From Trachythela sp. YZ-2020 (lineage: Eukaryota; Cnidaria; Anthozoa; Malacalcyonacea; Clavulariidae): a stretch of 64,000 nt of DNA. Below the pieces are notes generated by a model that saw only the letters and a list, made by a program, of their open reading frames with translations, was not told where the DNA came from and did not search any database. The stretch lies in NCBI GenBank assembly GCA_016169945.1, contig JADLSH010000369.1, positions 7,024,001 to 7,088,000 of the forward strand, in the 5' to 3' direction. Each line of letters starts with the position of its first letter. The first letter of the stretch is position 1. This document shows positions 1 to 64,000 of the stretch, in pieces. The position numbers were made by a program, and so were the translations under genes.

Positions 1-111
1 TAATATTCCTAATCCCCTCTGTCTTATTGTGTCATAACATTTGAAATAGCTCGACATCAACCCGAATATATCTATATCAGTTGCTCGTATTCCCGTCCTA
101 AGTAACTTAAG

Positions 112-117
112 TACGTC
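112..117. repeat. Left target-site duplication TACGTC
   Basis: This is the 6-bp direct repeat abutting the left terminus. The same hexamer abuts the right terminus at 14038-14043. A 6-bp duplication is the Polinton standard. Confidence 0.85.
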
Positions 118-193
118 AGTAGTAATGAGAGGGACTATACGTCACTTTCTAAAAATCCAATTCCAAATATGCCATTTTCAAAAGTGACGCCAA

Positions 194-500
194 ATGCCAC
201 CATTTTCATTTTCCACAAATTTTCAAAATTTCCCAAATTTCATTTTCCACAAATTTTCAAAATCACAAATTTTCAAATTTTCATTTTCCACAAATTTTCA
301 AATTTTCATTTTCAAAATTCTTAAATTTAATTTTTCCAAAATATTCTCAAACCCTTCCCAAAAATATTTTCACAAATTTTCCCAAATATTTTCCAAAAAT
401 TTTCCCACCAAAAATCCTTCCAAAATTTTCCCAAACCCTTCCAAAAAATATTCCCAAAAACCTAAATATGGAATTCCACCTTTCACCTTTTCAAGACCTT
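194..500. repeat. Left subterminal low-complexity tract
   Basis: Degenerate short repeats of the form TTTTCCACAAATTTTCAAA and CCCAAATATTTTCC. An open frame of 102 residues runs through it, but it is only Phe/Ser/Asn/Lys/Pro low complexity produced by the repeat, so I do not call a gene. The right arm has the matching tract. Confidence 0.7.
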
Positions 501-526
501 AAATAAAACAACCTTTAATATAAAGT

Positions 527-757
527 ATGGACTGTCTATGTAAAGAGTTTTTACTATTAAAAATTAACAAACCACCTTATAAATGCTGTGACAATCCAAT
601 ATTGGATGACTATAATGCTGTGATATTTTGTGTTAATTGTGGCGAAGAAAATGGAGAAAGAGTCCCATATAAAATGGGTGGAGGATACTCTGTTATAGGA
701 AGACTGCCAAAAACAAAGAAAGTTAAAATTGAGAAAAAAATTTATCCACAAAAATAA
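527..757 (+). CDS. Small cysteine-rich (zinc-ribbon-like) protein, left-arm copy
   Basis: A 76-residue protein. Its cysteines fall as CxC near the N terminus, CC at about 19-20 and CVNC at about 35-38, followed by a lysine-rich tail ending KKIYPQK. The spacing suggests a small zinc ribbon, but I do not recognise a family. The right-arm copy (13388-13618, minus) differs at only one residue (L versus F at about 26), so both copies are intact and duplicated by the terminal repeat. It is read inward from the terminus, followed 9 bases later by the zinc-finger gene. A role in DNA or terminus binding is a guess from composition and position. Confidence 0.6.
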   Translation: MDCLCKEFLLLKINKPPYKCCDNPILDDYNAVIFCVNCGEENGERVPYKMGGGYSVIGRLPKTKKVKIEKKIYPQK

Positions 758-766
758 AAATATAAT

Positions 767-979
767 ATGAGTAACTGTAATATTGGGGTTACACTTTTTA
801 TGTGTACTAGGTGTGATTGGAGTGGTCTAAAACTGGTTATAAATTACATTTAAAAGCAAGTCATAACATTTCGTTGTTAAAAACAAAAGCCTATTGATAT
901 TGGCATTTGTGACACCTGCGGATATAAAACAAGCAATATCACAGACATGGGAAAACATATTAAAAAACACATAAAATAA
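767..979 (+). pseudogene. Broken left-arm copy of the two-finger C2H2 protein
   Basis: Matches the intact right-arm gene at 13163-13378. One base is missing at about 824 (AGTGGTCTA against AGCGGGTCTA) and two in an A-run at about 880. The first deletion shifts the frame into a stop at about 850, and the two deletions together restore the frame too late. The nearly identical surroundings show this copy decayed recently while the right copy stayed intact. Confidence 0.75.
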
Positions 980-989
980 CTATTAATTT

Positions 990-1011
990 TCTAATCCAAA
1001 AATGGATTAGA
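990..1011. terminator. Gene-end hairpin, left arm
   Basis: A perfect 9-bp stem TCTAATCCA / TGGATTAGA with a 4-base loop. It lies between the converging ends of the zinc-finger remnant and the polymerase remnant. The same structure occurs at 13131-13152. Confidence 0.6.
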
Positions 1012-1022
1012 AAGACAAAGAT

Positions 1023-1358
1023 TTAATAACCATAAGGTAATGTGTCGAAATTATCTAAAACAACTCGTTTGTTGTAATCTAATTTAAATTTCTTTTCCTC
1101 ATACTTATTAACAATTTCTAAATTACTATTCCTTATGAATGCAGTTCTTGAGGTTGTGATATTTTCTTTTGACTTATTGACTATTTCTAACATACTTTCT
1201 TGATTAATTTTCTTTCTATTTTTATCATTTAATGCGAAACCTTTCACCTTACAAACTTTAGTACCACCTTTTGTTCCCCAGGCATATGATTTAGGTCCTG
1301 ATGCAACCCATTTTGTGATAACATCACCATCTAACTCAAAAGGGAGAAAAACGGCCAT
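1023..1358 (-). pseudogene. Left-arm PolB copy with in-frame 1,365-bp deletion
   Basis: An open frame of 111 residues. It joins the first 8 codons of the right-arm polymerase (MAVFLPFE) directly to residues 464-566. All catalytic motifs (A, B and the DTDS of motif C) lie in the missing 455 codons. The remaining 103 residues are identical to the right-arm protein. At the junction the base triplet TGA is shared by both breakpoints (11439-11441 and 12804-12806 in the right arm), which points to a microhomology-mediated deletion. The frame, start codon and upstream region are kept, so a small product could still be made, but it cannot be a polymerase. Confidence 0.88.
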
Positions 1359-1582
1359 GTCTGTACTATTTTCATTGCCAAATGGCTATAAAAATAGTAA
1401 GGGTTTTTGGGTAAAATAGGGCTCCCCGGGTTTGCTAAAATATTGTGTAAGTTTTTTAAAAACAGTTTTTGTCCCGAGTAGCAAGTTTGCCCTCCCCGGG
1501 TTTGTGTAAGATATTAGGTCCCGCGCAGCAAGATGTTATGTAAAAATATTGTATAAGTTTTGTATAAAATATTGTGTAAGAT

Positions 1583-1721
1583 GGTGTCGTAAAACCCGAC
1601 ACCCTAAGATATAAGGTACAAGGGCTTTGCTTCGCTCGCATGGTGTCGTAAAACTCGACACCCTAGGATATACGGTATAAGGGTTTCGCTTCGCTCGCGT
1701 GGTGTCGTAAAACTCGACACC
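1583..1721. repeat. Three hairpins in a 59-bp tandem repeat
   Basis: GGTGTCG ... CGACACC stems with 7- to 8-base TAAAAC loops occur at 1583-1603, 1642-1662 and 1701-1721. The spacing is exactly 59 bases. The linkers share GGCTTTGCTTCGCTCGC-like sequence, which is itself GC-rich against the AT-rich element. The array lies just inside the left terminal repeat, with no counterpart at the right boundary. It may be an origin, a protein-binding site or a transcription end signal; the sequence does not decide. Confidence 0.7.
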
Positions 1722-1844
1722 CTAAGATGTTATTTTGTGTAATTAAAAAATAATTACATAAAATATTGTTAGGAAAGATGTTAGGTCCCGCGTAGCAAGA
1801 TATTTTAAAATATTGTTTTGGAAAAGTTGTAGTAAAACTTTGGG

Positions 1845-2270
1845 TTACCAATTTACAAGATTACCACCTATTGTACTATATTCCGATTGCCCAGATGTTG
1901 TGTTTTCTATAACAAGCCCTTCCAACCACTTTCGAAGATTCCAGGAGGCTTCGTAAACATTTTTTAACACAGAGGTTTGTTTAATTTTAAGATCGGTGCT
2001 TGTCGTTGGATTATTTGTTAAAGGAAACACAAAATCCCAAATAACAAACAAATTATCTACGATTTTTTTATATGCTTCCGGCTCTATGTCCTCCGCTAGT
2101 AAACTATGTAAACTTACAAGGGGTACATTCCAACAATTAATTTTATTAAGACTTGGCACTATTGTTACTTTTACAGTTTTACAAGTTGCATATGGTACAC
2201 TTTGTAACCTTTTTAAGGTTGTTATGTATTTAGTAAGTTTTTTATATAATTGTTTGGTTTTTGGATCCAT
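1845..2270 (-). CDS. Uncharacterised 141-residue protein
   Basis: I do not recognise this protein. It starts MDPKTKQLYKKL with a basic N terminus, has a mixed helical middle including the hydrophobic stretch IVDNLFVIWDFVFPL at about 70-84, and ends in a Ser/Thr/Gly-rich tail. It has no cysteine pairs, signal peptide or clear membrane segment. It is transcribed divergently from the 906-residue Rep-like gene, with 78 bases between the two start codons, so the two may share a control region. No hairpin of the TTTGTAACC type follows it; the 59-bp hairpin array begins 124 bases downstream. Confidence 0.6.
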   Translation of the reverse strand: MDPKTKQLYKKLTKYITTLKRLQSVPYATCKTVKVTIVPSLNKINCWNVPLVSLHSLLAEDIEPEAYKKIVDNLFVIWDFVFPLTNNPTTSTDLKIKQTSVLKNVYEASWNLRKWLEGLVIENTTSGQSEYSTIGGNLVNW

Positions 2271-2348
2271 TTATTATTTTTAAAATAACTTTTACTTTCT
2301 ATAAAATCAATTTTATTTGGTTTAAAGAAGATAAAAAACATGCAATAA

Positions 2349-5069
2349 ATGGCAACTAAAATAGTTAACGATAAGGATGTAACAAAAGAAAAGGAACCAC
2401 AAATGGAGTGGGAAAAATTATACCTTCCAACAACAACAAAAACAACGATCGACTTAACCGATCTTAAACCAAAAGAGATTGGCTCGCTTAAAAATAGATA
2501 CCAAGAAGATATTTTTAGGTTAAACTTAAGAAATAGATGTGGTGTTACAAATTATAACAAGTATGGAAAGAAACTTGGTATACCATTTAGATCTGTTAGC
2601 GATGCGTTTTGCGATAACTTTTTAATAGGTGCCCCTGTATCCATAGAATATTTTAAAGGTGGGTTGGACTATAATAATCCCGAGGACGAAGAAGAAGAAA
2701 ATACTACCAATAATTATAAGCATCTTGGTGCTCTTAACGAGAAAATTCGTAATTATCTTAAAAGTAATGGTCTTCCGGAAGCAGCCATCGGAGCTAGTGT
2801 AAAAACAGTTGGTCTTGCAGCAAAACTATTCGAAGAGACAGATATTTTAGCAAGTAAAATACATCTTCGAAAAGGTATCCCGGGTAGGTACAAAATACAA
2901 AAATTTAAGATTAGTTGTGCTAACATAGATTTAGAAAAAGTTTTACAGTTTTTACAAAAAACAAAACATATACGAAAGGATCTTGGTCTTCCCTTGTTGG
3001 ATATCGATATTACAAAAGATTTTGCAGGTAGTTTCGATAGGCAGGAGGTTATTAGATATTTAAATTTTGATGGGGGTTTTAGAATGCAAGGACAAAAGGA
3101 TACAGCAGATATGCTTACTGGAAACTATAGACATTTTGACGAGGACACTAGAACAATACTTAGTAACAAACACTATGTTGGTAATAACTGTTTGTCGTGG
3201 ATTTACACAAACTCCCATGGACAAACAACGCGAGGTAAAATTTATAATAAGTTTATACAAATGTTGGAGTCCCAAAGTGTAAGATCTAGTTTTGGAGAGC
3301 ATTGGAAAGATTGGGTAACACAAGAGGGTACAAGATTATCTGCGGCAAGGGATTTGTCTACGGAAGATGGGTTGTCCAGATTCGAATACACAGTTTATAT
3401 CGACGAACACGAAGACACAAATGCAAAACTCGATGTGGAAGAGATAATTAGTTGTGTTGTGGACTTACCTTTGTTTTTAGATAGTTCTATGGTTTGGACA
3501 ACACCATTTCGGGAACAATGGAAGGCCTACTGCGAAGAGATGGAACACACTTTAGTTGTTTGGAATAAAAATGACGACTCGGCAAAGTTTGGTTACAACC
3601 ACAACGACATTACAGGAAAAACAACTGGTGTGGAAATAAAAAATATGTCCAAAAGAGAGAGATGGTGTCTTGGAAATTTATCTTTGGACGAGCGGTTACC
3701 AATAGATGTAATAAGTTACGAGTTTAAAAATAATAATACTGTGGTACAATTAGAACATAAAAGTTACCAAAAGTTTTGGGATGGTAGACACAACCCTAAA
3801 AAAAGTACAGCTATTAACACTTTGTGCGAAGACCCAAAAAATAATCTTTTATACGAAGAGGAACCAAAAAACGGAACAAGATTAATTGGTAAACATGGAC
3901 CATATAGTTGTTACGCAAAAGGTACACCAACAGAAAACCAAGCGCGTTTAGAAAGACTTGGAATAGTAAAAACACCATCGTGTACAATGCACTTACCTTC
4001 CACTAAATCCACAGCAAAATCTGCATGTTATTGGGCACTATTAGGTTTACATAACACAAGCGATCTATTAACACCTTCTATGTATAAACAAAAAGTATTG
4101 TGTAACAAAAAGGTAATAGAACAATCTAAAACTGTGTTATCCGACATAGTCAAAAAATCTTTGGATAAGGAAATGGCATATAACATAGAAAAACATACCA
4201 AAGAGATGTTAGAAAAAAAATACTCGTTAGATATCGGAAAATGTATACAAAAACTAAGCAGTTTGCCTATCGGTAAAGAATATACAATAAAATTTATTAA
4301 AAGTATTACAACTCGATATGGGGAAACTTATATTATACTTCTTGGAACAGGCGATTTCGAAGGTACATCGGAGATAACAATATCTGTATATTCCAACACC
4401 GCGCTAACAAATTACCTTAACAAAAACCCTAATTTTAATGGTACTACAATTAAAGTTACAGGGTATGGGACTTATAAAAATAACAAAGTTGTTTGGTTAC
4501 ATATAAAAAGTTTTGGCGAAGAAGAAGAAGTAAAACCAAAAGTAAAATTGGTTACAATATTACCACCCCCCCAGGAAACAGACAAAAGTAATTATAATAG
4601 TACACTCTCCTTTTGTAGTAAAATAGACATAGGTTGTATTGTTACACCAACACATATGTATAATATGGATTGGTATGGGGACCAAAGATTAATTATTAGA
4701 TTAGATGGTTACACACAAGATTTTGCAGCTGGGTTATTTTTGGAAGAAAACATTAAAAGTTTAAAAACTGGTTGTAAACTAAGACTAACGCGTAAGCGAC
4801 AAAACAGAAAAACTAGAAAAAATTACATGGAGTTTGTTATTATACAACCCGAAGAGTGGTGGAAAGTTTTACCAGCAAAAAACATTAAAACATTGTCCAA
4901 ATTAAAAGAAACCCAAAAAATTATAAAAACACATTTGTGTTCGGAAACCAAAGATGTTTATGTTTTTCTTTACAATAATACTGTTTGTAAAGTTAAGCTA
5001 AACAGCGAGTTGTACAAAAAATTAGTACCACCAAAACCAACACCCTGCGAAGCGAAGATTAGTAAGTAA
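2349..5069 (+). CDS. Rep-like replication protein with OB-fold-like C-terminal region
   Basis: A 906-residue intact protein, the largest in the element. Residues about 215-350 follow the layout of replication-initiation factors of the Rep_trans kind: a beta-strand LLDIDITKDF, then RGKIYNKFIQMLES (compare the YxxK of such proteins), then GLSRFEYTVY as the final strand. Residues about 638-720 (LPIGKEYTIKFIKSITTRYG and following strands) look like an OB-fold single-strand DNA-binding domain, and 755-850 may be a second. There is no Walker A motif, so it is not a helicase. Similar sequences are familiar to me from uncharacterised invertebrate proteins, but I cannot name a family. With PolB it plausibly starts or primes replication of the element. 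The CDS start is clear; an upstream AT-rich divergent region separates it from the 141-residue gene. Confidence 0.72.
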   Translation: MATKIVNDKDVTKEKEPQMEWEKLYLPTTTKTTIDLTDLKPKEIGSLKNRYQEDIFRLNLRNRCGVTNYNKYGKKLGIPFRSVSDAFCDNFLIGAPVSIEYFKGGLDYNNPEDEEEENTTNNYKHLGALNEKIRNYLKSNGLPEAAIGASVKTVGLAAKLFEETDILASKIHLRKGIPGRYKIQKFKISCANIDLEKVLQFLQKTKHIRKDLGLPLLDIDITKDFAGSFDRQEVIRYLNFDGGFRMQGQKDTADMLTGNYRHFDEDTRTILSNKHYVGNNCLSWIYTNSHGQTTRGKIYNKFIQMLESQSVRSSFGEHWKDWVTQEGTRLSAARDLSTEDGLSRFEYTVYIDEHEDTNAKLDVEEIISCVVDLPLFLDSSMVWTTPFREQWKAYCEEMEHTLVVWNKNDDSAKFGYNHNDITGKTTGVEIKNMSKRERWCLGNLSLDERLPIDVISYEFKNNNTVVQLEHKSYQKFWDGRHNPKKSTAINTLCEDPKNNLLYEEEPKNGTRLIGKHGPYSCYAKGTPTENQARLERLGIVKTPSCTMHLPSTKSTAKSACYWALLGLHNTSDLLTPSMYKQKVLCNKKVIEQSKTVLSDIVKKSLDKEMAYNIEKHTKEMLEKKYSLDIGKCIQKLSSLPIGKEYTIKFIKSITTRYGETYIILLGTGDFEGTSEITISVYSNTALTNYLNKNPNFNGTTIKVTGYGTYKNNKVVWLHIKSFGEEEEVKPKVKLVTILPPPQETDKSNYNSTLSFCSKIDIGCIVTPTHMYNMDWYGDQRLIIRLDGYTQDFAAGLFLEENIKSLKTGCKLRLTRKRQNRKTRKNYMEFVIIQPEEWWKVLPAKNIKTLSKLKETQKIIKTHLCSETKDVYVFLYNNTVCKVKLNSELYKKLVPPKPTPCEAKISK

Positions 5070-5111
5070 GTAAGTAAAAACTTAACTTTTACAATAATGT
5101 TAATTTTGTAT

Positions 5112-5135
5112 TTGTAACCCAACTAGGTTACAAAC
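5112..5135. terminator. Gene-end hairpin between converging genes
   Basis: TTTGTAACC (5112-5120) and GGTTACAAA (5127-5135) form a 9-bp perfect stem with a 6-base loop. It sits 42 bases after the 906-residue gene and 6 bases beyond the stop of the convergent 241-residue gene, so it can serve both. The same stem recurs after three other genes. Confidence 0.65.
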
Positions 5136-5141
5136 ACACAT

Positions 5142-5867
5142 TTATTTTTTATGGCCATCTACAACTTTATGGCTTTGCATATGGTAGTAACTGGAAAATT
5201 TAGTGTTACACAGCGGACAGGTATGCATATTGGAAATGTACTCCTTACATTTAAGTTTATGCCCATTAAATGGTAAAGTTGGGGCTAGTCGTCTGTTACA
5301 ACTTGTACAACAAATAGGTTGTGGGAAAAGTTTACTACACCACCTAGTTTTAATGTAATTATTTTTAAAAGGGTTTGCTTTTATACTACTTACTGTTATA
5401 TTACAATCTTTTTGTGGTCCAAAAATCTCGGGTGTTGTTTTACACAAATAATTACCATTTAAATGTGTGTATTCGAAAAGTTTATGTTCCTTACTATACT
5501 TAACGCTTGGGAACATATCTATTATGTATTCCAACACAAGACTTTCCAAATATTTAATTGCACCACACACCTCTTTTGGTATACATACTAACTTCCTAGT
5601 GTGTGTGTTGCGTTTAGTTTGGATCCAAAGACAATCTTCGCCTGTTTCCATTAACATTTGGAAAGTAATCTCCTTACCATTTAATAACGGCTTAAAATTA
5701 AAAAGAGGATTTTTAATAAATCCCGGTTGTGGATCCCAACACACATATTGTTCGAAACTAATTACACCTTGTAAACAGGAACTGTTTTGAATCTTAGATT
5801 TTGTTACCTCTTGCATTTTTTCCCCTGCTTCGTAAGTTATGTTGTGTTGTACAGTTTGTGTATCCAT
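5142..5867 (-). CDS. Zinc-finger protein, 241 residues, paralogue A
   Basis: The C-terminal third (residues about 186-241) carries CCTSC, then LPFNGHKLKC, then a classical C2H2 finger CPLCNTKFSSYYHMQSHKVVDGH ending at the C terminus. The same module ends the 156-residue protein at 6487-6957 with nearly identical sequence, so the two are paralogues or share an exchanged domain. The N-terminal 185 residues contain several cysteines and the segment GFIKNPLFNFKPLLNG; I do not recognise them. The gene is convergent with the Rep-like gene and lies between it and the 21-bp array, which suggests array binding, but that is inference. Its AUG is preceded by TTATAGAATAAAA on the gene strand. Confidence 0.7.
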   Translation of the reverse strand: MDTQTVQHNITYEAGEKMQEVTKSKIQNSSCLQGVISFEQYVCWDPQPGFIKNPLFNFKPLLNGKEITFQMLMETGEDCLWIQTKRNTHTRKLVCIPKEVCGAIKYLESLVLEYIIDMFPSVKYSKEHKLFEYTHLNGNYLCKTTPEIFGPQKDCNITVSSIKANPFKNNYIKTRWCSKLFPQPICCTSCNRRLAPTLPFNGHKLKCKEYISNMHTCPLCNTKFSSYYHMQSHKVVDGHKK

Positions 5868-5922
5868 TTTTATTCTATAACTTGTGTCTGTTTTAAAACC
5901 AATTTAATTTTTTTGGTCTAAA

Positions 5923-6427
5923 CAGAACGCACTATACAAAAAACAGAACGCACTATTTGTAAAACAGAACGCACTATACAAAAAACAGAACGCACTATTT
6001 GTAAAACAGAACGCACTATTTGTAAAACAGAACGCACTATTTGTAAAACAGAACGCACTATACAAAAAACAGAACGCACTATTTGTAAAACAGAACGCAC
6101 TATTTGTAAAACAGAACGCACTATACAAAAAACAGAACGCACTATTTGTAAAACAGAACGCACTATACAAAAAACAGAACGCACTATTTGTAAAACAGAA
6201 CGCACTATTTGTAAAACAGAACGCACTATACAAAAAACAGAACGCACTATTTGTAAAACAGAACGCACTATACAAAAAAACAGAACGCACTATTTGTAAA
6301 ACAGAACGCACTATACAAAAAACAGAACGCACTATTTGTAAAACAGAACGCACTATTTGTAAAACAGAACGCACTATACAAAAAACAGAACGCACTATTT
6401 GTAAAACAGAACGCACTATTTGTAAAA
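5923..6427. repeat. 24-copy 21-bp tandem array with two alternating unit types
   Basis: Every unit begins CAGAACGCACTAT. Type A continues ACAAAAAA and type B continues TTGTAAAA, giving 21 bases each; unit 17 has one extra A, which makes 505 bp in total. The order is A B A B B B A B B A B A B B A B A B A B B A B B. Type A is never adjacent to another A. The array fills the gap between two zinc-finger genes. Open frames across it on the minus strand are products of the 7-codon period and not genes. Iterons for replication initiation or a clustered binding site are the likeliest roles. Confidence 0.88.
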
Positions 6428-6447
6428 TTAAAAAAACAAAACATTAA

Positions 6448-6477
6448 TTTGTAACCTAATTTTGGTTGGGTTACAAA
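6448..6477. terminator. Gene-end hairpin after the 156-residue gene
   Basis: TTTGTAACC at 6448-6456 pairs with GGTTACAAA at 6469-6477. It lies 9 bases beyond the stop codon of the minus-strand gene ending at 6487. Same stem as at 5112-5135 with a longer loop. Confidence 0.62.
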
Positions 6478-6486
6478 TTACACACA

Positions 6487-6957
6487 TTATTTTTTATGGT
6501 CCACAACTTTATGGCTTTGCATGTGGTAATAACTGGAGAATTTAGTGTTACACAATGGGCAGTTATGTTCGTTGGAAATGTATAACTTACAGTTGTGTTT
6601 ATGCCCATTAAACCGTAAAGTAAGCGCTAGGTTTTTGTTACACTCCACACAAACAATACATCGACTAGTAAATTGTTGTTGCTGTTGTGTTTGTAAAACT
6701 TTGTTTACGAAGTCCAATTTACTATAGAAACTATGGCAACTATATTTTACACTACCACGCATAACACCACTAACTTTTAATGCGTAGGATTTTAACAATA
6801 CCGGGGGTAGTTGCATTAAGTGTCTTTGTTCCATACTTAACTCTCGCCATTTCCCTAAAATTTCTAACATCCCCGCCCTACTGTTAGCCATGGAAGTGTT
6901 AGTTCCGGTTTTTTGTAAAATATTTTTTAATATTTTTGTTGTATGGTACTTATCCAT
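6487..6957 (-). CDS. Zinc-finger protein, 156 residues, paralogue B
   Basis: Residues about 100-156 repeat the C-terminal module of the 241-residue protein: a CxxC pair, LRFNGHKHNC, then a C2H2 finger CPLCNTKFSSYYHMQSH ending VVDHKK. The first 95 residues differ from the paralogue and contain a methionine- and leucine-rich helical stretch (about 18-55) and the patch QQQQQF at about 92-97. The gene ends at its own TTTGTAACC hairpin and starts beside a short 21-bp repeat triplet (7057-7119). The pair flanks the 24-copy array, so both could be array-binding proteins with different N-terminal partners; this is inference. Confidence 0.7.
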   Translation of the reverse strand: MDKYHTTKILKNILQKTGTNTSMANSRAGMLEILGKWRELSMEQRHLMQLPPVLLKSYALKVSGVMRGSVKYSCHSFYSKLDFVNKVLQTQQQQQFTSRCIVCVECNKNLALTLRFNGHKHNCKLYISNEHNCPLCNTKFSSYYHMQSHKVVDHKK

Positions 6958-7056
6958 TTTAACAACTTAAAAAATTGGTTTTGTTAAATACAATTTAAAA
7001 TGTTATTTTTTTAGTTGGCCTCGAAAATTATATTTCCAACGATGGAAATAAAATTT

Positions 7057-7119
7057 GCGCACCCCGGTTACAACTGTGCGCACCCCGGTTACAACTGTGC
7101 GCACCCCGGTTACAACTTT
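7057..7119. repeat. Three-copy 21-bp GC-rich repeat
   Basis: Three exact-period copies of GCGCACCCCGGTTACAACTGT; the last ends TTT. It is far more GC-rich than its surroundings. The period equals that of the big array but the sequence is unrelated. It contains GGTTACAA, the half-site of the gene-end hairpins. It lies between the start of the minus-strand 156-residue gene and the start of the plus-strand small gene, so it is in a promoter position for both. Confidence 0.8.
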
Positions 7120-7181
7120 CGCAAATGTTGGACAATTTAAATTGTGTTGCATTTTAATTGTATAAGTTAAGTAAGGTAACA

Positions 7182-7401
7182 ATGCAATTAAAATTAAATA
7201 ATAATATGGACTTGGAAATGTTTGTAACAAAATTACAAAAGTTTATTTGTGCATACCAGGACATTGGAAAACAAAGGCCTTCCACTGGCAGATAACGCAA
7301 TAGATACCTTAGATATGGTGTGTAAAAGTTTTTGTAAGGACTTGGAACAAAATTATGGTGTATATATCGCCTGGGATAGTTTGGACTTGGCAATAAGATA
7401 G
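7182..7401 (+). pseudogene. Small plus-strand gene interrupted by a +1 frame change
   Basis: From ATG at 7182 the frame encodes MQLKLNNNMDLEMFVTKLQK and onward to a stop at 7293. An overlapping frame one base later continues from about 7267 with a protein-like sequence (LPLADNAIDTLDMVCKSFCK and following) to TAG at 7399-7401. Together they would give about 71 residues of helical protein. Either one base was gained or lost recently, or translation shifts frame. A short hairpin (GGGCG...CGCCC, 7412-7430) follows the stop. It is one of only two plus-strand interior genes. No family recognised. Confidence 0.45.
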
Positions 7402-7473
7402 GTACGCAAAGGGGGCGCGTTTTACGCCCTCTTACAACTAATAATTTGTAAAGTTACACACCCTTAAATTTAA

Positions 7474-7638
7474 TTATAACGCTGGTTTTTTATTGCCAAC
7501 CTTTTTCTCCTTGTTATTATATTTTGGCATAGGACAACCATAACACAACATGTAAAGTGCAAACAAAAATGTCCCACCGGTTAAAATTCCCGGGTTTTGT
7601 AACAGCTTAAACAAATAGCATATTGTAGTTATAAACAT
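7474..7638 (-). CDS. 54-residue single-span membrane protein
   Basis: Starts MFITTICYLFKLLQNPGIL, then a hydrophobic stretch about residues 18-36 (LTGGTFLFALYMLCYGC), then a basic hydrophilic tail rich in Lys and Asn. One membrane span is likely. The start codon lies 32 bases from the TTTGTAACC hairpin that ends the next gene, so spacing fits the close packing of the element. There is no recognised family. Small single-span proteins are common in virus-like elements, but no function follows from that. Confidence 0.5.
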   Translation of the reverse strand: MFITTICYLFKLLQNPGILTGGTFLFALYMLCYGCPMPKYNNKEKKVGNKKPAL

Positions 7639-7669
7639 ATTTATTTTTACACTAAGTTTTTAAGTTGTA

Positions 7670-7695
7670 TTTGTAACCTACTTATAAGTTACAAA
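7670..7695. terminator. Gene-end hairpin after the 90-residue gene
   Basis: TTTGTAACC at 7670-7678 and AGTTACAAA at 7687-7695 pair with one mismatch. Located 18 bases beyond the stop of the minus-strand gene ending at 7714. Confidence 0.55.
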
Positions 7696-7713
7696 TACTG
7701 CTGTATTTTAAAT

Positions 7714-7986
7714 TTATACTGTTGTGTGTTGTTGTGTCCTGTTTAATAATTTGTAGTTTATAACCTCCAAATTTTTAACCCTTGTTGCAAGTTCCAATGT
7801 CTCTAAAAATTGTTGTTTTATTTTTGCTTGTAGTAATGTCTTATTTTCCAACGCAATGTCCAACCTCCTTTGTAGTCCATTAGCTCTTTTGTGTTGTTCC
7901 TCTCCAAATTTAGTCCAATATTCCAAAGTGTAAGGTGTTTTGTTTTTACCGTTACACTTGTTTTTAATGTAAGAAATAATACCCAT
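7714..7986 (-). CDS. Coiled-coil protein, 90 residues, paralogue A
   Basis: Starts MGIISYIKNKCNGKNK, then YTLEYWTKFGEEQHKRANGL, then a long heptad-like helix with Leu/Ile/Val spacing to the end. The 145-residue protein next to it has the matching blocks MDVIKYINKKLQRKKK and HTMEYWVSFAEEQYRRANAL, so they are tandem paralogues, this one lacking the last ~50 residues of the other. The shared EYWxxFxEEQxxRANxLQ block looks like the start of a coiled coil. Probably a structural or oligomerising protein; no family recognised. Confidence 0.62.
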   Translation of the reverse strand: MGIISYIKNKCNGKNKTPYTLEYWTKFGEEQHKRANGLQRRLDIALENKTLLQAKIKQQFLETLELATRVKNLEVINYKLLNRTQQHTTV

Positions 7987-8033
7987 ACTGTAATATTATC
8001 TTGTAACCAAAAGTTTACTTACAACAATTTGTA

Positions 8034-8058
8034 TTTGTAACCCAAAATAAGTTACAAA
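8034..8058. terminator. Gene-end hairpin after the 145-residue gene
   Basis: TTTGTAACC at 8034-8042 and GTTACAAA at 8051-8058 form an 8-bp stem. It sits 13 bases beyond the stop of the minus-strand gene ending at 8072. Confidence 0.58.
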
Positions 8059-8071
8059 TACTACATTTTAC

Positions 8072-8509
8072 TTACACTAAACTTACCCTTTTGGGGATAA
8101 CAAGTTTTCTTAAATTTGTTATCTCCAATGCTGTTGTTTCCAATTCCACAACGAGGTTACCAAGAAGTGCTTCCCTTACGCCATTTGTCTCCAAGTCCAT
8201 CTTTAATTTGTAGTTCTCTTTTTCCAAAAGTTTGGTGTTGGATTCCAAATCCATAAGATCCATATCTCGCTGTGTTACTTTTGCTAAAAGTTCCCATATG
8301 CGAGGTTTTGCTTTGTTGTACAGGGCCTCGTATTTTCTTGCGTCGTCCAATTCCATTTGTAAGGCATTAGCCCTTCGATATTGTTCCTCTGCGAAGGATA
8401 CCCAATACTCCATTGTGTGTAAATTTGTTGTTGTACTTGTGGACTCCTTTGTAGTTTTTACTTTCTTTTTTCTTTGTAACTTTTTGTTAATATATTTAAT
8501 AACATCCAT
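8072..8509 (-). CDS. Coiled-coil protein, 145 residues, paralogue B
   Basis: Tandem paralogue of the 90-residue protein. I choose the ATG at 8507-8509 (MDVIKYINKK) because it aligns with the start MGIISYIKNK of the paralogue; an in-frame ATG five codons earlier exists. The order is a basic N terminus (KKLQRKKKVK), a Ser/Thr run, the shared EYWVSFAEEQYRRANALQ block, then a coiled coil of about 90 residues, ending KLVIPKRVSLV. It has no cysteines. Probably a structural or scaffold protein of the element; function not inferable from sequence. Confidence 0.62.
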   Translation of the reverse strand: MDVIKYINKKLQRKKKVKTTKESTSTTTNLHTMEYWVSFAEEQYRRANALQMELDDARKYEALYNKAKPRIWELLAKVTQRDMDLMDLESNTKLLEKENYKLKMDLETNGVREALLGNLVVELETTALEITNLRKLVIPKRVSLV

Positions 8510-8589
8510 TTTTGTATTTTGCACAATATATTATTTTTATGTTTTAAAAGACAAAAATATACGATTTAAAACACAAAAAAATAATATAA

Positions 8590-8907
8590 TTACAAAACCA
8601 ACAAACAAACTGTGTGTCCCTTAATTACAGTTTGTTTTTTAATAGCATATGCAACACCGCTTTTTGTTACGCCAATATGTTTGGCCGCATTTGTTATACT
8701 TTGTAAAACAGTTTTTATACCAGTTTGCATGTTTTTAACAACGCATGGATTACTAAGTGTGTTCTTAGATTTTTGGATTTGCTCTTTGTTTGGGACCCTT
8801 TTAACATATGGGACATTTAGTTTTTTAGCAAGTTCTAATTTACTTAATTTAAAATAAGGTATCTTTTGTTCCTTTGCCATATATTGTAACTCCTTTAATG
8901 TTCCCAT
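8590..8907 (-). CDS. SAP-like plus NUMOD1-like DNA-binding protein, 105 residues
   Basis: Residues 1-33 (TLKELQYMAKEQKIPYFKLS, then KLELAKKLNV) have the two-helix pattern of SAP/Rho-N domains that bind nucleic acid. Residues about 60-98 (ITNAAKHIGVTKSGVAYAIK followed by IKGHTV) fit the helix-turn-helix NUMOD1-type repeat found in homing endonucleases and viral regulators. No nuclease domain accompanies it. The 214-residue neighbour has a related helix-turn-helix, and the 185-residue protein a related SAP-like start. The ATG lies 3 bases from the shared promoter motif at 8911-8935. Confidence 0.6.
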   Translation of the reverse strand: MGTLKELQYMAKEQKIPYFKLSKLELAKKLNVPYVKRVPNKEQIQKSKNTLSNPCVVKNMQTGIKTVLQSITNAAKHIGVTKSGVAYAIKKQTVIKGHTVCLLVL

Positions 8908-8910
8908 TTC

Positions 8911-8935
8911 TTATTATGTACACAAACTATGTATA
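8911..8935 (-). promoter_or_regulatory. Shared promoter motif upstream of the 105-residue gene
   Basis: On the gene strand: TTATACATAGT, 5 bases, TACATAATAA, then 3 bases to the ATG. The same two half-motifs precede the genes starting at 10250 and 11078, and are not seen before the other genes. Confidence 0.6.
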
Positions 8936-8942
8936 ATTTTAA

Positions 8943-9587
8943 TTAAATAAGACCTAGTTCCTTCTCTCTTTGTAATATCCTCTTCTCTCTTAGGTTTAAA
9001 TCTAACTCCTTTTTCGTTAAAAAATCATCGCGACAAGATAGTGCTTTCTCCTTCGTAATTAACTCTTCTTCGTAAGTTTTAGTGTCTTGCTCTTCCACAT
9101 CTTGTTTTTCCACATCTTGCTCTTCCACATCTTGTTCTTCCACAACACTTTCCTTTTTTGGTGTATTAACATAAGTAACGACACACTCCCCATCCTTAGT
9201 TTTAACACACTTACCGTTTTTAACTTTGTTCGAAAGTGTTGTTTTACAAATACCAAGTGCACTCGCAGCATCCTCCATTCTTTCGTATGTGGTTGTTTCC
9301 CCTGTTTTTTGGTCTTCCAACACAACTGGCTTACCTTGTTTTTGTGCTCTACTTACGATATCCACTTCTTGTATAAATTTTTTAACATGTTCCCTTACAG
9401 TTGTTTTAGCACCCAATAATGTGTTTAATCTATCTACGCCTAAAATTTGTAAAACAATACTAGGTCTGGATTGTTTAGGATGGTCTTTGTTAAGATTATA
9501 TAGCGTTTGGGAGAGATAAGTTCTTTCCGTTTGTGTTGTCCCACTAATAGTGTCCAACATTTGTACAATAAAATTTATACTATCCAT
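8943..9587 (-). CDS. NUMOD1-like helix-turn-helix protein with acidic repeat and coiled coil
   Basis: A 214-residue protein. Residues about 85-140 read PVVLEDQKTGETTTYERMED, AASALGICKTTLSNKVKNGK and a closing VVTYV strand, which is the layout of a NUMOD1-type helix-turn-helix as in phage and eukaryotic virus regulators. Residues 148-168 are four EEQDV-type acidic repeats. Residues about 172-214 form a charged coiled coil. The first 80 residues are helical and unrecognised. There is no catalytic motif. A degenerate version of the shared promoter (AAGTATAGTAAAGTATTACT) precedes the ATG. Likely a DNA-binding regulator or chromatin-like protein of the element. Confidence 0.62.
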   Translation of the reverse strand: MDSINFIVQMLDTISGTTQTERTYLSQTLYNLNKDHPKQSRPSIVLQILGVDRLNTLLGAKTTVREHVKKFIQEVDIVSRAQKQGKPVVLEDQKTGETTTYERMEDAASALGICKTTLSNKVKNGKCVKTKDGECVVTYVNTPKKESVVEEQDVEEQDVEKQDVEEQDTKTYEEELITKEKALSCRDDFLTKKELDLNLREKRILQREKELGLI

Positions 9588-9640
9588 AGTAATACTTTAC
9601 TATACTTATCTTTACACTTGTAATTATATCGACTGTGTAT

Positions 9641-9673
9641 TATATGTGTAAGATATTATAGCTTACACATATA
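9641..9673. terminator. Gene-end hairpin after the 185-residue gene
   Basis: A perfect 12-bp stem TATATGTGTAAG (9641-9652) / CTTACACATATA (9662-9673) with a 9-base loop. It sits 19 bases beyond the stop of the minus-strand gene ending at 9693. A lone TTTGTAACC half-site lies between hairpin and stop. Confidence 0.6.
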
Positions 9674-9692
9674 GTAAATATTTGTAACCTAA

Positions 9693-10250
9693 TTACTTGC
9701 GCTGTTGGTATTTAATACCACAAAGTATCGCACTAGCACCAGTTACAAATATAGATAACAAACCAATATCTCCCCAAGATAGTGTTTGGGACTGTTGTGG
9801 TAGTGGGTACTGTTGTTGTTGTTGTTTGCGATGGCTGTGGTATTTTGTATTTGGGCTTTTGTGTTTTACTGGGCTTTTGTGTTTAGTGTTTGGACTTTTA
9901 GTTGTTCTTACTGGGCTTTTGTGTTTAGTACTTTGTAGGCTTACATATTTACTTTGTACACTACTTTGTACTGTACTTTGTACACTACTTTGTACTGTAC
10001 TACTTTGTACACTACTTTGTGCACTACTTTGTGCACTACTTTGTGCACTTACTCTTACAGGTTGGGCTGTACAGCCTTTACAACTTACAGATTTACTTTG
10101 TACTTTTGTATTACCAACCTTATTTTTAATCTCTTCCGCAAATAATTTTTTATTACTTGCATTCCATTTCTTACTCCATGGATTTTTAACACCAACACGC
10201 GCTGCGGACTTTCGTAGGTCCTTAATTTTATACTTATCGTAGTGTTCCAT
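9693..10250 (-). CDS. SAP-like protein with Gln/Ser repeats and C-terminal membrane segment
   Basis: A 185-residue protein. Residues about 7-42 (YKIKDLRKSAARVGVKNPWS and following) resemble the SAP/Rho-N fold. Residues about 68-100 are SSAQ/SSVQ repeats whose codons form a CTACTTTGTACA-like DNA repeat. Residues 106-140 are KSP-rich repeats (KHKSP), then a Gln run. Residues about 161-178 (DIGLLSIFVTGASAILCGI) form a single membrane segment near the C terminus, followed by a short basic tail. It thus joins a putative DNA-binding head to a membrane anchor by a long flexible linker. The shared promoter motif (10252-10275) sits one base before the ATG. Confidence 0.6.
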   Translation of the reverse strand: MEHYDKYKIKDLRKSAARVGVKNPWSKKWNASNKKLFAEEIKNKVGNTKVQSKSVSCKGCTAQPVRVSAQSSAQSSAQSSVQSSTVQSSVQSTVQSSVQSKYVSLQSTKHKSPVRTTKSPNTKHKSPVKHKSPNTKYHSHRKQQQQQYPLPQQSQTLSWGDIGLLSIFVTGASAILCGIKYQQRK

Positions 10251-10251
10251 T

Positions 10252-10275
10252 TTATTATGTAATTACTATGTATAA
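10252..10275 (-). promoter_or_regulatory. Shared promoter motif upstream of the 185-residue gene
   Basis: Gene-strand TTATACATAGT, 3 bases, TACATAATAA, one base, ATG. Second of the three near-identical occurrences. Confidence 0.6.
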
Positions 10276-10283
10276 CACATACA

Positions 10284-11078
10284 TTATGCGACAGCACCAA
10301 CCTTAATTTTATCCTTGTTTCTTACAAGTGCTTTTGTGTAATCTTGGTGTTCGTGTGTTTTAACAGAGTAGTTATTCGCTACTTGTGGTTGTGCAAGATA
10401 ACCACCACTAACTTTAATTTTAACCTTTCTTGTAATGGCTGGCGTATAATCTTGGTGTGCATGTTGTCCCCTAACAACACTAGGTGTGTTAAAACTTCCT
10501 TTGTCCAACATCGTTTTTACAGGTATATTATGTAGTGCTATTTTTACTCTGCGTTTAATTACAGGTGCGTTAGGTACACTGTAAACAGTACCTGTTTTAA
10601 GTTGTAAATGTTTTTGGTGTACAAAGGAACTCTCGTTTAACACCAAATCTTTAATGCGCGTAATGGGTTGTTGTGTTTGTATGTTATTTTCCGGGAGAAG
10701 ACTTGCCTTAACTTTTCTTTTTGGTAACACATTATCTGTGTGCATTTTAAGTAAATGGTCTTGTTTAATTTTCCTTTTGTATTGGCTGTGGAATGGCTGT
10801 GCACCAAGAGTGCCACTTAACGCAGTGTCCCTATGTATAATACCATTGTAATTTGTTTTTCTACTGGTGTCCCTTACAATCTCCTTATGTCTTGCGCCAA
10901 CATCGTTATGTAGTTGTTTTGCGTTGGTAATAATTTTAACCTTTCTTTTTGGAAAAAAGTCTTTTGTTTTTTCCACAGGAATCTTGTGTTGTTTCCTTAT
11001 TGCGTTATCTCTGCTTTCCCCTGTTATGGTGCCCTTATTTTTAACATGGCCTTTTATGGCCGACATTTGTGCGTGCAT
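10284..11078 (-). CDS. Basic repeat protein, 264 residues
   Basis: Very rich in Lys, Arg and His. A KRKVK(I) motif recurs at about residues 44, 101, 120, 175, 217 and (degenerate) 253, each preceded by Pro, Val or Ile and followed by a short strand. The block HxHQDYT occurs twice near the C terminus, so the protein is built of degenerate 40- to 55-residue repeats. It has no cysteine, membrane segment or enzyme motif. The composition suits a DNA-condensing or core protein, as in other DNA viruses, but only composition supports that. Shared promoter motif at 11082-11104. Confidence 0.62.
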   Translation of the reverse strand: MHAQMSAIKGHVKNKGTITGESRDNAIRKQHKIPVEKTKDFFPKRKVKIITNAKQLHNDVGARHKEIVRDTSRKTNYNGIIHRDTALSGTLGAQPFHSQYKRKIKQDHLLKMHTDNVLPKRKVKASLLPENNIQTQQPITRIKDLVLNESSFVHQKHLQLKTGTVYSVPNAPVIKRRVKIALHNIPVKTMLDKGSFNTPSVVRGQHAHQDYTPAITRKVKIKVSGGYLAQPQVANNYSVKTHEHQDYTKALVRNKDKIKVGAVA

Positions 11079-11081
11079 AAT

Positions 11082-11104
11082 TTATTATGTAGTACTATGT
11101 ATAA
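11082..11104 (-). promoter_or_regulatory. Shared promoter motif upstream of the basic repeat gene
   Basis: Gene-strand TTATACATAGT, 2 bases, TACATAATAA, 3 bases, ATG. Third occurrence of the motif. Confidence 0.6.
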
Positions 11105-11120
11105 GGGTATTTTGTTTTAA

Positions 11121-11220
11121 AATAATTATTGTACAAAACAAAACACAAATAATTATTGTACAAAACAAAACACAAATAATTATTGTACAAAACAAAACAC
11201 AAATAATTATTGTACAAAAC
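11121..11220. repeat. 27-bp tandem repeat made of two palindromes, nearly four copies
   Basis: Units start at 11121, 11148, 11175 and 11202. Each holds AATAATTATT (perfect 10-bp palindrome) overlapping TTGTACAA (perfect 8-bp palindrome), then AACAAAACAC. The array ends where the right terminal repeat begins, upstream of both the PolB gene and the divergent basic repeat gene. Operator or origin function is possible. Confidence 0.82.
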
Positions 11221-11418
11221 TTATACAATATTTTTACATAACATCTTGCTGCGCGGGACCTAATATCTTACACAAACCCGGGGAGGGCAAACTTGCTACT
11301 CGGGACAAAAACTGTTTTTAAAAAACTTACACAATATTTTAGCAAACCCGGGGAGCCCTATTTTACCCAAAAACCCTTACTATTTTTATAGCCATTTGGC
11401 AATGAAAATAGTACAGAC

Positions 11419-13119
11419 ATGGCCGTTTTTCTCCCTTTTGAAATATGGAAGGAAGTGGAGAGAAGAGAAAAAGAAATGCTTGGTCTTGAAGAAGAAGATG
11501 GAGATGAAATAGCGCCAACAGTTTTAAAAGTCGATGGATTTTGTAAAGAAAATAATACTGTGTATGAGTTTCAAGGTTGTTTTTGGCATGGTTGTCCAGA
11601 TTGTCATAACCCTCATTTAATCAATCCAAATAACCAATTAAGTATGGGTGAGTTGCAACAAAGAACTCAAAATAAAAATAAGAAAATTAGAGAAGCTGGT
11701 TATAATCTTGTGGAAATTTATGAATGTAAGTTAGCAAAAAATACAAAGTTTAAAAAAATGAAGTGTGAATTTGAAATTATAACTCCATTAAACCCAAGAG
11801 ATGCTTTTTTTGGTGGAAGAACAAATGTCACCAAACTTAAATATGATTTTAAAGAAAATGAGTGTGGTAGATATGTTGATTATCTTAGTCTGTATCCTAG
11901 TGTTCAGTTTTTTTGTGAATATCCTGTAGGTCATCCTGTCAAGATATTTAATCCAACTGAATTTGACCCTAATTGGCTTGGCTATGTAAAATGTAAAGTG
12001 GAACCACCAAAAGGGTTATATCATCCTGTGTTACCTGTAAAAACAATGTGTGGTAAGTCCAAAAAGTTGTTGTTTCCCTTATGTAAAACTTGTGCGGAAA
12101 CACAAAACCAAAAGGTTTGTAACCATAATTCAAATGAGCGAAGTTTTATTGGAACCTGGTGTACAAACGAAATTAATAAGGCTGTTGAAATGGGTTATAA
12201 AGTTCATAAAATTTACGAAGTTTGGCATTTTAATAAATCTTCAAATAACTTATTTAAAAGTTATGTTCAAAAGTTTTTAAAATTAAAAATTGAAAGTTCC
12301 GAACCTCCAAAAGTTGGGGTCGGTTGTGAATATAAAGATTTAGACGAGTTCAAAAAGGTAATAAAGGAAACTTTAGGAATAGAGCTAGGTGAAATTAAGT
12401 TTAATCCAGGAATGCGAGCTATCGCTAAAATGTGTTTAGTTAGTCTTTGGGGAAAATTCGGTCAGCGAATTAATATGTCAAAAACTTGTTACGAAAGTGA
12501 TCCCTCTGAATATTATAAAATTATTTTAGACTCAACAATCGATAACATTAATATTCATTTTTTCAAAGAGGGGTCAGTAGCAAGAGTAAATTATACAATT
12601 AATGATCAGTTCGTGGATAATAGTAATAATGTAAATATTTTCATAGCTAGTTTTACAACAAGTTTCGGAAGAATAAAATTGTATAACGAGTTAGAAAAAT
12701 TAGGTGATCAAGTTTTAGGGTTTGACACAGATAGTGTGTGGTATGTGGATCGTCCTGGTGGATATAAAGTTCCAATTGGTTCATTATTGGGTGATTGTAC
12801 TGATGAGTTAGATGGTGATGTTATCACAAAATGGGTTGCATCAGGACCTAAATCATATGCCTGGGGAACAAAAGGTGGTACTAAAGTTTGTAAGGTGAAA
12901 GGTTTCGCATTAAATGATAAAAATAGAAAGAAAATTAATCAAGAAAGTATGTTAGAAATAGTCAATAAGTCAAAAGAAAATATCACAACCTCAAGAACTG
13001 CATTCATAAGGAATAGTAATTTAGAAATTGTTAATAAGTATGAGGAAAAGAAATTTAAATTAGATTACAACAAACGAGTTGTTTTAGATAATTTCGACAC
13101 ATTACCTTATGGTTATTAA
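11419..13119 (+). CDS. polB: Protein-primed-type family B DNA polymerase, N-terminally short
   Basis: A 566-residue protein. Residues about 38-62 hold VDGFCKENNTVYEFQGCFWH and a following GCPDC, the conserved block that precedes the palm in Polinton and organellar/viral type B polymerases. Motif A is VDYLSLYPS (153-161), motif B is KMCLVSLWGKFGQR (337-350) and motif C is DTDS (436-439), followed by the family's C-terminal GPKSYAWG and a TLPYGY end. All three polymerase motifs are intact. The 3'-5' exonuclease region expected upstream is absent, because the gene starts only ~30 residues before the VDGF block; Polinton polymerases usually exceed 1,000 residues. It lies inside the right terminal repeat. 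The left-arm copy is deleted for residues 9-463. Confidence 0.92.
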   Translation: MAVFLPFEIWKEVERREKEMLGLEEEDGDEIAPTVLKVDGFCKENNTVYEFQGCFWHGCPDCHNPHLINPNNQLSMGELQQRTQNKNKKIREAGYNLVEIYECKLAKNTKFKKMKCEFEIITPLNPRDAFFGGRTNVTKLKYDFKENECGRYVDYLSLYPSVQFFCEYPVGHPVKIFNPTEFDPNWLGYVKCKVEPPKGLYHPVLPVKTMCGKSKKLLFPLCKTCAETQNQKVCNHNSNERSFIGTWCTNEINKAVEMGYKVHKIYEVWHFNKSSNNLFKSYVQKFLKLKIESSEPPKVGVGCEYKDLDEFKKVIKETLGIELGEIKFNPGMRAIAKMCLVSLWGKFGQRINMSKTCYESDPSEYYKIILDSTIDNINIHFFKEGSVARVNYTINDQFVDNSNNVNIFIASFTTSFGRIKLYNELEKLGDQVLGFDTDSVWYVDRPGGYKVPIGSLLGDCTDELDGDVITKWVASGPKSYAWGTKGGTKVCKVKGFALNDKNRKKINQESMLEIVNKSKENITTSRTAFIRNSNLEIVNKYEEKKFKLDYNKRVVLDNFDTLPYGY

Positions 13120-13130
13120 ATCTTTGTCTT

Positions 13131-13152
13131 TCTAATCCATTTTTGGATTAGA
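13131..13152. terminator. Gene-end hairpin between PolB and zinc-finger gene
   Basis: Perfect stem TCTAATCCA / TGGATTAGA with a TTTT loop, 11 bases after the PolB stop and 10 bases beyond the stop of the convergent zinc-finger gene. Confidence 0.65.
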
Positions 13153-13162
13153 AAATTAATAG

Positions 13163-13378
13163 TTATTTTATGTGTTTTTTAATATGTTTTCCCATGTCTG
13201 TGATATTGCTTGTTTTATATCCGCAGGTGTCACAAATGCCAATATCAATAGGCTTTTGTTTTTTTAACAACGAAATGTTATGACTTGCTTTTAAATGTAA
13301 TTTATAACCAGTTTTAGACCCGCTCCAATCACACCTAGTACACATAAAAAGTGTAACCCCAATATTACAGTTACTCAT
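13163..13378 (-). CDS. Two-finger C2H2 protein, 71 residues, right-arm copy
   Basis: Finger 1: CTRCDWSGSKTGYKLHLKASH (C-x2-C-x12-H-x4-H). Finger 2: CDTCGYKTSNITDMGKHIKKH (C-x2-C-x12-H-x3-H). The basic end is HIKKHIK. It is intact here and frameshifted in the left arm. Read inward from the terminus after the 76-residue gene, 9 bases apart, so the two may be cotranscribed. Probably binds DNA, perhaps the subterminal or hairpin repeats. Confidence 0.7.
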   Translation of the reverse strand: MSNCNIGVTLFMCTRCDWSGSKTGYKLHLKASHNISLLKKQKPIDIGICDTCGYKTSNITDMGKHIKKHIK

Positions 13379-13387
13379 ATTATATTT

Positions 13388-13618
13388 TTATTTTTGTGGA
13401 TAAATTTTTTTCTCAATTTTAACTTTCTTTGTTTTTGGCAGTCTTCCTATAACAGAGTATCCTCCACCCATTTTATATGGGACTCTTTCTCCATTTTCTT
13501 CGCCACAATTAACACAAAATATCACAGCATTATAGTCATCAAATATTGGATTGTCACAGCATTTATAAGGTGGTTTGTTAATTTTTAATAGTAAAAACTC
13601 TTTACATAGACAGTCCAT
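13388..13618 (-). CDS. Small cysteine-rich (zinc-ribbon-like) protein, right-arm copy
   Basis: 76 residues with CxC, CC and CVNC cysteine groups and a basic C terminus. One residue differs from the left-arm copy at 527-757. Conservation of both copies while neighbouring arm genes decay suggests selection or recent arm conversion. Confidence 0.6.
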   Translation of the reverse strand: MDCLCKEFLLLKINKPPYKCCDNPIFDDYNAVIFCVNCGEENGERVPYKMGGGYSVIGRLPKTKKVKIEKKIYPQK

Positions 13619-13639
13619 ACTTTATATTAAAGGTTGTTT

Positions 13640-13965
13640 TATTTAAGGTCTTGAAAAGGTGAAAGGTGGAATTCCATATTTAGGTTTTTGGGAATATTTT
13701 TTGGAAGGGTTTGGGAAAATTTTGGAAGGATTTTTGGTGGGAAAATTTTTGGAAAATATTTGGGAAAATTTGTGAAAATATTTTTGGGAAGGGTTTGGGA
13801 ATATTTTGGAAAAATTAAATTTAAGAATTTGTGGAAAATGAAAATTTGAAAATTTGTGGAAAATGAAAATTTGAAAATTTGTGATTTTGAAAATTTGTGG
13901 AAAATGAAATTTTGAAAATTTGGGAAATTTTGAAAATTTGTGGAAAATGAAAAAGAGGGATTTGA
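13640..13965. repeat. Right subterminal low-complexity tract
   Basis: Mirror of 194-500, with GGAAAATTTTGG-type repeats. Copy number and spacing differ slightly from the left arm, which is where most arm length differences outside PolB lie. Open frames across it are compositional artefacts. Confidence 0.7.
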
Positions 13966-14037
13966 CGGCACTTTTGAAAATGGCATATTTGGAATTGGAT
14001 TTTTGAAAAGTGCCGTATAGTCCCTCTCATTACTACT

Positions 14038-14043
14038 TACGTC
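14038..14043. repeat. Right target-site duplication TACGTC
   Basis: Partner of the hexamer at 112-117. It follows the element end CATTACTACT directly. Confidence 0.85.
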
Positions 14044-15060
14044 CATATTAAACTAGCTGCAGCAACAGCTAGCAATGTAACTGTGTGACACCCCCCTCCC
14101 AAAAAAAAATACAAAAAATCTCGATTGGCAGGGCAATCGATGTCATGGTGCAGTTGCGCAAAGGATTTTAAAAAAGAAAGAAAAAATTCATTTCCTATGT
14201 GATTTGTTTTAGTTTTACGTAAGAACATTTTGATTCTGTATTGATTTTGTAGAAATCAATACAAAATACGATGAATACTGTTCAAAAACATATCAATTAT
14301 ATATAACTGATGTTATGCAATAACCAAGGTTAACAGCTAGGTAACCATGCCTCGATACGTCAGCACGTCACGTGACCGAGGGGGGTATGTAACATGAGAG
14401 CGGTCGACGTTTGGCATCAGTTACCGTTGCGTGCTAAGCAAACATTGTAGGAATCTTTTTTCTGTCTTCATGATTCGTGTTAAATTTCCACCAATTGCTT
14501 AATTGGTATGAAGGTGTTAGCTCTTGAAGGGGTGGTCAGCTCAAGATACCACTTGCATGGATCTTAACCTGAGTCCAAGTAACAGTCGTCGCCCCAGGCC
14601 ACCCCTCGGTCATCAGGGCTAACACCTCACCATCAAAACGGGTAAGTTTATGTTGAACACCTGCCAAGGTCAGTCCCCTAAGGAACAGTGCAATGACCTG
14701 CAGGGAAAACATCTCTGGAAGGCCGAAGGCCGTCCATCTCCTGTTGGTTCCTACAACAGGTCGAAAGCTCTGGACTATCCGCACCTCCACGGATCGCGAC
14801 AAACAGGACGCATGCGTACCAGCACACACGCCTGCTAGGAATCGGTCATTTAGACCAGTAAACCATGAAACAGGCTCCGAAGAGACCTGAGTGAAACCTG
14901 AACCGGCAAAAGCCAGAACAGGAGAAAAACTTAGCCTAAACGCGTCAGGGACGAAGGTTGTATGTTAACTGATAATTAGTACGAATCCATAGATTCGGCG
15001 TGAAAATCAATCGGGGGTATGCGTGGGCGTACTCGGACAAACAAACCGCGATCCTTCTTA
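14044..15060. other. Host flank with a GC-rich island, no gene called
   Basis: After the element, ordinary AT-rich DNA runs to about 14515. From about 14520 to 14945 composition turns markedly GC-rich and free of AT runs. Short frames of 62-97 residues overlap on both strands here, with no recognisable product. The block looks like a captured or structured non-coding sequence, but its identity is unknown. Confidence 0.4.
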
Positions 15061-15163
15061 ATAAAAATATAGTAAAATAGGTAAAAATAAACGGTATTTT
15101 TCGCCGGAGTATGCGTTTTCCCCCAATTTTTTTTGTCTCACCCCATGAAGGATAACACAAACT

Positions 15164-16584
15164 TGGTTAATCAAGAAAGGAAATGCGTATATGGTAGCGT
15201 CAGATTAGCTTGTTGCGCAAACGTTCTAGTGGCTATAAATAAGATCTAGTGTTCAGAAATTCAGAATTGCTAACTGTAAATGTATCTTAAACTGAAATTG
15301 TGATTTATTTCAATTTTTTCTCTACAATATGGATATTAATCTCGAGGAAAAATTTAAAACTATAAAAATGCCGTTAGTGTGAAGTTGTGAACAGCCAACT
15401 AAAGCCAGGGTTAGTCGCTATATTGCGTGCTCTGTCGAAAGCATGAAACTGCCTCCTGATAAATCAATAACTATCGAGCAAGAAAAGCAAAATTTGATGC
15501 GACGGTTGTTTATCCACGGTTGCCAGTTAGCCGACCCATTTACGATGAAAGTGGAAAATGATTTTCAGAACTCTCCTCCTTTTGGTCTTTTTGACATCTT
15601 TAATTATAACCACCTTATATACCATTCTTCATTCCTTCTGAATATGACAAGCAAGGTCTAGCCGCATAATATACGAAGATTACCGTCTCTTTCGCGAAGG
15701 GTATGTGGAATCCTTACAAACCTGTTATCAGAAGGAAACTGGTGTACATGTTTATGTTGGTAAAGTTAAACCGGCCATGAAAGAGAAGACAAAAGACGGA
15801 AAACCATTCTACAGCTTAATAATTGTGGTTTATTTTAGAAGGTAAAGGAGCAAATCGTGACCCGAAAAATCCTATGCAATGGGGATTAAAACACGAAAAC
15901 AAGAAATCGCCACAAACTTCAAGTGGTCACCAAAGGCTTTATGATCTCAGCAGATAAACCCTATTTGGGTGCAAGCTCAGACAACATTACCTCTTGTAGC
16001 TGTACACCAGTTTGCAAGAGTGTTCAAGTTGAATACAAATGTGCCTGGGCCCATAAAAACTCTGATCCAAAAGAAGCTTTTTTCAGTCCTGAGATCGGTG
16101 ATACGCGGAGAAATGGCCAGTTCTCATTGAAGGAAAATTCAATATATTATTTCCAAATTCAGATGTTCGTTGCACAACTTCGTGAATGTCATTTCGTAGT
16201 TTGGACGTCTAAGGGAATATTTTTAAACAAAGTTGAATTTTCTGATTCATTCACCAACCAAGTCTGCAACAAGTTGTTTATGCAATTTACAGTATAAAAT
16301 ATTTTTTCGTGCATTTTTATGGATTTTTATGCATTAAAAACTACCATCGTCCTTCGCGTTTCGTTTCCACAAATGAGGCAGCCGTGAATCATTTTTACAT
16401 ATTCCCCAAGCGCATCTACGGGTGACTATCATAATTTCTAAAATATACGCTCACGATGTTTACAGTAGCTTTTCTCGATAGAAACTATACGGTTTTCGTT
16501 ATAACTTGATAATAGCCACTAGAACGTTTGCGCAACAAGCTAATCTGACGCTCCCATATACGCATTTCCTTTCTTGATTAACCA
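15164..16584. mobile_element. Inner DNA transposon with 73-bp inverted termini
   Basis: 15164-15236 and 16512-16584 are inverted copies, beginning TGGTTAATCAAGAAAGG and ending at TAGTGGCTAT. Contents are the remains of a YqaJ-type nuclease gene. Elements with YqaJ genes are known in the ISL2EU group, so this may be one of their deletion derivatives. Confidence 0.65.
15443..16297 (+). pseudogene. YqaJ-like exonuclease remnant
   Basis: Pieces in different frames: NPMQWGLKHE near 15870-15900 (compare the GxxxE motif of lambda-exonuclease/YqaJ proteins), then from 15940 PYLGASSDNITSCSC (the SPDG-like site, here SSDN), VQVEYKCAWAHKN (the E-x-K active-site strand) and YFQIQMFVAQLRECHFVVWT (the conserved YxxQxQ helix and strand). 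Frames are broken between 15661 and 15923. The altered SPDG site and the breaks suggest it is dead. Confidence 0.6.
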
Positions 16585-16897
16585 CGCAATGACAAGAGGT
16601 TTGTTCCTTAGACATAAGTGCATGGATTTATATCATATTTTTATAATCTGTAGCTTTGCATACTACTCCTGTTAAAGATAAAAGCTAACTATAGTGCAGC
16701 CATACAGCAGGTACACCCGTTTATACTTCGTACTCTCGCAAATGCAATTTAAAAAATTTCGCAAACTCAGCACAAAAATTTGTAACTGAATTTGTGCGGT
16801 TATCCTTCATGGGGTGAGACAAAAAAAATTGGGCAAAAACGCATACTCCGGCCGCGAAAAATGCCGTTTACTTTTACCTATTTTACTATATTTTTAT

Positions 16898-19076
16898 TTC
16901 TATAGCTGTAATTTTTCACAACCATAAAGAAGTTAACTGGAGAAAACCTTAATCAGTCAAGATCTCTGCTATGTCTAAGGATAAAGGTCTCGCTCCTTCA
17001 GCATTCGATACTAGTGTCACTGCACTCTCGGAGATCTTTAGCCCCCTCAAAAAAATGCTCCGTGGTCCATCATAGCGCTGCGGGGCATCATAGGTTTTCG
17101 CAGGGCAATTCTACCAGACATCCTCCAACGAAAAGGTGGTAGTTTCGCTCCTGGATTTAGTGCTATTTGCTTCAGTGATCGACTTTAAACGTATAACCGA
17201 GTTTGTTTGATTTCTGATACATAAAATAAACGCAGGCTGCTGTACATAAGGCTTTCTATGCATAGCAAACCTTGCGGATGACGATTTCATGAGAGAACTG
17301 AAGACACTAAGAAGCGTCAGCTTGTTTGACACGATCAGTACAACGCTAAATACACACGTCCTCCCCTCCCCTCCCCTCCCCTCCCCTCCCCTTTAATTCA
17401 AAAGATCGAAAGAGTTCAACAGATGACGGTGAAATTTAGCCATGACCTTTTAGGCTAGTCCTTCTAATAACATAGCACCATCTGTTACCTTTGCCTAAAT
17501 TTTACTTCAAATCATTTGTAAAATTCATGTGGAATAAAATTACGAGTCTTTAAAATTCTCCTAAAAATATTTCATGCATCGCTTAATAACTAACAAGGAC
17601 GTTTCCGTGGTAAATACATAAACACGCCATTTGAATTTGGGTTGAATGCACCCAGAATGTTTATACCATTGCTGAACAACTGCACAAATTATTTGTAACC
17701 CGAGAAAATATTCTCATCACAAAAAACTTTCTAAATGAAATAGTTTCATTTTAGTGTTTTTATTATCTCTGTTCAAATGAATCTAAGCAGAAGCAAAACT
17801 CCCAGAAGCGATCAGTATGTTTTTGTACGTACGTGTGTGATCCAGTGATCCCTATTGGGCAACCCAACACTCGCGCATATACGAGGCCACGAGGGTCGTG
17901 AAGGGGTAAAATCAGTGGGTAAAATGGGAGCTGGGATTTGCCTAATTTTTACTGGGAAAATGGGATAAAAACGACTGGGAAAGGTATTTGCACCATCAAT
18001 TTTGCTGCGGGGAATGGAATTTGGCAAATTCAGGTGACTTGGGTGACTGGGATTCAGATAGCATTTTGGCTGGGAAAATGGGATTGAAGCCCCCCTTCAC
18101 GACCCTCAAATACATATTACGGGCACAGGGGCACTCCTGTAATCAGGTAATGATAAACTTGTGTATCACATTCTTCGGGACAGCATTGCGTTGTATTTCG
18201 TTTGGTTCAAAAACTTTATTCGTAGTGATTCATACAATGTAGTTGTGATGTTAATAGACACTGACGTGTGTGTAGTTACAGAACACATAAAACGTTCAGC
18301 GGAAGTCTTAAATTGAACCTTCGGTGTTCGTATTAGAGATATTTAACTGTTTAGTTTCCTCAACTCGCTGACCAAATAAAAGAATTGGCCAGCCTCATCT
18401 TACCGCGCAAAACAGGGCTTGCATTGAACTTTTGGATCGAATCACTTGCTGAATCAGAAGGCCCCAACCGGGAACAAACCCGACTATGCAGATCCGACTC
18501 CTCTTGGGCACCTCATGTTACCTCACTCCTCCGCAGAGGTTTCCCTGAGGCGGAGTTTTTCGTGTTTTACGGGTATAAGTACTTCATCTTCTGGAGCTGT
18601 AATGGATCCTGACCCCAACCCCCAGTCCAACACCAACCCCCAGCCTAACCAGGATGAGAATCTTCCTCCGATGCATGTTATTTTTGAGAGAAGCCATTGG
18701 TACTCTGTGCCACTGCAGAGGAGAGAGAGAGAAGTTATTATTTATACACTATTAAGATAACAGGCAATACATACTGGCAACAGAAAGACAATGTTTTTCT
18801 TTTTTCCCAGGGAATACAGATTTGACACTTCCTCCTTTTTCGACGAGACGAAGGCGATGCGGAAGATATTGTTGTATTCTCAAATTAACCCAATAATACC
18901 AACGAATTTTAACATCTAACTCTTGTACAAAACAACTCACCACATGTCCTAAAATGTTCAGCCGCTGATATAGTAACAATACAAGTATACAACATTTTCC
19001 CTTCTCAACAAAACATCTCTGTTCGTTCTTACTATTTATACAAAAATGTCAGCAATAATAATATTTAGATTCATAT
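16898..19076. other. Intergenic DNA with microsatellite and a 217-bp MITE
   Basis: No supportable gene. Holds a (CCCCT)n run at about 17361-17392 and a MITE at 17891-18107 with perfect 16-bp inverted ends GAGGGTCGTGAAGGGG. Frames of 70-104 residues at 18385-18979 have no recognisable domain. Confidence 0.5.
17891..18107. mobile_element. Short MITE with perfect 16-bp inverted ends
   Basis: GAGGGTCGTGAAGGGG at 17891-17906 and its exact reverse complement at 18092-18107. The interior repeats GGGAAAATGGGAT several times. No coding capacity. Confidence 0.6.
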
Positions 19077-20620
19077 ATGGTTACTTATCCGATCTTCCTC
19101 GATTTGCCCGTAACGGGTAACGTCTTTCACGCGGTGCTGTGTCGCTTCAACTTGGCTTTTCCGGAACAGTGTTTTGATTTTCGCCGACGCCACTCGACTG
19201 AAACTGCTCTAATTCGCTTATTAGACCAACTCCTTTTTGACCTTGATAAAAACAATGTTACTGGACTTGATTTTGTAGACTACAGTAAGGCGTTTGACTT
19301 GATTGACCACCAGCTGTTACTGCGCAAGTTAAGCGCTTATGATGTGGATGATGTTTATCTCTGGATTTTCAAAAATTACCTCTCAGAACGAAAACAGTTT
19401 GTAGAAATCAACGGCGTGAAATCATGTCCATTACGTATAACGCATGGTGTCCCTCAAAGTAGTATTCTTGGCCCTCTTCTCTTTCTTGCATTTATAAATT
19501 ATTTGCCATCAACCATCCCAAACTCTACTGTTGATGCATATGCAGACGACACCACTTTCTCCTCTAGTTCCCACTTCTCAGTTGCGTCGACCGAATTACA
19601 AGTTAGCCTACAAGAGGATATAGACAAACTATGCCAGTGGTCAGACCAAAATCGAATGGTACTTAATGCTGCCAAAACTAAATCAATTCTGGTTACCGAT
19701 AAACGCCTTAAATCTCGCCTACAAACTCCTTCTCTATCTCTTACTGCAAATGGTGCAAATATTGAATCGGTCTCCTCACAAAAATTACTTGGCGTAATCA
19801 TTGACGAAGATCTAGCTTTCAAAGAGCATGTAAACAAACTTTGTAAAAAGCTCAGTCAAAAAATCGGTCTCCTGAGAAAAATTCGAGGATATTTGCCACT
19901 GCTTGAACGGAAAGCTATTTTATAATGCTATCATCAAGCCGGTTATGATGTATGGTAGTTCAATTTGGAGTTGCTGCTCGCAAAGTGATTTTCTTCGAGT
20001 CTTCAAATTACAAAAAGAGTACCACGTATAATTCTAGGAACAGATACCTCCTCCAGGTCAACGGTCAATTTTACTAAACTGAACTGGATCCCTTTCTATG
20101 ACGAAGTGAAAATTAATAAATGCATTATAGTCTATAAGAGCCTGCATGGTCAGGCTCCGCAGTATATCAAGAATTTATTTAGAACAAACAATGATATAAA
20201 CGGTAGACAAACTCGACATGGTGAATACAATTTAGTTTGTCCTAAATTTAATTATGTAACTGAAGGAGGGAAATCTGTAACCGTCAGTAGCATTAAGATA
20301 TGGAACAATCTACCCAAAGAGATCAAGACAAAATCTAGCGTTACTTCTTTTAAGTTTGCCCTTAAAAACCACTTCCTGGACTCATATAAGGCTATTGATC
20401 GATTTGAACAGTTAATGTGATCAGTAAAGCTTCAGTAAATTGTAGATATGTATAAATATAATCCTAAGATCTCTTCTATAGTTCTCTTCCTAAATAGCTT
20501 TATCGTTTTAAAGTAGATATAATCTATAACTTTGTATATATTGTATGAGGGCCACAGGTTTTTCAGCTGTGCTGTCATGTGTTATTTTAATAAAGTTGTT
20601 CATTCATTCATTCATTACCG
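19077..20620 (+). pseudogene. CR1/L2-like LINE reverse transcriptase A, 5'-truncated
   Basis: The frame 19077-19925 encodes reverse transcriptase blocks: VDYSKAFDLIDHQLLLRKL, THGVPQSSILGPLLF, YADDTTF (catalytic YADD) and KLLGVIIDEDLAFKEHV. After a frame break at about 19925 the C-terminal region continues to about 20420 (IWNNLPKEIKTK). It ends in a CATT-repeat tail (about 20600-20622), a common tail of CR1/L2 elements. The endonuclease domain is missing at the 5' side. Confidence 0.8.
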
Positions 20621-20740
20621 TTCTTCCAGGAGAATCATTGTTACCAGCACTTGCAATAGCGTCCGAGGTATTTTCAGAGTTATCGGACGTTTCAGGCAAC
20701 CCTTCGGCTTCCGGTACCACATACTTTTCAGAAGTATGGT

Positions 20741-21714
20741 TTGGAAGTCCCTCCAGAAGTTTTGGAAGTCCCTCCAAAAAAAATAATCTGTGAACGAGTT
20801 GCTCTGAACCAATTGACTACTTATATGAGCAACAAAAATCGCCTAAATGAGCACCAAAGTGGAAATAAAAAACAGCATTCTTGTGAGACGCTTCGTGTTT
20901 TGACAACAGACAGTGTACTTGAGGCGATGGACGCCAAGAAATTGACGATCCTTGTTTTGTTAGACTTATCAAAGGCGTTTGACAGCATCGACCATGCAAA
21001 ACTCCTTACCAAGCTGCAGGCATTAGGAGTTTCTCTTATTACTCTAGAATGGTTTAGAAGTTATTTATTGGAACGACGGCAGTGCGTCAGGATTGGCGCC
21101 GAGACTTCCGGCTTTGGTTATCTTTCTCATGGAGTTCCTCAAGCTCCATATTAGGGCCGGCCCTCTTTAATATTTATCTCAATGATCTTCCGTCAATCTC
21201 GAAGTTTGGTGGTCTAGAATCTTTCGTCGATGACTCAAAATTGTATTTGTCGTTTCCTGTCGCGGATTTATGTAATGTGGTTAAGCAGATAAATGAGGAT
21301 TTGTTTAATATTGCTGCCTGGTGTTGCCATAACAGCCTGCTAATAAATCCGGGTAAGACTAAGCTGTTGGTGTTTGGCACCCGACAGATGCTGAAGAAAC
21401 TACCTGATGACTTTCATGTTGTCTTGCTTGGAAAAAATATTTCTCCATCTACTTCTGCACAAGACCTTGGACTGCAAGTAGACCGTACTTTGAGCTATGA
21501 CGAACACATCACTAACACTGTGTCTTCGTGTACTGGTAGTTTATGTCAAATAAACAGAGTAAAACATCTTTTGGACACCAGCACACTGAAAAACGTCGTG
21601 AACGCTTATAATATCCCAGCGTATAGATCAGCTTCGGGGCAGCGAACATTCCTATACCGAGCTATCCGTTTATGGAACTCACTTCCGCGAGAAATTACAG
21701 ATAAATGTATATAG
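20741..21714 (+). pseudogene. LINE reverse transcriptase B, frameshifted
   Basis: Reverse transcriptase blocks LLDLSKAFDSIDHAKLL and GYLSHGVPQ, then a shift at about 21140 into the frame with SILGPALFNIYLND, FVDDSK (catalytic FVDD in place of YADD) and LGLQVDRTLSYDEHI, ending near YRAIRLWNSLPREI. It is different in sequence from LINE A and closely follows its tail. A TTACAA-type simple tail follows at about 21795. Confidence 0.75.
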
Positions 21715-21799
21715 ATATATAATTTGTTTTTAATAGGTATTACTCAATGACATGTAAATTAGAACCGAAAAACCCTTTTGGGAGTTTCTAATAAATTTT

Positions 21800-23860
21800 A
21801 CAATTACAATTCACTTTCTGGTTGGATCTGTTTACTGTATTTAAGCAATTTATCTACATGACGTTTCCAAACATATCCAGGTACACTAACCATATAATGC
21901 CTTAAACCAAGAACTTTTGTGATTACTCCACGAACCCATTTCTCTTTGCCTTGATAATTTCGTGCTAATACATTTTCCCCTTCAACGAAGGATCTTGTAG
22001 CAGGACCAGTTGTACGTTCAAGGACTTTATACTGTTGTTGTTTCACATGTTCATGAACAGATGGGAAGACTAAATCAAGTCGGGTTCGCAAACGTCAACC
22101 CATAAGTAAAACTGACGGTGCTTCTCCCGTTGTAGCATGTGGTGTATTGTGGTAAACTAGTAAGCTCTTAGCAATAATCGCATTCGTGGATTCCTTAGTA
22201 ATTCGAGCTTGCTCAATTGCCGATTTCAAAATTTGAACAACTCGTTCAGCTTTGCCATTTGTAGACGGTTTGTAGGCTGCAGATGTCCGATGCAGGATTC
22301 CATTGTTACGGCAAAACTGTTCAAATTCGCCAGCAATAAATTGTGGCCTGTTAATTATTGGAGACTAAAATTTCGGGCAGGCCGTGGCAGCTGAATCTCG
22401 TAGCACATTTATAGTCGTAGAGCTGGGACTGAACGATGTGGTCTCAACAGAGTTAGAAGTGGACAATGACCTGTTAGGATGGTAAATGAATTACTGCAAA
22501 GATATTGATGAAATCGTTTAAGTCCAAATATTATAAGCTAAAAGCTTCTTTCTCAAGCTGTGAATAATTTCATTGTGTGTCTGTTAAAGTGCAAGATGCA
22601 AAGGCAATTGGTTGATGTTTATCATTAACTACATGTGACAGAACAGATCCTGCAGACCTGCACCTTAAGAAGAAGCATCACACGATAAAACAAGAGGTAA
22701 TGATTCATCATAATGTACCAGTGTTCTTGAATTTAGTAGAATATTTTTCGCAGCCGCGAACGCAGCATCTTCAGTTTTGGTCAACTTCCAGGGTACATTT
22801 TTTCGGAGATTATTCAGTGGTGTTAACACAGTGGAATGATGTGGCATGAACCGAGAGTAAAACATAATGAGTTCGATTAAAGACTTCAGAGTCGTACTAT
22901 CTTTTGGACGATGTACAGTACGGTGCATCGAACAGCTGCCAATTTGTCTTCAGTATAGGATGAAGGCCTGCACTATCGATTAGATGGCCTAGATACACAA
23001 CAGACGATTGAAGAAATTTGCACTTCGCCTTGTTTACCTTAAAACCATACTTAAGTAATCTTTCTAGCACTTGGGACAAGGTATTAAGGTATTATCCAGC
23101 AATAAGAATGTCATCCAATCGGCTAACAGCTTTGGGAATATCAACTAATAACCCATCTATAATTCTTATTATTTTTTTGGTTTTGTATCGTTTTGAAATT
23201 CTAAAGTCTCCTTACTAGCAATTTCATCAGCGATCGCAACTTTTAAAGCATCTGGAAAAGTCCGGTCTTCATTCAATAACTTTTTCCCAGTCGCTGAGTT
23301 ACGAATTCCACGTACAAATTGATCACGAAGAGAACGTAACGATTTAAAATGGCATAATGTCGCATACGAGCACTATAAGCTGAAACACTCTCATTTTCTT
23401 CTTGAATGCACCGATGAAATCTGTAAGTTTCAGCTACCTCCAAACGTTTGGTTTGTAATGATTTTGTAACAGATCACAAAGCTCGGAAAAGCTTTTATAT
23501 TTAGGTGAATCAGGGCTACACAAATCACGAAGGGTTGCATAAGATTTCTTGCTCATAACTGAAATGAAAACCGCGATTTTTTTCTTGTCTGCTGCCGCAA
23601 GTAGAGCTTGTGTCGCCTCGGCATCGCATTGTCCAACAGAATTAGCGTTAAAATATTGCTCTGATCTCTCCAAATAAGTAGTAAATAATTCCGTGGAAGG
23701 TCAAATTCACTCAGAACGCCGAATAATGGCGTCGAAGACATGATCGTATAAGGACACTGCACTGAATTCCAGAAGTTAAATACGATGGGAAAGTTCAAGG
23801 AAACATCGATGTTAGGCTCAGGTTTTCTTAACTTTCGTGTTTTCATCCATGCATGCACGT
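21800..23860 (-). pseudogene. Decayed Gypsy-like LTR retrotransposon
   Basis: Reading on the minus strand from high to low coordinates: a gag-like piece (23434-23673, ERSEQYFNANSV and SYATLRDLCSP), a reverse transcriptase piece (KCKFLQSSVVYLGHLID near 22990), an RNase H piece (VHYDESLPLVLSCDASS near 22680) and an integrase C-terminal piece at 21804-22091 (NVLARNYQGKEKWVRGVI). The order gag, RT, RNase H, integrase fits Gypsy. Many stops and frameshifts; no LTRs identified. Confidence 0.75.
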
Positions 23861-24649
23861 CACCTGAAGCCAGAAGCGTGGGTGTTAGGTTGGCATGGAA
23901 ATATAGTTTATTTATAGTTTTACGATTTTACATAAAGCCAGAGACATAAAGCCATAATATATCAGTTGGTGTTATGCGATTGTGTTACGGCTGAAGGCGG
24001 AAGCATTTTATATGCCTAAATGAAAAGCTAGTAAAGGCTACATAAGGAAACATCCAATTCCAACATAAACTCGTCCAATATAAAGTAAGTACATTACATA
24101 CGTCAATACGTGCGACATAAATTTCATTACGTTGTTATTTGTATAACGAAACTACGAAATACGGATACGTTTTCCCGTAACTAATCTTGTTTTCTTAGAA
24201 ATCTATAATCTTGTGGAATTGCGAAATTTACCGGCAAGACAATACTCACAATTTATACATATCTCGATATAAATGTATCTTGCTGAGTAGAATTGAATCC
24301 TAGCTAGCGGAGTAAATTCTGAGCTTTCATCGATCTATTTTACGTACGTAATTGTGGCTTCACTTTACGAGGAACTTTAATTCCCGGAACAAGGAAGCGA
24401 AAGGAGCGTCTTGGTTGCATTGGGTACATTCGTAGGGTTGGTTTGCGGATCTCTAGATTGAGACACCGGGTTATTTGAAGTTTACGACCCCTAATACATT
24501 AGCGCTGTATCGAACTGTCAATTTATGAATTTGACTATCCTAGGAATCTATTATAAATAAATACGATTTTGTAAAAAACGAGGCAGTTCTATACAGAGTA
24601 CAGGGGGTCGCATATTTCAATTGGTCCATCTCCTTTGTGTTTATAGAAA
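23861..24649. other. Non-coding upstream region of the Nudix-J gene
   Basis: AT-rich, no gene recognised. It contains the presumed promoter of the gene starting at 24650, but no clear motif stands out. Confidence 0.35.
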
Positions 24650-25837
24650 ATGTACGGCGGTTATGGTAGAAGGGGTGGTTTCCCCCGAAGAGGCTATCCT
24701 GGTGGATACCACAGATCTTATAACGAAGCTGGATGTATGTTTTGCACGGGGGTTTCTGAAAGTCAGCAGTCACACCAGCGCCATCAATGCAGTGAATTTC
24801 GCCAACTGAAACAGAATACCTCGCGTAGACCATACGTAAAGGCAAAATTAAGCGACAAAGACGAGCAGGGTTTTGCTGCTGCTGGTTTTTTGCTGTGGAA
24901 GAAAGGAAATGAGAATAATCTGCAAGTCTTAATGGCGCGGGAATATCGAGATGCCGGCGATCTGCTTAATTTCCTTGGTGGAAAACGGTTAAGAAAAATG
25001 GAGAGTGCAATAGAGGTAGCCTTAAAGAAAGTCAATATGGAAAGTGGACGGCAGCTTTCTCGGGATGCGTTGGAAGGAATGAAACATGCACCACTTGTGC
25101 ACTGGAGCGGTAGATCTTCGAAGTATGCACTGTTCCTTTATGAAGTCACATCATGGCGAGATTGTGAGGTCGATGTTCTAGCTGCAGGTTTGCGAGATGA
25201 TGGAGTAAAGAGACTTGAGTGGGTTTCTTGTAAAGATCTGAAGTCAACTTCATTTATACATCGCCAGCTGCATGATTTTGCCACAGATATGGTTCAAGCG
25301 TTATCAGATCCCACCTGTGACGTTCTTAGCAATATAGAAGAGTTGTTTGAAACAGCAAAGACGGCTGGCGAAGCAAGCAAGATACAGGATACCACCCAAG
25401 AGGAAGTTCCATTTGATTTTGACGTTATTGCGAGCCTAACTTCATCCGCCAACATAGCAAGGGGCTTTCTTACCACCGGAAATCTAACCTGGGGTATTAT
25501 CGCCGATGCTGTTCAGTCGCTTCATAAAAATGATATAGATAAATTGCGCCGAAAGTTCCATCCAGACCGTTTGGGTAGGCAGTTAGGGCATCTCCCCAAT
25601 GATCTTGAAAAGGAAGCTTCCACTAAGGCAATGCAAATCCTAAACGGAATATTGGATATGGTAAAAGAGCCAAGTAACGCACCATTACGTTCATCTTCGA
25701 GTGGTGATGTTTTTACAACAATTAAAGAATTAAATGAACTTATTAAAAAGTACACTGGTGGTGGTGATGATGATGATAGTGATGGTAAAATTGCTGCAGC
25801 CATCACAGCTAAACTTTCTGAAATAAAACTGAGATAA
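24650..25837 (+). CDS. Intronless Nudix-like and J-like domain protein, 395 residues
   Basis: Domain order: Gly/Arg/Tyr-rich start (MYGGYGRRGGFPRRGYPGGY), a Cys/His cluster at about 29-50, then a Nudix-like region at about 70-200 (GFAAAGFLLWKK, LNFLGGKRL, helix ESAIEVALKKVNMESG). The catalytic REUxEE of the Nudix box is not kept, so it is probably not a hydrolase. Residues about 295-345 hold a J-like segment with the diagnostic HPD (LRRKFHPDRLG). The C terminus has a poly-Asp run (DDDDSDG). The frame is intact over 1.2 kb among decayed transposons, so it is probably a functional host gene or recent retrogene. An alternative is an uncharacterised element gene. Confidence 0.65.
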   Translation: MYGGYGRRGGFPRRGYPGGYHRSYNEAGCMFCTGVSESQQSHQRHQCSEFRQLKQNTSRRPYVKAKLSDKDEQGFAAAGFLLWKKGNENNLQVLMAREYRDAGDLLNFLGGKRLRKMESAIEVALKKVNMESGRQLSRDALEGMKHAPLVHWSGRSSKYALFLYEVTSWRDCEVDVLAAGLRDDGVKRLEWVSCKDLKSTSFIHRQLHDFATDMVQALSDPTCDVLSNIEELFETAKTAGEASKIQDTTQEEVPFDFDVIASLTSSANIARGFLTTGNLTWGIIADAVQSLHKNDIDKLRRKFHPDRLGRQLGHLPNDLEKEASTKAMQILNGILDMVKEPSNAPLRSSSSGDVFTTIKELNELIKKYTGGGDDDDSDGKIAAAITAKLSEIKLR

Positions 25838-26350
25838 AAGAGCGCGAATATTTAATCGTACTATATAGTGTGGAAAATCATTGTATTCATATCCTATTTC
25901 ATTCTTAAGTATCACTGACATGTTATCGCGCCTGTTATTTGCAATTTTAGGGGTCCAGTATATGTAGTATTCTTCAATCAATTCATTGAGGTTAACAACT
26001 CAAAAAAGGGTTTTTAGAGTTTTTATCTCTTTCAGGTAGTTCGATGAAACTTCAACAGTTTATATGTTAATTATTATTGTTATTATCTAAAATTATTTAA
26101 ACACGGTGGCATTTCACTTGCGTGTTTTCAAAGGGCCGTGTACACACCAATAATTACAAAAGAATATCACTAATTTACTAAAATTTAAAACTATTACATA
26201 TTTACAATATTTGAGAAATATTTACAAGTCTACGGAAGGAAGAAATCGATTGACACTTTTTTAGGAAATCTGTTTTAGGTTTGGGTAAGCTAATTTTCAA
26301 ATTGTTGCTACGTAATTGATAGATGTTACAGCAGTTACGACACAATATTG
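25838..26350. other. Intergenic, nothing recognised
   Basis: AT-rich sequence between the Nudix-J gene and the minus-strand LINE. It includes likely 3' untranslated sequence of the gene. No further feature seen. Confidence 0.35.
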
Positions 26351-29290
26351 TTAAATAATTTGGGGCCGGCCATTCCTTTTAATATTTTGAATATCGTTGT
26401 TAGTTCACGTTTATCTAATATTGTTTTTATTGGTTGCCATTGTAGTTTTTCAAATATATGAGAAGATCGGATACTATAATCTGAACTAGTTATTACACCA
26501 TAATTTCCATAATTTTTTTATATGAGAGCTAGCTATTGCCTATTATTATCATGCCAAATAGTACAGTAGAACAATAGTTAAAGTGTGGTATAAACACCAA
26601 TGCGTTGTACATTGTTACTAATACGTCTTGTGTTACAAAATCCTTTGTTTTCGTAAGAGGGCTATACTTTGGAAATTGTCTTACATTGTCGATCATTGTG
26701 TTTGTTCCAGTTCAGTTGGTCATTAATTATAAGACCAAGAACAGTTTTTTCTTTTACACGTTTTATCTGATAGTCGATCACCATAAAATATTTTTTGAGT
26801 TTCAGAAATCGCATCTAATCGATGTTTTGATCCGATAACTGACTCGGTTTTCTTTTTATTCAGTGTTAACTTATTACTCATTAACCATTTATGGATATTG
26901 TCTAAGTCGTGGTTTAATTTATATTCAGTGTCTACAGATGATTGCCCTTCACAAGATAAGTTTGTGTGATCTGCAAACATAGAGGCTTTAGTTGTCTGCA
27001 AACAGTTTGGAAGATCATTAATGTATAGGAGAAATAATAGTGGACCAAGGTTTGAGCCTGTGGAACACCACACAAAATTTCTGTCGTACTGACACGGCAT
27101 TATTTATTTTACAAATTAGTTTCCTCTGATATAAATATGATCGAAACCATCGTTCCTCGTAGGCTCGTACCCCACAACGTTCAAGTTTAGACAGGAGAAT
27201 AGTATGCAGGTCAACCGTGTCGAATGCCTTTTTTAGATCTAAAAATAATATTCCATTGATCGAAACTTGTCCATATTAGCTAGCCAATTATTTGTCAATG
27301 CAGGAGCGTAGTTTCAGTTGAGTGATTAAGACGGAAGCCTGACTGATTCCCAGTTATGACTTTATTTTCATACAGAAAAGCAAGCAGTTGGTTATAGATA
27401 TTTTTTTCGAAAACTTTAGCTACATTCGAATATTCGATATAACAGAAATATGTCTATAATTACCACAATCCGTTTTATCGTCAGATTTATATATTGGCGT
27501 AACGCTTGCAATTTTCCAATCATCAGGGAATATGCCAGTATTTAAAGACAAGTTGAATATATAATGCAAAGACTCCAATACAGCATTTCCTGTTCCTTGC
27601 ATGAGTTTAATTAACTGAAATTAATTTTATCAAGCCTCCTGATTTGCTGGCCTTCATGCTGGAAATTACATGACTTAACTCCTCTTTTGAAAATTATGGT
27701 TTTAAAAGTAAATGAATTTGACACAGGAGTGACATAGGTTGGAGGATCAATGTTATTGTCGGGAATTTTATCTGCAAGTTGTTTGCCTATTGCAGAAAAA
27801 TATTTGTTAAATTCGTTAGCAACTTGTTCGTCGCCTGCTATTGTCCGTTCCGTTAACTTTGATCTCATTAATTGATGTTGGCTTAGATTGCCTGCTTAAT
27901 ATTTAATTCATTTATTGTTCTCCAACTCTCTTTGCTATTCTTAGTGCTTGCTAATTTGGAGTTGTACTGGGTGTATAAAAAAACGAGACCTTTAGAAATC
28001 AAGCTTTATTGGACTGAATTTGAATGCCTTTGCACTACAGGGTGTCCCCAAAAAAGTCCCCCTATAGAAATCACTCTTTTGTTGTTAAACGTGCGTTGTT
28101 ATACCTCTGGGAATTTAAAATAGCTTCTAAAACGAACAGCAACACAAAAATGTCAAATTACAAATTCGTCTTAACGTCAGTTCGAGTAAGAATGGTTCAA
28201 CTGACTACAGAGCAACGCCGAGTATTTGTCGTAACAACTTATACGTCGCGTTAAATTATTTGGACGAAGGGAAGTTGTAAATACTTCCGCCGTTCATGTA
28301 CAATTCAATTAAATTCCCAAAGGTATAATAACGCACAAGAGTGATTTCTAAAGGGAGACTTTTTTGGGACACCCTGCATGTATGCTGAACCCACGGGTGC
28401 ATGCGTAAAACAGAATTGAAAGCCGTACTTTGAGTCTGGGTATATTGGTATAATGTAAAACAGTACAAACTCGTTGCTCCGTGGTCAGTTGAGCCATTTT
28501 TATTCGAACTGATGATATGACTAATTAGTATAATTGGACAATTTTTTATGCAGTTATGCTCCTTCATACGATTAGAAGCTATTTTTTTAAATAATCTCTG
28601 GGACTGTGATGGCTCTGTTTCTTAATCTCGTTAGTCATCCATGGGCTATAATCATGGGCTTTTTACCCTTCTTTGTCTCAATGGAGCATGTTTATTAGCA
28701 GTGTCTAGAAATATTTCGTTCCAAGTCTCCCACGGCTTGGTTTGGGTCATCGAGTTTAGTAAAGGCACTAAACGTTTCAATTAAATCGTTTTGAAATCGT
28801 AAGGCATTGAAATGTTTAAATTGTCTTGCTTCTACTATTTTTGGGCTTACTTTCGGGACGCCAATCTTGCGGAAAATGTACACGAGGCTATATGATCACT
28901 AATTCCCACGTGTATAATTCCAGAGTCAGAGGTTTCTGTATAGTCAATTTTCGTAATAATAATGTCAAGCAAAGACTGAGTATTGTTGATTATTCTCGTT
29001 GGTGTATAGTAATATGTTGTTTTAATTGATATATGTGCATCAAGTCTTTAAGATAATAGGTTGCAGTTAAGTCCCCAGCTATGATCAGATCTTTGTTTTC
29101 CTCTTCAGCTTTGTGCAAAAATATTTCAAAATGGTCAAATATCTCCGCATTTAGGTTAGGCGCACGGTACCATGAACTCACCAAAAATGGTTTCATTCTT
29201 GGCTAGCTTTTTTATCTCAATGCAAATTGCTTCAAGATTATCAGGCATCAGCTCGTTTCGGTCGACGTAAACAAGATTAATCAAGCAATA
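26351..29290 (-). pseudogene. LINE C, decayed, minus strand
   Basis: From high to low coordinates: an endonuclease fragment (VSSWYRAPNLNAEIFDHFE and DLIIAGDLT, 28990-29196), a middle region, and reverse transcriptase pieces (IFPDDWKIASVTPIYKSDD near 27500; GPLLFLLYINDLPNCL, FADHTNLS and WLMSNKLTLNKKKTE at 26723-27100). Numerous stops. Catalytic YADD is altered to FADH. A mariner-like MITE lies inside at 28038-28378. Confidence 0.7.
28038..28378. mobile_element. Mariner-like MITE with CAGGGTGTCCC ends
   Basis: Inverted ends CAGGGTGTCCCCAAAAAAGT and its counterpart near 28357-28378, extending inward about 60 bases with mismatches. The interior keeps a short transposase-like start (VQLTTEQRRVFVVTTY). 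Inserted in LINE C. Confidence 0.65.
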
Positions 29291-30890
29291 TTAAATAATT
29301 ATAACTTTCATATTATAGATCCTCGAACATTTAATCACTTTTGTAATTTTTTAATCATCTTTCTAAATTCTATAAATAATATAATATTAAATTGAATTGG
29401 TTAACCAGTCACTGATACGTTCATTGTACCAGATGGAGTTTATGACTTTCTTCACTTTTGGCAACTTTACGAGTTTTTTTACATCATTATACGGTCTCAA
29501 GTAATAGAGTTTCTTAAACAAACTTATTTCAATAAGCTAGTACGCAAATCAAAATACGAAAGTACGCTAGTACTATGGTGCTGATTTCCGTTGTATATTT
29601 GGACTCCAGAAGATAGTCGAGATGTCTATGGTTTGAAAAAATATTTATTTACTTTTGGAGTTCTTCCGATCTTTGCTTATTATGAGTCTGATTTAGCCCT
29701 AGTATTTTTTGCCCTATAGTATATTTGATTTGATTTGAATGACAACGCTTTTGTGGTGGTGCGCGCCACGAAGACCCTGGGGACGAGGTTGGAAATGTTT
29801 ATTTGCAATAGAGACATAGACGACAATGCATTGCATTTCGATAGGGCGTCGATGTTGTTGAAACGATAATGCGAGTGGACTAGTGGGATCAAGGGCCGGT
29901 TCATATAGTGTTGGTTGTACGAAGGCCGTTTAGCACTACCACCGGATAGTGATTTTTTCAACCTTTGGCTTTGTAAGAATGCCTGAAAACTGGGTTATGC
30001 CATGCAATCAACGAACAATTTCACTATCCGGTGGATATAGCGCTGTCCTCGTGACAACCAGCCCCTGATAATCTGGATGGATCGCTTGTTAAATTGTCCT
30101 TGGAATTGTCAATACAATATGAACAAAATTATAATAGTTTTAAATCCAAAGTCTGTCAGAAAGCAAGAAAAAGTAGACCAAAACGAGATGGAAAAAGCCA
30201 GCCAACAAATGACAATGGGACATAAACGGCGAAGAAAAATTTGTAGCTGTTTCTGAGTTTGAAATATACTTTCTTGCTTAAAAGTTCGCATTCAACGGCG
30301 ACAAGAAACGCAAAAGTCTGTGCTATTTTGACATTCAAAGATACAAACACAAACCAAACCAAATTTATCCACAGTTCTATGCGCAAAATAGGGAAGCCTC
30401 ACATAATTTATCGATTTCTCCTTCACTTCTTCTCCGACTGATATTCACAATACTGATACAGTTCCAGAACGATGAGATAATCACACGATTGAGGTCTGAA
30501 TTGAGACTAAACTACTAGCATAAACAGTAAACACAATGGAATACATACATCCTTTATTAAATGGTCTCTCTACTCGATGGCGGCACGAGAAGCCGGTTCA
30601 GCACCACCCTCCTTATGGATAGGGTTGGTTGGCAGAACATTATCATCCTATTAAGGATGGAAGAAGGCGGTCAATGACTCGTACCTCCCTTAACAATTAC
30701 CTGTATGTGCCTCTAAGTGAAACCAGGCAAATATATCTGTATTAAGATAATAACTATCATAACCAGCAATCACAATTATCTCTAATAATGTATATATATA
30801 TATACACACCAATCCATACATATATATACATAAAATGATACACCCACATAGACATATATATTATTATATGCATATACACATACGCATCAG
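29291..30890. other. Repeat-rich intergenic DNA
   Basis: No gene. Contains a copy of the dispersed sequence CCCTGGGGACGAGGTTGG near 29775, a copy of the GTTGTACGAAGGCCG repeat near 29915 that recurs near 50985, and TA/ATAC microsatellites at about 30785-30880. Confidence 0.4.
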
Positions 30891-31062
30891 GACGACCACA
30901 GCGTCTAAACCCCATTGAAGGATCCAGAACTTGGGAACAAGGTTCCAGTGCCATGGCTGACAAAGACGGACACCGAGTTCCCCACCTCCTGTTGATGTAT
31001 GCGACTGCTGTCGTGTTGTCGATTCGCAGGTGAATGTGGTTGGGAGGCCAGGACTCCCTCAC
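30890..31062 (-). pseudogene. DIRS-type retrotransposon RNase H fragment
   Basis: Encodes LRIDNTTAVAYINRRWGTR followed by CPSLSAMALE, the conserved strand-helix block of the RNase H domain in DIRS/Ngaro retrotransposons. It is only a fragment; the frame runs out into microsatellite. Confidence 0.65.
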
Positions 31063-31682
31063 AACCTTGTAAGGACAAAGATGGTTATGCAGGCAGCCTT
31101 GAGCTCCAATACATTGATATTAAGCCGTGATTGCTTCAAGCTCCAACCTTCCCTGATGGAAATGTTGTTGGCTGTTGCATCGCAGATCTCGAGCCGCGAG
31201 AGCTAGGTCTGGTACCACGTATAAAAAGAACTGTATATCCCTACATATTCCTCTTTTGACGAGTGCTTCTAAACCTAAACTCAATACGAATGACAGCAGA
31301 GGGCGGGGAGGAAAATATGTCTAGGTATACACTTAACCAGTGCAACTGCCTATACATGCAGTTACTCATACCATTACTCTTTCCTCGCTTGGTAGGGGAA
31401 CAGTATTGCTCATATCAGTCTACGAAGAAGTTCGGAGAACTACGTCTCCCCTTCAGGTAAGTGTGCCCTCCGGGGAAACTTCATTTCGCCCACGAGAAAC
31501 GTCGTATGGTCTTTCTCTGAAGACCTCCCACCCAACCCCAACCCCTACAAACGTCACGCATAGTTCGACATTATATGGCATACATAAACACTGCAAAACT
31601 ACTGTAAAACTTCTTCAATGAATACTTCCTATACGATTATATTTGAAAGCGCTTTGAGAAAGTATAATTACAATTAGTATAG

Positions 31683-31838
31683 GAAATAGCACGGTTCGAG
31701 AAGTATTAATGAAAAATTGCACGCGTGTTTGGCGAAATATTCGTAATACCGCGAGTGCGAAGCACGAGTGGTATTACGAATATTTCGCCAAACACAAGTG
31801 CAATTTTTCATTAATACTTCGAGAACAAGTGCTATTTC
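31683..31838. repeat. Fold-back hairpin 1, about 155 bp
   Basis: Arms pair from GAAATAGCAC to GTGCTATTTC through a long near-perfect stem. The centre GCGAGTGCGAAGCACGAGTG is CpG-containing. Confidence 0.75.
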
Positions 31839-31908
31839 GTATTAATATTATTATTTAACAATTTTTACTCAATTTTTACTCAATTTTACTCAATTGACGT
31901 TGCTCAAT

Positions 31909-31976
31909 TTTTACTAGGGGTATTTGGGAGAAAATACCACATGTGGTATTTTCTCTCAAATACCCATAGTAAAAAG
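31909..31976. repeat. Fold-back hairpin 2, about 68 bp
   Basis: Arms TTTTTACTA.GGGTATTTG and CAAATACCCATAGTAAAAA meet at the palindromic centre ACCACATGTGGT. Confidence 0.72.
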
Positions 31977-33725
31977 AATTAAGAGAAAATTTTGATGTTC
32001 TTAGCCAATCAGAAACGAGGAAAATTGTTAATAATGATATTACTTCGGTAATTATATGACGCTAATTAGGTCGATAAAATGAGCTCTTATAGTAATACCC
32101 CAATGGAATATTGAAGAAACTGCAATCCAGCTCCAGTATCAATAGTAAAATACAGACCAAAATAATGAACAAAACACAGTGTAAATGACAACAAACTTGC
32201 AAAAGCGGGAGTGGAAATGTTGTAGTTTTTTTTACTCAATTGACTGTAAAATTGTTTGTGGTATTTGTGCATGCATAATTATGCAATTTTCGGAATTTTC
32301 TCCCAAACATTTTGTCTTTGTTCGCTTATCAATCAAGATTTCAAAAATCTATACAAACATGGTAATTTATAAATTATAATGTATAGAATAAATGGACCTA
32401 CGCCACGGCGTTTGCATCAAGTTGTTATATTTTTCAATACTCTGCTAATGGGACAATGGCGAATATTGGCGATGATTCCAAACAACTATCGAACAACTAT
32501 CCATTTTTCCCACATGTAACGTACACAAAGAAACGTCACAGCCGCCAACCCCCACGCCTCCAGTTTATTCAGAATATGTCAGATCATACTGTCGGAAACC
32601 ATGCTAGAGAACGTACATTGCCATTGCATGAATAAAAATTTAGCCTGTTCTCCATTCTAAACGTATCGTAAGTGTAACGAAACGTTGCGTATTTTACTAG
32701 ACGTAGACTAAAAAATTTAATTAGGCGTACATTTCGATACAGTTGAAAACGGGCTTTACCAGGCTGTAGAAAGGGGGGGGGGGGGGCTTGGGGATATAGA
32801 CGCCCTTCCTCAAGCTATGGGGAACTGAGCCCTCATTCTTTTTGCAAGAATGCTTGTAAATATTAGTGTACTTTTTCCATAGTTCTCATTCTCCAAGCAT
32901 CACTTATGACTATTTCAGGCATGAATATAGTATAAAGAATGTTATCACGGGATTGGACGCTTACTTATGACGTCATCCATACCCGAATATTTTCACCCTT
33001 GCGGTAACATGCTCGTCTAGAGAACCCCCCTAGTTATGAATTTAGTTCTATAGCACTGGTTTACAGACTTTGGCACCCCTTGTTAACATTTACTGGGGGA
33101 CTAGGTGCGTAACTTCTTTTGCATGTGCGAATGTCATTAATGGCACGAGTTCACCATCACTAGAACATAGTTAATGTAATGATAATAGAAAACATATTTC
33201 TTGTCAGTATAATTATGGTTTTCCTGATGTTGGTTGTGAACCCAACAGCCTGTCTCTAATTTAGTCATACAACGTTCCTTGTCAGACGACCTCTTAGATT
33301 TAATGTTTGCGAGGTTGTGGCCCCTTTTACTTTGTACTAGGTAGATGCGAAGCATCACTGGAGCGAGACATCTGACCGAAACATAATGCGCTATAAACTT
33401 GTTATTTTACTATGATTTTACTCATCGAGGACAATGGGAAGTGCTTGCACGATTTGTACATAATACTGAATCATTGAGAAGCAGGAAAAGACATTTTCAG
33501 AAAATGCTATACAATGTGTCAATGGTAGCAATATTGACATTGCACCTGTAGAGGCTGCAGGCTGTAAGATGATAGAAAATCAATACGCTCACACTGCTAG
33601 AAGTGTGTCAGAATTCAGAACTGTAAATTAAAAAATGAATGAAAATAGCAATGGAAATAACGTAGCTTCGAAAATCTGATATCAAAAATAATTTGAGTTG
33701 ACATATCAATTTTTGCGTATTTATA

Positions 33726-33870
33726 AAGAAATAGAAAACGAGTCGTGTGCTTTATGGTGTTGATAAAGCACGAGGGGAATGTTGGGAGAACACGAGAGAA
33801 GTGTTCTCCCAACATTCCCCGAGTGCTTTATCACACCATAAAGGGACAAGACGAGTTTTTCTATTTCTTT
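33726..33870. repeat. Fold-back hairpin 3, about 145 bp
   Basis: AAAGAAATAGAAAA pairs with the terminal TTTTCTATTTCTTT. The inner stem GGGAGAACACGAGAGAAGTG / TTCTCCC is almost perfect. Confidence 0.75.
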
Positions 33871-36800
33871 TATATTATAAGTGGTATATAAGCACAGTAA
33901 ACAATTTTGTTCAAAGATCAATATTGTTATTCTCCTAACATGTAATCACTGACGTCACTCACAAGCTTTTCAATGTTTTCATTGCTTAGCAACAACACAA
34001 GCTTGAATCCTGCCAATCCTGGCCTGCGGAGGATATTAAAAAGGAACAAAAACTGTTGAACATTTTTCAAAAATAGTCCACAATGATAGACAGATTGGTT
34101 TTCGTTGTTCTGCTTCACTTTTGTCCTGGATTCGGTTTAAAAGCGAAGGTTTTTGTCAAGCTGCTTTGACGACATTCATGGCTGTCAAGTTGGATTTTTC
34201 ATCTTGAACCAAATATATCAGGCAGTCTTTGTTTGAAGGTACTGTTTGAATATTTTTTGTGTGTTTTTTTTGTTGTTCAGTGACAGAATAATTAAACATC
34301 GTCTTTATATTCTATGACATTGTATTTTGTGAATGTAGCGAGTTCCAAATTGATTGGTATGAACCATATATGCATATATATATGGTGACCTCATTAGCAT
34401 ATTGAAATAATGGTCGCCAAATTTGCATATAGCAATTGTTGCAAAACAGATCCTGTTGGGGAGGGGCAAAGGAGAAAAATGGTTGAATTCAGATCAACAA
34501 AGCGTGATTGGGGCAACTAATAAGCATGATTAGCTGATCAGATTAAAACCTGTTAAATGAGAATAGGCAATGTGTTTATGTGGGCAAGTGTTAACTGTTC
34601 ATGCAAACGAATGCCATGGGGTGGCCAGGGTAGCCAATCAACGTTTTTCTCAGAAGGTTTAAACTGCGGTTTGCTCCAAAACTCAACCACCAACCTGCAA
34701 ATTAAACCCTGCACGGTTTTCTAAAAACAATAAAACTGACAATTACACAAGCAATATTTCACATTTTATTTATTGCCATGTGTACACCCCTATTCCACTC
34801 TATATAATAGTAAGGACTAATATATCTAATATCTGTCGTTCTATTTTGTCTATATTTTATTTCTCACACAATTTTACCCTTCTCCACTTAAACACTATTA
34901 CACTAGCAGTACCTTTGTACCATTTACTACACACACCATTTTAATTAAATAAATAATTTAGTTCCATATTCTTTTTTTTAAGACTATAAATTTACTGTCC
35001 TGCAGTTTTGGTTACTATGCTATTTTGCCACTATTGGCACTAGATGTTTATATGTTCAGTATTCTTAAACTAACATTCTTAAACACTTCAATCTGAAGCT
35101 AAGACAAGTTTCAAAAGACTATATTCATGACCTGTGGAAGTATTTCAATAATTTACATGTCATACAGTAGACTCCCTAACAGCAACTCTTTGTGTCAACA
35201 CAGTCAAAGGGATGTTGTGAGGGATTCTAGACACATGAGGCCTCTGGCAAAATTGTTGGCTCTGTTTTGGGATATTCAACTGGTATAAAGCAGATGCATA
35301 CATATTCATTTTGTCAAGAAGTTATGTTCCAATAGACTCCCAATGTTCAATAAAATGCTCCCCCAAAATGCAGGAAATGCCACTTAAGAGATTCTTGTTA
35401 AAATATTTCTATGGGAACCTGATGCCTCAGGACCCCCCTTGGCTACATGTTTGAGAAACACATGCAAGCCTAGGACAAAACATGGTTTCCACCATGGTGA
35501 ATGTTGAATGTTTACACTGCGCACCTAACTTCTTGAGACAAAGCTGAACAAATGACCCATATTTTTTAATATCTGAGTTTTTCTAAGAAATACAAAGCTT
35601 TGCAGTTATCTGGAATATCTATAAATAGTCTATAAATAATAGTACCTGCATTGGCACGTAATATTATTCCTTGAAAAATACAACTTTAGAAACTGGAGAA
35701 ATGTAGGATTACTGCAGAGCCTTATTTCAATAAATACTCCAAACTTCATCATTAAAAAATAAGGGTCTGCTCCCAGGGTATACCCTTCTCCAACTGCACC
35801 TTGAAGTCAAATTTCTCATTTCAATTGTGACATTTACTTGTATCATTTATACTTAGTGTTATATGCATGTTATCACAGTTAATGAGAAAACATAAATTTC
35901 AACTGCATTGGGCCACATTCATATTCATGTTGGTACATGTGAATTTGTTGTTTTGGCTGGAAACTTGAATATAGACTTGGCCCCTAAGTGGTGTGCTGTT
36001 CAGCTGTTGAATATCAAAAATCAAAATAATATTCAAAGCAAGAGACTGTTGATTGTTTTGTGAGTAACTGAAACATGTAGCAATATAAACCTTAATTGTA
36101 TATGAAAACAATGTCACCTTTTATATCACTAAGGCAAGACAATAAATAAACCAATGCAATGCATTGGGACAATTGCATTGGTTCACAGATGGGAGGGCTT
36201 TGTCATTAGCACTATAGCTTTACCATGGTTACAATATAAGCATTGGAGTTAGAGACAATCAGACCCCCACATCGATATCTAATGCATGCAAGCTCAGGTA
36301 ATAGGAAATTATGCAATGCATGACAGTGACAGGTTACTAAACTACAGGAAACTAAGTGTATTATAAATACTTATAACTTACTTTGTGCCAAGGTCATATG
36401 TCAAAATGTTCAATAATATAAATTAATGACACCCATGAGTAAATAATTATATGTTCATGCATTTAAGCATGTACTGTACAAAGGTTACAAGCTTGAAAAG
36501 TACCCAATGTTATATACCTCACTTTTTGTCTACATGGTCATAGCTTGCAACATCACTCTGGTGGTATTGAATAAAGAGTACTTCATTGACACAACTCATG
36601 TCTCTTTAAAAAGCCGCCAAAGCCCGCCATTTGAGATATTGCTTTCGCGGCGCCTGCCAAACAGCACACATTAACTATGCGTCCTTTGTGCTCCATCAAA
36701 CAGCATGGACACACAGAATATGTATCAAGTGGCAGTCACGAAGAAATATCATTCCATTTCTGCCCCAGCGATAAAACAAATATGTATAGACAATCACAAA

Positions 36801-36950
36801 ATGATGTCTTATTGATATAACAACAACAGCAGCTGTCTCGTACATCTTAAATAATTCAACAAGGTATCAAGTTTTCCAGCTGCTCTCGGCGGGGTCACAT
36901 CATAATGCTAGAAATACGCAGTAAAAACTCGCGATATTTCACGCATATTG
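33871..36950. other. Non-coding DNA downstream of the JAZF1-like gene
   Basis: No other gene seen. Part is probably the long 3' untranslated region of the minus-strand gene at 36951. Composition is uniform and free of obvious transposons from about 34750 to 36600, which contrasts with the rest of the window. Confidence 0.4.
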
Positions 36951-37640
36951 TTACACATATACCTCGATTCCATTCCCATGTGTTTCTGTAATGTTCTGAG
37001 GATGTACATTTGTGGAATGCCGTGTAGCAATGTGATGTCGCAGTCCACTCTGATTTTTGTAACTTTTCCCGCAATGACATTTATGTGGTTTCTTCGTCTT
37101 TCCGTCTTTACAATGACCATTTTTAGCATGATATTTAATCCCGTTTGCATTCTTGTATTTTTTGCCACATCCTTTGACTGGGCAAATATATCGCTTAGAA
37201 TCCCCGTCTTCCATTGTGACTGAATTTAGAATGAGCTCGCTAGTCAAGCCATCAGAGGTTGTCCATGAATCATCACTATTATCACTTATATTTCCATCAT
37301 CATCGCCGTTCTCTGAAGCCTCTGGTGTTGCCATACATGAACTTACACTGTACGCTGATATAGCTTTCTTTTTCTTAGGTGTATAGTCAAGATCATAGTT
37401 GCTATCGCCCTCTATACCTATCTCTTTCATCTTCCTGTGAGCAGATCTAGTGGCCTCAGAGAAAAAGCAGTTTACATACGATAGCGGGACGGCAGCAGGT
37501 TGAGCGGCTTCTTGTTTCTCAAGTATACGTGGATCTTTCTCAATATGCACTGCCTCAATATGATCTATAAGATCAAGTAAAGATGAACAATTCTTACCAC
37601 AATGGTTCCATAAGCAAGAGTATCTGAAGAACGCAGCCAT
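36951..37640 (-). CDS. JAZF1: JAZF1-like zinc-finger protein, single exon
   Basis: 229 residues. The N terminus (CLWNHCGKNCSSLLDLIDHI, EAVHIEKDPRILEKQE, VPLSYVNCFF) matches the first zinc finger and adjoining segment of JAZF1. An acidic Ser/Asp middle contains DDSWTTSDGLTSELIL. The C-terminal fingers (CPVKGCGKKYKNANGIKYH; CHCGKSYKNQSGLRHHIATRH) match the JAZF1 pair. JAZF1 is a nuclear cofactor linked to nuclear receptors and the NuA4/TIP60 acetyltransferase complex in vertebrates. The coding region is uninterrupted here, whereas vertebrate JAZF1 has several exons; either introns were lost or this is a retrocopy. The frame is intact and the flanks are relatively transposon-poor, which favours a working gene. 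Confidence 0.9.
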   Translation of the reverse strand: MAAFFRYSCLWNHCGKNCSSLLDLIDHIEAVHIEKDPRILEKQEAAQPAAVPLSYVNCFFSEATRSAHRKMKEIGIEGDSNYDLDYTPKKKKAISAYSVSSCMATPEASENGDDDGNISDNSDDSWTTSDGLTSELILNSVTMEDGDSKRYICPVKGCGKKYKNANGIKYHAKNGHCKDGKTKKPHKCHCGKSYKNQSGLRHHIATRHSTNVHPQNITETHGNGIEVYV

Positions 37641-40045
37641 GTTTGTATATATCTTTCCTCAGTGACATGTAATGTTGAAATGACGTCAAATGATCAGATG
37701 TTGTTTGCTATTCTTTATGCGTCGGGAAAACCCGCGAACATTCTCAGCCAACCGAGAGAGACCTGTTGTTGCTAGGTCGCCCACGTTACAGTCATTTCAC
37801 TTCCGCTCTACAGATTCTTGTGCCACTATATATGGTCTAATAGATGGTAGAATTATAAAGACTACTGTCTAGCTTCTCAGAAAACGAACAGGACTTAATA
37901 TGCGTCAGCTTAACGCACGCGAAAGTCCGTAACTAGGGAATTTACAGTGGAAAATAAATGTAAATGTTTGCTATAATTAAGAGGGCATATAATTAAAGGT
38001 CACACGAATTTGAACTTTTATAATTAGCTTCAGCGCTCCCTTGTACAAGTATCACGTTCCAGCATGAGCGTGGCCAAAAATAATCTTGTCATGTTGAGCT
38101 ATATGGGGATGACTATTAACCTCATGCCTCGTCATGTGTTTTTATACACAATGACCAAACTCATTCATTCTCATTTGAAGAATATAAAATCATAATTGTC
38201 ATGTATATATATATATAATTATAATATTATGGCTATTAAACGCACTACGTAAATGGTATCAGTGTAAGACAGCCTAAAAATTTCTGTAATTCTAATTTAC
38301 TAGCACTGTAACACCCTACTCCATAAACATAGATGACATAATTATTAATCTTTGTTGTCGCAGAAAACCTCGCACATATTTTGCAATAAAAAGAAATTTC
38401 CAGAACCATGCAGATCGCGTGCCAAGACGGGTTAATTAAATGCCACCTTCCTATTCTATGACATGAAACCATAAATCTCATAATTAATCATACACTTGGA
38501 CTTGTCTTAGACGCCATAAAACATCCCACCTCCAGACCATTTTCACAATGTTTCATTTAAAATCGATCGTCATCAATCCATGATAGCTACGATCTATTTA
38601 TAACCTATAATATCTCTTATCACACAGCATCCGACTGTATGGTCATGTCATAGACATAGTCAACAAATCATAAATACCGCTCTAGTCCTTATCATAAATA
38701 CCGCTCTTTGAGAGGTGGGCGAGATGATTAAAAAATGTCTTGTCAGACTATTTCTACCCTTAAATTTATCGATACATTTATCTGTCGTTCCATCAAAATA
38801 AATAGCTAGCTATAGATAAGATTACTTCATCTTGGTACGGTTTTAATCGCTACCACTCGATCAGTGGTTTTATTCGTATCCCAAAATCTAGATCTGTTAA
38901 AATTCAGGATATTAAGATAACTGCTTCTTGTTTTTATTACTGCATTAGCGGTTTTAATCGTATACTTCCAGGTTGGCCGATAAAGGTCTTGTGTAAAGCA
39001 AGCTAAAATTTTCTTTTTTCTCAAAATTGATAGATATACTATTTGTTCTGTCAAATACAGAATATGATTATGTAATCACTGGATTTAGTCGTATACCTTT
39101 TATCGAATTTGATAGCAATATATAGAGAGGGTCTGAAGTATTATTCATCTACTCTTGCATTCTTCAGTAAATATTTATTTGCCAGACAACGGAACCAAAC
39201 CTCAGCATGAGACGTTAGAAACAATTGCCGGATGTGATGTGACAACGATGGCCTGATCTGAGTGTTGTGGTATTGAGGTGGTGCCTAAAACACACCCTAA
39301 TTTTTAACCTACGTGCATGATTAACATGAATGATGAGTCTAGTGTCAGTTGTGTGACAATTCACGTGCAGGATAAATATAGACCACTTTGCATTTACCAT
39401 CCGGTACACTCCAGTAATTCTGCAAATAGTCTCTATTGTAAAGGGTGTGGATAAAACGCGGACGGAGGACGGCGGACTTTTCTTATATCGTGAGAAAAAT
39501 GTTTCCCCCCGCTTTGCAAATCAAAAGAAGGTAGCTCCGCTATACTTGAAACTTTTTAAAGGAATTTTATTCTTGGTTAGGCAAGGACTATTTAGTGTGA
39601 CCATTTCTGAGGACATAATTTGATTAGTTTGCATAAGATTTCTCCTTATTAATGCTTCATTCAAGTTTGGTCCAGTGTAATCGCCCAAGATTTTATGCAA
39701 CAATATTGATTTAGTTGTACATCATCTTGTTTCTAACTAATTTTCCCAAGCAAGAGATCGAAGACTGTGTATTCTATTCTAATATTGTATTTGCTCAGGG
39801 GCTCAAGCTCAGTTAATTAACGCGTTTCTTTTATCGTGTGAAATTTTTGTATATAATAGAAACTTATAAATTTTTCACATTTGGGGGCCGCCATACAGGT
39901 TAAACTTGATCATTGAAATATGTCAGTTCGCACTTTTAATGCAGAGGAGGGCGATGACGGACTCCCCTGGAATTTTATTAGTATATATAGTATTTTAAAG
40001 TGACATTTTTTGCGAAATCAATGAGTAATGGAAGTATTGACTTTG
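37641..40045. other. Upstream region of the JAZF1-like gene, no gene
   Basis: A CpG-richer stretch just beyond the start codon (37640-37920) may hold the promoter. A TA microsatellite lies at about 38200. The remainder is unremarkable AT-rich sequence with C-runs near 40053. Confidence 0.4.
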
Positions 40046-40068
40046 ACACCCCCCCCCTCCCCCCCCAC

Positions 40069-40752
40069 TAGTACATTTTGTAGAATTACCATGTTAGCTT
40101 TAATGGAAGTTTCAGATTTTTATATTGGATGGAATAACTATTATACCATGCCAATACATTGATATTTGACTGATCAAAATAACCAACCGTTTGCCTTCTA
40201 GAATCACTTAAGGTGGCGACACCAATTTTGCATCCTGTCCAAATTACGGAAATTTGGTTAAAAGTATTTCAATATTTTTAGGAGGATTTTTAAAGAGAAT
40301 GCAAACCTATCATCTCTATAAAACTGATCATTTGTTGTCCCTATCATCAAGATTTTGTTTCATGTAAAATTAGTAAAAAGGAGTCAAAAGCCCTGGTAAG
40401 GTGGGGAAAATGCCCAGAATTTGCTGTTTTCCATTCATTTTGACTAAAAACAGCAAATTCAGTGCATTTTCCTCATTCTTCATTAATTTTTACAGTTAAT
40501 GAATTCTCGATGTTAGCGACAACAAATTATGAGTTTCAGAGTAGAACAAGTCGCAATATTGGTGTCGCCACCTTAAGCGATTCTAGAAGGCAAATGGTTA
40601 GTTATTTAGATCAGACAAATACCAATGAATTGGCATGATACGTTTGTTATTCAATGATTTCAATCCAGTGCAAAAATGTGTATCTTCAATTAAAGCTAAC
40701 AAAGTAATACCACAAAATATGATGGGGGACATTTTTTTGGGGACACCCTGTA
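40069..40752. repeat. Large imperfect fold-back element with nested inverted repeats
   Basis: The innermost, best-conserved stem pairs GCCTTCTAGAATCACTTAAG at 40193-40212 with CTTAAGCGATTCTAGAAGGC near 40573. Outside it, CATGTTAGCTTTAA pairs with TTAAAGCTAACAAAG, and ACATTTTGTAG with a related tract near 40715. The right edge adjoins GGGGACACCCTGTATAC, a mariner-like end. Whether this is one element or two nested ones is unclear. Confidence 0.6.
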
Positions 40753-40866
40753 TACATTAGAAAATGTTATTCTGTAGCTCAGTAGGTATTGCACTACATT
40801 ATTGCTCTTTTTCACAAGAAATATATATCCATAATCAATTCAAATTGGCCTATATGTCTTTAAAAC

Positions 40867-43785
40867 TACTCTGGCGGCCTCCTATTTGGTCCTTCTAGCT
40901 GGTGATGTTAGCCCAAACCCTGGTCCTATTTCTGACTCCCTATTGGATTTCCGAAAGCTCGTGGTATCAAGTTGGCTCACTTAAACGTTCGAAGCTTGGT
41001 AAACAAAATTGATGACATTCGGTCTTTAATTTACGACAACCCTTTCGACATCTTTACCATCTCTGAATCATGGCTAAATTCCTCTATCTTAGACTCTGAA
41101 GTTAGCTTTTCTGGCTACACTTTAGTAAGGCAGGATCGCAAGATTAAGCGTGGTGGTGGAACGGCTATATTTGTACGAGACAGTATCCCATACACGCATC
41201 GGCAGGACCTCTCCAATGGTGCTATTGAATCATGCTGGATTGAAATTAATCGTGTCAAATGTAAGAAACTTTTTGTTTGCAGTGTCTATAGACCCCCTGA
41301 TTTCTGCGCTGATCGATTCATTGATGTCTTAAATGACTCTCTCGGGAAGTTGCCTGTCGATTCCGAACTTATCGTTATGGGAGATTTTAATATTGATTTT
41401 CTAGCTACAAACACCGATCGTGCATCACACAAATTGAAACAAAAACTTCAAAGGTTTGCCAGGTCGAATAACATAGAACAGCTGATAACTTCTCCGACTA
41501 GAATATACGATCAATCCAGCACTGCCATCGACTTGATATTCGCCAATAACAGCCATCGTATTGTTGATAGCGGTGTTATTCCCTCGGCGATTAGTGATCA
41601 CTTTATCATCTACTGTGTGATCAAGTCTGGCGTACCTAAGACAAAACCTAAAACGATTGAATACCGGTCCTACCGAGCTTACACGAAAGAATCGTTTGTC
41701 AACGAACTAAATGGAATTGATTGGTCCTTTATTGACAACTGTGACAACATCGACTCTGCCGTTGAAGCTTGGGCCAGTGTATTCTCGGAAGTAGCAAACA
41801 GACACGCCCCAATTAAAAAGACCCGTGTAAAAGGACTTCATGCACCATGGATGACGCCCATTCTCAGTGATGCTATGAGAGATCGAGATTTTCACCATAG
41901 GAAAGCAATTAAGACTAACTCTGTATTTCACTGGGATAAATTTAAGAACTTAAAGAACTTTACAAATAAATTGGTGAAAAAGTGTAAATCTGATTACTAC
42001 ATCAACTTGATTAACCAAAACAAAGGAAACGCCAATTCTCTTTGGAATACCCTGAATGAAATCACGTCAAGAAAGTCAAGTTCTCCCGTAACTTGTATTG
42101 AGGCGGATGGCGTACAACACCACGAAGCAAACTCAATTTCAGAGGTTCTGAACAGTCACTTTTGTTCTATCGGGTCCAAGTTAGTAGCCAAATTAAAATC
42201 TGGCGTGGCACATGTCAGCCTAAATCAACAGGCTCATGACTCAACCAATCTCAACATTGATGGATTCGCATTTCATCCTGTGGAAGAGCAATTCGTGGCA
42301 AGTCAGCTAAGGAGACTAAAGGCTAACAAGGCCACAGGACTTGACCGAATTAGTGCTCGTTTGTTGAAAGATTCAGCTGTGCAAATAACCCCTGTGTTGA
42401 CTAACGTATTTAATCGTTCGCTGCTATCATCCACGTTTCCTTCTGCTTGGAAGTCGGGAAAAGTCGTCCCCTTATTTAAATCCGGCGAGAGATGTAATCC
42501 TAGCAACTATAGATCCATTACGGTCCTTCCTACAATAAGTAAAATCTTGGAGAAAGCTGTTCATATTCAAGTATATCACTTTTTCCTGGAACATAAAATT
42601 TTAACTCCCCGTCAATTTGGCTTTAGACCTCAACTATCAACTTAAATTGCTATCACCCATTTTACAGACTCCGTACTTGATAGATAACATGGATAAAGGT
42701 CGTATTACAGGGGCGGTTTTCCTGGATTTGTCGAAAGCTTTTGACACAATAGATCATTTGTCTCTTCTCCATAAATTAACTAAAGTTGGGTTTACAAGTT
42801 CTGCCGTTGATTGGTTTAAATCGTACCTCTCCCAAAGAACACAAGTAACATGCGTTGGCGATGCTAGTTCTTCCGCAAAGCATGTACCTGTTGGTGTACC
42901 GCAAGGTAGTGTTCTAGGACCGTTACTTTTCATAATTTACATCAATTAATTATCTTCTGTTGTCAACTCATGTGAAGTATCGTTGTATGCTGATGACACT
43001 GTTATCTACTACTCATCCTCCTCCATCCAAGATCGTGAAGATAAATTAAACTCTGATCTTATAAACCTTTGCCAGTGGTTTAACGAGAACTTTCTAACCT
43101 TAAACGTTAGCAAATGTAAGTTTGTATTATTTGGAAGTTAACATAAGTTACGTTTGTGTAGTCAACTGTCACTGAAGATCAACGATAATTTATTGGAACG
43201 GAATGAATCCTTGAAGTACCTAGGTGTCACAATTAATCAGAACATGTCCTGGTCTGATCATATTGGAACTTTGTCGAAAAAAATCAGGAACAACTAAGAA
43301 CCCTGGAACAACTAAGGTGGAAACCATTATCTGTTCGCCGTTGCCATCATCGTTGTATTGCTGTTTTTAAATGTATAAATAAGCTAACTAACGTTGATTT
43401 TAATTTCTTGAAGAACACTGACGTCCATAGCCATAATACACGCAGGCGCCAGGACATTCACACTCCACGGGCACGTACCAACTGGGGCAAACAAAGGTTT
43501 GCTTTTCATGCGGTAACGGACTGGAACAATTTGGAACTTAAAGTTCGGCAGTCAACTAGTATAACTGCCTTCAAAGGGATGCTAAAATGACTTACTCTTA
43601 ATATAAACTTTTAGTTTTCTCTTTTTTATCTTTCTACTATATACTTTTTTCTATATATTTCTTTCTATATATTTCTTATTCTACATATATGATATATATG
43701 CAGGACCTCCCTGAAAATCACTACGGTGAGCGGAGCATTCCTGTTGAAATATTGTTTTAAATAAAAAAACAAAAACAAAAAAAAA
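40867..43785 (+). pseudogene. LINE D with 2A-like leader, endonuclease and reverse transcriptase
   Basis: At 40867-40926 a frame reads LAASYLVLLAGDVSPNPGP, resembling 2A-type peptides known at the start of some CR1/L2-like LINEs (Ser replaces the usual Glu). After a one-base frame break near 40955 the endonuclease domain follows (AHLNVRSLVNKIDD, IVMGDFNIDF, catalytic SDH in AISDHFIIY). The reverse transcriptase begins KANKATGLDRISARLLKDSA. A stop at 42643-42645 and a 4-base GATA duplication near 42675 break the frame; the rest continues (FLDLSKAFDTIDH, PQGSVLGPLLF, YADDTVIYY) with further stops at 42947 and 43139. It ends near 43590, with a poly-A-like tail at 43757-43785. Confidence 0.85.
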
Positions 43786-43786
43786 C

Positions 43787-43887
43787 CGCCATCTCGCAAA
43801 AGTCGCAGTCGTTGGGCTTTTGACTACGAGAATTTTGATAAATCTCGTACTCAAAAGCCCGACGACTACGACTTTTGAGAGATGGCG
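43787..43887. repeat. Fold-back hairpin 4, about 100 bp
   Basis: CGCCATCTCGCAAAAGTCGC pairs with CGACTTTTGAGAGATGGCG; the inner part GGGCTTTTGACTACGAGA pairs with TCTCGTACTCAAAAGCCC. It directly follows the LINE D tail. Confidence 0.75.
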
Positions 43888-43919
43888 TATGCAAACAACA
43901 CGCGAAAATGACGAATCTC

Positions 43920-43992
43920 GTACTCGTAGTCGTACTCGTAGTCGTACTCGTAGTCGTACTCGTAGTCGTACTCGTAGTCGTACTCGTAGTCA
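43920..43992. repeat. 12-bp tandem repeat, six copies
   Basis: GTACTCGTAGTC repeated six times. The unit is itself nearly palindromic in pairs and echoes the TCTCGTACTC of the neighbouring hairpin, so it may have expanded from it. Confidence 0.8.
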
Positions 43993-44117
43993 CTGCTAAA
44001 GCTCCCTAATGTGATACAGAGCTGCTTTCGAGGTAGTACTGGCGATTATTTTCGGTATCTGTTGAAGATGTGGGCGTGAATGCCTCCTGCTGTATATATA
44101 CCAAGGCAACAATTAAC

Positions 44118-44237
44118 ACTTATTTACTGACGCCGAGGGAAACAGTGTGTTTTGTGGACCCGAGACCGTCGCCGTTGTTGTCGAGCTGTCGAGGGGCCAC
44201 AAAACATACTGTTTTCCCGAGGTTTCAGTAAATAAGT
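44118..44237. repeat. Fold-back hairpin 5, about 120 bp
   Basis: ACTTATTTACTGA pairs with TCAGTAAATAAGT at the far end, and GGGAAACAGT.GTTTTGTGG with CCACAAAACATACTGTTTTCCC. The centre is CpG-rich. Confidence 0.75.
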
Positions 44238-44977
44238 GATTTGTTATATACCAAGCGTCATATGACAAAAAATTTATCGAGTTTTCCCTAGGGAAAAATA
44301 ATGCATTGTTGCCCGTTGCCATTGGTTACGCGGAAACATCGTGATTTTTGGACTGCTACGTGTGTATTACTCGTCCAATGAAAAGCCACGAAAAATGGAC
44401 TTTGACACTTGGTATATAACAATGAATGTTAATGATCATCCTTGCTCTCATTCACAGAGGTTATTCATGCTTTCACTGCCTTTTCATGCAGATAATTGCG
44501 TGAGAAAATTATTGATCTGCGGTTATCTTCGTCTATATTTCCTTCTAGCGCAATATATCCATTTTAAATCACTGGTCATTTTGAATGCACCGAGAGCCTC
44601 TGTGGGGGTGGCCCATCCCAATGTTAAGGTGGTTGTGGGCCTGCCACTCAGGTTATTGCGCAACCTCAACATATAACCCACAGAGTTTTAATTTTCAACT
44701 GTATTTCAAGTATATATATCTGTAAACCCACTCGTTTCACGCAAAACCCCCAAAGTTGACCAGTTCCAAAACGTTATAACTCGGCTGCTTTTTATAATAC
44801 ATCAACTGCACTAGTCACTGTCCCTCGGATCAACACCCAACATATGAAAATTTACTTCTTGTGACGTCTCATTTTAGAACGCTACTATACACATAAAAAG
44901 TTTCTGGCCAAAATTTAGAGTAATAATTTTGCAGGAAATTTGACATTTTAAAATATATTATTAATTCATACAATGTC

Positions 44978-47900
44978 TTAAGTCTTATCAAAACCTGGCA
45001 AAGGAAATTCTTTAGCGAAGTTTTCCACTTCTTCTTTCAGTTGACTAATTTTCTCGCTTGTCGAATTTTCGTCCATAATATATTCTCTAAAACCTGGCAG
45101 AGATGTTCCTTGAATATAACAAAACAACGAGACCACTATTATGGGTTAATTTCCATATTAACAACTTAAATCCCAATACAGTGAAACAATCCTAATCCCA
45201 AGCCTGACATTAATCTTAACCCTTTATATCCTAACTCTAATACATCCTAACCTGTTCTAATCCTTTGACCTAACGAAATCCTAACCCTATAACACTAATC
45301 CTTACCCCAATCCTAACCTAATACTAACGTACGACATAGTTAATATACAGAAATGAAAAAGGTGCCCGTTTAATCGGCGTTGCATCACAGAACATATGTT
45401 CTTTGTGGGTAACCCGACAGAATAAAACCGGGTTACCATTTGTTCGTGAGGAGTGGCGACCATGTCAAGATGGCCGATGTAATAGAGTGCCGATAACGTT
45501 TTGCAATTAGTAAACATTGATTTGCAAATCGTTTTAAACCTTCAGCCTGTTAGGATTTTGGGTTTTCCCAACCTTCCTCAAAATAACTGGAAATTTTCCG
45601 ACCTGCAGGCTTTTTCCTGGTTAGGTTGACAGTTGGCAATTGCAGTACTGCTAGTCTGACTGTTGCTACTAATACTAACCTGACTAATCTAGTACTTACT
45701 ACAGCTATGCCAGTAAACCTTCCTCACGGGTGGTATCCGCATACCCATGCATAGCTATTTTTCAACTCTGCACACTAAAAATAAGATAGATCCAGACTAT
45801 TTCACATCAGCAGACATAAATGATAAATTGGTCACGACAGCTGCAAGGTAATAGAAGGCAGCATGTATGCTCAAATGCGGTCACTTATTCAATGAGAATG
45901 TCCGTAATTTTCCTTCAATGTCTATATTTTATAATATCCAAAATCGTTATTCATTTTGCAACTGTTGTGACGGGTTCGCGCGGGGGGGGGGGGGTTGGAA
46001 GCCTACATTTATACGTTTATTGTCTTACCAGTTTTCTTTTGTGCTTCAACAGCAATTTTTACACCCTGGTCCAAAAATTCCACAACTTGAACGAAGTCAT
46101 TCTCCTTGAAATCTCGGGACGTCAACGCTGGAGTACCTGGAAATAAAAAATACTTATTTACAAATAAAATTCCTCAATTTGTGTTATTTGACGTGATCTG
46201 GGAAAAGTGTTTAATGTTCCTCCGTACTTGAATAAAGGTAAAGGGTAGGGGTAAAAGTGGGAGCTGCTTATCATCCTTAGTGGACGCTGAGGGCTGAATT
46301 GCGAAGGACGCAGCTCAAACGTGACCGAGTCGAAAGCTTACTATAGCTGCCTCTGGCTGCCATCATATTCCATATGTGTCGAATATGGAAAACGGGATAA
46401 ATTTGTTACATGGGTGACTCAAGTCAGTTTTAATTCGTTGGAACTCCTCAATAGTGATAGTGTCTCTTCTCTCAAGCTGTCTTGGGGTATACCAAGAATA
46501 TTCAAACATCTGTTTTGGATAGTTTCAATTTCATCGACAAGGTATTTGGGGAGCCCACTCCATATAGGTGCCGCGTACTCTAACACGGGTCTTATCTTTG
46601 TGTTGTAGCATGTGAGGCCAATTACCTCTAATGGTAGGTATGTTCTGCGACACTCTCAAGTAGAATAGACGTTAATAACATGCACTCTGTGTAGGTGCCG
46701 CGTACTCTAACGCGGGTCTTATCTTTGTGTTGTAGCATGTGAGGCCAATTACCTCTAATGGTAGGTATGCTCTGCGACACTCTCTCAAGCAGAATAGGCG
46801 TTAATAACATGCACTTACCTAAGCGTAATCCTCCAGGCACCAATGCACTCTTATCACCAGGACAAGTATTTTTGTTCGTAGTAATTGCAGCAAGCTCTAA
46901 CACGCGCTCTACACGTGCTCCATCAATACCCTAAAATATAACAATTGATGTGATCATGCAATGTTAGAGATGTAACAATAGGTGCAGCCATTAGAAATGA
47001 AAACTCATTGTTGTGAACTTGCAAATAACAGATATCACTCTTAATTGTAATACATTGTGATAGATCGCATGATTTAAGGTCGTCCAAATCTAAGAACACG
47101 GAAAAGCGAATCCTTCGGTATTCTTGGGAATTCCAACTAAATCCAGGGCATCACCCTCCTGACACAACGTAAAACGTTACGCCCAAATGATGTATTTGCG
47201 CCAGGGCCTACCATTTAAGGGCCCCCTAAAGAGAAAATGGTTTATTTCGTAGTGACTATTTTTTTGACCTAGTTCAGGGAAATGGCAAGCATGTTTATTG
47301 CTTTTCTGCGGGTAAGAGACTCGAAATGACACAGTGGCATACTCGCTCTTGATGATGGTGGGTGTGCCTAAATTATAGGTACGTCTAGAGCTCTGAAATT
47401 TCCATTTAAACGAATATTATATTGTAGAGTATATTAGCGGTAAATTTAATTTTACCTTCGATTTCAGGTCAACGAGAACAAGATGATTGCCCGTGCCACC
47501 TTAATGAAAGACAAACTAATGTTTACAGCAAAACATCACTGCAAGAATGAGCTTGAGTTGCTGAGGTCTTTTCGGAAACTAAATGTATGATATATTAACT
47601 ATTAAATCATAACCAAACATATCCTACCTGAAACTAAGTCATATCCACGATCCAACAATGCTTGCGCCATTGCTTTGGAATTTTTCAACACTTGAGATTG
47701 GTAATCCCGAAATGACGGCTCCATTGCCTAGGAATAGTAAAGAATATAAAGACAGATAGGTTGGCTTACCTTAAAATGTACCACTACTGCCTGCAGTTTC
47801 ACGCGAGGCGATCTTCGGCGACTGAAAAATTTGTAGGTGTAGGCGTCGAAACAAGGCATGCATTCTTTTCTTTGTTTTCATTTTTTTTTAAACCTTAGGT

Positions 47901-50900
47901 TTGGATTCTCTCCTCGGCAGAGCCAAAGGCTTTTTAAGAACAGTGAATTTAATGCTTCATTGAGCTAGAAGGTAGATGGTATCAAGTCAACCGCATTAAA
48001 AGCCTTTGCGGAGGAGAGAGAGGTTTGAATAAATGAAAACACAATTACATGTTAAGTACGTAACATGCAGGACATAGCAAGGACATAGCAAGGACATAGC
48101 AAGGACATAGCAAGGACATAGCAAGGACATAGCAAGGACATAGCAAGGACATAGCAAGGACATAGCAAGGACATAGCAAGGACATAGCAAGGACATAGCA
48201 AGGACATAGCAAGGACATAGCAAGGACATACTGTAGAAAGGACATAACATTATTACTTGATGTGATCGACTACTGTTAAGACTAAATGGGAGCGCACTGA
48301 ATAATCAAGTCACTGTATGTATACTATGGATAATATTTTAATTTCACCTGTTTTAGTGCGACACCAACACTAATGATAGCATGATTATGAGGCCCACCCT
48401 GTAAGGACGGGAAGACGGCAAAATCAATCTTTTCTTTGAAGTCGTACATGATCTCTTTAGTTTGGATAAAGGAAAATATCATGATGGCAGTACGTGAAAA
48501 CTGAAAGTCACGACTTTAACCAAAGATATGAATTTCAAGTAAATCAATTTTCATGTAACTGTATGAAAAGGATACTTTTCCCGATCTTCTTATTCGTATT
48601 TTTCTCGCCAACTCGAAAAAAGATAATTCCAGATCTGACAAGAAGAAATCGGAAATGTCTTCAATTTCGATCAGTCTAATTTCTTATACTATTAAAGACG
48701 TTTACTGTACTAAAAACTCCATGTACCAGGGTTCGAAAGCAGCCGCCTGCCGGCAACGCCCTTTCAAAGTATAACTCAAGTTTGAATATCAATTAAATTA
48801 TTTTTCCAAGATTAAAATTATGGTAATTTCTTTCTGTGTATATGATCGTTAAACCATACTAAAACAAGGTCATATTGTGTACAGTTGTTGGCATCTAAGG
48901 ACAAAGCATGTAAGCCTGCCTCGTGCTTGAAACATGTTCTACACTAAGGTGAAACGTCTGTTGGAATATTTCCAGTTGATCATGAAATCAAATGTGAAAT
49001 TAAAACACATTAGCCAACCATGTGTGAAAGATACTGTGAAGTATCATTGCGAAGATGAACGAACATGATAAAATATAAAAAACAGTCGTTTACAGTGGCG
49101 TAGCCAGACTTGAGGTTTTGGGGGGGCATATATCGAACGAAAGTCGAAGGCTTGAACCTTTCTAGGGGGGTCCGGGGGCATGTTCCCCCGGGAGAATTTT
49201 GAAATATAGAGTCTCTCAATGGCGATTTCCCCCCCTTGCCCCCCCCCCCTTGTCTACGCCACTGGTCGTTTACTTGATCGATTACACTTCAGGACAAATT
49301 GTTGATGTTTAATATTGTGGCTTTATATAGCTCGACTTTATTACAGCGCATGTGAGATTGCGGCCGGGTCCAAAATAACCTGCAAGAAGATACAGCGAGC
49401 ATGACACTGCAGACCACAGCACTGTGCGTGGAAAACGTATCAATGTTCGACTGACGTCTCAGTGAAATCCCTGAATCCCTACCACTCGTATTCAATACAT
49501 TTAATTTCTATTGTAGTGCCAACCACGCATAACACTACACGCAAGATATGCTTTACGTCATCATGAAAACGGCCGGCAAGAATTTTGACCTACAAAAACA
49601 GCCTACAAAATTGGGTACATTTTTAGGGTTATTTGGAACCCTGATGTACTCTGAAAACATACCTTCCCCCACGTAATGTCTTGTGTGTTGTGGAAGTGAT
49701 AATGTGTGAATGTTCAAAGGGACTGGGAATTACCTATAGAGATAGATGCAGGTTATAGTTTAAATATGGCCTGTTATATGTGTTTACGCAAGTGATTTGA
49801 CGGGTTTCCCCTTTCTGCATGTTAAATGTTTGAATCAAATTACAAAACTTTGTAGGTTTTCGAGTCAAGAGTGATGACATTTTCAATTTCGGTGAGTATA
49901 ATTTGTTGTGCACCTTTTGTTGTCCATAATATACATTGTTTCTGAAATCTCCGCTCATGCACACTCTACTTTTCCGCTGTCAGTTTCCTTTATACTGTAA
50001 GGACACTTATCCTGTAAAATACTTCATTATTTCCAACTTCAAGGTTGCAACTCCCAGAACATTTGCATTCGTATAATATGTGTGTCCATAAAATATTTTT
50101 GGACGACCAGTTGTGACATCCTACCTTGATGACTATATAGCATACCATAAAGAACCATATGAATGCATTCATCAACTACCATTGATATGTATATAAATAT
50201 TTCACATTACCTCCGCAGCAATTAATCCACTGATATGTGCGATATCTGCCATAAGAAGAGCATTCACTTGGTCACAGATCTACAAATATCATATTCTCTT
50301 AGTTATCAATCACTGGTTTTACACATTCGAAGTTTATCACAGCTTCACCTTACCATTTCCTTCCAATACCGTTTACTTCGAATTGTAGATATTATTATTT
50401 CCATATTGCATCAATGACGTCACAACTCTATATTTCGTTCGCTGTCGCGCTGATACGATTAATTCACCGTTAGCTGTTAGCCAATCAAAAGGTCTATTCA
50501 TCAGCAGTTTAGCAATACATACACACCTTTCTCATTCTCTTGTAGTCAATGAGTCTAGAATAAGCACTCGCTCCAGCAATGATAATTTTTGGACGAAATA
50601 GTTTGGCATTCTCTTCTAGTTTGTCGTAATCAATGTATCCCGTTTCTATCTAAAAAATAACATTTGGAATATAGAACATGAACTTTATGAAAGCTGTCAG
50701 TGAAGAAAATCATAATTTTCCCACTCACATTTAGACGATAAGGCATTGATTCAAAATATATTGACGTTGCAGATATCCTTTTCTTGTCCGTCATAAAACC
50801 ATGAGTCAAGCTGAGTTAAAGATAAAAACACGCATTTAATGGCCACGAACCAATACGTACGAGTTCTTTGATTGCTAGATTACAACAGTGAAACACATTA

Positions 50901-52433
50901 ACACCATAGAACAAATTTTCACAAACTCTGATCAGTTTTGTTTAAGGAAGTTCATCACAAAACATGTTGATTTCAGGCCAGGTTCGGTTGTACGAAGGCC
51001 GGATAACGCTATCCACCGGAGAGTGCTTTTTTCAAACGTTGTAAAAATGGTTAATTGGCATAACCAAGATTAAAGTGTAGTCTTTATAAATTGAAGGTCT
51101 TTTATATCTCTTGTAGGTTCCACACCCGTAGCTCAACAGTTTTCCTTCCATGTTTATTGAAGATTGAAAAAATCAATATCCGGTGGATGGCCCAGAGTTG
51201 TAAAACGTTTTCAACCTTGTTCCGGGTAGGATTTTGGGTTTTCCCAACCTTCGTCAAAATTGGAAACTTTCCAACATGCAGGCTTTTGCCTGGATAAGGT
51301 TTGCCAGTTTGCCATTGCAGTACTGCTGGTCTGACTGAGTGCTGACTGTTGCTACTGATGCTAGCCTGACTAGTCTAGTACTTACTGCTTCGCAATGTTT
51401 TATTCAGTAGAGACCTTAAGATTGAGGTTTAAAATTTTTACTTCAAACCTCAAACTGCAGTTTGAGGTTAGACGTCAGAGGTAATAAATTTTGAGGAGAT
51501 TAAGATTGAAGTACAAACTCTGAGATGTCTTTGAGTATAACTCTGCCATCTTGTCTTGAAAGCTGTGCTTTATAGTTTTTTCCAAGCTTAGTTTATTGTT
51601 ATTTGTTTCAAAATAAGTGCAATATGAAGCTAAGATGATGTTTTAAACATTTATTCTAGTAAAACTAAAATATAGGTTGATATTTTCGAAAAATATCCTG
51701 AGGGATTATTCATACGCGAAAACAATTTCCACACGTGATCGCTAGCGGTTTGCGGTTTGAGGTGTTTCGATCACTTTCAACCTTCCTCAATGCCAGTAAA
51801 CCTTCCTCACGGGTGGTATCCGCATGCCCGCAGCTTTTTTGCAACTCTGGGATGTCACTACTGGTCTTCGTACAACCGGCACCTGGTTTGTAGATACCGG
51901 CAACCCTGCAGCAACCGCATTCTATTTTAAACACACTATCACAGTCATTGGCACTGTTTATTTGGGGCCACCATCATCATTGTGAAATCACATTCGCTGC
52001 TTACTTCCGTAGGTAAAACAAAAAGTAACATTGGAAAACATAAACGTCTCAGTATAACTTACTGTCCACCGTGTGTCAGATCTTGCCCCATGATACGATC
52101 ATGAGGTTTAAGTAAGCCAGTGTAGACTATAAAATTTGCAGGAGAACCTGAAATAGACAATATTTGTATAATATTTGCACTGACGAAGATCCAGGATTTT
52201 TGCGAAATACTAAAGAAACATGCTGTTTTCCACAAGAAACGAATCTACATTTTTATTTAACAGTGATTTCGATTTTGTGGTGTTTACTATCTAAATTCAC
52301 GAAGTCTTATCATTTACCAGAATATGGCTGTACATTAACTCCCCATTTTTCAGGATCCAAGTGAAATGCTTTGAGAGCTCTCTCCTGTACCAACAATTCT
52401 ATCTTATCAATAATCTCCTTGCCATCATTGTAC
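44978..52433 (-). CDS. SHMT: Serine hydroxymethyltransferase, exons 3' part of gene
   Basis: Converts serine and tetrahydrofolate to glycine and methylenetetrahydrofolate with pyridoxal phosphate. Exons in order: 52433-52318 ([12 protein letters not shown]), 52147-52063 ([20 protein letters not shown]), 50810-50729 ([16 protein letters not shown]), 50649-50527 ([18 protein letters not shown]), 50279-50211 ([14 protein letters not shown]), 49733-49663 (the lysine-bearing [11 protein letters not shown], cofactor site), about 48474-48348 ([14 protein letters not shown]), 47727-47628, 47499-47456 ([14 protein letters not shown]), 46930-46819 ([13 protein letters not shown]), 46136-46029 ([14 protein letters not shown]), 45093-44978 ([13 protein letters not shown], stop TAA). 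Most junctions are GT..AG and keep phase. The acceptor of the ~48474 exon is unclear and its start ([12 protein letters not shown]) departs from the usual RAGMIF. Exons for the first ~90 residues are not found in the window. Confidence 0.88.
45094..46028. other. SHMT last intron
   Basis: Contains CCTAA/CTAACC-type degenerate repeats at about 45170-45320 and a dispersed repeat at 45540-45760 (GGATTTTGGGTTTTCCCAAC and onward), which recurs at 51224-51400 and partly at 51775-51860. Confidence 0.5.
46400..46620 (-). pseudogene. LINE C-terminal fragment in an SHMT intron
   Basis: Minus-strand translation gives [20 protein letters not shown] and then [14 protein letters not shown], the typical post-reverse-transcriptase region of non-LTR retrotransposons. 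It is a short fragment only. Confidence 0.65.
46566..46815. repeat. Tandem duplication, 127-bp period, ending at an SHMT splice donor
   Basis: AGGTGCCGCGTACTCTAACxC starts at 46566 and again at 46693 and the copies run in parallel to ATAACATGCACT. The second copy ends within a few bases of the donor GTAAGT (46813-46818) of the 46819-46930 exon. Copy 1 overlaps the end of the LINE fragment. Confidence 0.75.
47728..48347. other. SHMT intron with an 11-bp satellite
   Basis: Apart from the array at 48069-48230, ordinary intronic sequence. Frames through the array are periodic artefacts. Confidence 0.5.
48069..48230. repeat. 11-bp satellite, about 14.7 copies
   Basis: AGGACATAGCA repeated without visible variation across 162 bp, which implies recent expansion. 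Lies in an SHMT intron. Confidence 0.9.
48475..49662. other. SHMT intron with a G-rich/C-rich repeat
   Basis: No exon seen. Near 49090-49265 an inverted repeat starts GTGGCGTAGCCAG and ends CTACGCCACTG, with G-runs and C-runs; this is probably a small MITE. Confidence 0.5.
50811..52062. other. SHMT intron filled by a MITE-like composite
   Basis: Inverted ends GGTTGTACGAAGGCCGG (about 50988) and CTTCGTACAACCGGCACCTGG (about 51868-51888) bound a segment that contains the GGATTTTGGGTTTTCCCAAC dispersed repeat. Related copies are near 29915 and 45550. Confidence 0.55.
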
Positions 52434-53678
52434 CTAAATATGCAAATGTACTAAATTTATGCATAACACAATGAGTCATGTAATTATTATCCACAGTTTG
52501 CTAAATTATAGACTTATTGTTTTAGTCGCCAACTTGCAAGTTGCGATAGAACATGGCTTCAAATTATCCTTCTGACAGAAAGTTTAACATTATATACCTG
52601 TGCCCAAAATACTAGCCTATCTGAAAAATATCAATCCTAGAGTAAATCTAAAGTAAGAAAATCTAAAGCCTTGTTGAATTGAATATATCGTCATGTCACA
52701 TGTGCCGTGCACAACAGATGTAGGCGTACAAGACGAGGAGGAGGGGGCAATTGAATATAGGACGATCTACCCAACCTCGTACCCAGGATATTTTCTCTAC
52801 CATGCTACAAGGACAAACAAGGACACACTCTGGAGCAGGTGGGATGGCTCCAGAGTATGACGGAGAAAAGATCCTGGGTACGAGGTTGCGATCTACCATC
52901 TAGAATCTACAATGCCTATTTCTTTGAAATCTAATGCACCTATCAATGTTAAGCCATCGACCATGGGGGAATTGATTGCAGAGGGTGCTATGTGGGTTGG
53001 GATTTTGACAATACTTAGGGATCCCAGGGTGGGGAAATTTGACATAGCCACCATCTTGAAAAACGGAAAAAGGACTGGGAACGAGTAATGGCTGACGTCG
53101 AGCGCTGAACAATTAGCTAAATACAACGTTCATAAAGTCATATGGAACTGTGGTTCCACCATTTTGGTTCCACCAGCAGTGCACATGCTGGACTGGGTGC
53201 ACTAGACCAAATAGACAGCCTGTTCTGGACATGTATATTTTGTGATCAAATTGAGATATTTTGGCTCTGTTTATAATTAATTAAAATGTTGTTCACATCG
53301 AAAATGACCAAAATAGTCCATGTTGTTTGCCCTGTGGGAAAGCAGGTGTAGCAGGTGTGCCCAAATTACGAAATTCTAAAGCCTTGTTCAATTGAATATA
53401 AACCAATTTAATGAATTTATATGAATTACCTTTTATATGTATATTTGTTATTTAGACAAGATCCTAAAGCCTCCAAGGCAGCCCTGCTGCAAAAATTCTA
53501 AAATTAAATATTTAGAGTATATTGCAATTGCATATAAATGTATTTATATATAAAAATGTATTTGGAATGTATTTCTGCTGTAATAGAGATCTTCGCGTAA
53601 TTGCACATGCTAACTAACCACTACACGGTGTGTCAAAAAAAGGTAATCCAACTTTGGAATGTAATGATGCGTTAGGTA
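52434..53678. other. Region between SHMT exons and the TTAA transposon
   Basis: Missing SHMT 5' exons were looked for here and not found. Contains a small inverted-repeat element at about 52767-52889 with ends AACCTCGTACCCAGGAT, of the CCAGGNACGAGGTT class. Confidence 0.45.
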
Positions 53679-53775
53679 TTAAAGCGGCTATGTCACCAGC
53701 TGCGCATCCGTTCTGCGCATAACAAACCGATTTTCGGAATATGTCGGAAAATATCGGAATCACAACATTCCGACT

Positions 53776-56220
53776 ATGGAGGCGCCAACGAGTGCGGTAA
53801 GTTTGATTAAAAATGTGCATATATTTACATTATTCAGCGGCGGAAAAGACCAAAAATTGCTTCATTTTATACAGGTTGACAATTGTAGTTGTAAAAGTTC
53901 ATGTGCCACAAAAAGAAAAGAGAGCAGTAACCGAGGTTGTCCGTGTAAGGCAAAGAACGTTGCGTGTTCTGCCAGCTGCAAGTGCGGAACTCGAAAAACT
54001 CCTTGCAAGAATAGGGTATGTATAATCAAATGTACTTGACAGTATCTTTTATTTGTGTTTGCATAATATATCACATTATATTTAACTGTTTATCCTACTT
54101 TATTGTAGGAAGACGTTGGCGAAAGTAGCGCAGGTCGTGATAGATCACCACGCCGCGCAAGTAGCGCAGAGGGATTCCGTGGCCTGACACAGCGTGCAAC
54201 TGTCAACACTGATACTGAAGATCAGCAGAGAGACAAAGAAAACGACGATGTTACGGTTTGTGAATTTCTAATACATGTTAAATTGTTTAAAACGTTTTTA
54301 AAATGAGATATATTAAACTTGTTTAAGTTGAATAACTTTGGTTGAAACTGTTGAATGGTGATGCAGTATAAAGTCTAATTGGGAGGTGATAGCGCAGGCT
54401 TTGAAAAGGGAAAATAGCAGTATATTTGTTCAGGCCGGCAAACATAATTCGGCAAAGGCAGATTGCCGACCTGTCATCATGTCAGGGCGGCAATTAACAT
54501 TCTGTAGGCCTGTTTGCCGACGGGAAATTGTTGCTGACCTGATTTTTCCTATCTCAGAAGCCCGAATATTAGCCAAATGACACATAATTATATATTTAAT
54601 AGTTGCTGGGAGTGAAATATGCTGACGTTTTGTATAACAGCCACAGGTGTAGAGTATGGGGCTGAGGGCTCGAGAAATCATATTGGGTGGGGTTCAGCCC
54701 TCTAGAAATTTGGCAAAACTCTCTATATATAGTCTAATGCTGTAACTTCCAACTATATATAATACAGTATTACGGTCTGTATTAACCCTGTACTGCACAA
54801 ATTATGTAGATCTGTTTGGTTAATACTGGTCACAGTGGTCAGATCTCCAAGTAATATATCATTTTGAATGCTTGCTAAGTTTAATTTTTTCCAATTTTCT
54901 TCTAAAATGTTTTTTCACTTCAAAATTTGTCAACAAGACATATGGGGCTGGGCAGGGGGGTTGTTGCCTCAGCCCCCAGTCAAAATGAAGTTGGGCGAAT
55001 TATAAATGTCGACAACAATTTTGGTGAGTCAGCCCCTTTAGACAAAACTGTACACCAATGATCTGCATCGTCCCTCGTCGCTTCAGTTTTGAATAGAGAT
55101 CAATGTGAGAACAATGGGACGTGCAGGGCTGATAGGAATTAATCGTGACCGCGCGTACAAATAACAGACTGTGGAAGAGTCAGCACCAATGATAACAGCT
55201 ATTTAGTAAATAAAAATAACCAACCCCTTAACATTAATGCATATGGGGCGTGTGCATGTGAACCGTGTATCAGGCCCATTCATTATTCTCACTAAAAGCT
55301 TCTCTTTGATACAATAGCGAGGCTTGGTGATGGAAACAATAGCTTGACTTAAACTGATATGAGACCAATTACCTTGCTTTGATGCTAGAAATTGTTAAAG
55401 CTGGGTTTTTTTTACAAATACAAAACTTTATTCACTCTTGACTATTTACATGGTTATTAGATATTTTTTTATTTTTACAAGTGCATTGAAAAATATTAGT
55501 ATATTCAATATTATTAGAGCCTGGAGGCTAAGTGAACCGTTAGGTTTTAGGTTATGTTGGATGGTCATTTCATTATTTCATTATAAAATACATTATTAAA
55601 TTCACAGGCATTTATTCATACACTGGATGAAGACACAGTGAGAAAACTGGCAATTAGAAGCCTAAGAGGAGGAATAGGGAGTATGGATTACGTTCACACA
55701 CTCCTTATTGCAGAAGACAACAGATGAGAATACCAGTGATCTGGATGATGGAAATCATGATGACATGTCAGGCGAAGCAAGAGTGCAGTCACAGGAGGTG
55801 TTTCTGAAAGAGGTGAAAGAAGTCAGTCTGGTCAGCAACAAGGCTTGACCTTAGATGATGAGGCTGTTCCTCCATGGTGTGAATGCTCACATTGCAGGCC
55901 TATGCCCCAAGAAATTGAAAATAAGTGTTGCAAACTAAAAAATGCATAACATTATCTTCACGTTTTTCAAAGATATGCCTGGATCGGATGTGCTAGAACT
56001 GTGCATAAGAAACACAAGCGACATAAGAAATGATAGAGAGGATAATAGTACTAGGTCATTTCAAAGCTGGATACAGACAATTCATATTGGCTCGGCATGG
56101 ATATTTGGGCAAAGGAATCGCCGTGTTTGCCCTCTTGTGTAGTCCTCAAAATAAGAGAACGATATCCATCTGTGACTGGAGTATATATGGGTTACAGGGA
56201 ACGATAATATCTATGAACCT
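53776..56220 (+). pseudogene. CXC (tesmin-type) plus P2X7-C-domain protein of the transposon
   Basis: Exon 1 from ATG 53776 (MEAPTSA, donor GTAAGT); exon 2 about 53877-54015 with a cysteine-rich CXC block (NCSCKSSCATKRK, GCPCKAKNVACSASCKCG); exon 3 about 54109-54256 (EDVGESSAGRDRSPRR); then from about 55608 FIHTLDEDTVRKLAIRSLRG. From about 55865 the P2X7 cytoplasmic-ballast type domain appears: PPWCECSHCRPMPQEIENKC, LELCIRNTSDIR, AGYRQFILARHGYLGKG, NRRVCP, SVTGVYMGYRER. The last pieces lie in alternating frames, so at least two frameshifts break it. This domain is common in cnidarian and fish genomes outside real P2X channels. The role in transposition is unknown; a zinc- and DNA-binding accessory protein is plausible. 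Confidence 0.7.
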
Positions 56221-56609
56221 TTGACAAACTTTCGCGAAAAGCAAAGGGAATTTGATTTTAATAATTTATATTCTAATTTATGTTTGTATATAGTAATTAA
56301 TACTTTTGTATTAATTACTATATACTATTGTAAAGTGGAATGTACTACTATTACATCAGTTATTGTGAAAATCGGCTTTTTCTTTTTGGTATGTCCTTTG
56401 TTGCTGGTGGTGGTATATGTGCAACAGTGGGAGCAATGTGGCCTGGGTCGCTTGCATTTAATGAAACATGGCGGGTTATATACTCATCATCATGCAGTCT
56501 CCGTTGGATAACCTTTGAAATGAGTACTGGAATGTACTCAAATCCTTTTCAACTTTGACATTTTAACATCCCACTGCCTGGTCCTTCTGTTGTATCTTCT
56601 TGTCACCAT
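56221..56609. other. Gap between the two convergent transposon genes
   Basis: Contains a short inverted repeat TATAGTAATTAATAC near 56285-56325. The frames here resemble no protein. Confidence 0.4.
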
Positions 56610-59600
56610 TTCCACACCAGACTTACTTTTGCATTTGGAAGATTAATGTGGTAGTTCCAATCGATTGCAGTCAATTGCTTACGGGCTTTATACACTCTAT
56701 AACTAAGGGAATAATATTTTCAGTACACTACAACTAAGAGTTTTCACAATATATATACATGTATATACAGTATATGTACAATCATGCAATTTGCCATAAT
56801 ATACTATGTACCAAATTATAAAGCAATTTTGGATCCTCACCTCAACGGCACTCTTTTGGGTGTATAAACCAGACTGAGACTATTGGCACGCTCAATTCCT
56901 CCAGTATGTCTGTCAAATAGAATAGCTTCTATATTAATATACAGACTCACAGTGGATGTGGGGGGGGGAGGAGGAGGTTACGGAAGGGATCAGGACCACC
57001 CCATTTCTTCATGACCAATTTTTTAATACTGACATTATAGTAATACAACCATGGGGATTTTCTACAAATTAACCATCTTCTAATATATTCCTCATCTGGT
57101 GCATTTGAATATTCTGCCACCACCCCCTGCTTAGAGTAGGCAATGCCCATGTATATTTACAAGTGTACCACATGTATTTTATGTAATATATATATATATA
57201 TATATATATGTAATATTAGAAAGACTATTTACCTAAATCTTGTATAATATTTGAAGCTGTCCAGCAGTTCTGGGTTAAGGATAACCTTCTGGAGCTCAAG
57301 GAAGTCTTTGTCTCGCCTGTCAAACCAAGGAAGGTCCTCATCATGGTCTCCTTCGAGATGCTGGCATTTCCCTCCAAGCCATTCATGGTTATTGCACACA
57401 TGATGCAATAGCCCTATCCACATGTCCTGTTAGTTTGTAATGAAAAATATGTACATGTAGTGCATGTAACAGACAGTTTGCCTGCATATACAGAGAATCT
57501 ACATAACATTCATTTTTATGGCTATGTCACCTTATTTTGACAGTCTTATGTGCTATAAGTAAGGGTTGTATACCGTGGCGAAGTGTTTATGCGTAATATC
57601 AACCGAGGCACGTAGCGCCGAGGTTGATATCGCATAAACACTGAGGTCTAAGGTATATAACCGTCTTATATCATCACTTGGCACAAGTTTTATTTATTTA
57701 TTTTGCCACAATAGATAAAGAACTAAACAAGATAGAAAAGAAATCAATGAATACTTTGTCGCCGGGAGCTCACAACAGCTTGTAAAGTCAATTACTGTGG
57801 TCCCAATAAGTAGAGAATACATGCACTAACTACAACATGACATGGAGAGCCTAAGTGTGAATTACATTTCAGACACACAGACTTCCATGCCCTTGAACCA
57901 TGCTGGCTTTGTCCCGAAAACAGCTTTTACACTTGTGGGACGCTATGTAATGTTGCGCATGACCATTTGGCATGCTTTAAGATTGTTGACCATGCACAGT
58001 CTGCAATTTCACGTCCCTCTTGAAGAGGTTGATATGAACTTATCAACCTCTTGTAGAGCTTGATATGTACATATCAACCTCTACAAGAGGTTGATATGTA
58101 CATATCAACCTCTTCAAGAAGTTGACATGCACTTATCAACCTGATTAATAAATTAATGAGGTTGATTAATACATATCAACCTGTAGAGATGTGTATTCGC
58201 TTGAAATCAACCTCCAGAGAACAATAGAAACTGAGCCAATGATGTTATAATGAATGTAGATTCCATGATGAACAAAAACTTACTTTCATCAGTTTTAAAG
58301 CGGCGGCATCTGATGTGGACTCATCCTTCTTGCATTCGCTCGAGCAATACCAAAAATGACGGATGATGTGGCTTGACCAATCTTTAATTTTTTTCATAGC
58401 CTTTGGTTTGGCAAGCTAAAAAGAGATAAAAATGTTCTGACTACACGAATACCAAAATACATACAAAATGCATCTGGTTCTAAAACCAACTACATTGTAT
58501 ACATTTTATATTTTTAATGCAACTAACCTTGTCAAGACACTTTTTATAGATTTAAGCTCACTGTGCCACACATCCAAACTATGTGTCACTTCTTCAAAGT
58601 CAGTTTCTAAAATGATAGCAATTATTTTTATATGTACATAATTACCTTTGGATGTTACTGTGGCTTGCAAATTTGACTATAGTTGACCTATATTAATCAC
58701 CTATAGCTGGGTTTCAATCATGTGACACGTAAGCACTTGGTGGTCAACTCCAAAAAGAAACACATTTATTGGATCGAGTTCATTATTCATTATATGTATT
58801 CACCTTGTGTTCATAATAGCAAATACAGAAAATTTAACAAAATTTATTTGCTCGCTTCCACAAGGCATAAAGAGACAAAATGTGCAAAGTTGACCACCAT
58901 GTGTTTTCCTATGAATATTGCTTTAGTGAAACACACATATAGACAATTACTTAATTAAATAAATGTTAATTAAACCTACTAAGCAGTTTCTTAATTGAAG
59001 AAGAGGCGTCGGTGACCAACTCAACCACATTTAAATCCTCTTGAAGTTTCTTCAAAGATTTATTCAATCCTTCTTTTCCATATTATTTGACACTAAGCCA
59101 ACATCGTTTGTCCACAATTTCAACATGAATTATATAGTCAGAACTGACTACAATAAAGTAGCATAAATTTTTAGCATTGAAACCAGAATCACACTGGCCA
59201 TCACCACTGACTAGTACTTCCTTGCCTCGAAATTCATCTATGAGTTGACCTCTCATCCAACCCCACCACTCATCCACTGCAGGCAGAAGATACAGTCTCT
59301 GTATGCGAAAGTAGGTTGAGTCTGATATGAAGGCCAAATTCATATCTGCAGCCAAACGCTTCACCTTTGCATAATTACCACCTGACAGTAAAACAGCTGC
59401 AGCCATTTGGATGTTGTTCACATACATCGAGTTAACCTCACGAGAAGAACAGAACCTAAATATATGACCAGATTGGCAGGAACAGTTCACAATTAAGGTA
59501 GTACCAACAAAGTGATGTTTCACAAGTGGAATGTCATTGCAACCGGAATTTGACAACATTTTGTGAATATATCCAGCAGCAAATCCAGGAGCAAATGACT

Positions 59601-62502
59601 CGCTTCTCATTGACCATCTTCATTTCATTTTCCAGGGCATACTTCTCATACCCTCGTGTGAACTTTGTGTGTGGTCCAAACTCAACACTGCTCTTGTTCT
59701 CAGTAGCTTCACAATCATCTTCAGGAACAGAATTATCGATTTGCACCTCATGCTCATCAGGGTCAAACTCATCAAAATCATTGTAGTGCCAGTAGGCCAA
59801 TTCATCAATTTCCTATCAATAAAAATTGCTAGAGGTAAATAATCTTTTAAAGAGTCATTGTCAACCACAATGCATTGTGCACCCAAACCTGCTTGGTGGC
59901 CATTTTAAATTTTCATGGCGGAATAATAGATGTTTGGTTTTCAAGCCATAATATATTATTACCATCCTATGGTTATATTTGCTCATGTTAACTTTTATAC
60001 TAAAATTGCACCAAAACAATGTTTAGAATTGTCATTTGTTGCTAACGTAAGATGTAAACAAATGCATTGTGGTTGACAATGATTCTTTAATGCAACTAAT
60101 TTCAATGCATCAATATCTGAATATCAAAACTTATACAATCCCTCTATTAAGCCTTTCTAAAATAATGGCACTTTAAATAAAGAAATTTATTAACCCCGCT
60201 ATTCTTACCTGCTCTCATGTATTGAATTATGTACTAAGTTATTCACACTTATTTGTTTAATATCTACTGCCAGTGCTCTACCAATGACAAGTAAAATCAT
60301 CTGGCAGTGGCATTAGATAAAAAACTAACATATGGTACATTTTATTAACCCGCTAATGGTTGCAAATGGGTTAACAAACCCATCTGCCAATGTCTCTTGT
60401 TAACCATCAGCAGGCAATGCACCCTACTGTACTTAGTATTTACTATTTACCTATCTAACAGCAGAGAATTTTATACTCTATGATTCCCTATCTCAAATAG
60501 GACCCCCCCCCCACCAATACTCTAAAATATGCACCGCCAAAAGGCCTGAAGAGAATCAATCTTGAGACAAGTGTGATATTAATTAAGTAACAAGCCACAG
60601 CAAATCACTAATAGGATTTCACTAATAGGATTTCTCTTGTTTATATTTCATTACGAACAATTATAAATAATACATTCAAAATTACTTACTTATTTTCGTC
60701 AAGAATTTCGTCATCATCTAGGAACTCAACTGCTGAACTGGTAAGGTCATGCTGCCTGTAAAAATAGGTTAAATAAGGATTAAGACCAATCCATAGTGTT
60801 TGCCCATACATATTAGCTTTCTGATTGGTCAATGTGTACTCTTGCAGTTCGGCTTGCCAAAGACTCATTCATGGCAATGCAGGCACCATGAAGCCCTGGG
60901 AACGATTTGTATAGACTTTGATATACTGTACCGTACATGATATAGCCAGTATATGGTACCTTACAATCATAAAACTTAATTACTATGATGATAACGTGGT
61001 AGTACCCAAAACTTTCCACAGAAATAGTTTCTTCAGAATCTCCTTCATCATCTGAGAATATAGATGTATTTCCTTCCCTCCTCACAGAAAAATCTTGCTC
61101 ACCAACAAAACTACAATATATAAAGAATGAATACTTATGAACATGCAATTATTAATTTAATGGGTAAACAATGGTATAAACTAAAACACACACACTGATT
61201 GCTTTATACCTGTCCTGAAATGATGCATTATCATCAGAATTTTTATCTTCATTCACTTGCATAGTGCTACTGTCTTCATCAAAAGTTGGTTGCAAAGGTT
61301 CGTGACTTTGTACCGGTGACTCAACATGAGACAGGGTTTTGTCATATGACCTTTTTAATGGTGTAGATGTTCGGGGTTCTAAAAGCAGGAAATATGAAAT
61401 AGTATACAACACAACACCTGTTGTCAATCCTATAAATATAAACTAATTCTTTTTATAATCTTTGATACAATTTTTCTTTATGTCTATATTATTTTTTTTC
61501 TGTGTTGGTATAATGTACTCAGGTGAATATGATGCTTGTGATGTTATTCTGAGTGTGTATCCACACCGGGCAAGCTTAAAAACTATGCCTGACCACGGTG
61601 GGAATTTAACCTACGACCTTTCACTTAGCTCAGTTTCTTCTTGTTTATTTCAGGTAGTAACATAATCAATCAGAACAGCAATATTTTTCAAGCTTGCCCG
61701 GAATGGATATACACTTAGAGTAACATCACAAGCATCATATTCACCTCAGTAAAATCCAACGTGCAGAAAAAATCATGATTACTATATTACATTGATATTG
61801 TAGGAACTAGATTCTGTTGCAAAATATCACATACTCAAACCGACCTGACCATGTAGCTCAGTTGGTAGAGCTTTGGGCTAGTATCCAAAGGTCGTAGGTT
61901 CGATTCCCACCATCAACCATGGCCAGGCATATTTTTCATGTCTATATTTAAATATACCTTGGCCTTGCAAAATCGTATTTTACAATAATATCAATCTTAC
62001 TCCCATTACAAAGCACATCGTATATAAAAGTCATTTTCATACCTTGGCTGATGTTTGCCTGTTCTTTAATCATGTGAGAATCACTAACATTGTGTTCTAC
62101 TTCCGTAGTCGAAGACTCAGTTGCCACCAGAATAGATTTATTTGAATTTCGTCGCCGTTTTGGCATTATTTTTGCAGACACTGATTCCCTTAAATCCCCA
62201 AGCAAAATAAATTGCACATTAGTATCGTTTACTCTTCAAAATATATTGAAAATCATATTGAAAACCTACCTGCGGCGAAATTCCAAAGACAACAGATGTG
62301 CAGCAAAATCAGTGTCACTTGAACGTTCATATCCAGCCCTTATTTTGGCCTCTTGCCACGTATAAAATATATTAGCACTTAAATAAATCCTTTTGTGCTC
62401 TTTCTCCCATAACTTTCTATATTCTTTTCGGCTTGAAAACACTTTTTTTCGACCAGCATTCTTCCTTGAACCTCCGTGCATGGCGCCCTGGTCAGACGCC
62501 AT
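56610..62502 (-). CDS. DDE-type transposase-like gene of the TTAA element, multi-exon
   Basis: Exon 1 62502-62270 begins MASDQGAMHGGSRKNAGRKK and has YERSSDTDFAAHLLSLEFRRR. Exon 2 62188-62043 follows in phase (ESVSAKIMPKRRRNS). Exons at 61378-61210, 61110-61006 and 60755-60690 are acidic linkers. About 59815-59083 holds the core: VNCSCQSGHIFRFCSS, QMAAAVLLSGGNYAKVKRLA, FISDSTYFRIQRLYLLPAVD, VLVSGDGQCDSGFN (likely first catalytic Asp). Later pieces: about 57424-57228 (MWIGLLHHVCNNHEWLGGKC), 56910-56840 (HTGGIERANSLSLVYTPKR) and 56735-56610. The core shows a frame discrepancy near 59610. It matches a widespread uncharacterised animal protein family that I take for a transposase from its context between TTAA ends. 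Confidence 0.68.
57564..57662. repeat. Fold-back hairpin 6, about 100 bp
   Basis: GGTTGTATACC pairs with GGTATATAACC; inner GTGTTTATGCG.ATATCAACC pairs with GGTTGATATCGCATAAACAC. The centre is GAGGCACGTAGCGCCGAG. It lies in a transposase intron. Confidence 0.75.
58026..58182. repeat. Tandem array of five 24-bp palindromes, 31-bp period
   Basis: Units at 58026, 58057, 58088, 58119 and (degenerate) 58159. The central unit AGGTTGATATGTACATATCAACCT is a perfect palindrome (written here as two 12-base halves joined at GTAC). Seven-base spacers CTTGTAG and CTACAAG are complementary to each other. It lies in an intron of the transposase-like gene. The AGGTTGATAT core also occurs in the hairpin at 57564. 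Confidence 0.82.
61508..61757. repeat. Inverted-repeat element in a transposase intron
   Basis: ATGATGCTTGTGATGTTA.T pairs with TAACATCACAAGCATCAT, and CACCGGGCAAGCTT with AAGCTTGCCCGG. The arms are about 70 bases. The middle contains a reversed copy of the tRNA-like sequence at 61844 (GGTCGTAGGTT). Confidence 0.7.
61844..61927 (+). repeat. tRNA-like SINE copy with Pol III A and B boxes
   Basis: A box TAGCTCAGTTGG (61854-61865) and B box GGTTCGATTCC (61897-61907) are canonical. The ends CCTGACCATG and CATGGCCAGG pair as an acceptor-like stem. The anticodon loop has 8 bases (stem TTTGG/CCAAA) and the T stem is imperfect, so it is unlikely to be a working tRNA. Confidence 0.6.
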
Positions 62503-62595
62503 ATTGAATTCGATACACTTGAAAAAGTTGGGTGAACTTTTTCAAGTTGATCTATGCGCAGAACGGATGCGCAGCTGGTGACATAGCCGCTTTAA

Positions 62596-64000
62596 GTTGA
62601 CCTTTTTTGTATCAATGAAGATCAAGTTACTTGATACCTTACTTGTACCATTGGCATTGCGAACAAAAATGACCAAATATGAGAAGATTTGAAATTGACG
62701 GTCGAAAACACATTTTCCACCTCTATGACTATGCCTAAGAATATTTTTTGAATATCCGAATATTTCCTAAAATGGAGGTTGCCTATGGCTATGTGGGAAA
62801 CATTAATAGGCATTGCAAGTTCTCTGCAAACTTCCAGTTTCGTAAATGTTTTATCCACGAAATTTCGTTGTTAAATCGCGAGTTATACCATCTTTATATT
62901 TACCAAAGCTTGACTATTTGCTAATTTGAATCCGAAATGAGAATAATTCCAAATACTCAAACAATATAGCCTTATAGGTTTGAACTCAATTCCCAATGGA
63001 CAATGGTGGAAATTTGGAAAAGGCCACTTTATATCGGATCGTATTTGGTCATTTTTTATTGCAATGATAGAAAACTGGTATCATTTGACAGCTAAAGTAT
63101 TTATTGCTATATATGGAAAAAATAAATTTCCATATAAAAATGAATTTCCATAAAAAAATAAATTTCCATATATAGCAATCAAGACTAAGGTCTTTATTGC
63201 TATATATGGAAAAAATAAATTTCCTAATACCTAACACATGATAACATGCCAAAGTTGGATTAGGCCACTCCAACTTAGACTTTAGTTTCCCGTCCACCGC
63301 CCGCATCTCCAAGAAGTGTTTACATTATTTGACTTTTTGGCAAAATATACCATTTTTTCATTGATTTCTACAGTAATAGTTTTTGAGAGCATATGTGACA
63401 AAAACTTCATGATTTGTTGCATAAATGTGTTAAGATTCTGAATTCTTACATTCCTACTCTCGACCGTTTCATGGTGCTTTCATTGCAATGAGAAAGCAGC
63501 ATGTGGTTAAATAATTATGTGTATTATGAGAATTGCAAGAAAAGAGTTTTGCAATGGACTATCCTGAGTTCAGATAATGACAAAATTAATATTAGTTTTT
63601 GTATTCTCAATAATGAATAATGATAATGGGTCGCCCACCCGCATGTATTTGTGAAATTGGGACGGACGGAAACTAAAATCTCATTTGGAGTGGCCTTACC
63701 TTTTTTATACATCCTCTAATAGTCGAACCAGCCACAAAATCTGTAAATCTCATTTGGAGTGGTCTTACCTCCCGGTCACCCCCCCTTTGTCACCAGATTT
63801 GGACGAATCTAGAAACCCATTCTGTAAAACATTGGGGAGGCGGCCACCCCCTCGCCCTCCGTTGCCGGCACCACTGCAGGCCTGGGATATTTGCAACCCC
63901 CCTCCCCCCAATTGCAGATTCCAACACCTTCAACATTAACCCATTAATCTGATCGACCAATCACATTCAACTACCTACTCATGTGCTAGTCATATTAACT
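62596..64000. other. Right flank: repeats only
   Basis: No gene. Contains inverted/direct copies of TTTATTGCTATATATGGAAA and its complement at about 63098-63220. A MITE-like pair lies at about 63257-63301 and 63653-63701, sharing AGGCCACTCCAA and GACTTTAGTTTCC-like blocks in inverted order, with a further copy of CATTTGGAGTGG near 63749. Confidence 0.5.

Follow-up and report, generated by a model that had tools for sequence, protein, structure and literature searches.

How does an element come to possess the termini of a Polinton when its interior holds none of the recognisable genes for integration and virion formation? The question was raised by a locus in the 64,000-nucleotide stretch of DNA analysed here, hereafter the window, for which the original prediction had offered two answers: a capsidless element depending on an integrase supplied in trans, or a new PolB-Rep lineage. 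The outer boundaries were as predicted. The element occupies positions 118-14037, carries AGTAGTAATGAGAGGG at each terminus and is flanked by copies of the target-site duplication TACGTC, located by sequence comparison at 112..117 and 14038..14043. Inverted AG...CT termini and a 6-bp duplication, by which Polintons/Mavericks are recognised, are therefore both present in this element. In the flanks, frames resembling LINE reverse transcriptases were recognised by eye.

Polinton arms around a separate inner element

The long inverted repeats announced for this element do exist, but they are not continuous and fall into two separate pieces. The outer repeat pairs positions 113-1338 with 12804-14042 (97.7% over 1240 columns) and the inner one pairs 1336-1567 with 11210-11441 (99.6%), while in the left copy 1365 bp of PolB are missing, so that a 111-aa remnant is left in the left arm (1023..1358, minus strand; ORF and repeat comparison). 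The locus is a chimera made of Polinton-derived outer arms and a separate inner element. Both arms trace to the PolB end of a Polinton family of about 20 kb in the same animal-type genome (578 Mb in 396 contigs). The left arm (118..1338) consists of the terminus, the g76 gene, a broken zf71 and the C-terminus of PolB, with longer genomic matches at 81-98%. The right arm (11439..14037) repeats this Polinton arm in inverted orientation and, with 2599 bp, is the longer of the two; its main alignments to 10 Polinton loci are at 90-98%. Neither arm corresponds to the other end of the Polinton: the right end of the C338 Polinton resembles the arm over only about 300 bp, at 76%.

The borders between the two layers are sharp. 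The right arm can be aligned as far as the PolB region of 10 of 10 Polinton loci; six of these alignments run uninterrupted from the terminus, the other four are split into two or more pieces, and each of the ten halts at base 11439. The left arm halts at 1338 and is matched by the same 10 loci. Between these borders lies the inner Rep element of 10.1 kb (1336..11441), which shares a TCA with the arm at each border. Its 232-bp inverted ends (1336..1567, plus strand, and 11210..11441, minus strand) start with TC-AAAAG, and each begins TC-AAAAGGGAG; genome-wide this repeat has only two copies, both at this locus. A stem search placed a subterminal hairpin in the left inner end (1364..1399, plus strand; folding not significant, z -0.96) and another in the right one (11378..11413, minus strand). 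When the inner ends of the family were considered together, folding was significant (z -2.2 or lower) at four of nine ends, against none of nine stretches just outside; the five ends without significant folding include those of the window.

We compared the junctions with intact relatives. Intact Polintons have TCA at both break sites of the window. In the related element at C239, which matches a helper Polinton at 95% over 978 bp, the break within gene p176 also comes after TCA. Against more distant Polintons, the breaks follow TCG on the right side of C26, TCG on the right side of C50 and TCT on its left side. The dinucleotide TC is thus found at all six comparable breaks, that is, those for which an intact relative exists (three against close and three against more distant Polintons), with a variable third base and a background of about 0.05 TC per position. 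The TC at the junction may be part of the element and result from microhomology.

Gene content of the inner element

The inner element comprises a 906-aa gene and nine small genes. The main gene (2349..5069, plus strand), supported by its ORF, relatives, alignment and a fold search, encodes a Rep-like protein with a C-terminal OB-like region. The description of this product as a Rep-like/OB protein holds in part: the ORF is real and has relatives, four of which are in the protein collection, and the OB assignment receives weak structural support, but none of the curated profiles tried supports the term Rep-like. Pfam revealed no HUH/Rep family in the protein, and comparison with PDB sequences gave no credible HUH/Rep match. 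Moreover, the Pfam Rep_trans profile had 0 matches in the genome and was positive on the control genome of B. subtilis. Residues D218, D220, Y299, R344, E346 and Y350 are kept in at least 11 of 12 family sequences. These 12 have in common D-x-D-x-T-x-D, an R-x-K-x-Y-x-K block, TRL/AR and R-x-E-x-T-x-Y, and no marked position has more than one exception; we take these motifs to resemble those of Rep_trans initiators. The AlphaFold model of the protein is poor (pLDDT 42.6, the best region starting at about residue 640), so that the predicted N-terminal nuclease relies on these motifs. An assignment of the N-terminus to the HUH class on such motifs was considered and not confirmed. Among the Foldseek hits of this low-confidence model, tandem OB folds (RPA, LEF-3, SSB) dominate, with one match at E <0.001; they agree with the best region of the model and are suggestive of C-terminal OB folds. 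Outside the genome, no homologues of the 906-aa protein were found in IMG/VR or in GTDB genomes searched with its alignment, tblastn with P0003 gave no match in phages and plasmids, and the terminal 24-mer had no match in IMG/VR.

The nine small genes are all on the minus strand. A 141-aa ORF (1845..2270), divergent from the 906-aa gene, belongs to no family by ORF and Pfam analysis. It is followed on the other side of the main gene by a 241-aa protein (5142..5867) with a weak C2H2-like match at its C-terminus and its first 174 residues conserved at two other places, and by a 156-aa protein (6487..6957), also with a weak C2H2-like match in Pfam, whose gene is a conserved core gene by genome comparison. 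The 90-aa (7714..7986) and 145-aa (8072..8509) core proteins, delimited by comparison and dN/dS, resemble each other. The 105-aa protein (8590..8907) has weak similarity to NUMOD1/I-TevI-type DNA-binding regions in Pfam and NCBIfam, and the 214-aa protein (8943..9587) is similar to NUMOD1 and group I intron endonucleases (E 0.0028 in Pfam and 2.1e-6 in NCBIfam, both below the curated cut-offs). The last two genes, recognised by ORF and dN/dS, encode a 185-aa protein (9693..10250) with a low-complexity middle and a C-terminal segment that looks hydrophobic by eye, and a 264-aa protein (10284..11078) in which repeated RKVKI-type motifs were seen by eye. Tandem repeats of 21 bp (5857..6482) mark the point from which the element resembles that of C239 over a long stretch. 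The two are 95.8% identical in segment 5920-11119, whereas the N-terminal parts of their 906-aa proteins are about 36% identical, which indicates that modules have been exchanged.

Hairpins punctuate this gene array. Stems of at least 12 number 17 in the whole element. Twenty Markov sequences contain 1-4 each, on average 2.1, and 1 and 6 are present in two flanks of some 14 kb. In the inner element, six hairpins identified by stem search are placed after seven gene ends: one where the 906-aa and 241-aa genes converge, between their 3' ends (5107..5138), and five on the minus strand at the 3' ends of the 156-aa (6445..6480), 90-aa (7667..7698), 145-aa (8029..8063), 105-aa (8534..8579) and 185-aa (9641..9673) genes. 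The half of the helper Polinton that was read likewise has hairpins at gene ends, and this arrangement suggests that element and helper may have a common way of ending transcripts. A motif resembling a late promoter, present in front of some genes, was discarded: there was one match against 0.10 expected, a value reached by 10 of 100 shuffles.

As anticipated, no gene for an integrase, ATPase, protease or capsid protein can be recognised in the element. No Pfam match to these families was found among 14 element products, and none in PHROGs or NCBIfam (10 products each). The profile scans identified PolB as DNA_pol_B_2 (E 4e-20) and otherwise gave weak zinc-finger and NUMOD1 matches; the Pfam scans contained no helicase. 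In addition, 11 proteins from the readable half of the C338 helper, integrase and ATPase included and the helper protease and part of the presumed MCP excluded, had no tblastn match in the element (E 1e-3). The rve integrase, which the helpers carry, and the packaging ATPase are thus absent from the element by both Pfam and tblastn, and for capsid and protease neither the profiles applied to the scanned products nor tblastn with those helper proteins that were read gave a match.

Helper Polintons and other copies of the family

We then asked whether full Polintons with the same termini reside in this genome. The left repeat, used as a DNA query, returned at least 56 matching pieces (40 of 128 candidates scored), from which 12 paired-terminus Polintons were listed, ten spaced 19.5-21 kb and two at 24.7 and 26.6 kb. 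An integrase match lies inside 11 of the 12; among the matches listed, none to the 906-aa family falls inside any of them. One of the 12, C338, has the duplication CACGTA, and its right half, the only half read, encodes an rve integrase (E 7.7e-9), an A32-type ATPase (E 4.5e-16), a collagen-like fibre protein and other products without family. At least 122 integrase relatives were scored in the genome (122 of 1272 candidates), and 118 of these 122 are without internal stops. The window element therefore shares its termini with Polintons of the same genome that encode the functions it lacks, as a satellite does, and this supports the borrowing of integrase in trans by a capsidless element as the likely reading.

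The 906-aa family is itself widespread, with at least 57 matching pieces at 50 places or more, some of them fragments or interrupted by stops; this is a lower bound, as 50 of 182 candidates were scored. Eleven places were studied closely, namely the window and ten others fetched as 20 kb around the family gene. The inner ends start with TCAAAAG at eight of them (the window, C239, C26, C374, C221, C50, C282 and C155) and with a close variant at C283; the other two places are C310 and C351:6.0M. Polinton genes flank six of the 11 on at least one side and four on both, and none was recognised in the flanks of the other five. The window and C26 have PolB on both sides, a left-left combination of arms. 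C239 is left-right, with a PolB-like frame (E 3e-5) and p176/p161, and C50 is right-right, with p176, p161 and fibre on one side and fibre plus an ATPase fragment on the other. On one side only, C283 has the start of PolB and C282 the genes from p424 to fibre. Outer AG...CT ends with a 6-bp duplication are found at C155 (GACGTT, 11,030 bp) and C310 (CTGGAC, 9,496 bp) and, less surely, at C374 (6,500 bp, three end mismatches). Relatives of the C310 arm are numerous (at least 52 pieces, 40 of 896 candidates scored) and spread over many places, but no full Polinton with its ends was found. Neither Polinton genes nor outer ends were found at C221. Apparent duplications at C239 and C351:6.0M proved to be palindromes within repeats and were discarded.

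Proposed capture of Polinton ends and its alternatives

We propose, as the probable and best explanation, that the inner element, a satellite, captures Polinton ends by a Rep-type nick-and-join mechanism and then depends on helper functions in trans. According to this model, the inner element would supply its 906-aa initiator-like protein and accessory genes, and no recognisable polymerase, integrase or virion genes. The 906-aa protein would nick both inverted ends at TC/AAAAG, beside the hairpin, and remain on the 5' end. Each end would then be joined independently to a TC 3'-OH in Polinton DNA, every join adding one Polinton 5'-terminal arm, and the linear product would finish on either side in a Polinton terminus. 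Such a chimera could be replicated by the protein-primed PolB of the helper, inserted with a 6-bp duplication by its rve integrase and perhaps packaged in its capsids. The 6-bp duplication around the window element is consistent with mobilisation by helper proteins in trans. The left-left, left-right and right-right combinations at the window and C26, C239 and C50, respectively, speak for the capture model. Against it stand the inner-end hairpins, whose significant folding at some of the ends does not extend to the window, and C334, to which simple insertion applies equally well. The lack of any HUH/Rep profile match, the poor structural model, the five places with no Polinton gene recognised beside them, the C310 arm and the possible microhomology at the junction TC also count against it. 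Whether the family deserves to be called a new class of animal mobile element, that of TC-targeting nick-and-join replicons which would weld each inverted end onto any 5'-terminal arm of a co-resident Polinton, producing symmetric and asymmetric chimeras that exploit helper replication, integration and perhaps packaging, seems to us evenly balanced.

Simple insertion is the strongest competitor, and we consider it unlikely. The inner element would be a transposon that inserts into Polintons, the arm combinations arising by later deletions and inversions. Two of the 50 listed family places, C334 and C170, have a listed integrase no more than 25 kb away. At C334, two inner ends form a pair, with matches at 7445941 and 7455720, and delimit a 9.8-kb inner element. 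It lies 11 kb into a Polinton whose terminus is related (75%), and this Polinton still holds its integrase (at 7442283, about 2.7 kb outside the inner ends), with one internal stop. C334 can be read as a long-arm chimera or as a simple insertion. The left junction of the window could likewise be a later deletion between TCA repeats. However, no target duplication was seen by eye at the inner ends, and the same-arm chimeras of the window, C26 and C50 have unequal junctions, each located at the inner end, which simple insertion would not give.

A deletion derivative of a Polinton, non-autonomous and with unrelated genes acquired by chance, is still less likely. It would explain why termini and arms are those of full Polintons and why the central helper genes that were read are missing. 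As a plain deletion product it is insufficient, since the interior has inverted ends of its own, a gene set common to other places and no blastn match to the half of C338 that was read. Indeed, the 156-aa gene matches 13 places in 15 pieces, of which one is the 241-aa gene of the window itself, and a listed 906-family gene is close by at 11 of the 13. Moreover, the core genes are mostly conserved by selection. In comparison with C351:6.0M, eight core genes, a set without the 141-aa ORF, yielded dN/dS of 0.06-0.25 in seven genes and 0.52 in the 185-aa gene (two dS values exceed 1, near saturation); purifying selection is clear on seven of the eight.

The self-sufficient PolB-Rep lineage of the original prediction is highly improbable, and the polymerase itself argues against it. 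By eye, motifs A and C are discernible in a frame that stays open for 566 codons (11419..13119, plus strand). It has 2146 relatives at E 1e-3, and among the best 120 of these the top ones are about 60% identical. Yet this is an arm fragment without the entire exonuclease domain, having no significant counterpart to residues 1-417 of relative P0010, and the motif B asparagine, present in 10 of 10 genomic Polinton copies compared, is changed to valine; a full protein-primed PolB as in Polintons is therefore not encoded. Its dN/dS of 0.66 does not separate it from the Polintons (0.53), so that the signs of its decay are the truncation and the motif B change. The first codons lie within the inner element and the start codon within the inner inverted repeat; the 566-aa ORF is thus best read as a chance fusion. 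The remainder lies outside the inner element, homology to the 10 Polinton loci ending at the 11439 border, and the PolB of C26, which includes the exonuclease part, is likewise outside the inner ends. From its sequence, we regard PolB as a truncated passenger of the borrowed arm. An IMG/VR search with this PolB alone gave no homologues, and one with its alignment gave 33 viral loci with matches confined to short stretches around the GCFWHGC region. An artefact of assembly or recombination, by which highly similar Polinton copies could be mis-joined, is just as improbable in view of the outer 6-bp duplication and of inner repeats that are unique to the window locus. Ten further places with related inner elements speak against it too; nine of these show either a 6-bp duplication or the end signature, identical or in variant form.

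If end capture is correct, how does the element relate to known systems? It resembles Polintons/Mavericks in its AG...CT termini, 6-bp target duplication, PolB-end arm and long inverted repeats, and differs from them in having a PolB fragment, no recognisable integrase, ATPase, protease or capsid, and a different element inside. Helitrons encode a Rep plus a helicase and have TC...CTRR ends; the window element has inverted ends and no Pfam helicase. With Replitrons and Helitrons, the eukaryotic HUH elements, it would share the proposed Rep-like nick-and-join step, hairpins near some ends and the apparent want of a target duplication at the inner ends. Unlike them, it has no profile similarity, sits in Polinton arms and has inverted ends, where theirs are direct repeats or none. 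Replitrons have direct repeats that are short, and their TSDs measure 2-8 bp (PMC10741241). The element also differs from the prokaryotic phage satellites, which carry packaging signals instead of capturing whole helper ends. These satellites, P4 and the PICIs, have their own replication gene and obtain morphogenesis from a helper, a likeness to the present case. Transpovirons are comparable as small linear capsidless elements living with larger DNA viruses, but they are not known to have a Rep-like gene or borrowed helper termini. Transpovirons occur in Mimiviridae and have 6-8 genes (PMC3671162). Satellites of animal Polintons were not found in the open-licence papers searched.

Many helper integrase genes are open and several combinations of satellite arms coexist in this genome, and the capture model is therefore directly testable. 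If it is true, Polintons have hyperparasites that steal their ends. This would bear on whether Polinton DNA is copied as free linear molecules and whether particles are formed, would represent a new route to chimeric viruses and would add a Rep-like protein family.

Hairpins and zinc-finger gene of the Polinton-derived arms

Both outer ends of the window element (118-200 and 13954-14037) contain an inner hairpin, whose arms are GTCAC/GTGAC in the left end and GGCAC/GTGCC in the right; the differences between them are compensatory. A hairpin matching these was also present in the Polinton on contig C338, a likely helper in the same genome that has the termini of the window element. A 71-aa zinc-finger gene is carried by each arm, the left-arm copy (781-1000) being frameshifted and the right-arm copy open.

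Related ends, flanking DNA and adjoining frames

Elsewhere in the host genome, Polinton-like ends occur at three places as very short, MITE-like pairs with 1.7-1.9 kb between them (C389:325231-327023, C389:568197-570113 and C96:3957192-3958917). The host DNA flanking the window element holds LINE-type reverse-transcriptase frames, recognised by eye (19062-21714 and 40936-43590). One compact element of the 906-aa Rep-like family is adjoined by an open frame of 1416 aa (L059:3222-7472). In the C50 element, a 270-aa frame (L066:5685-6494) with weak, below-cut-off similarity to PCNA_C (E 0.0025) adjoins the arm derived from a Polinton.

The terminal trinucleotide

The terminus of the window element (118-126) carries the terminal AGTAGT, a repeated trinucleotide. 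In jump-back protein priming, as in adenovirus, a repeat at the terminus is expected, and the AGTAGT appears to fit this mode of priming.
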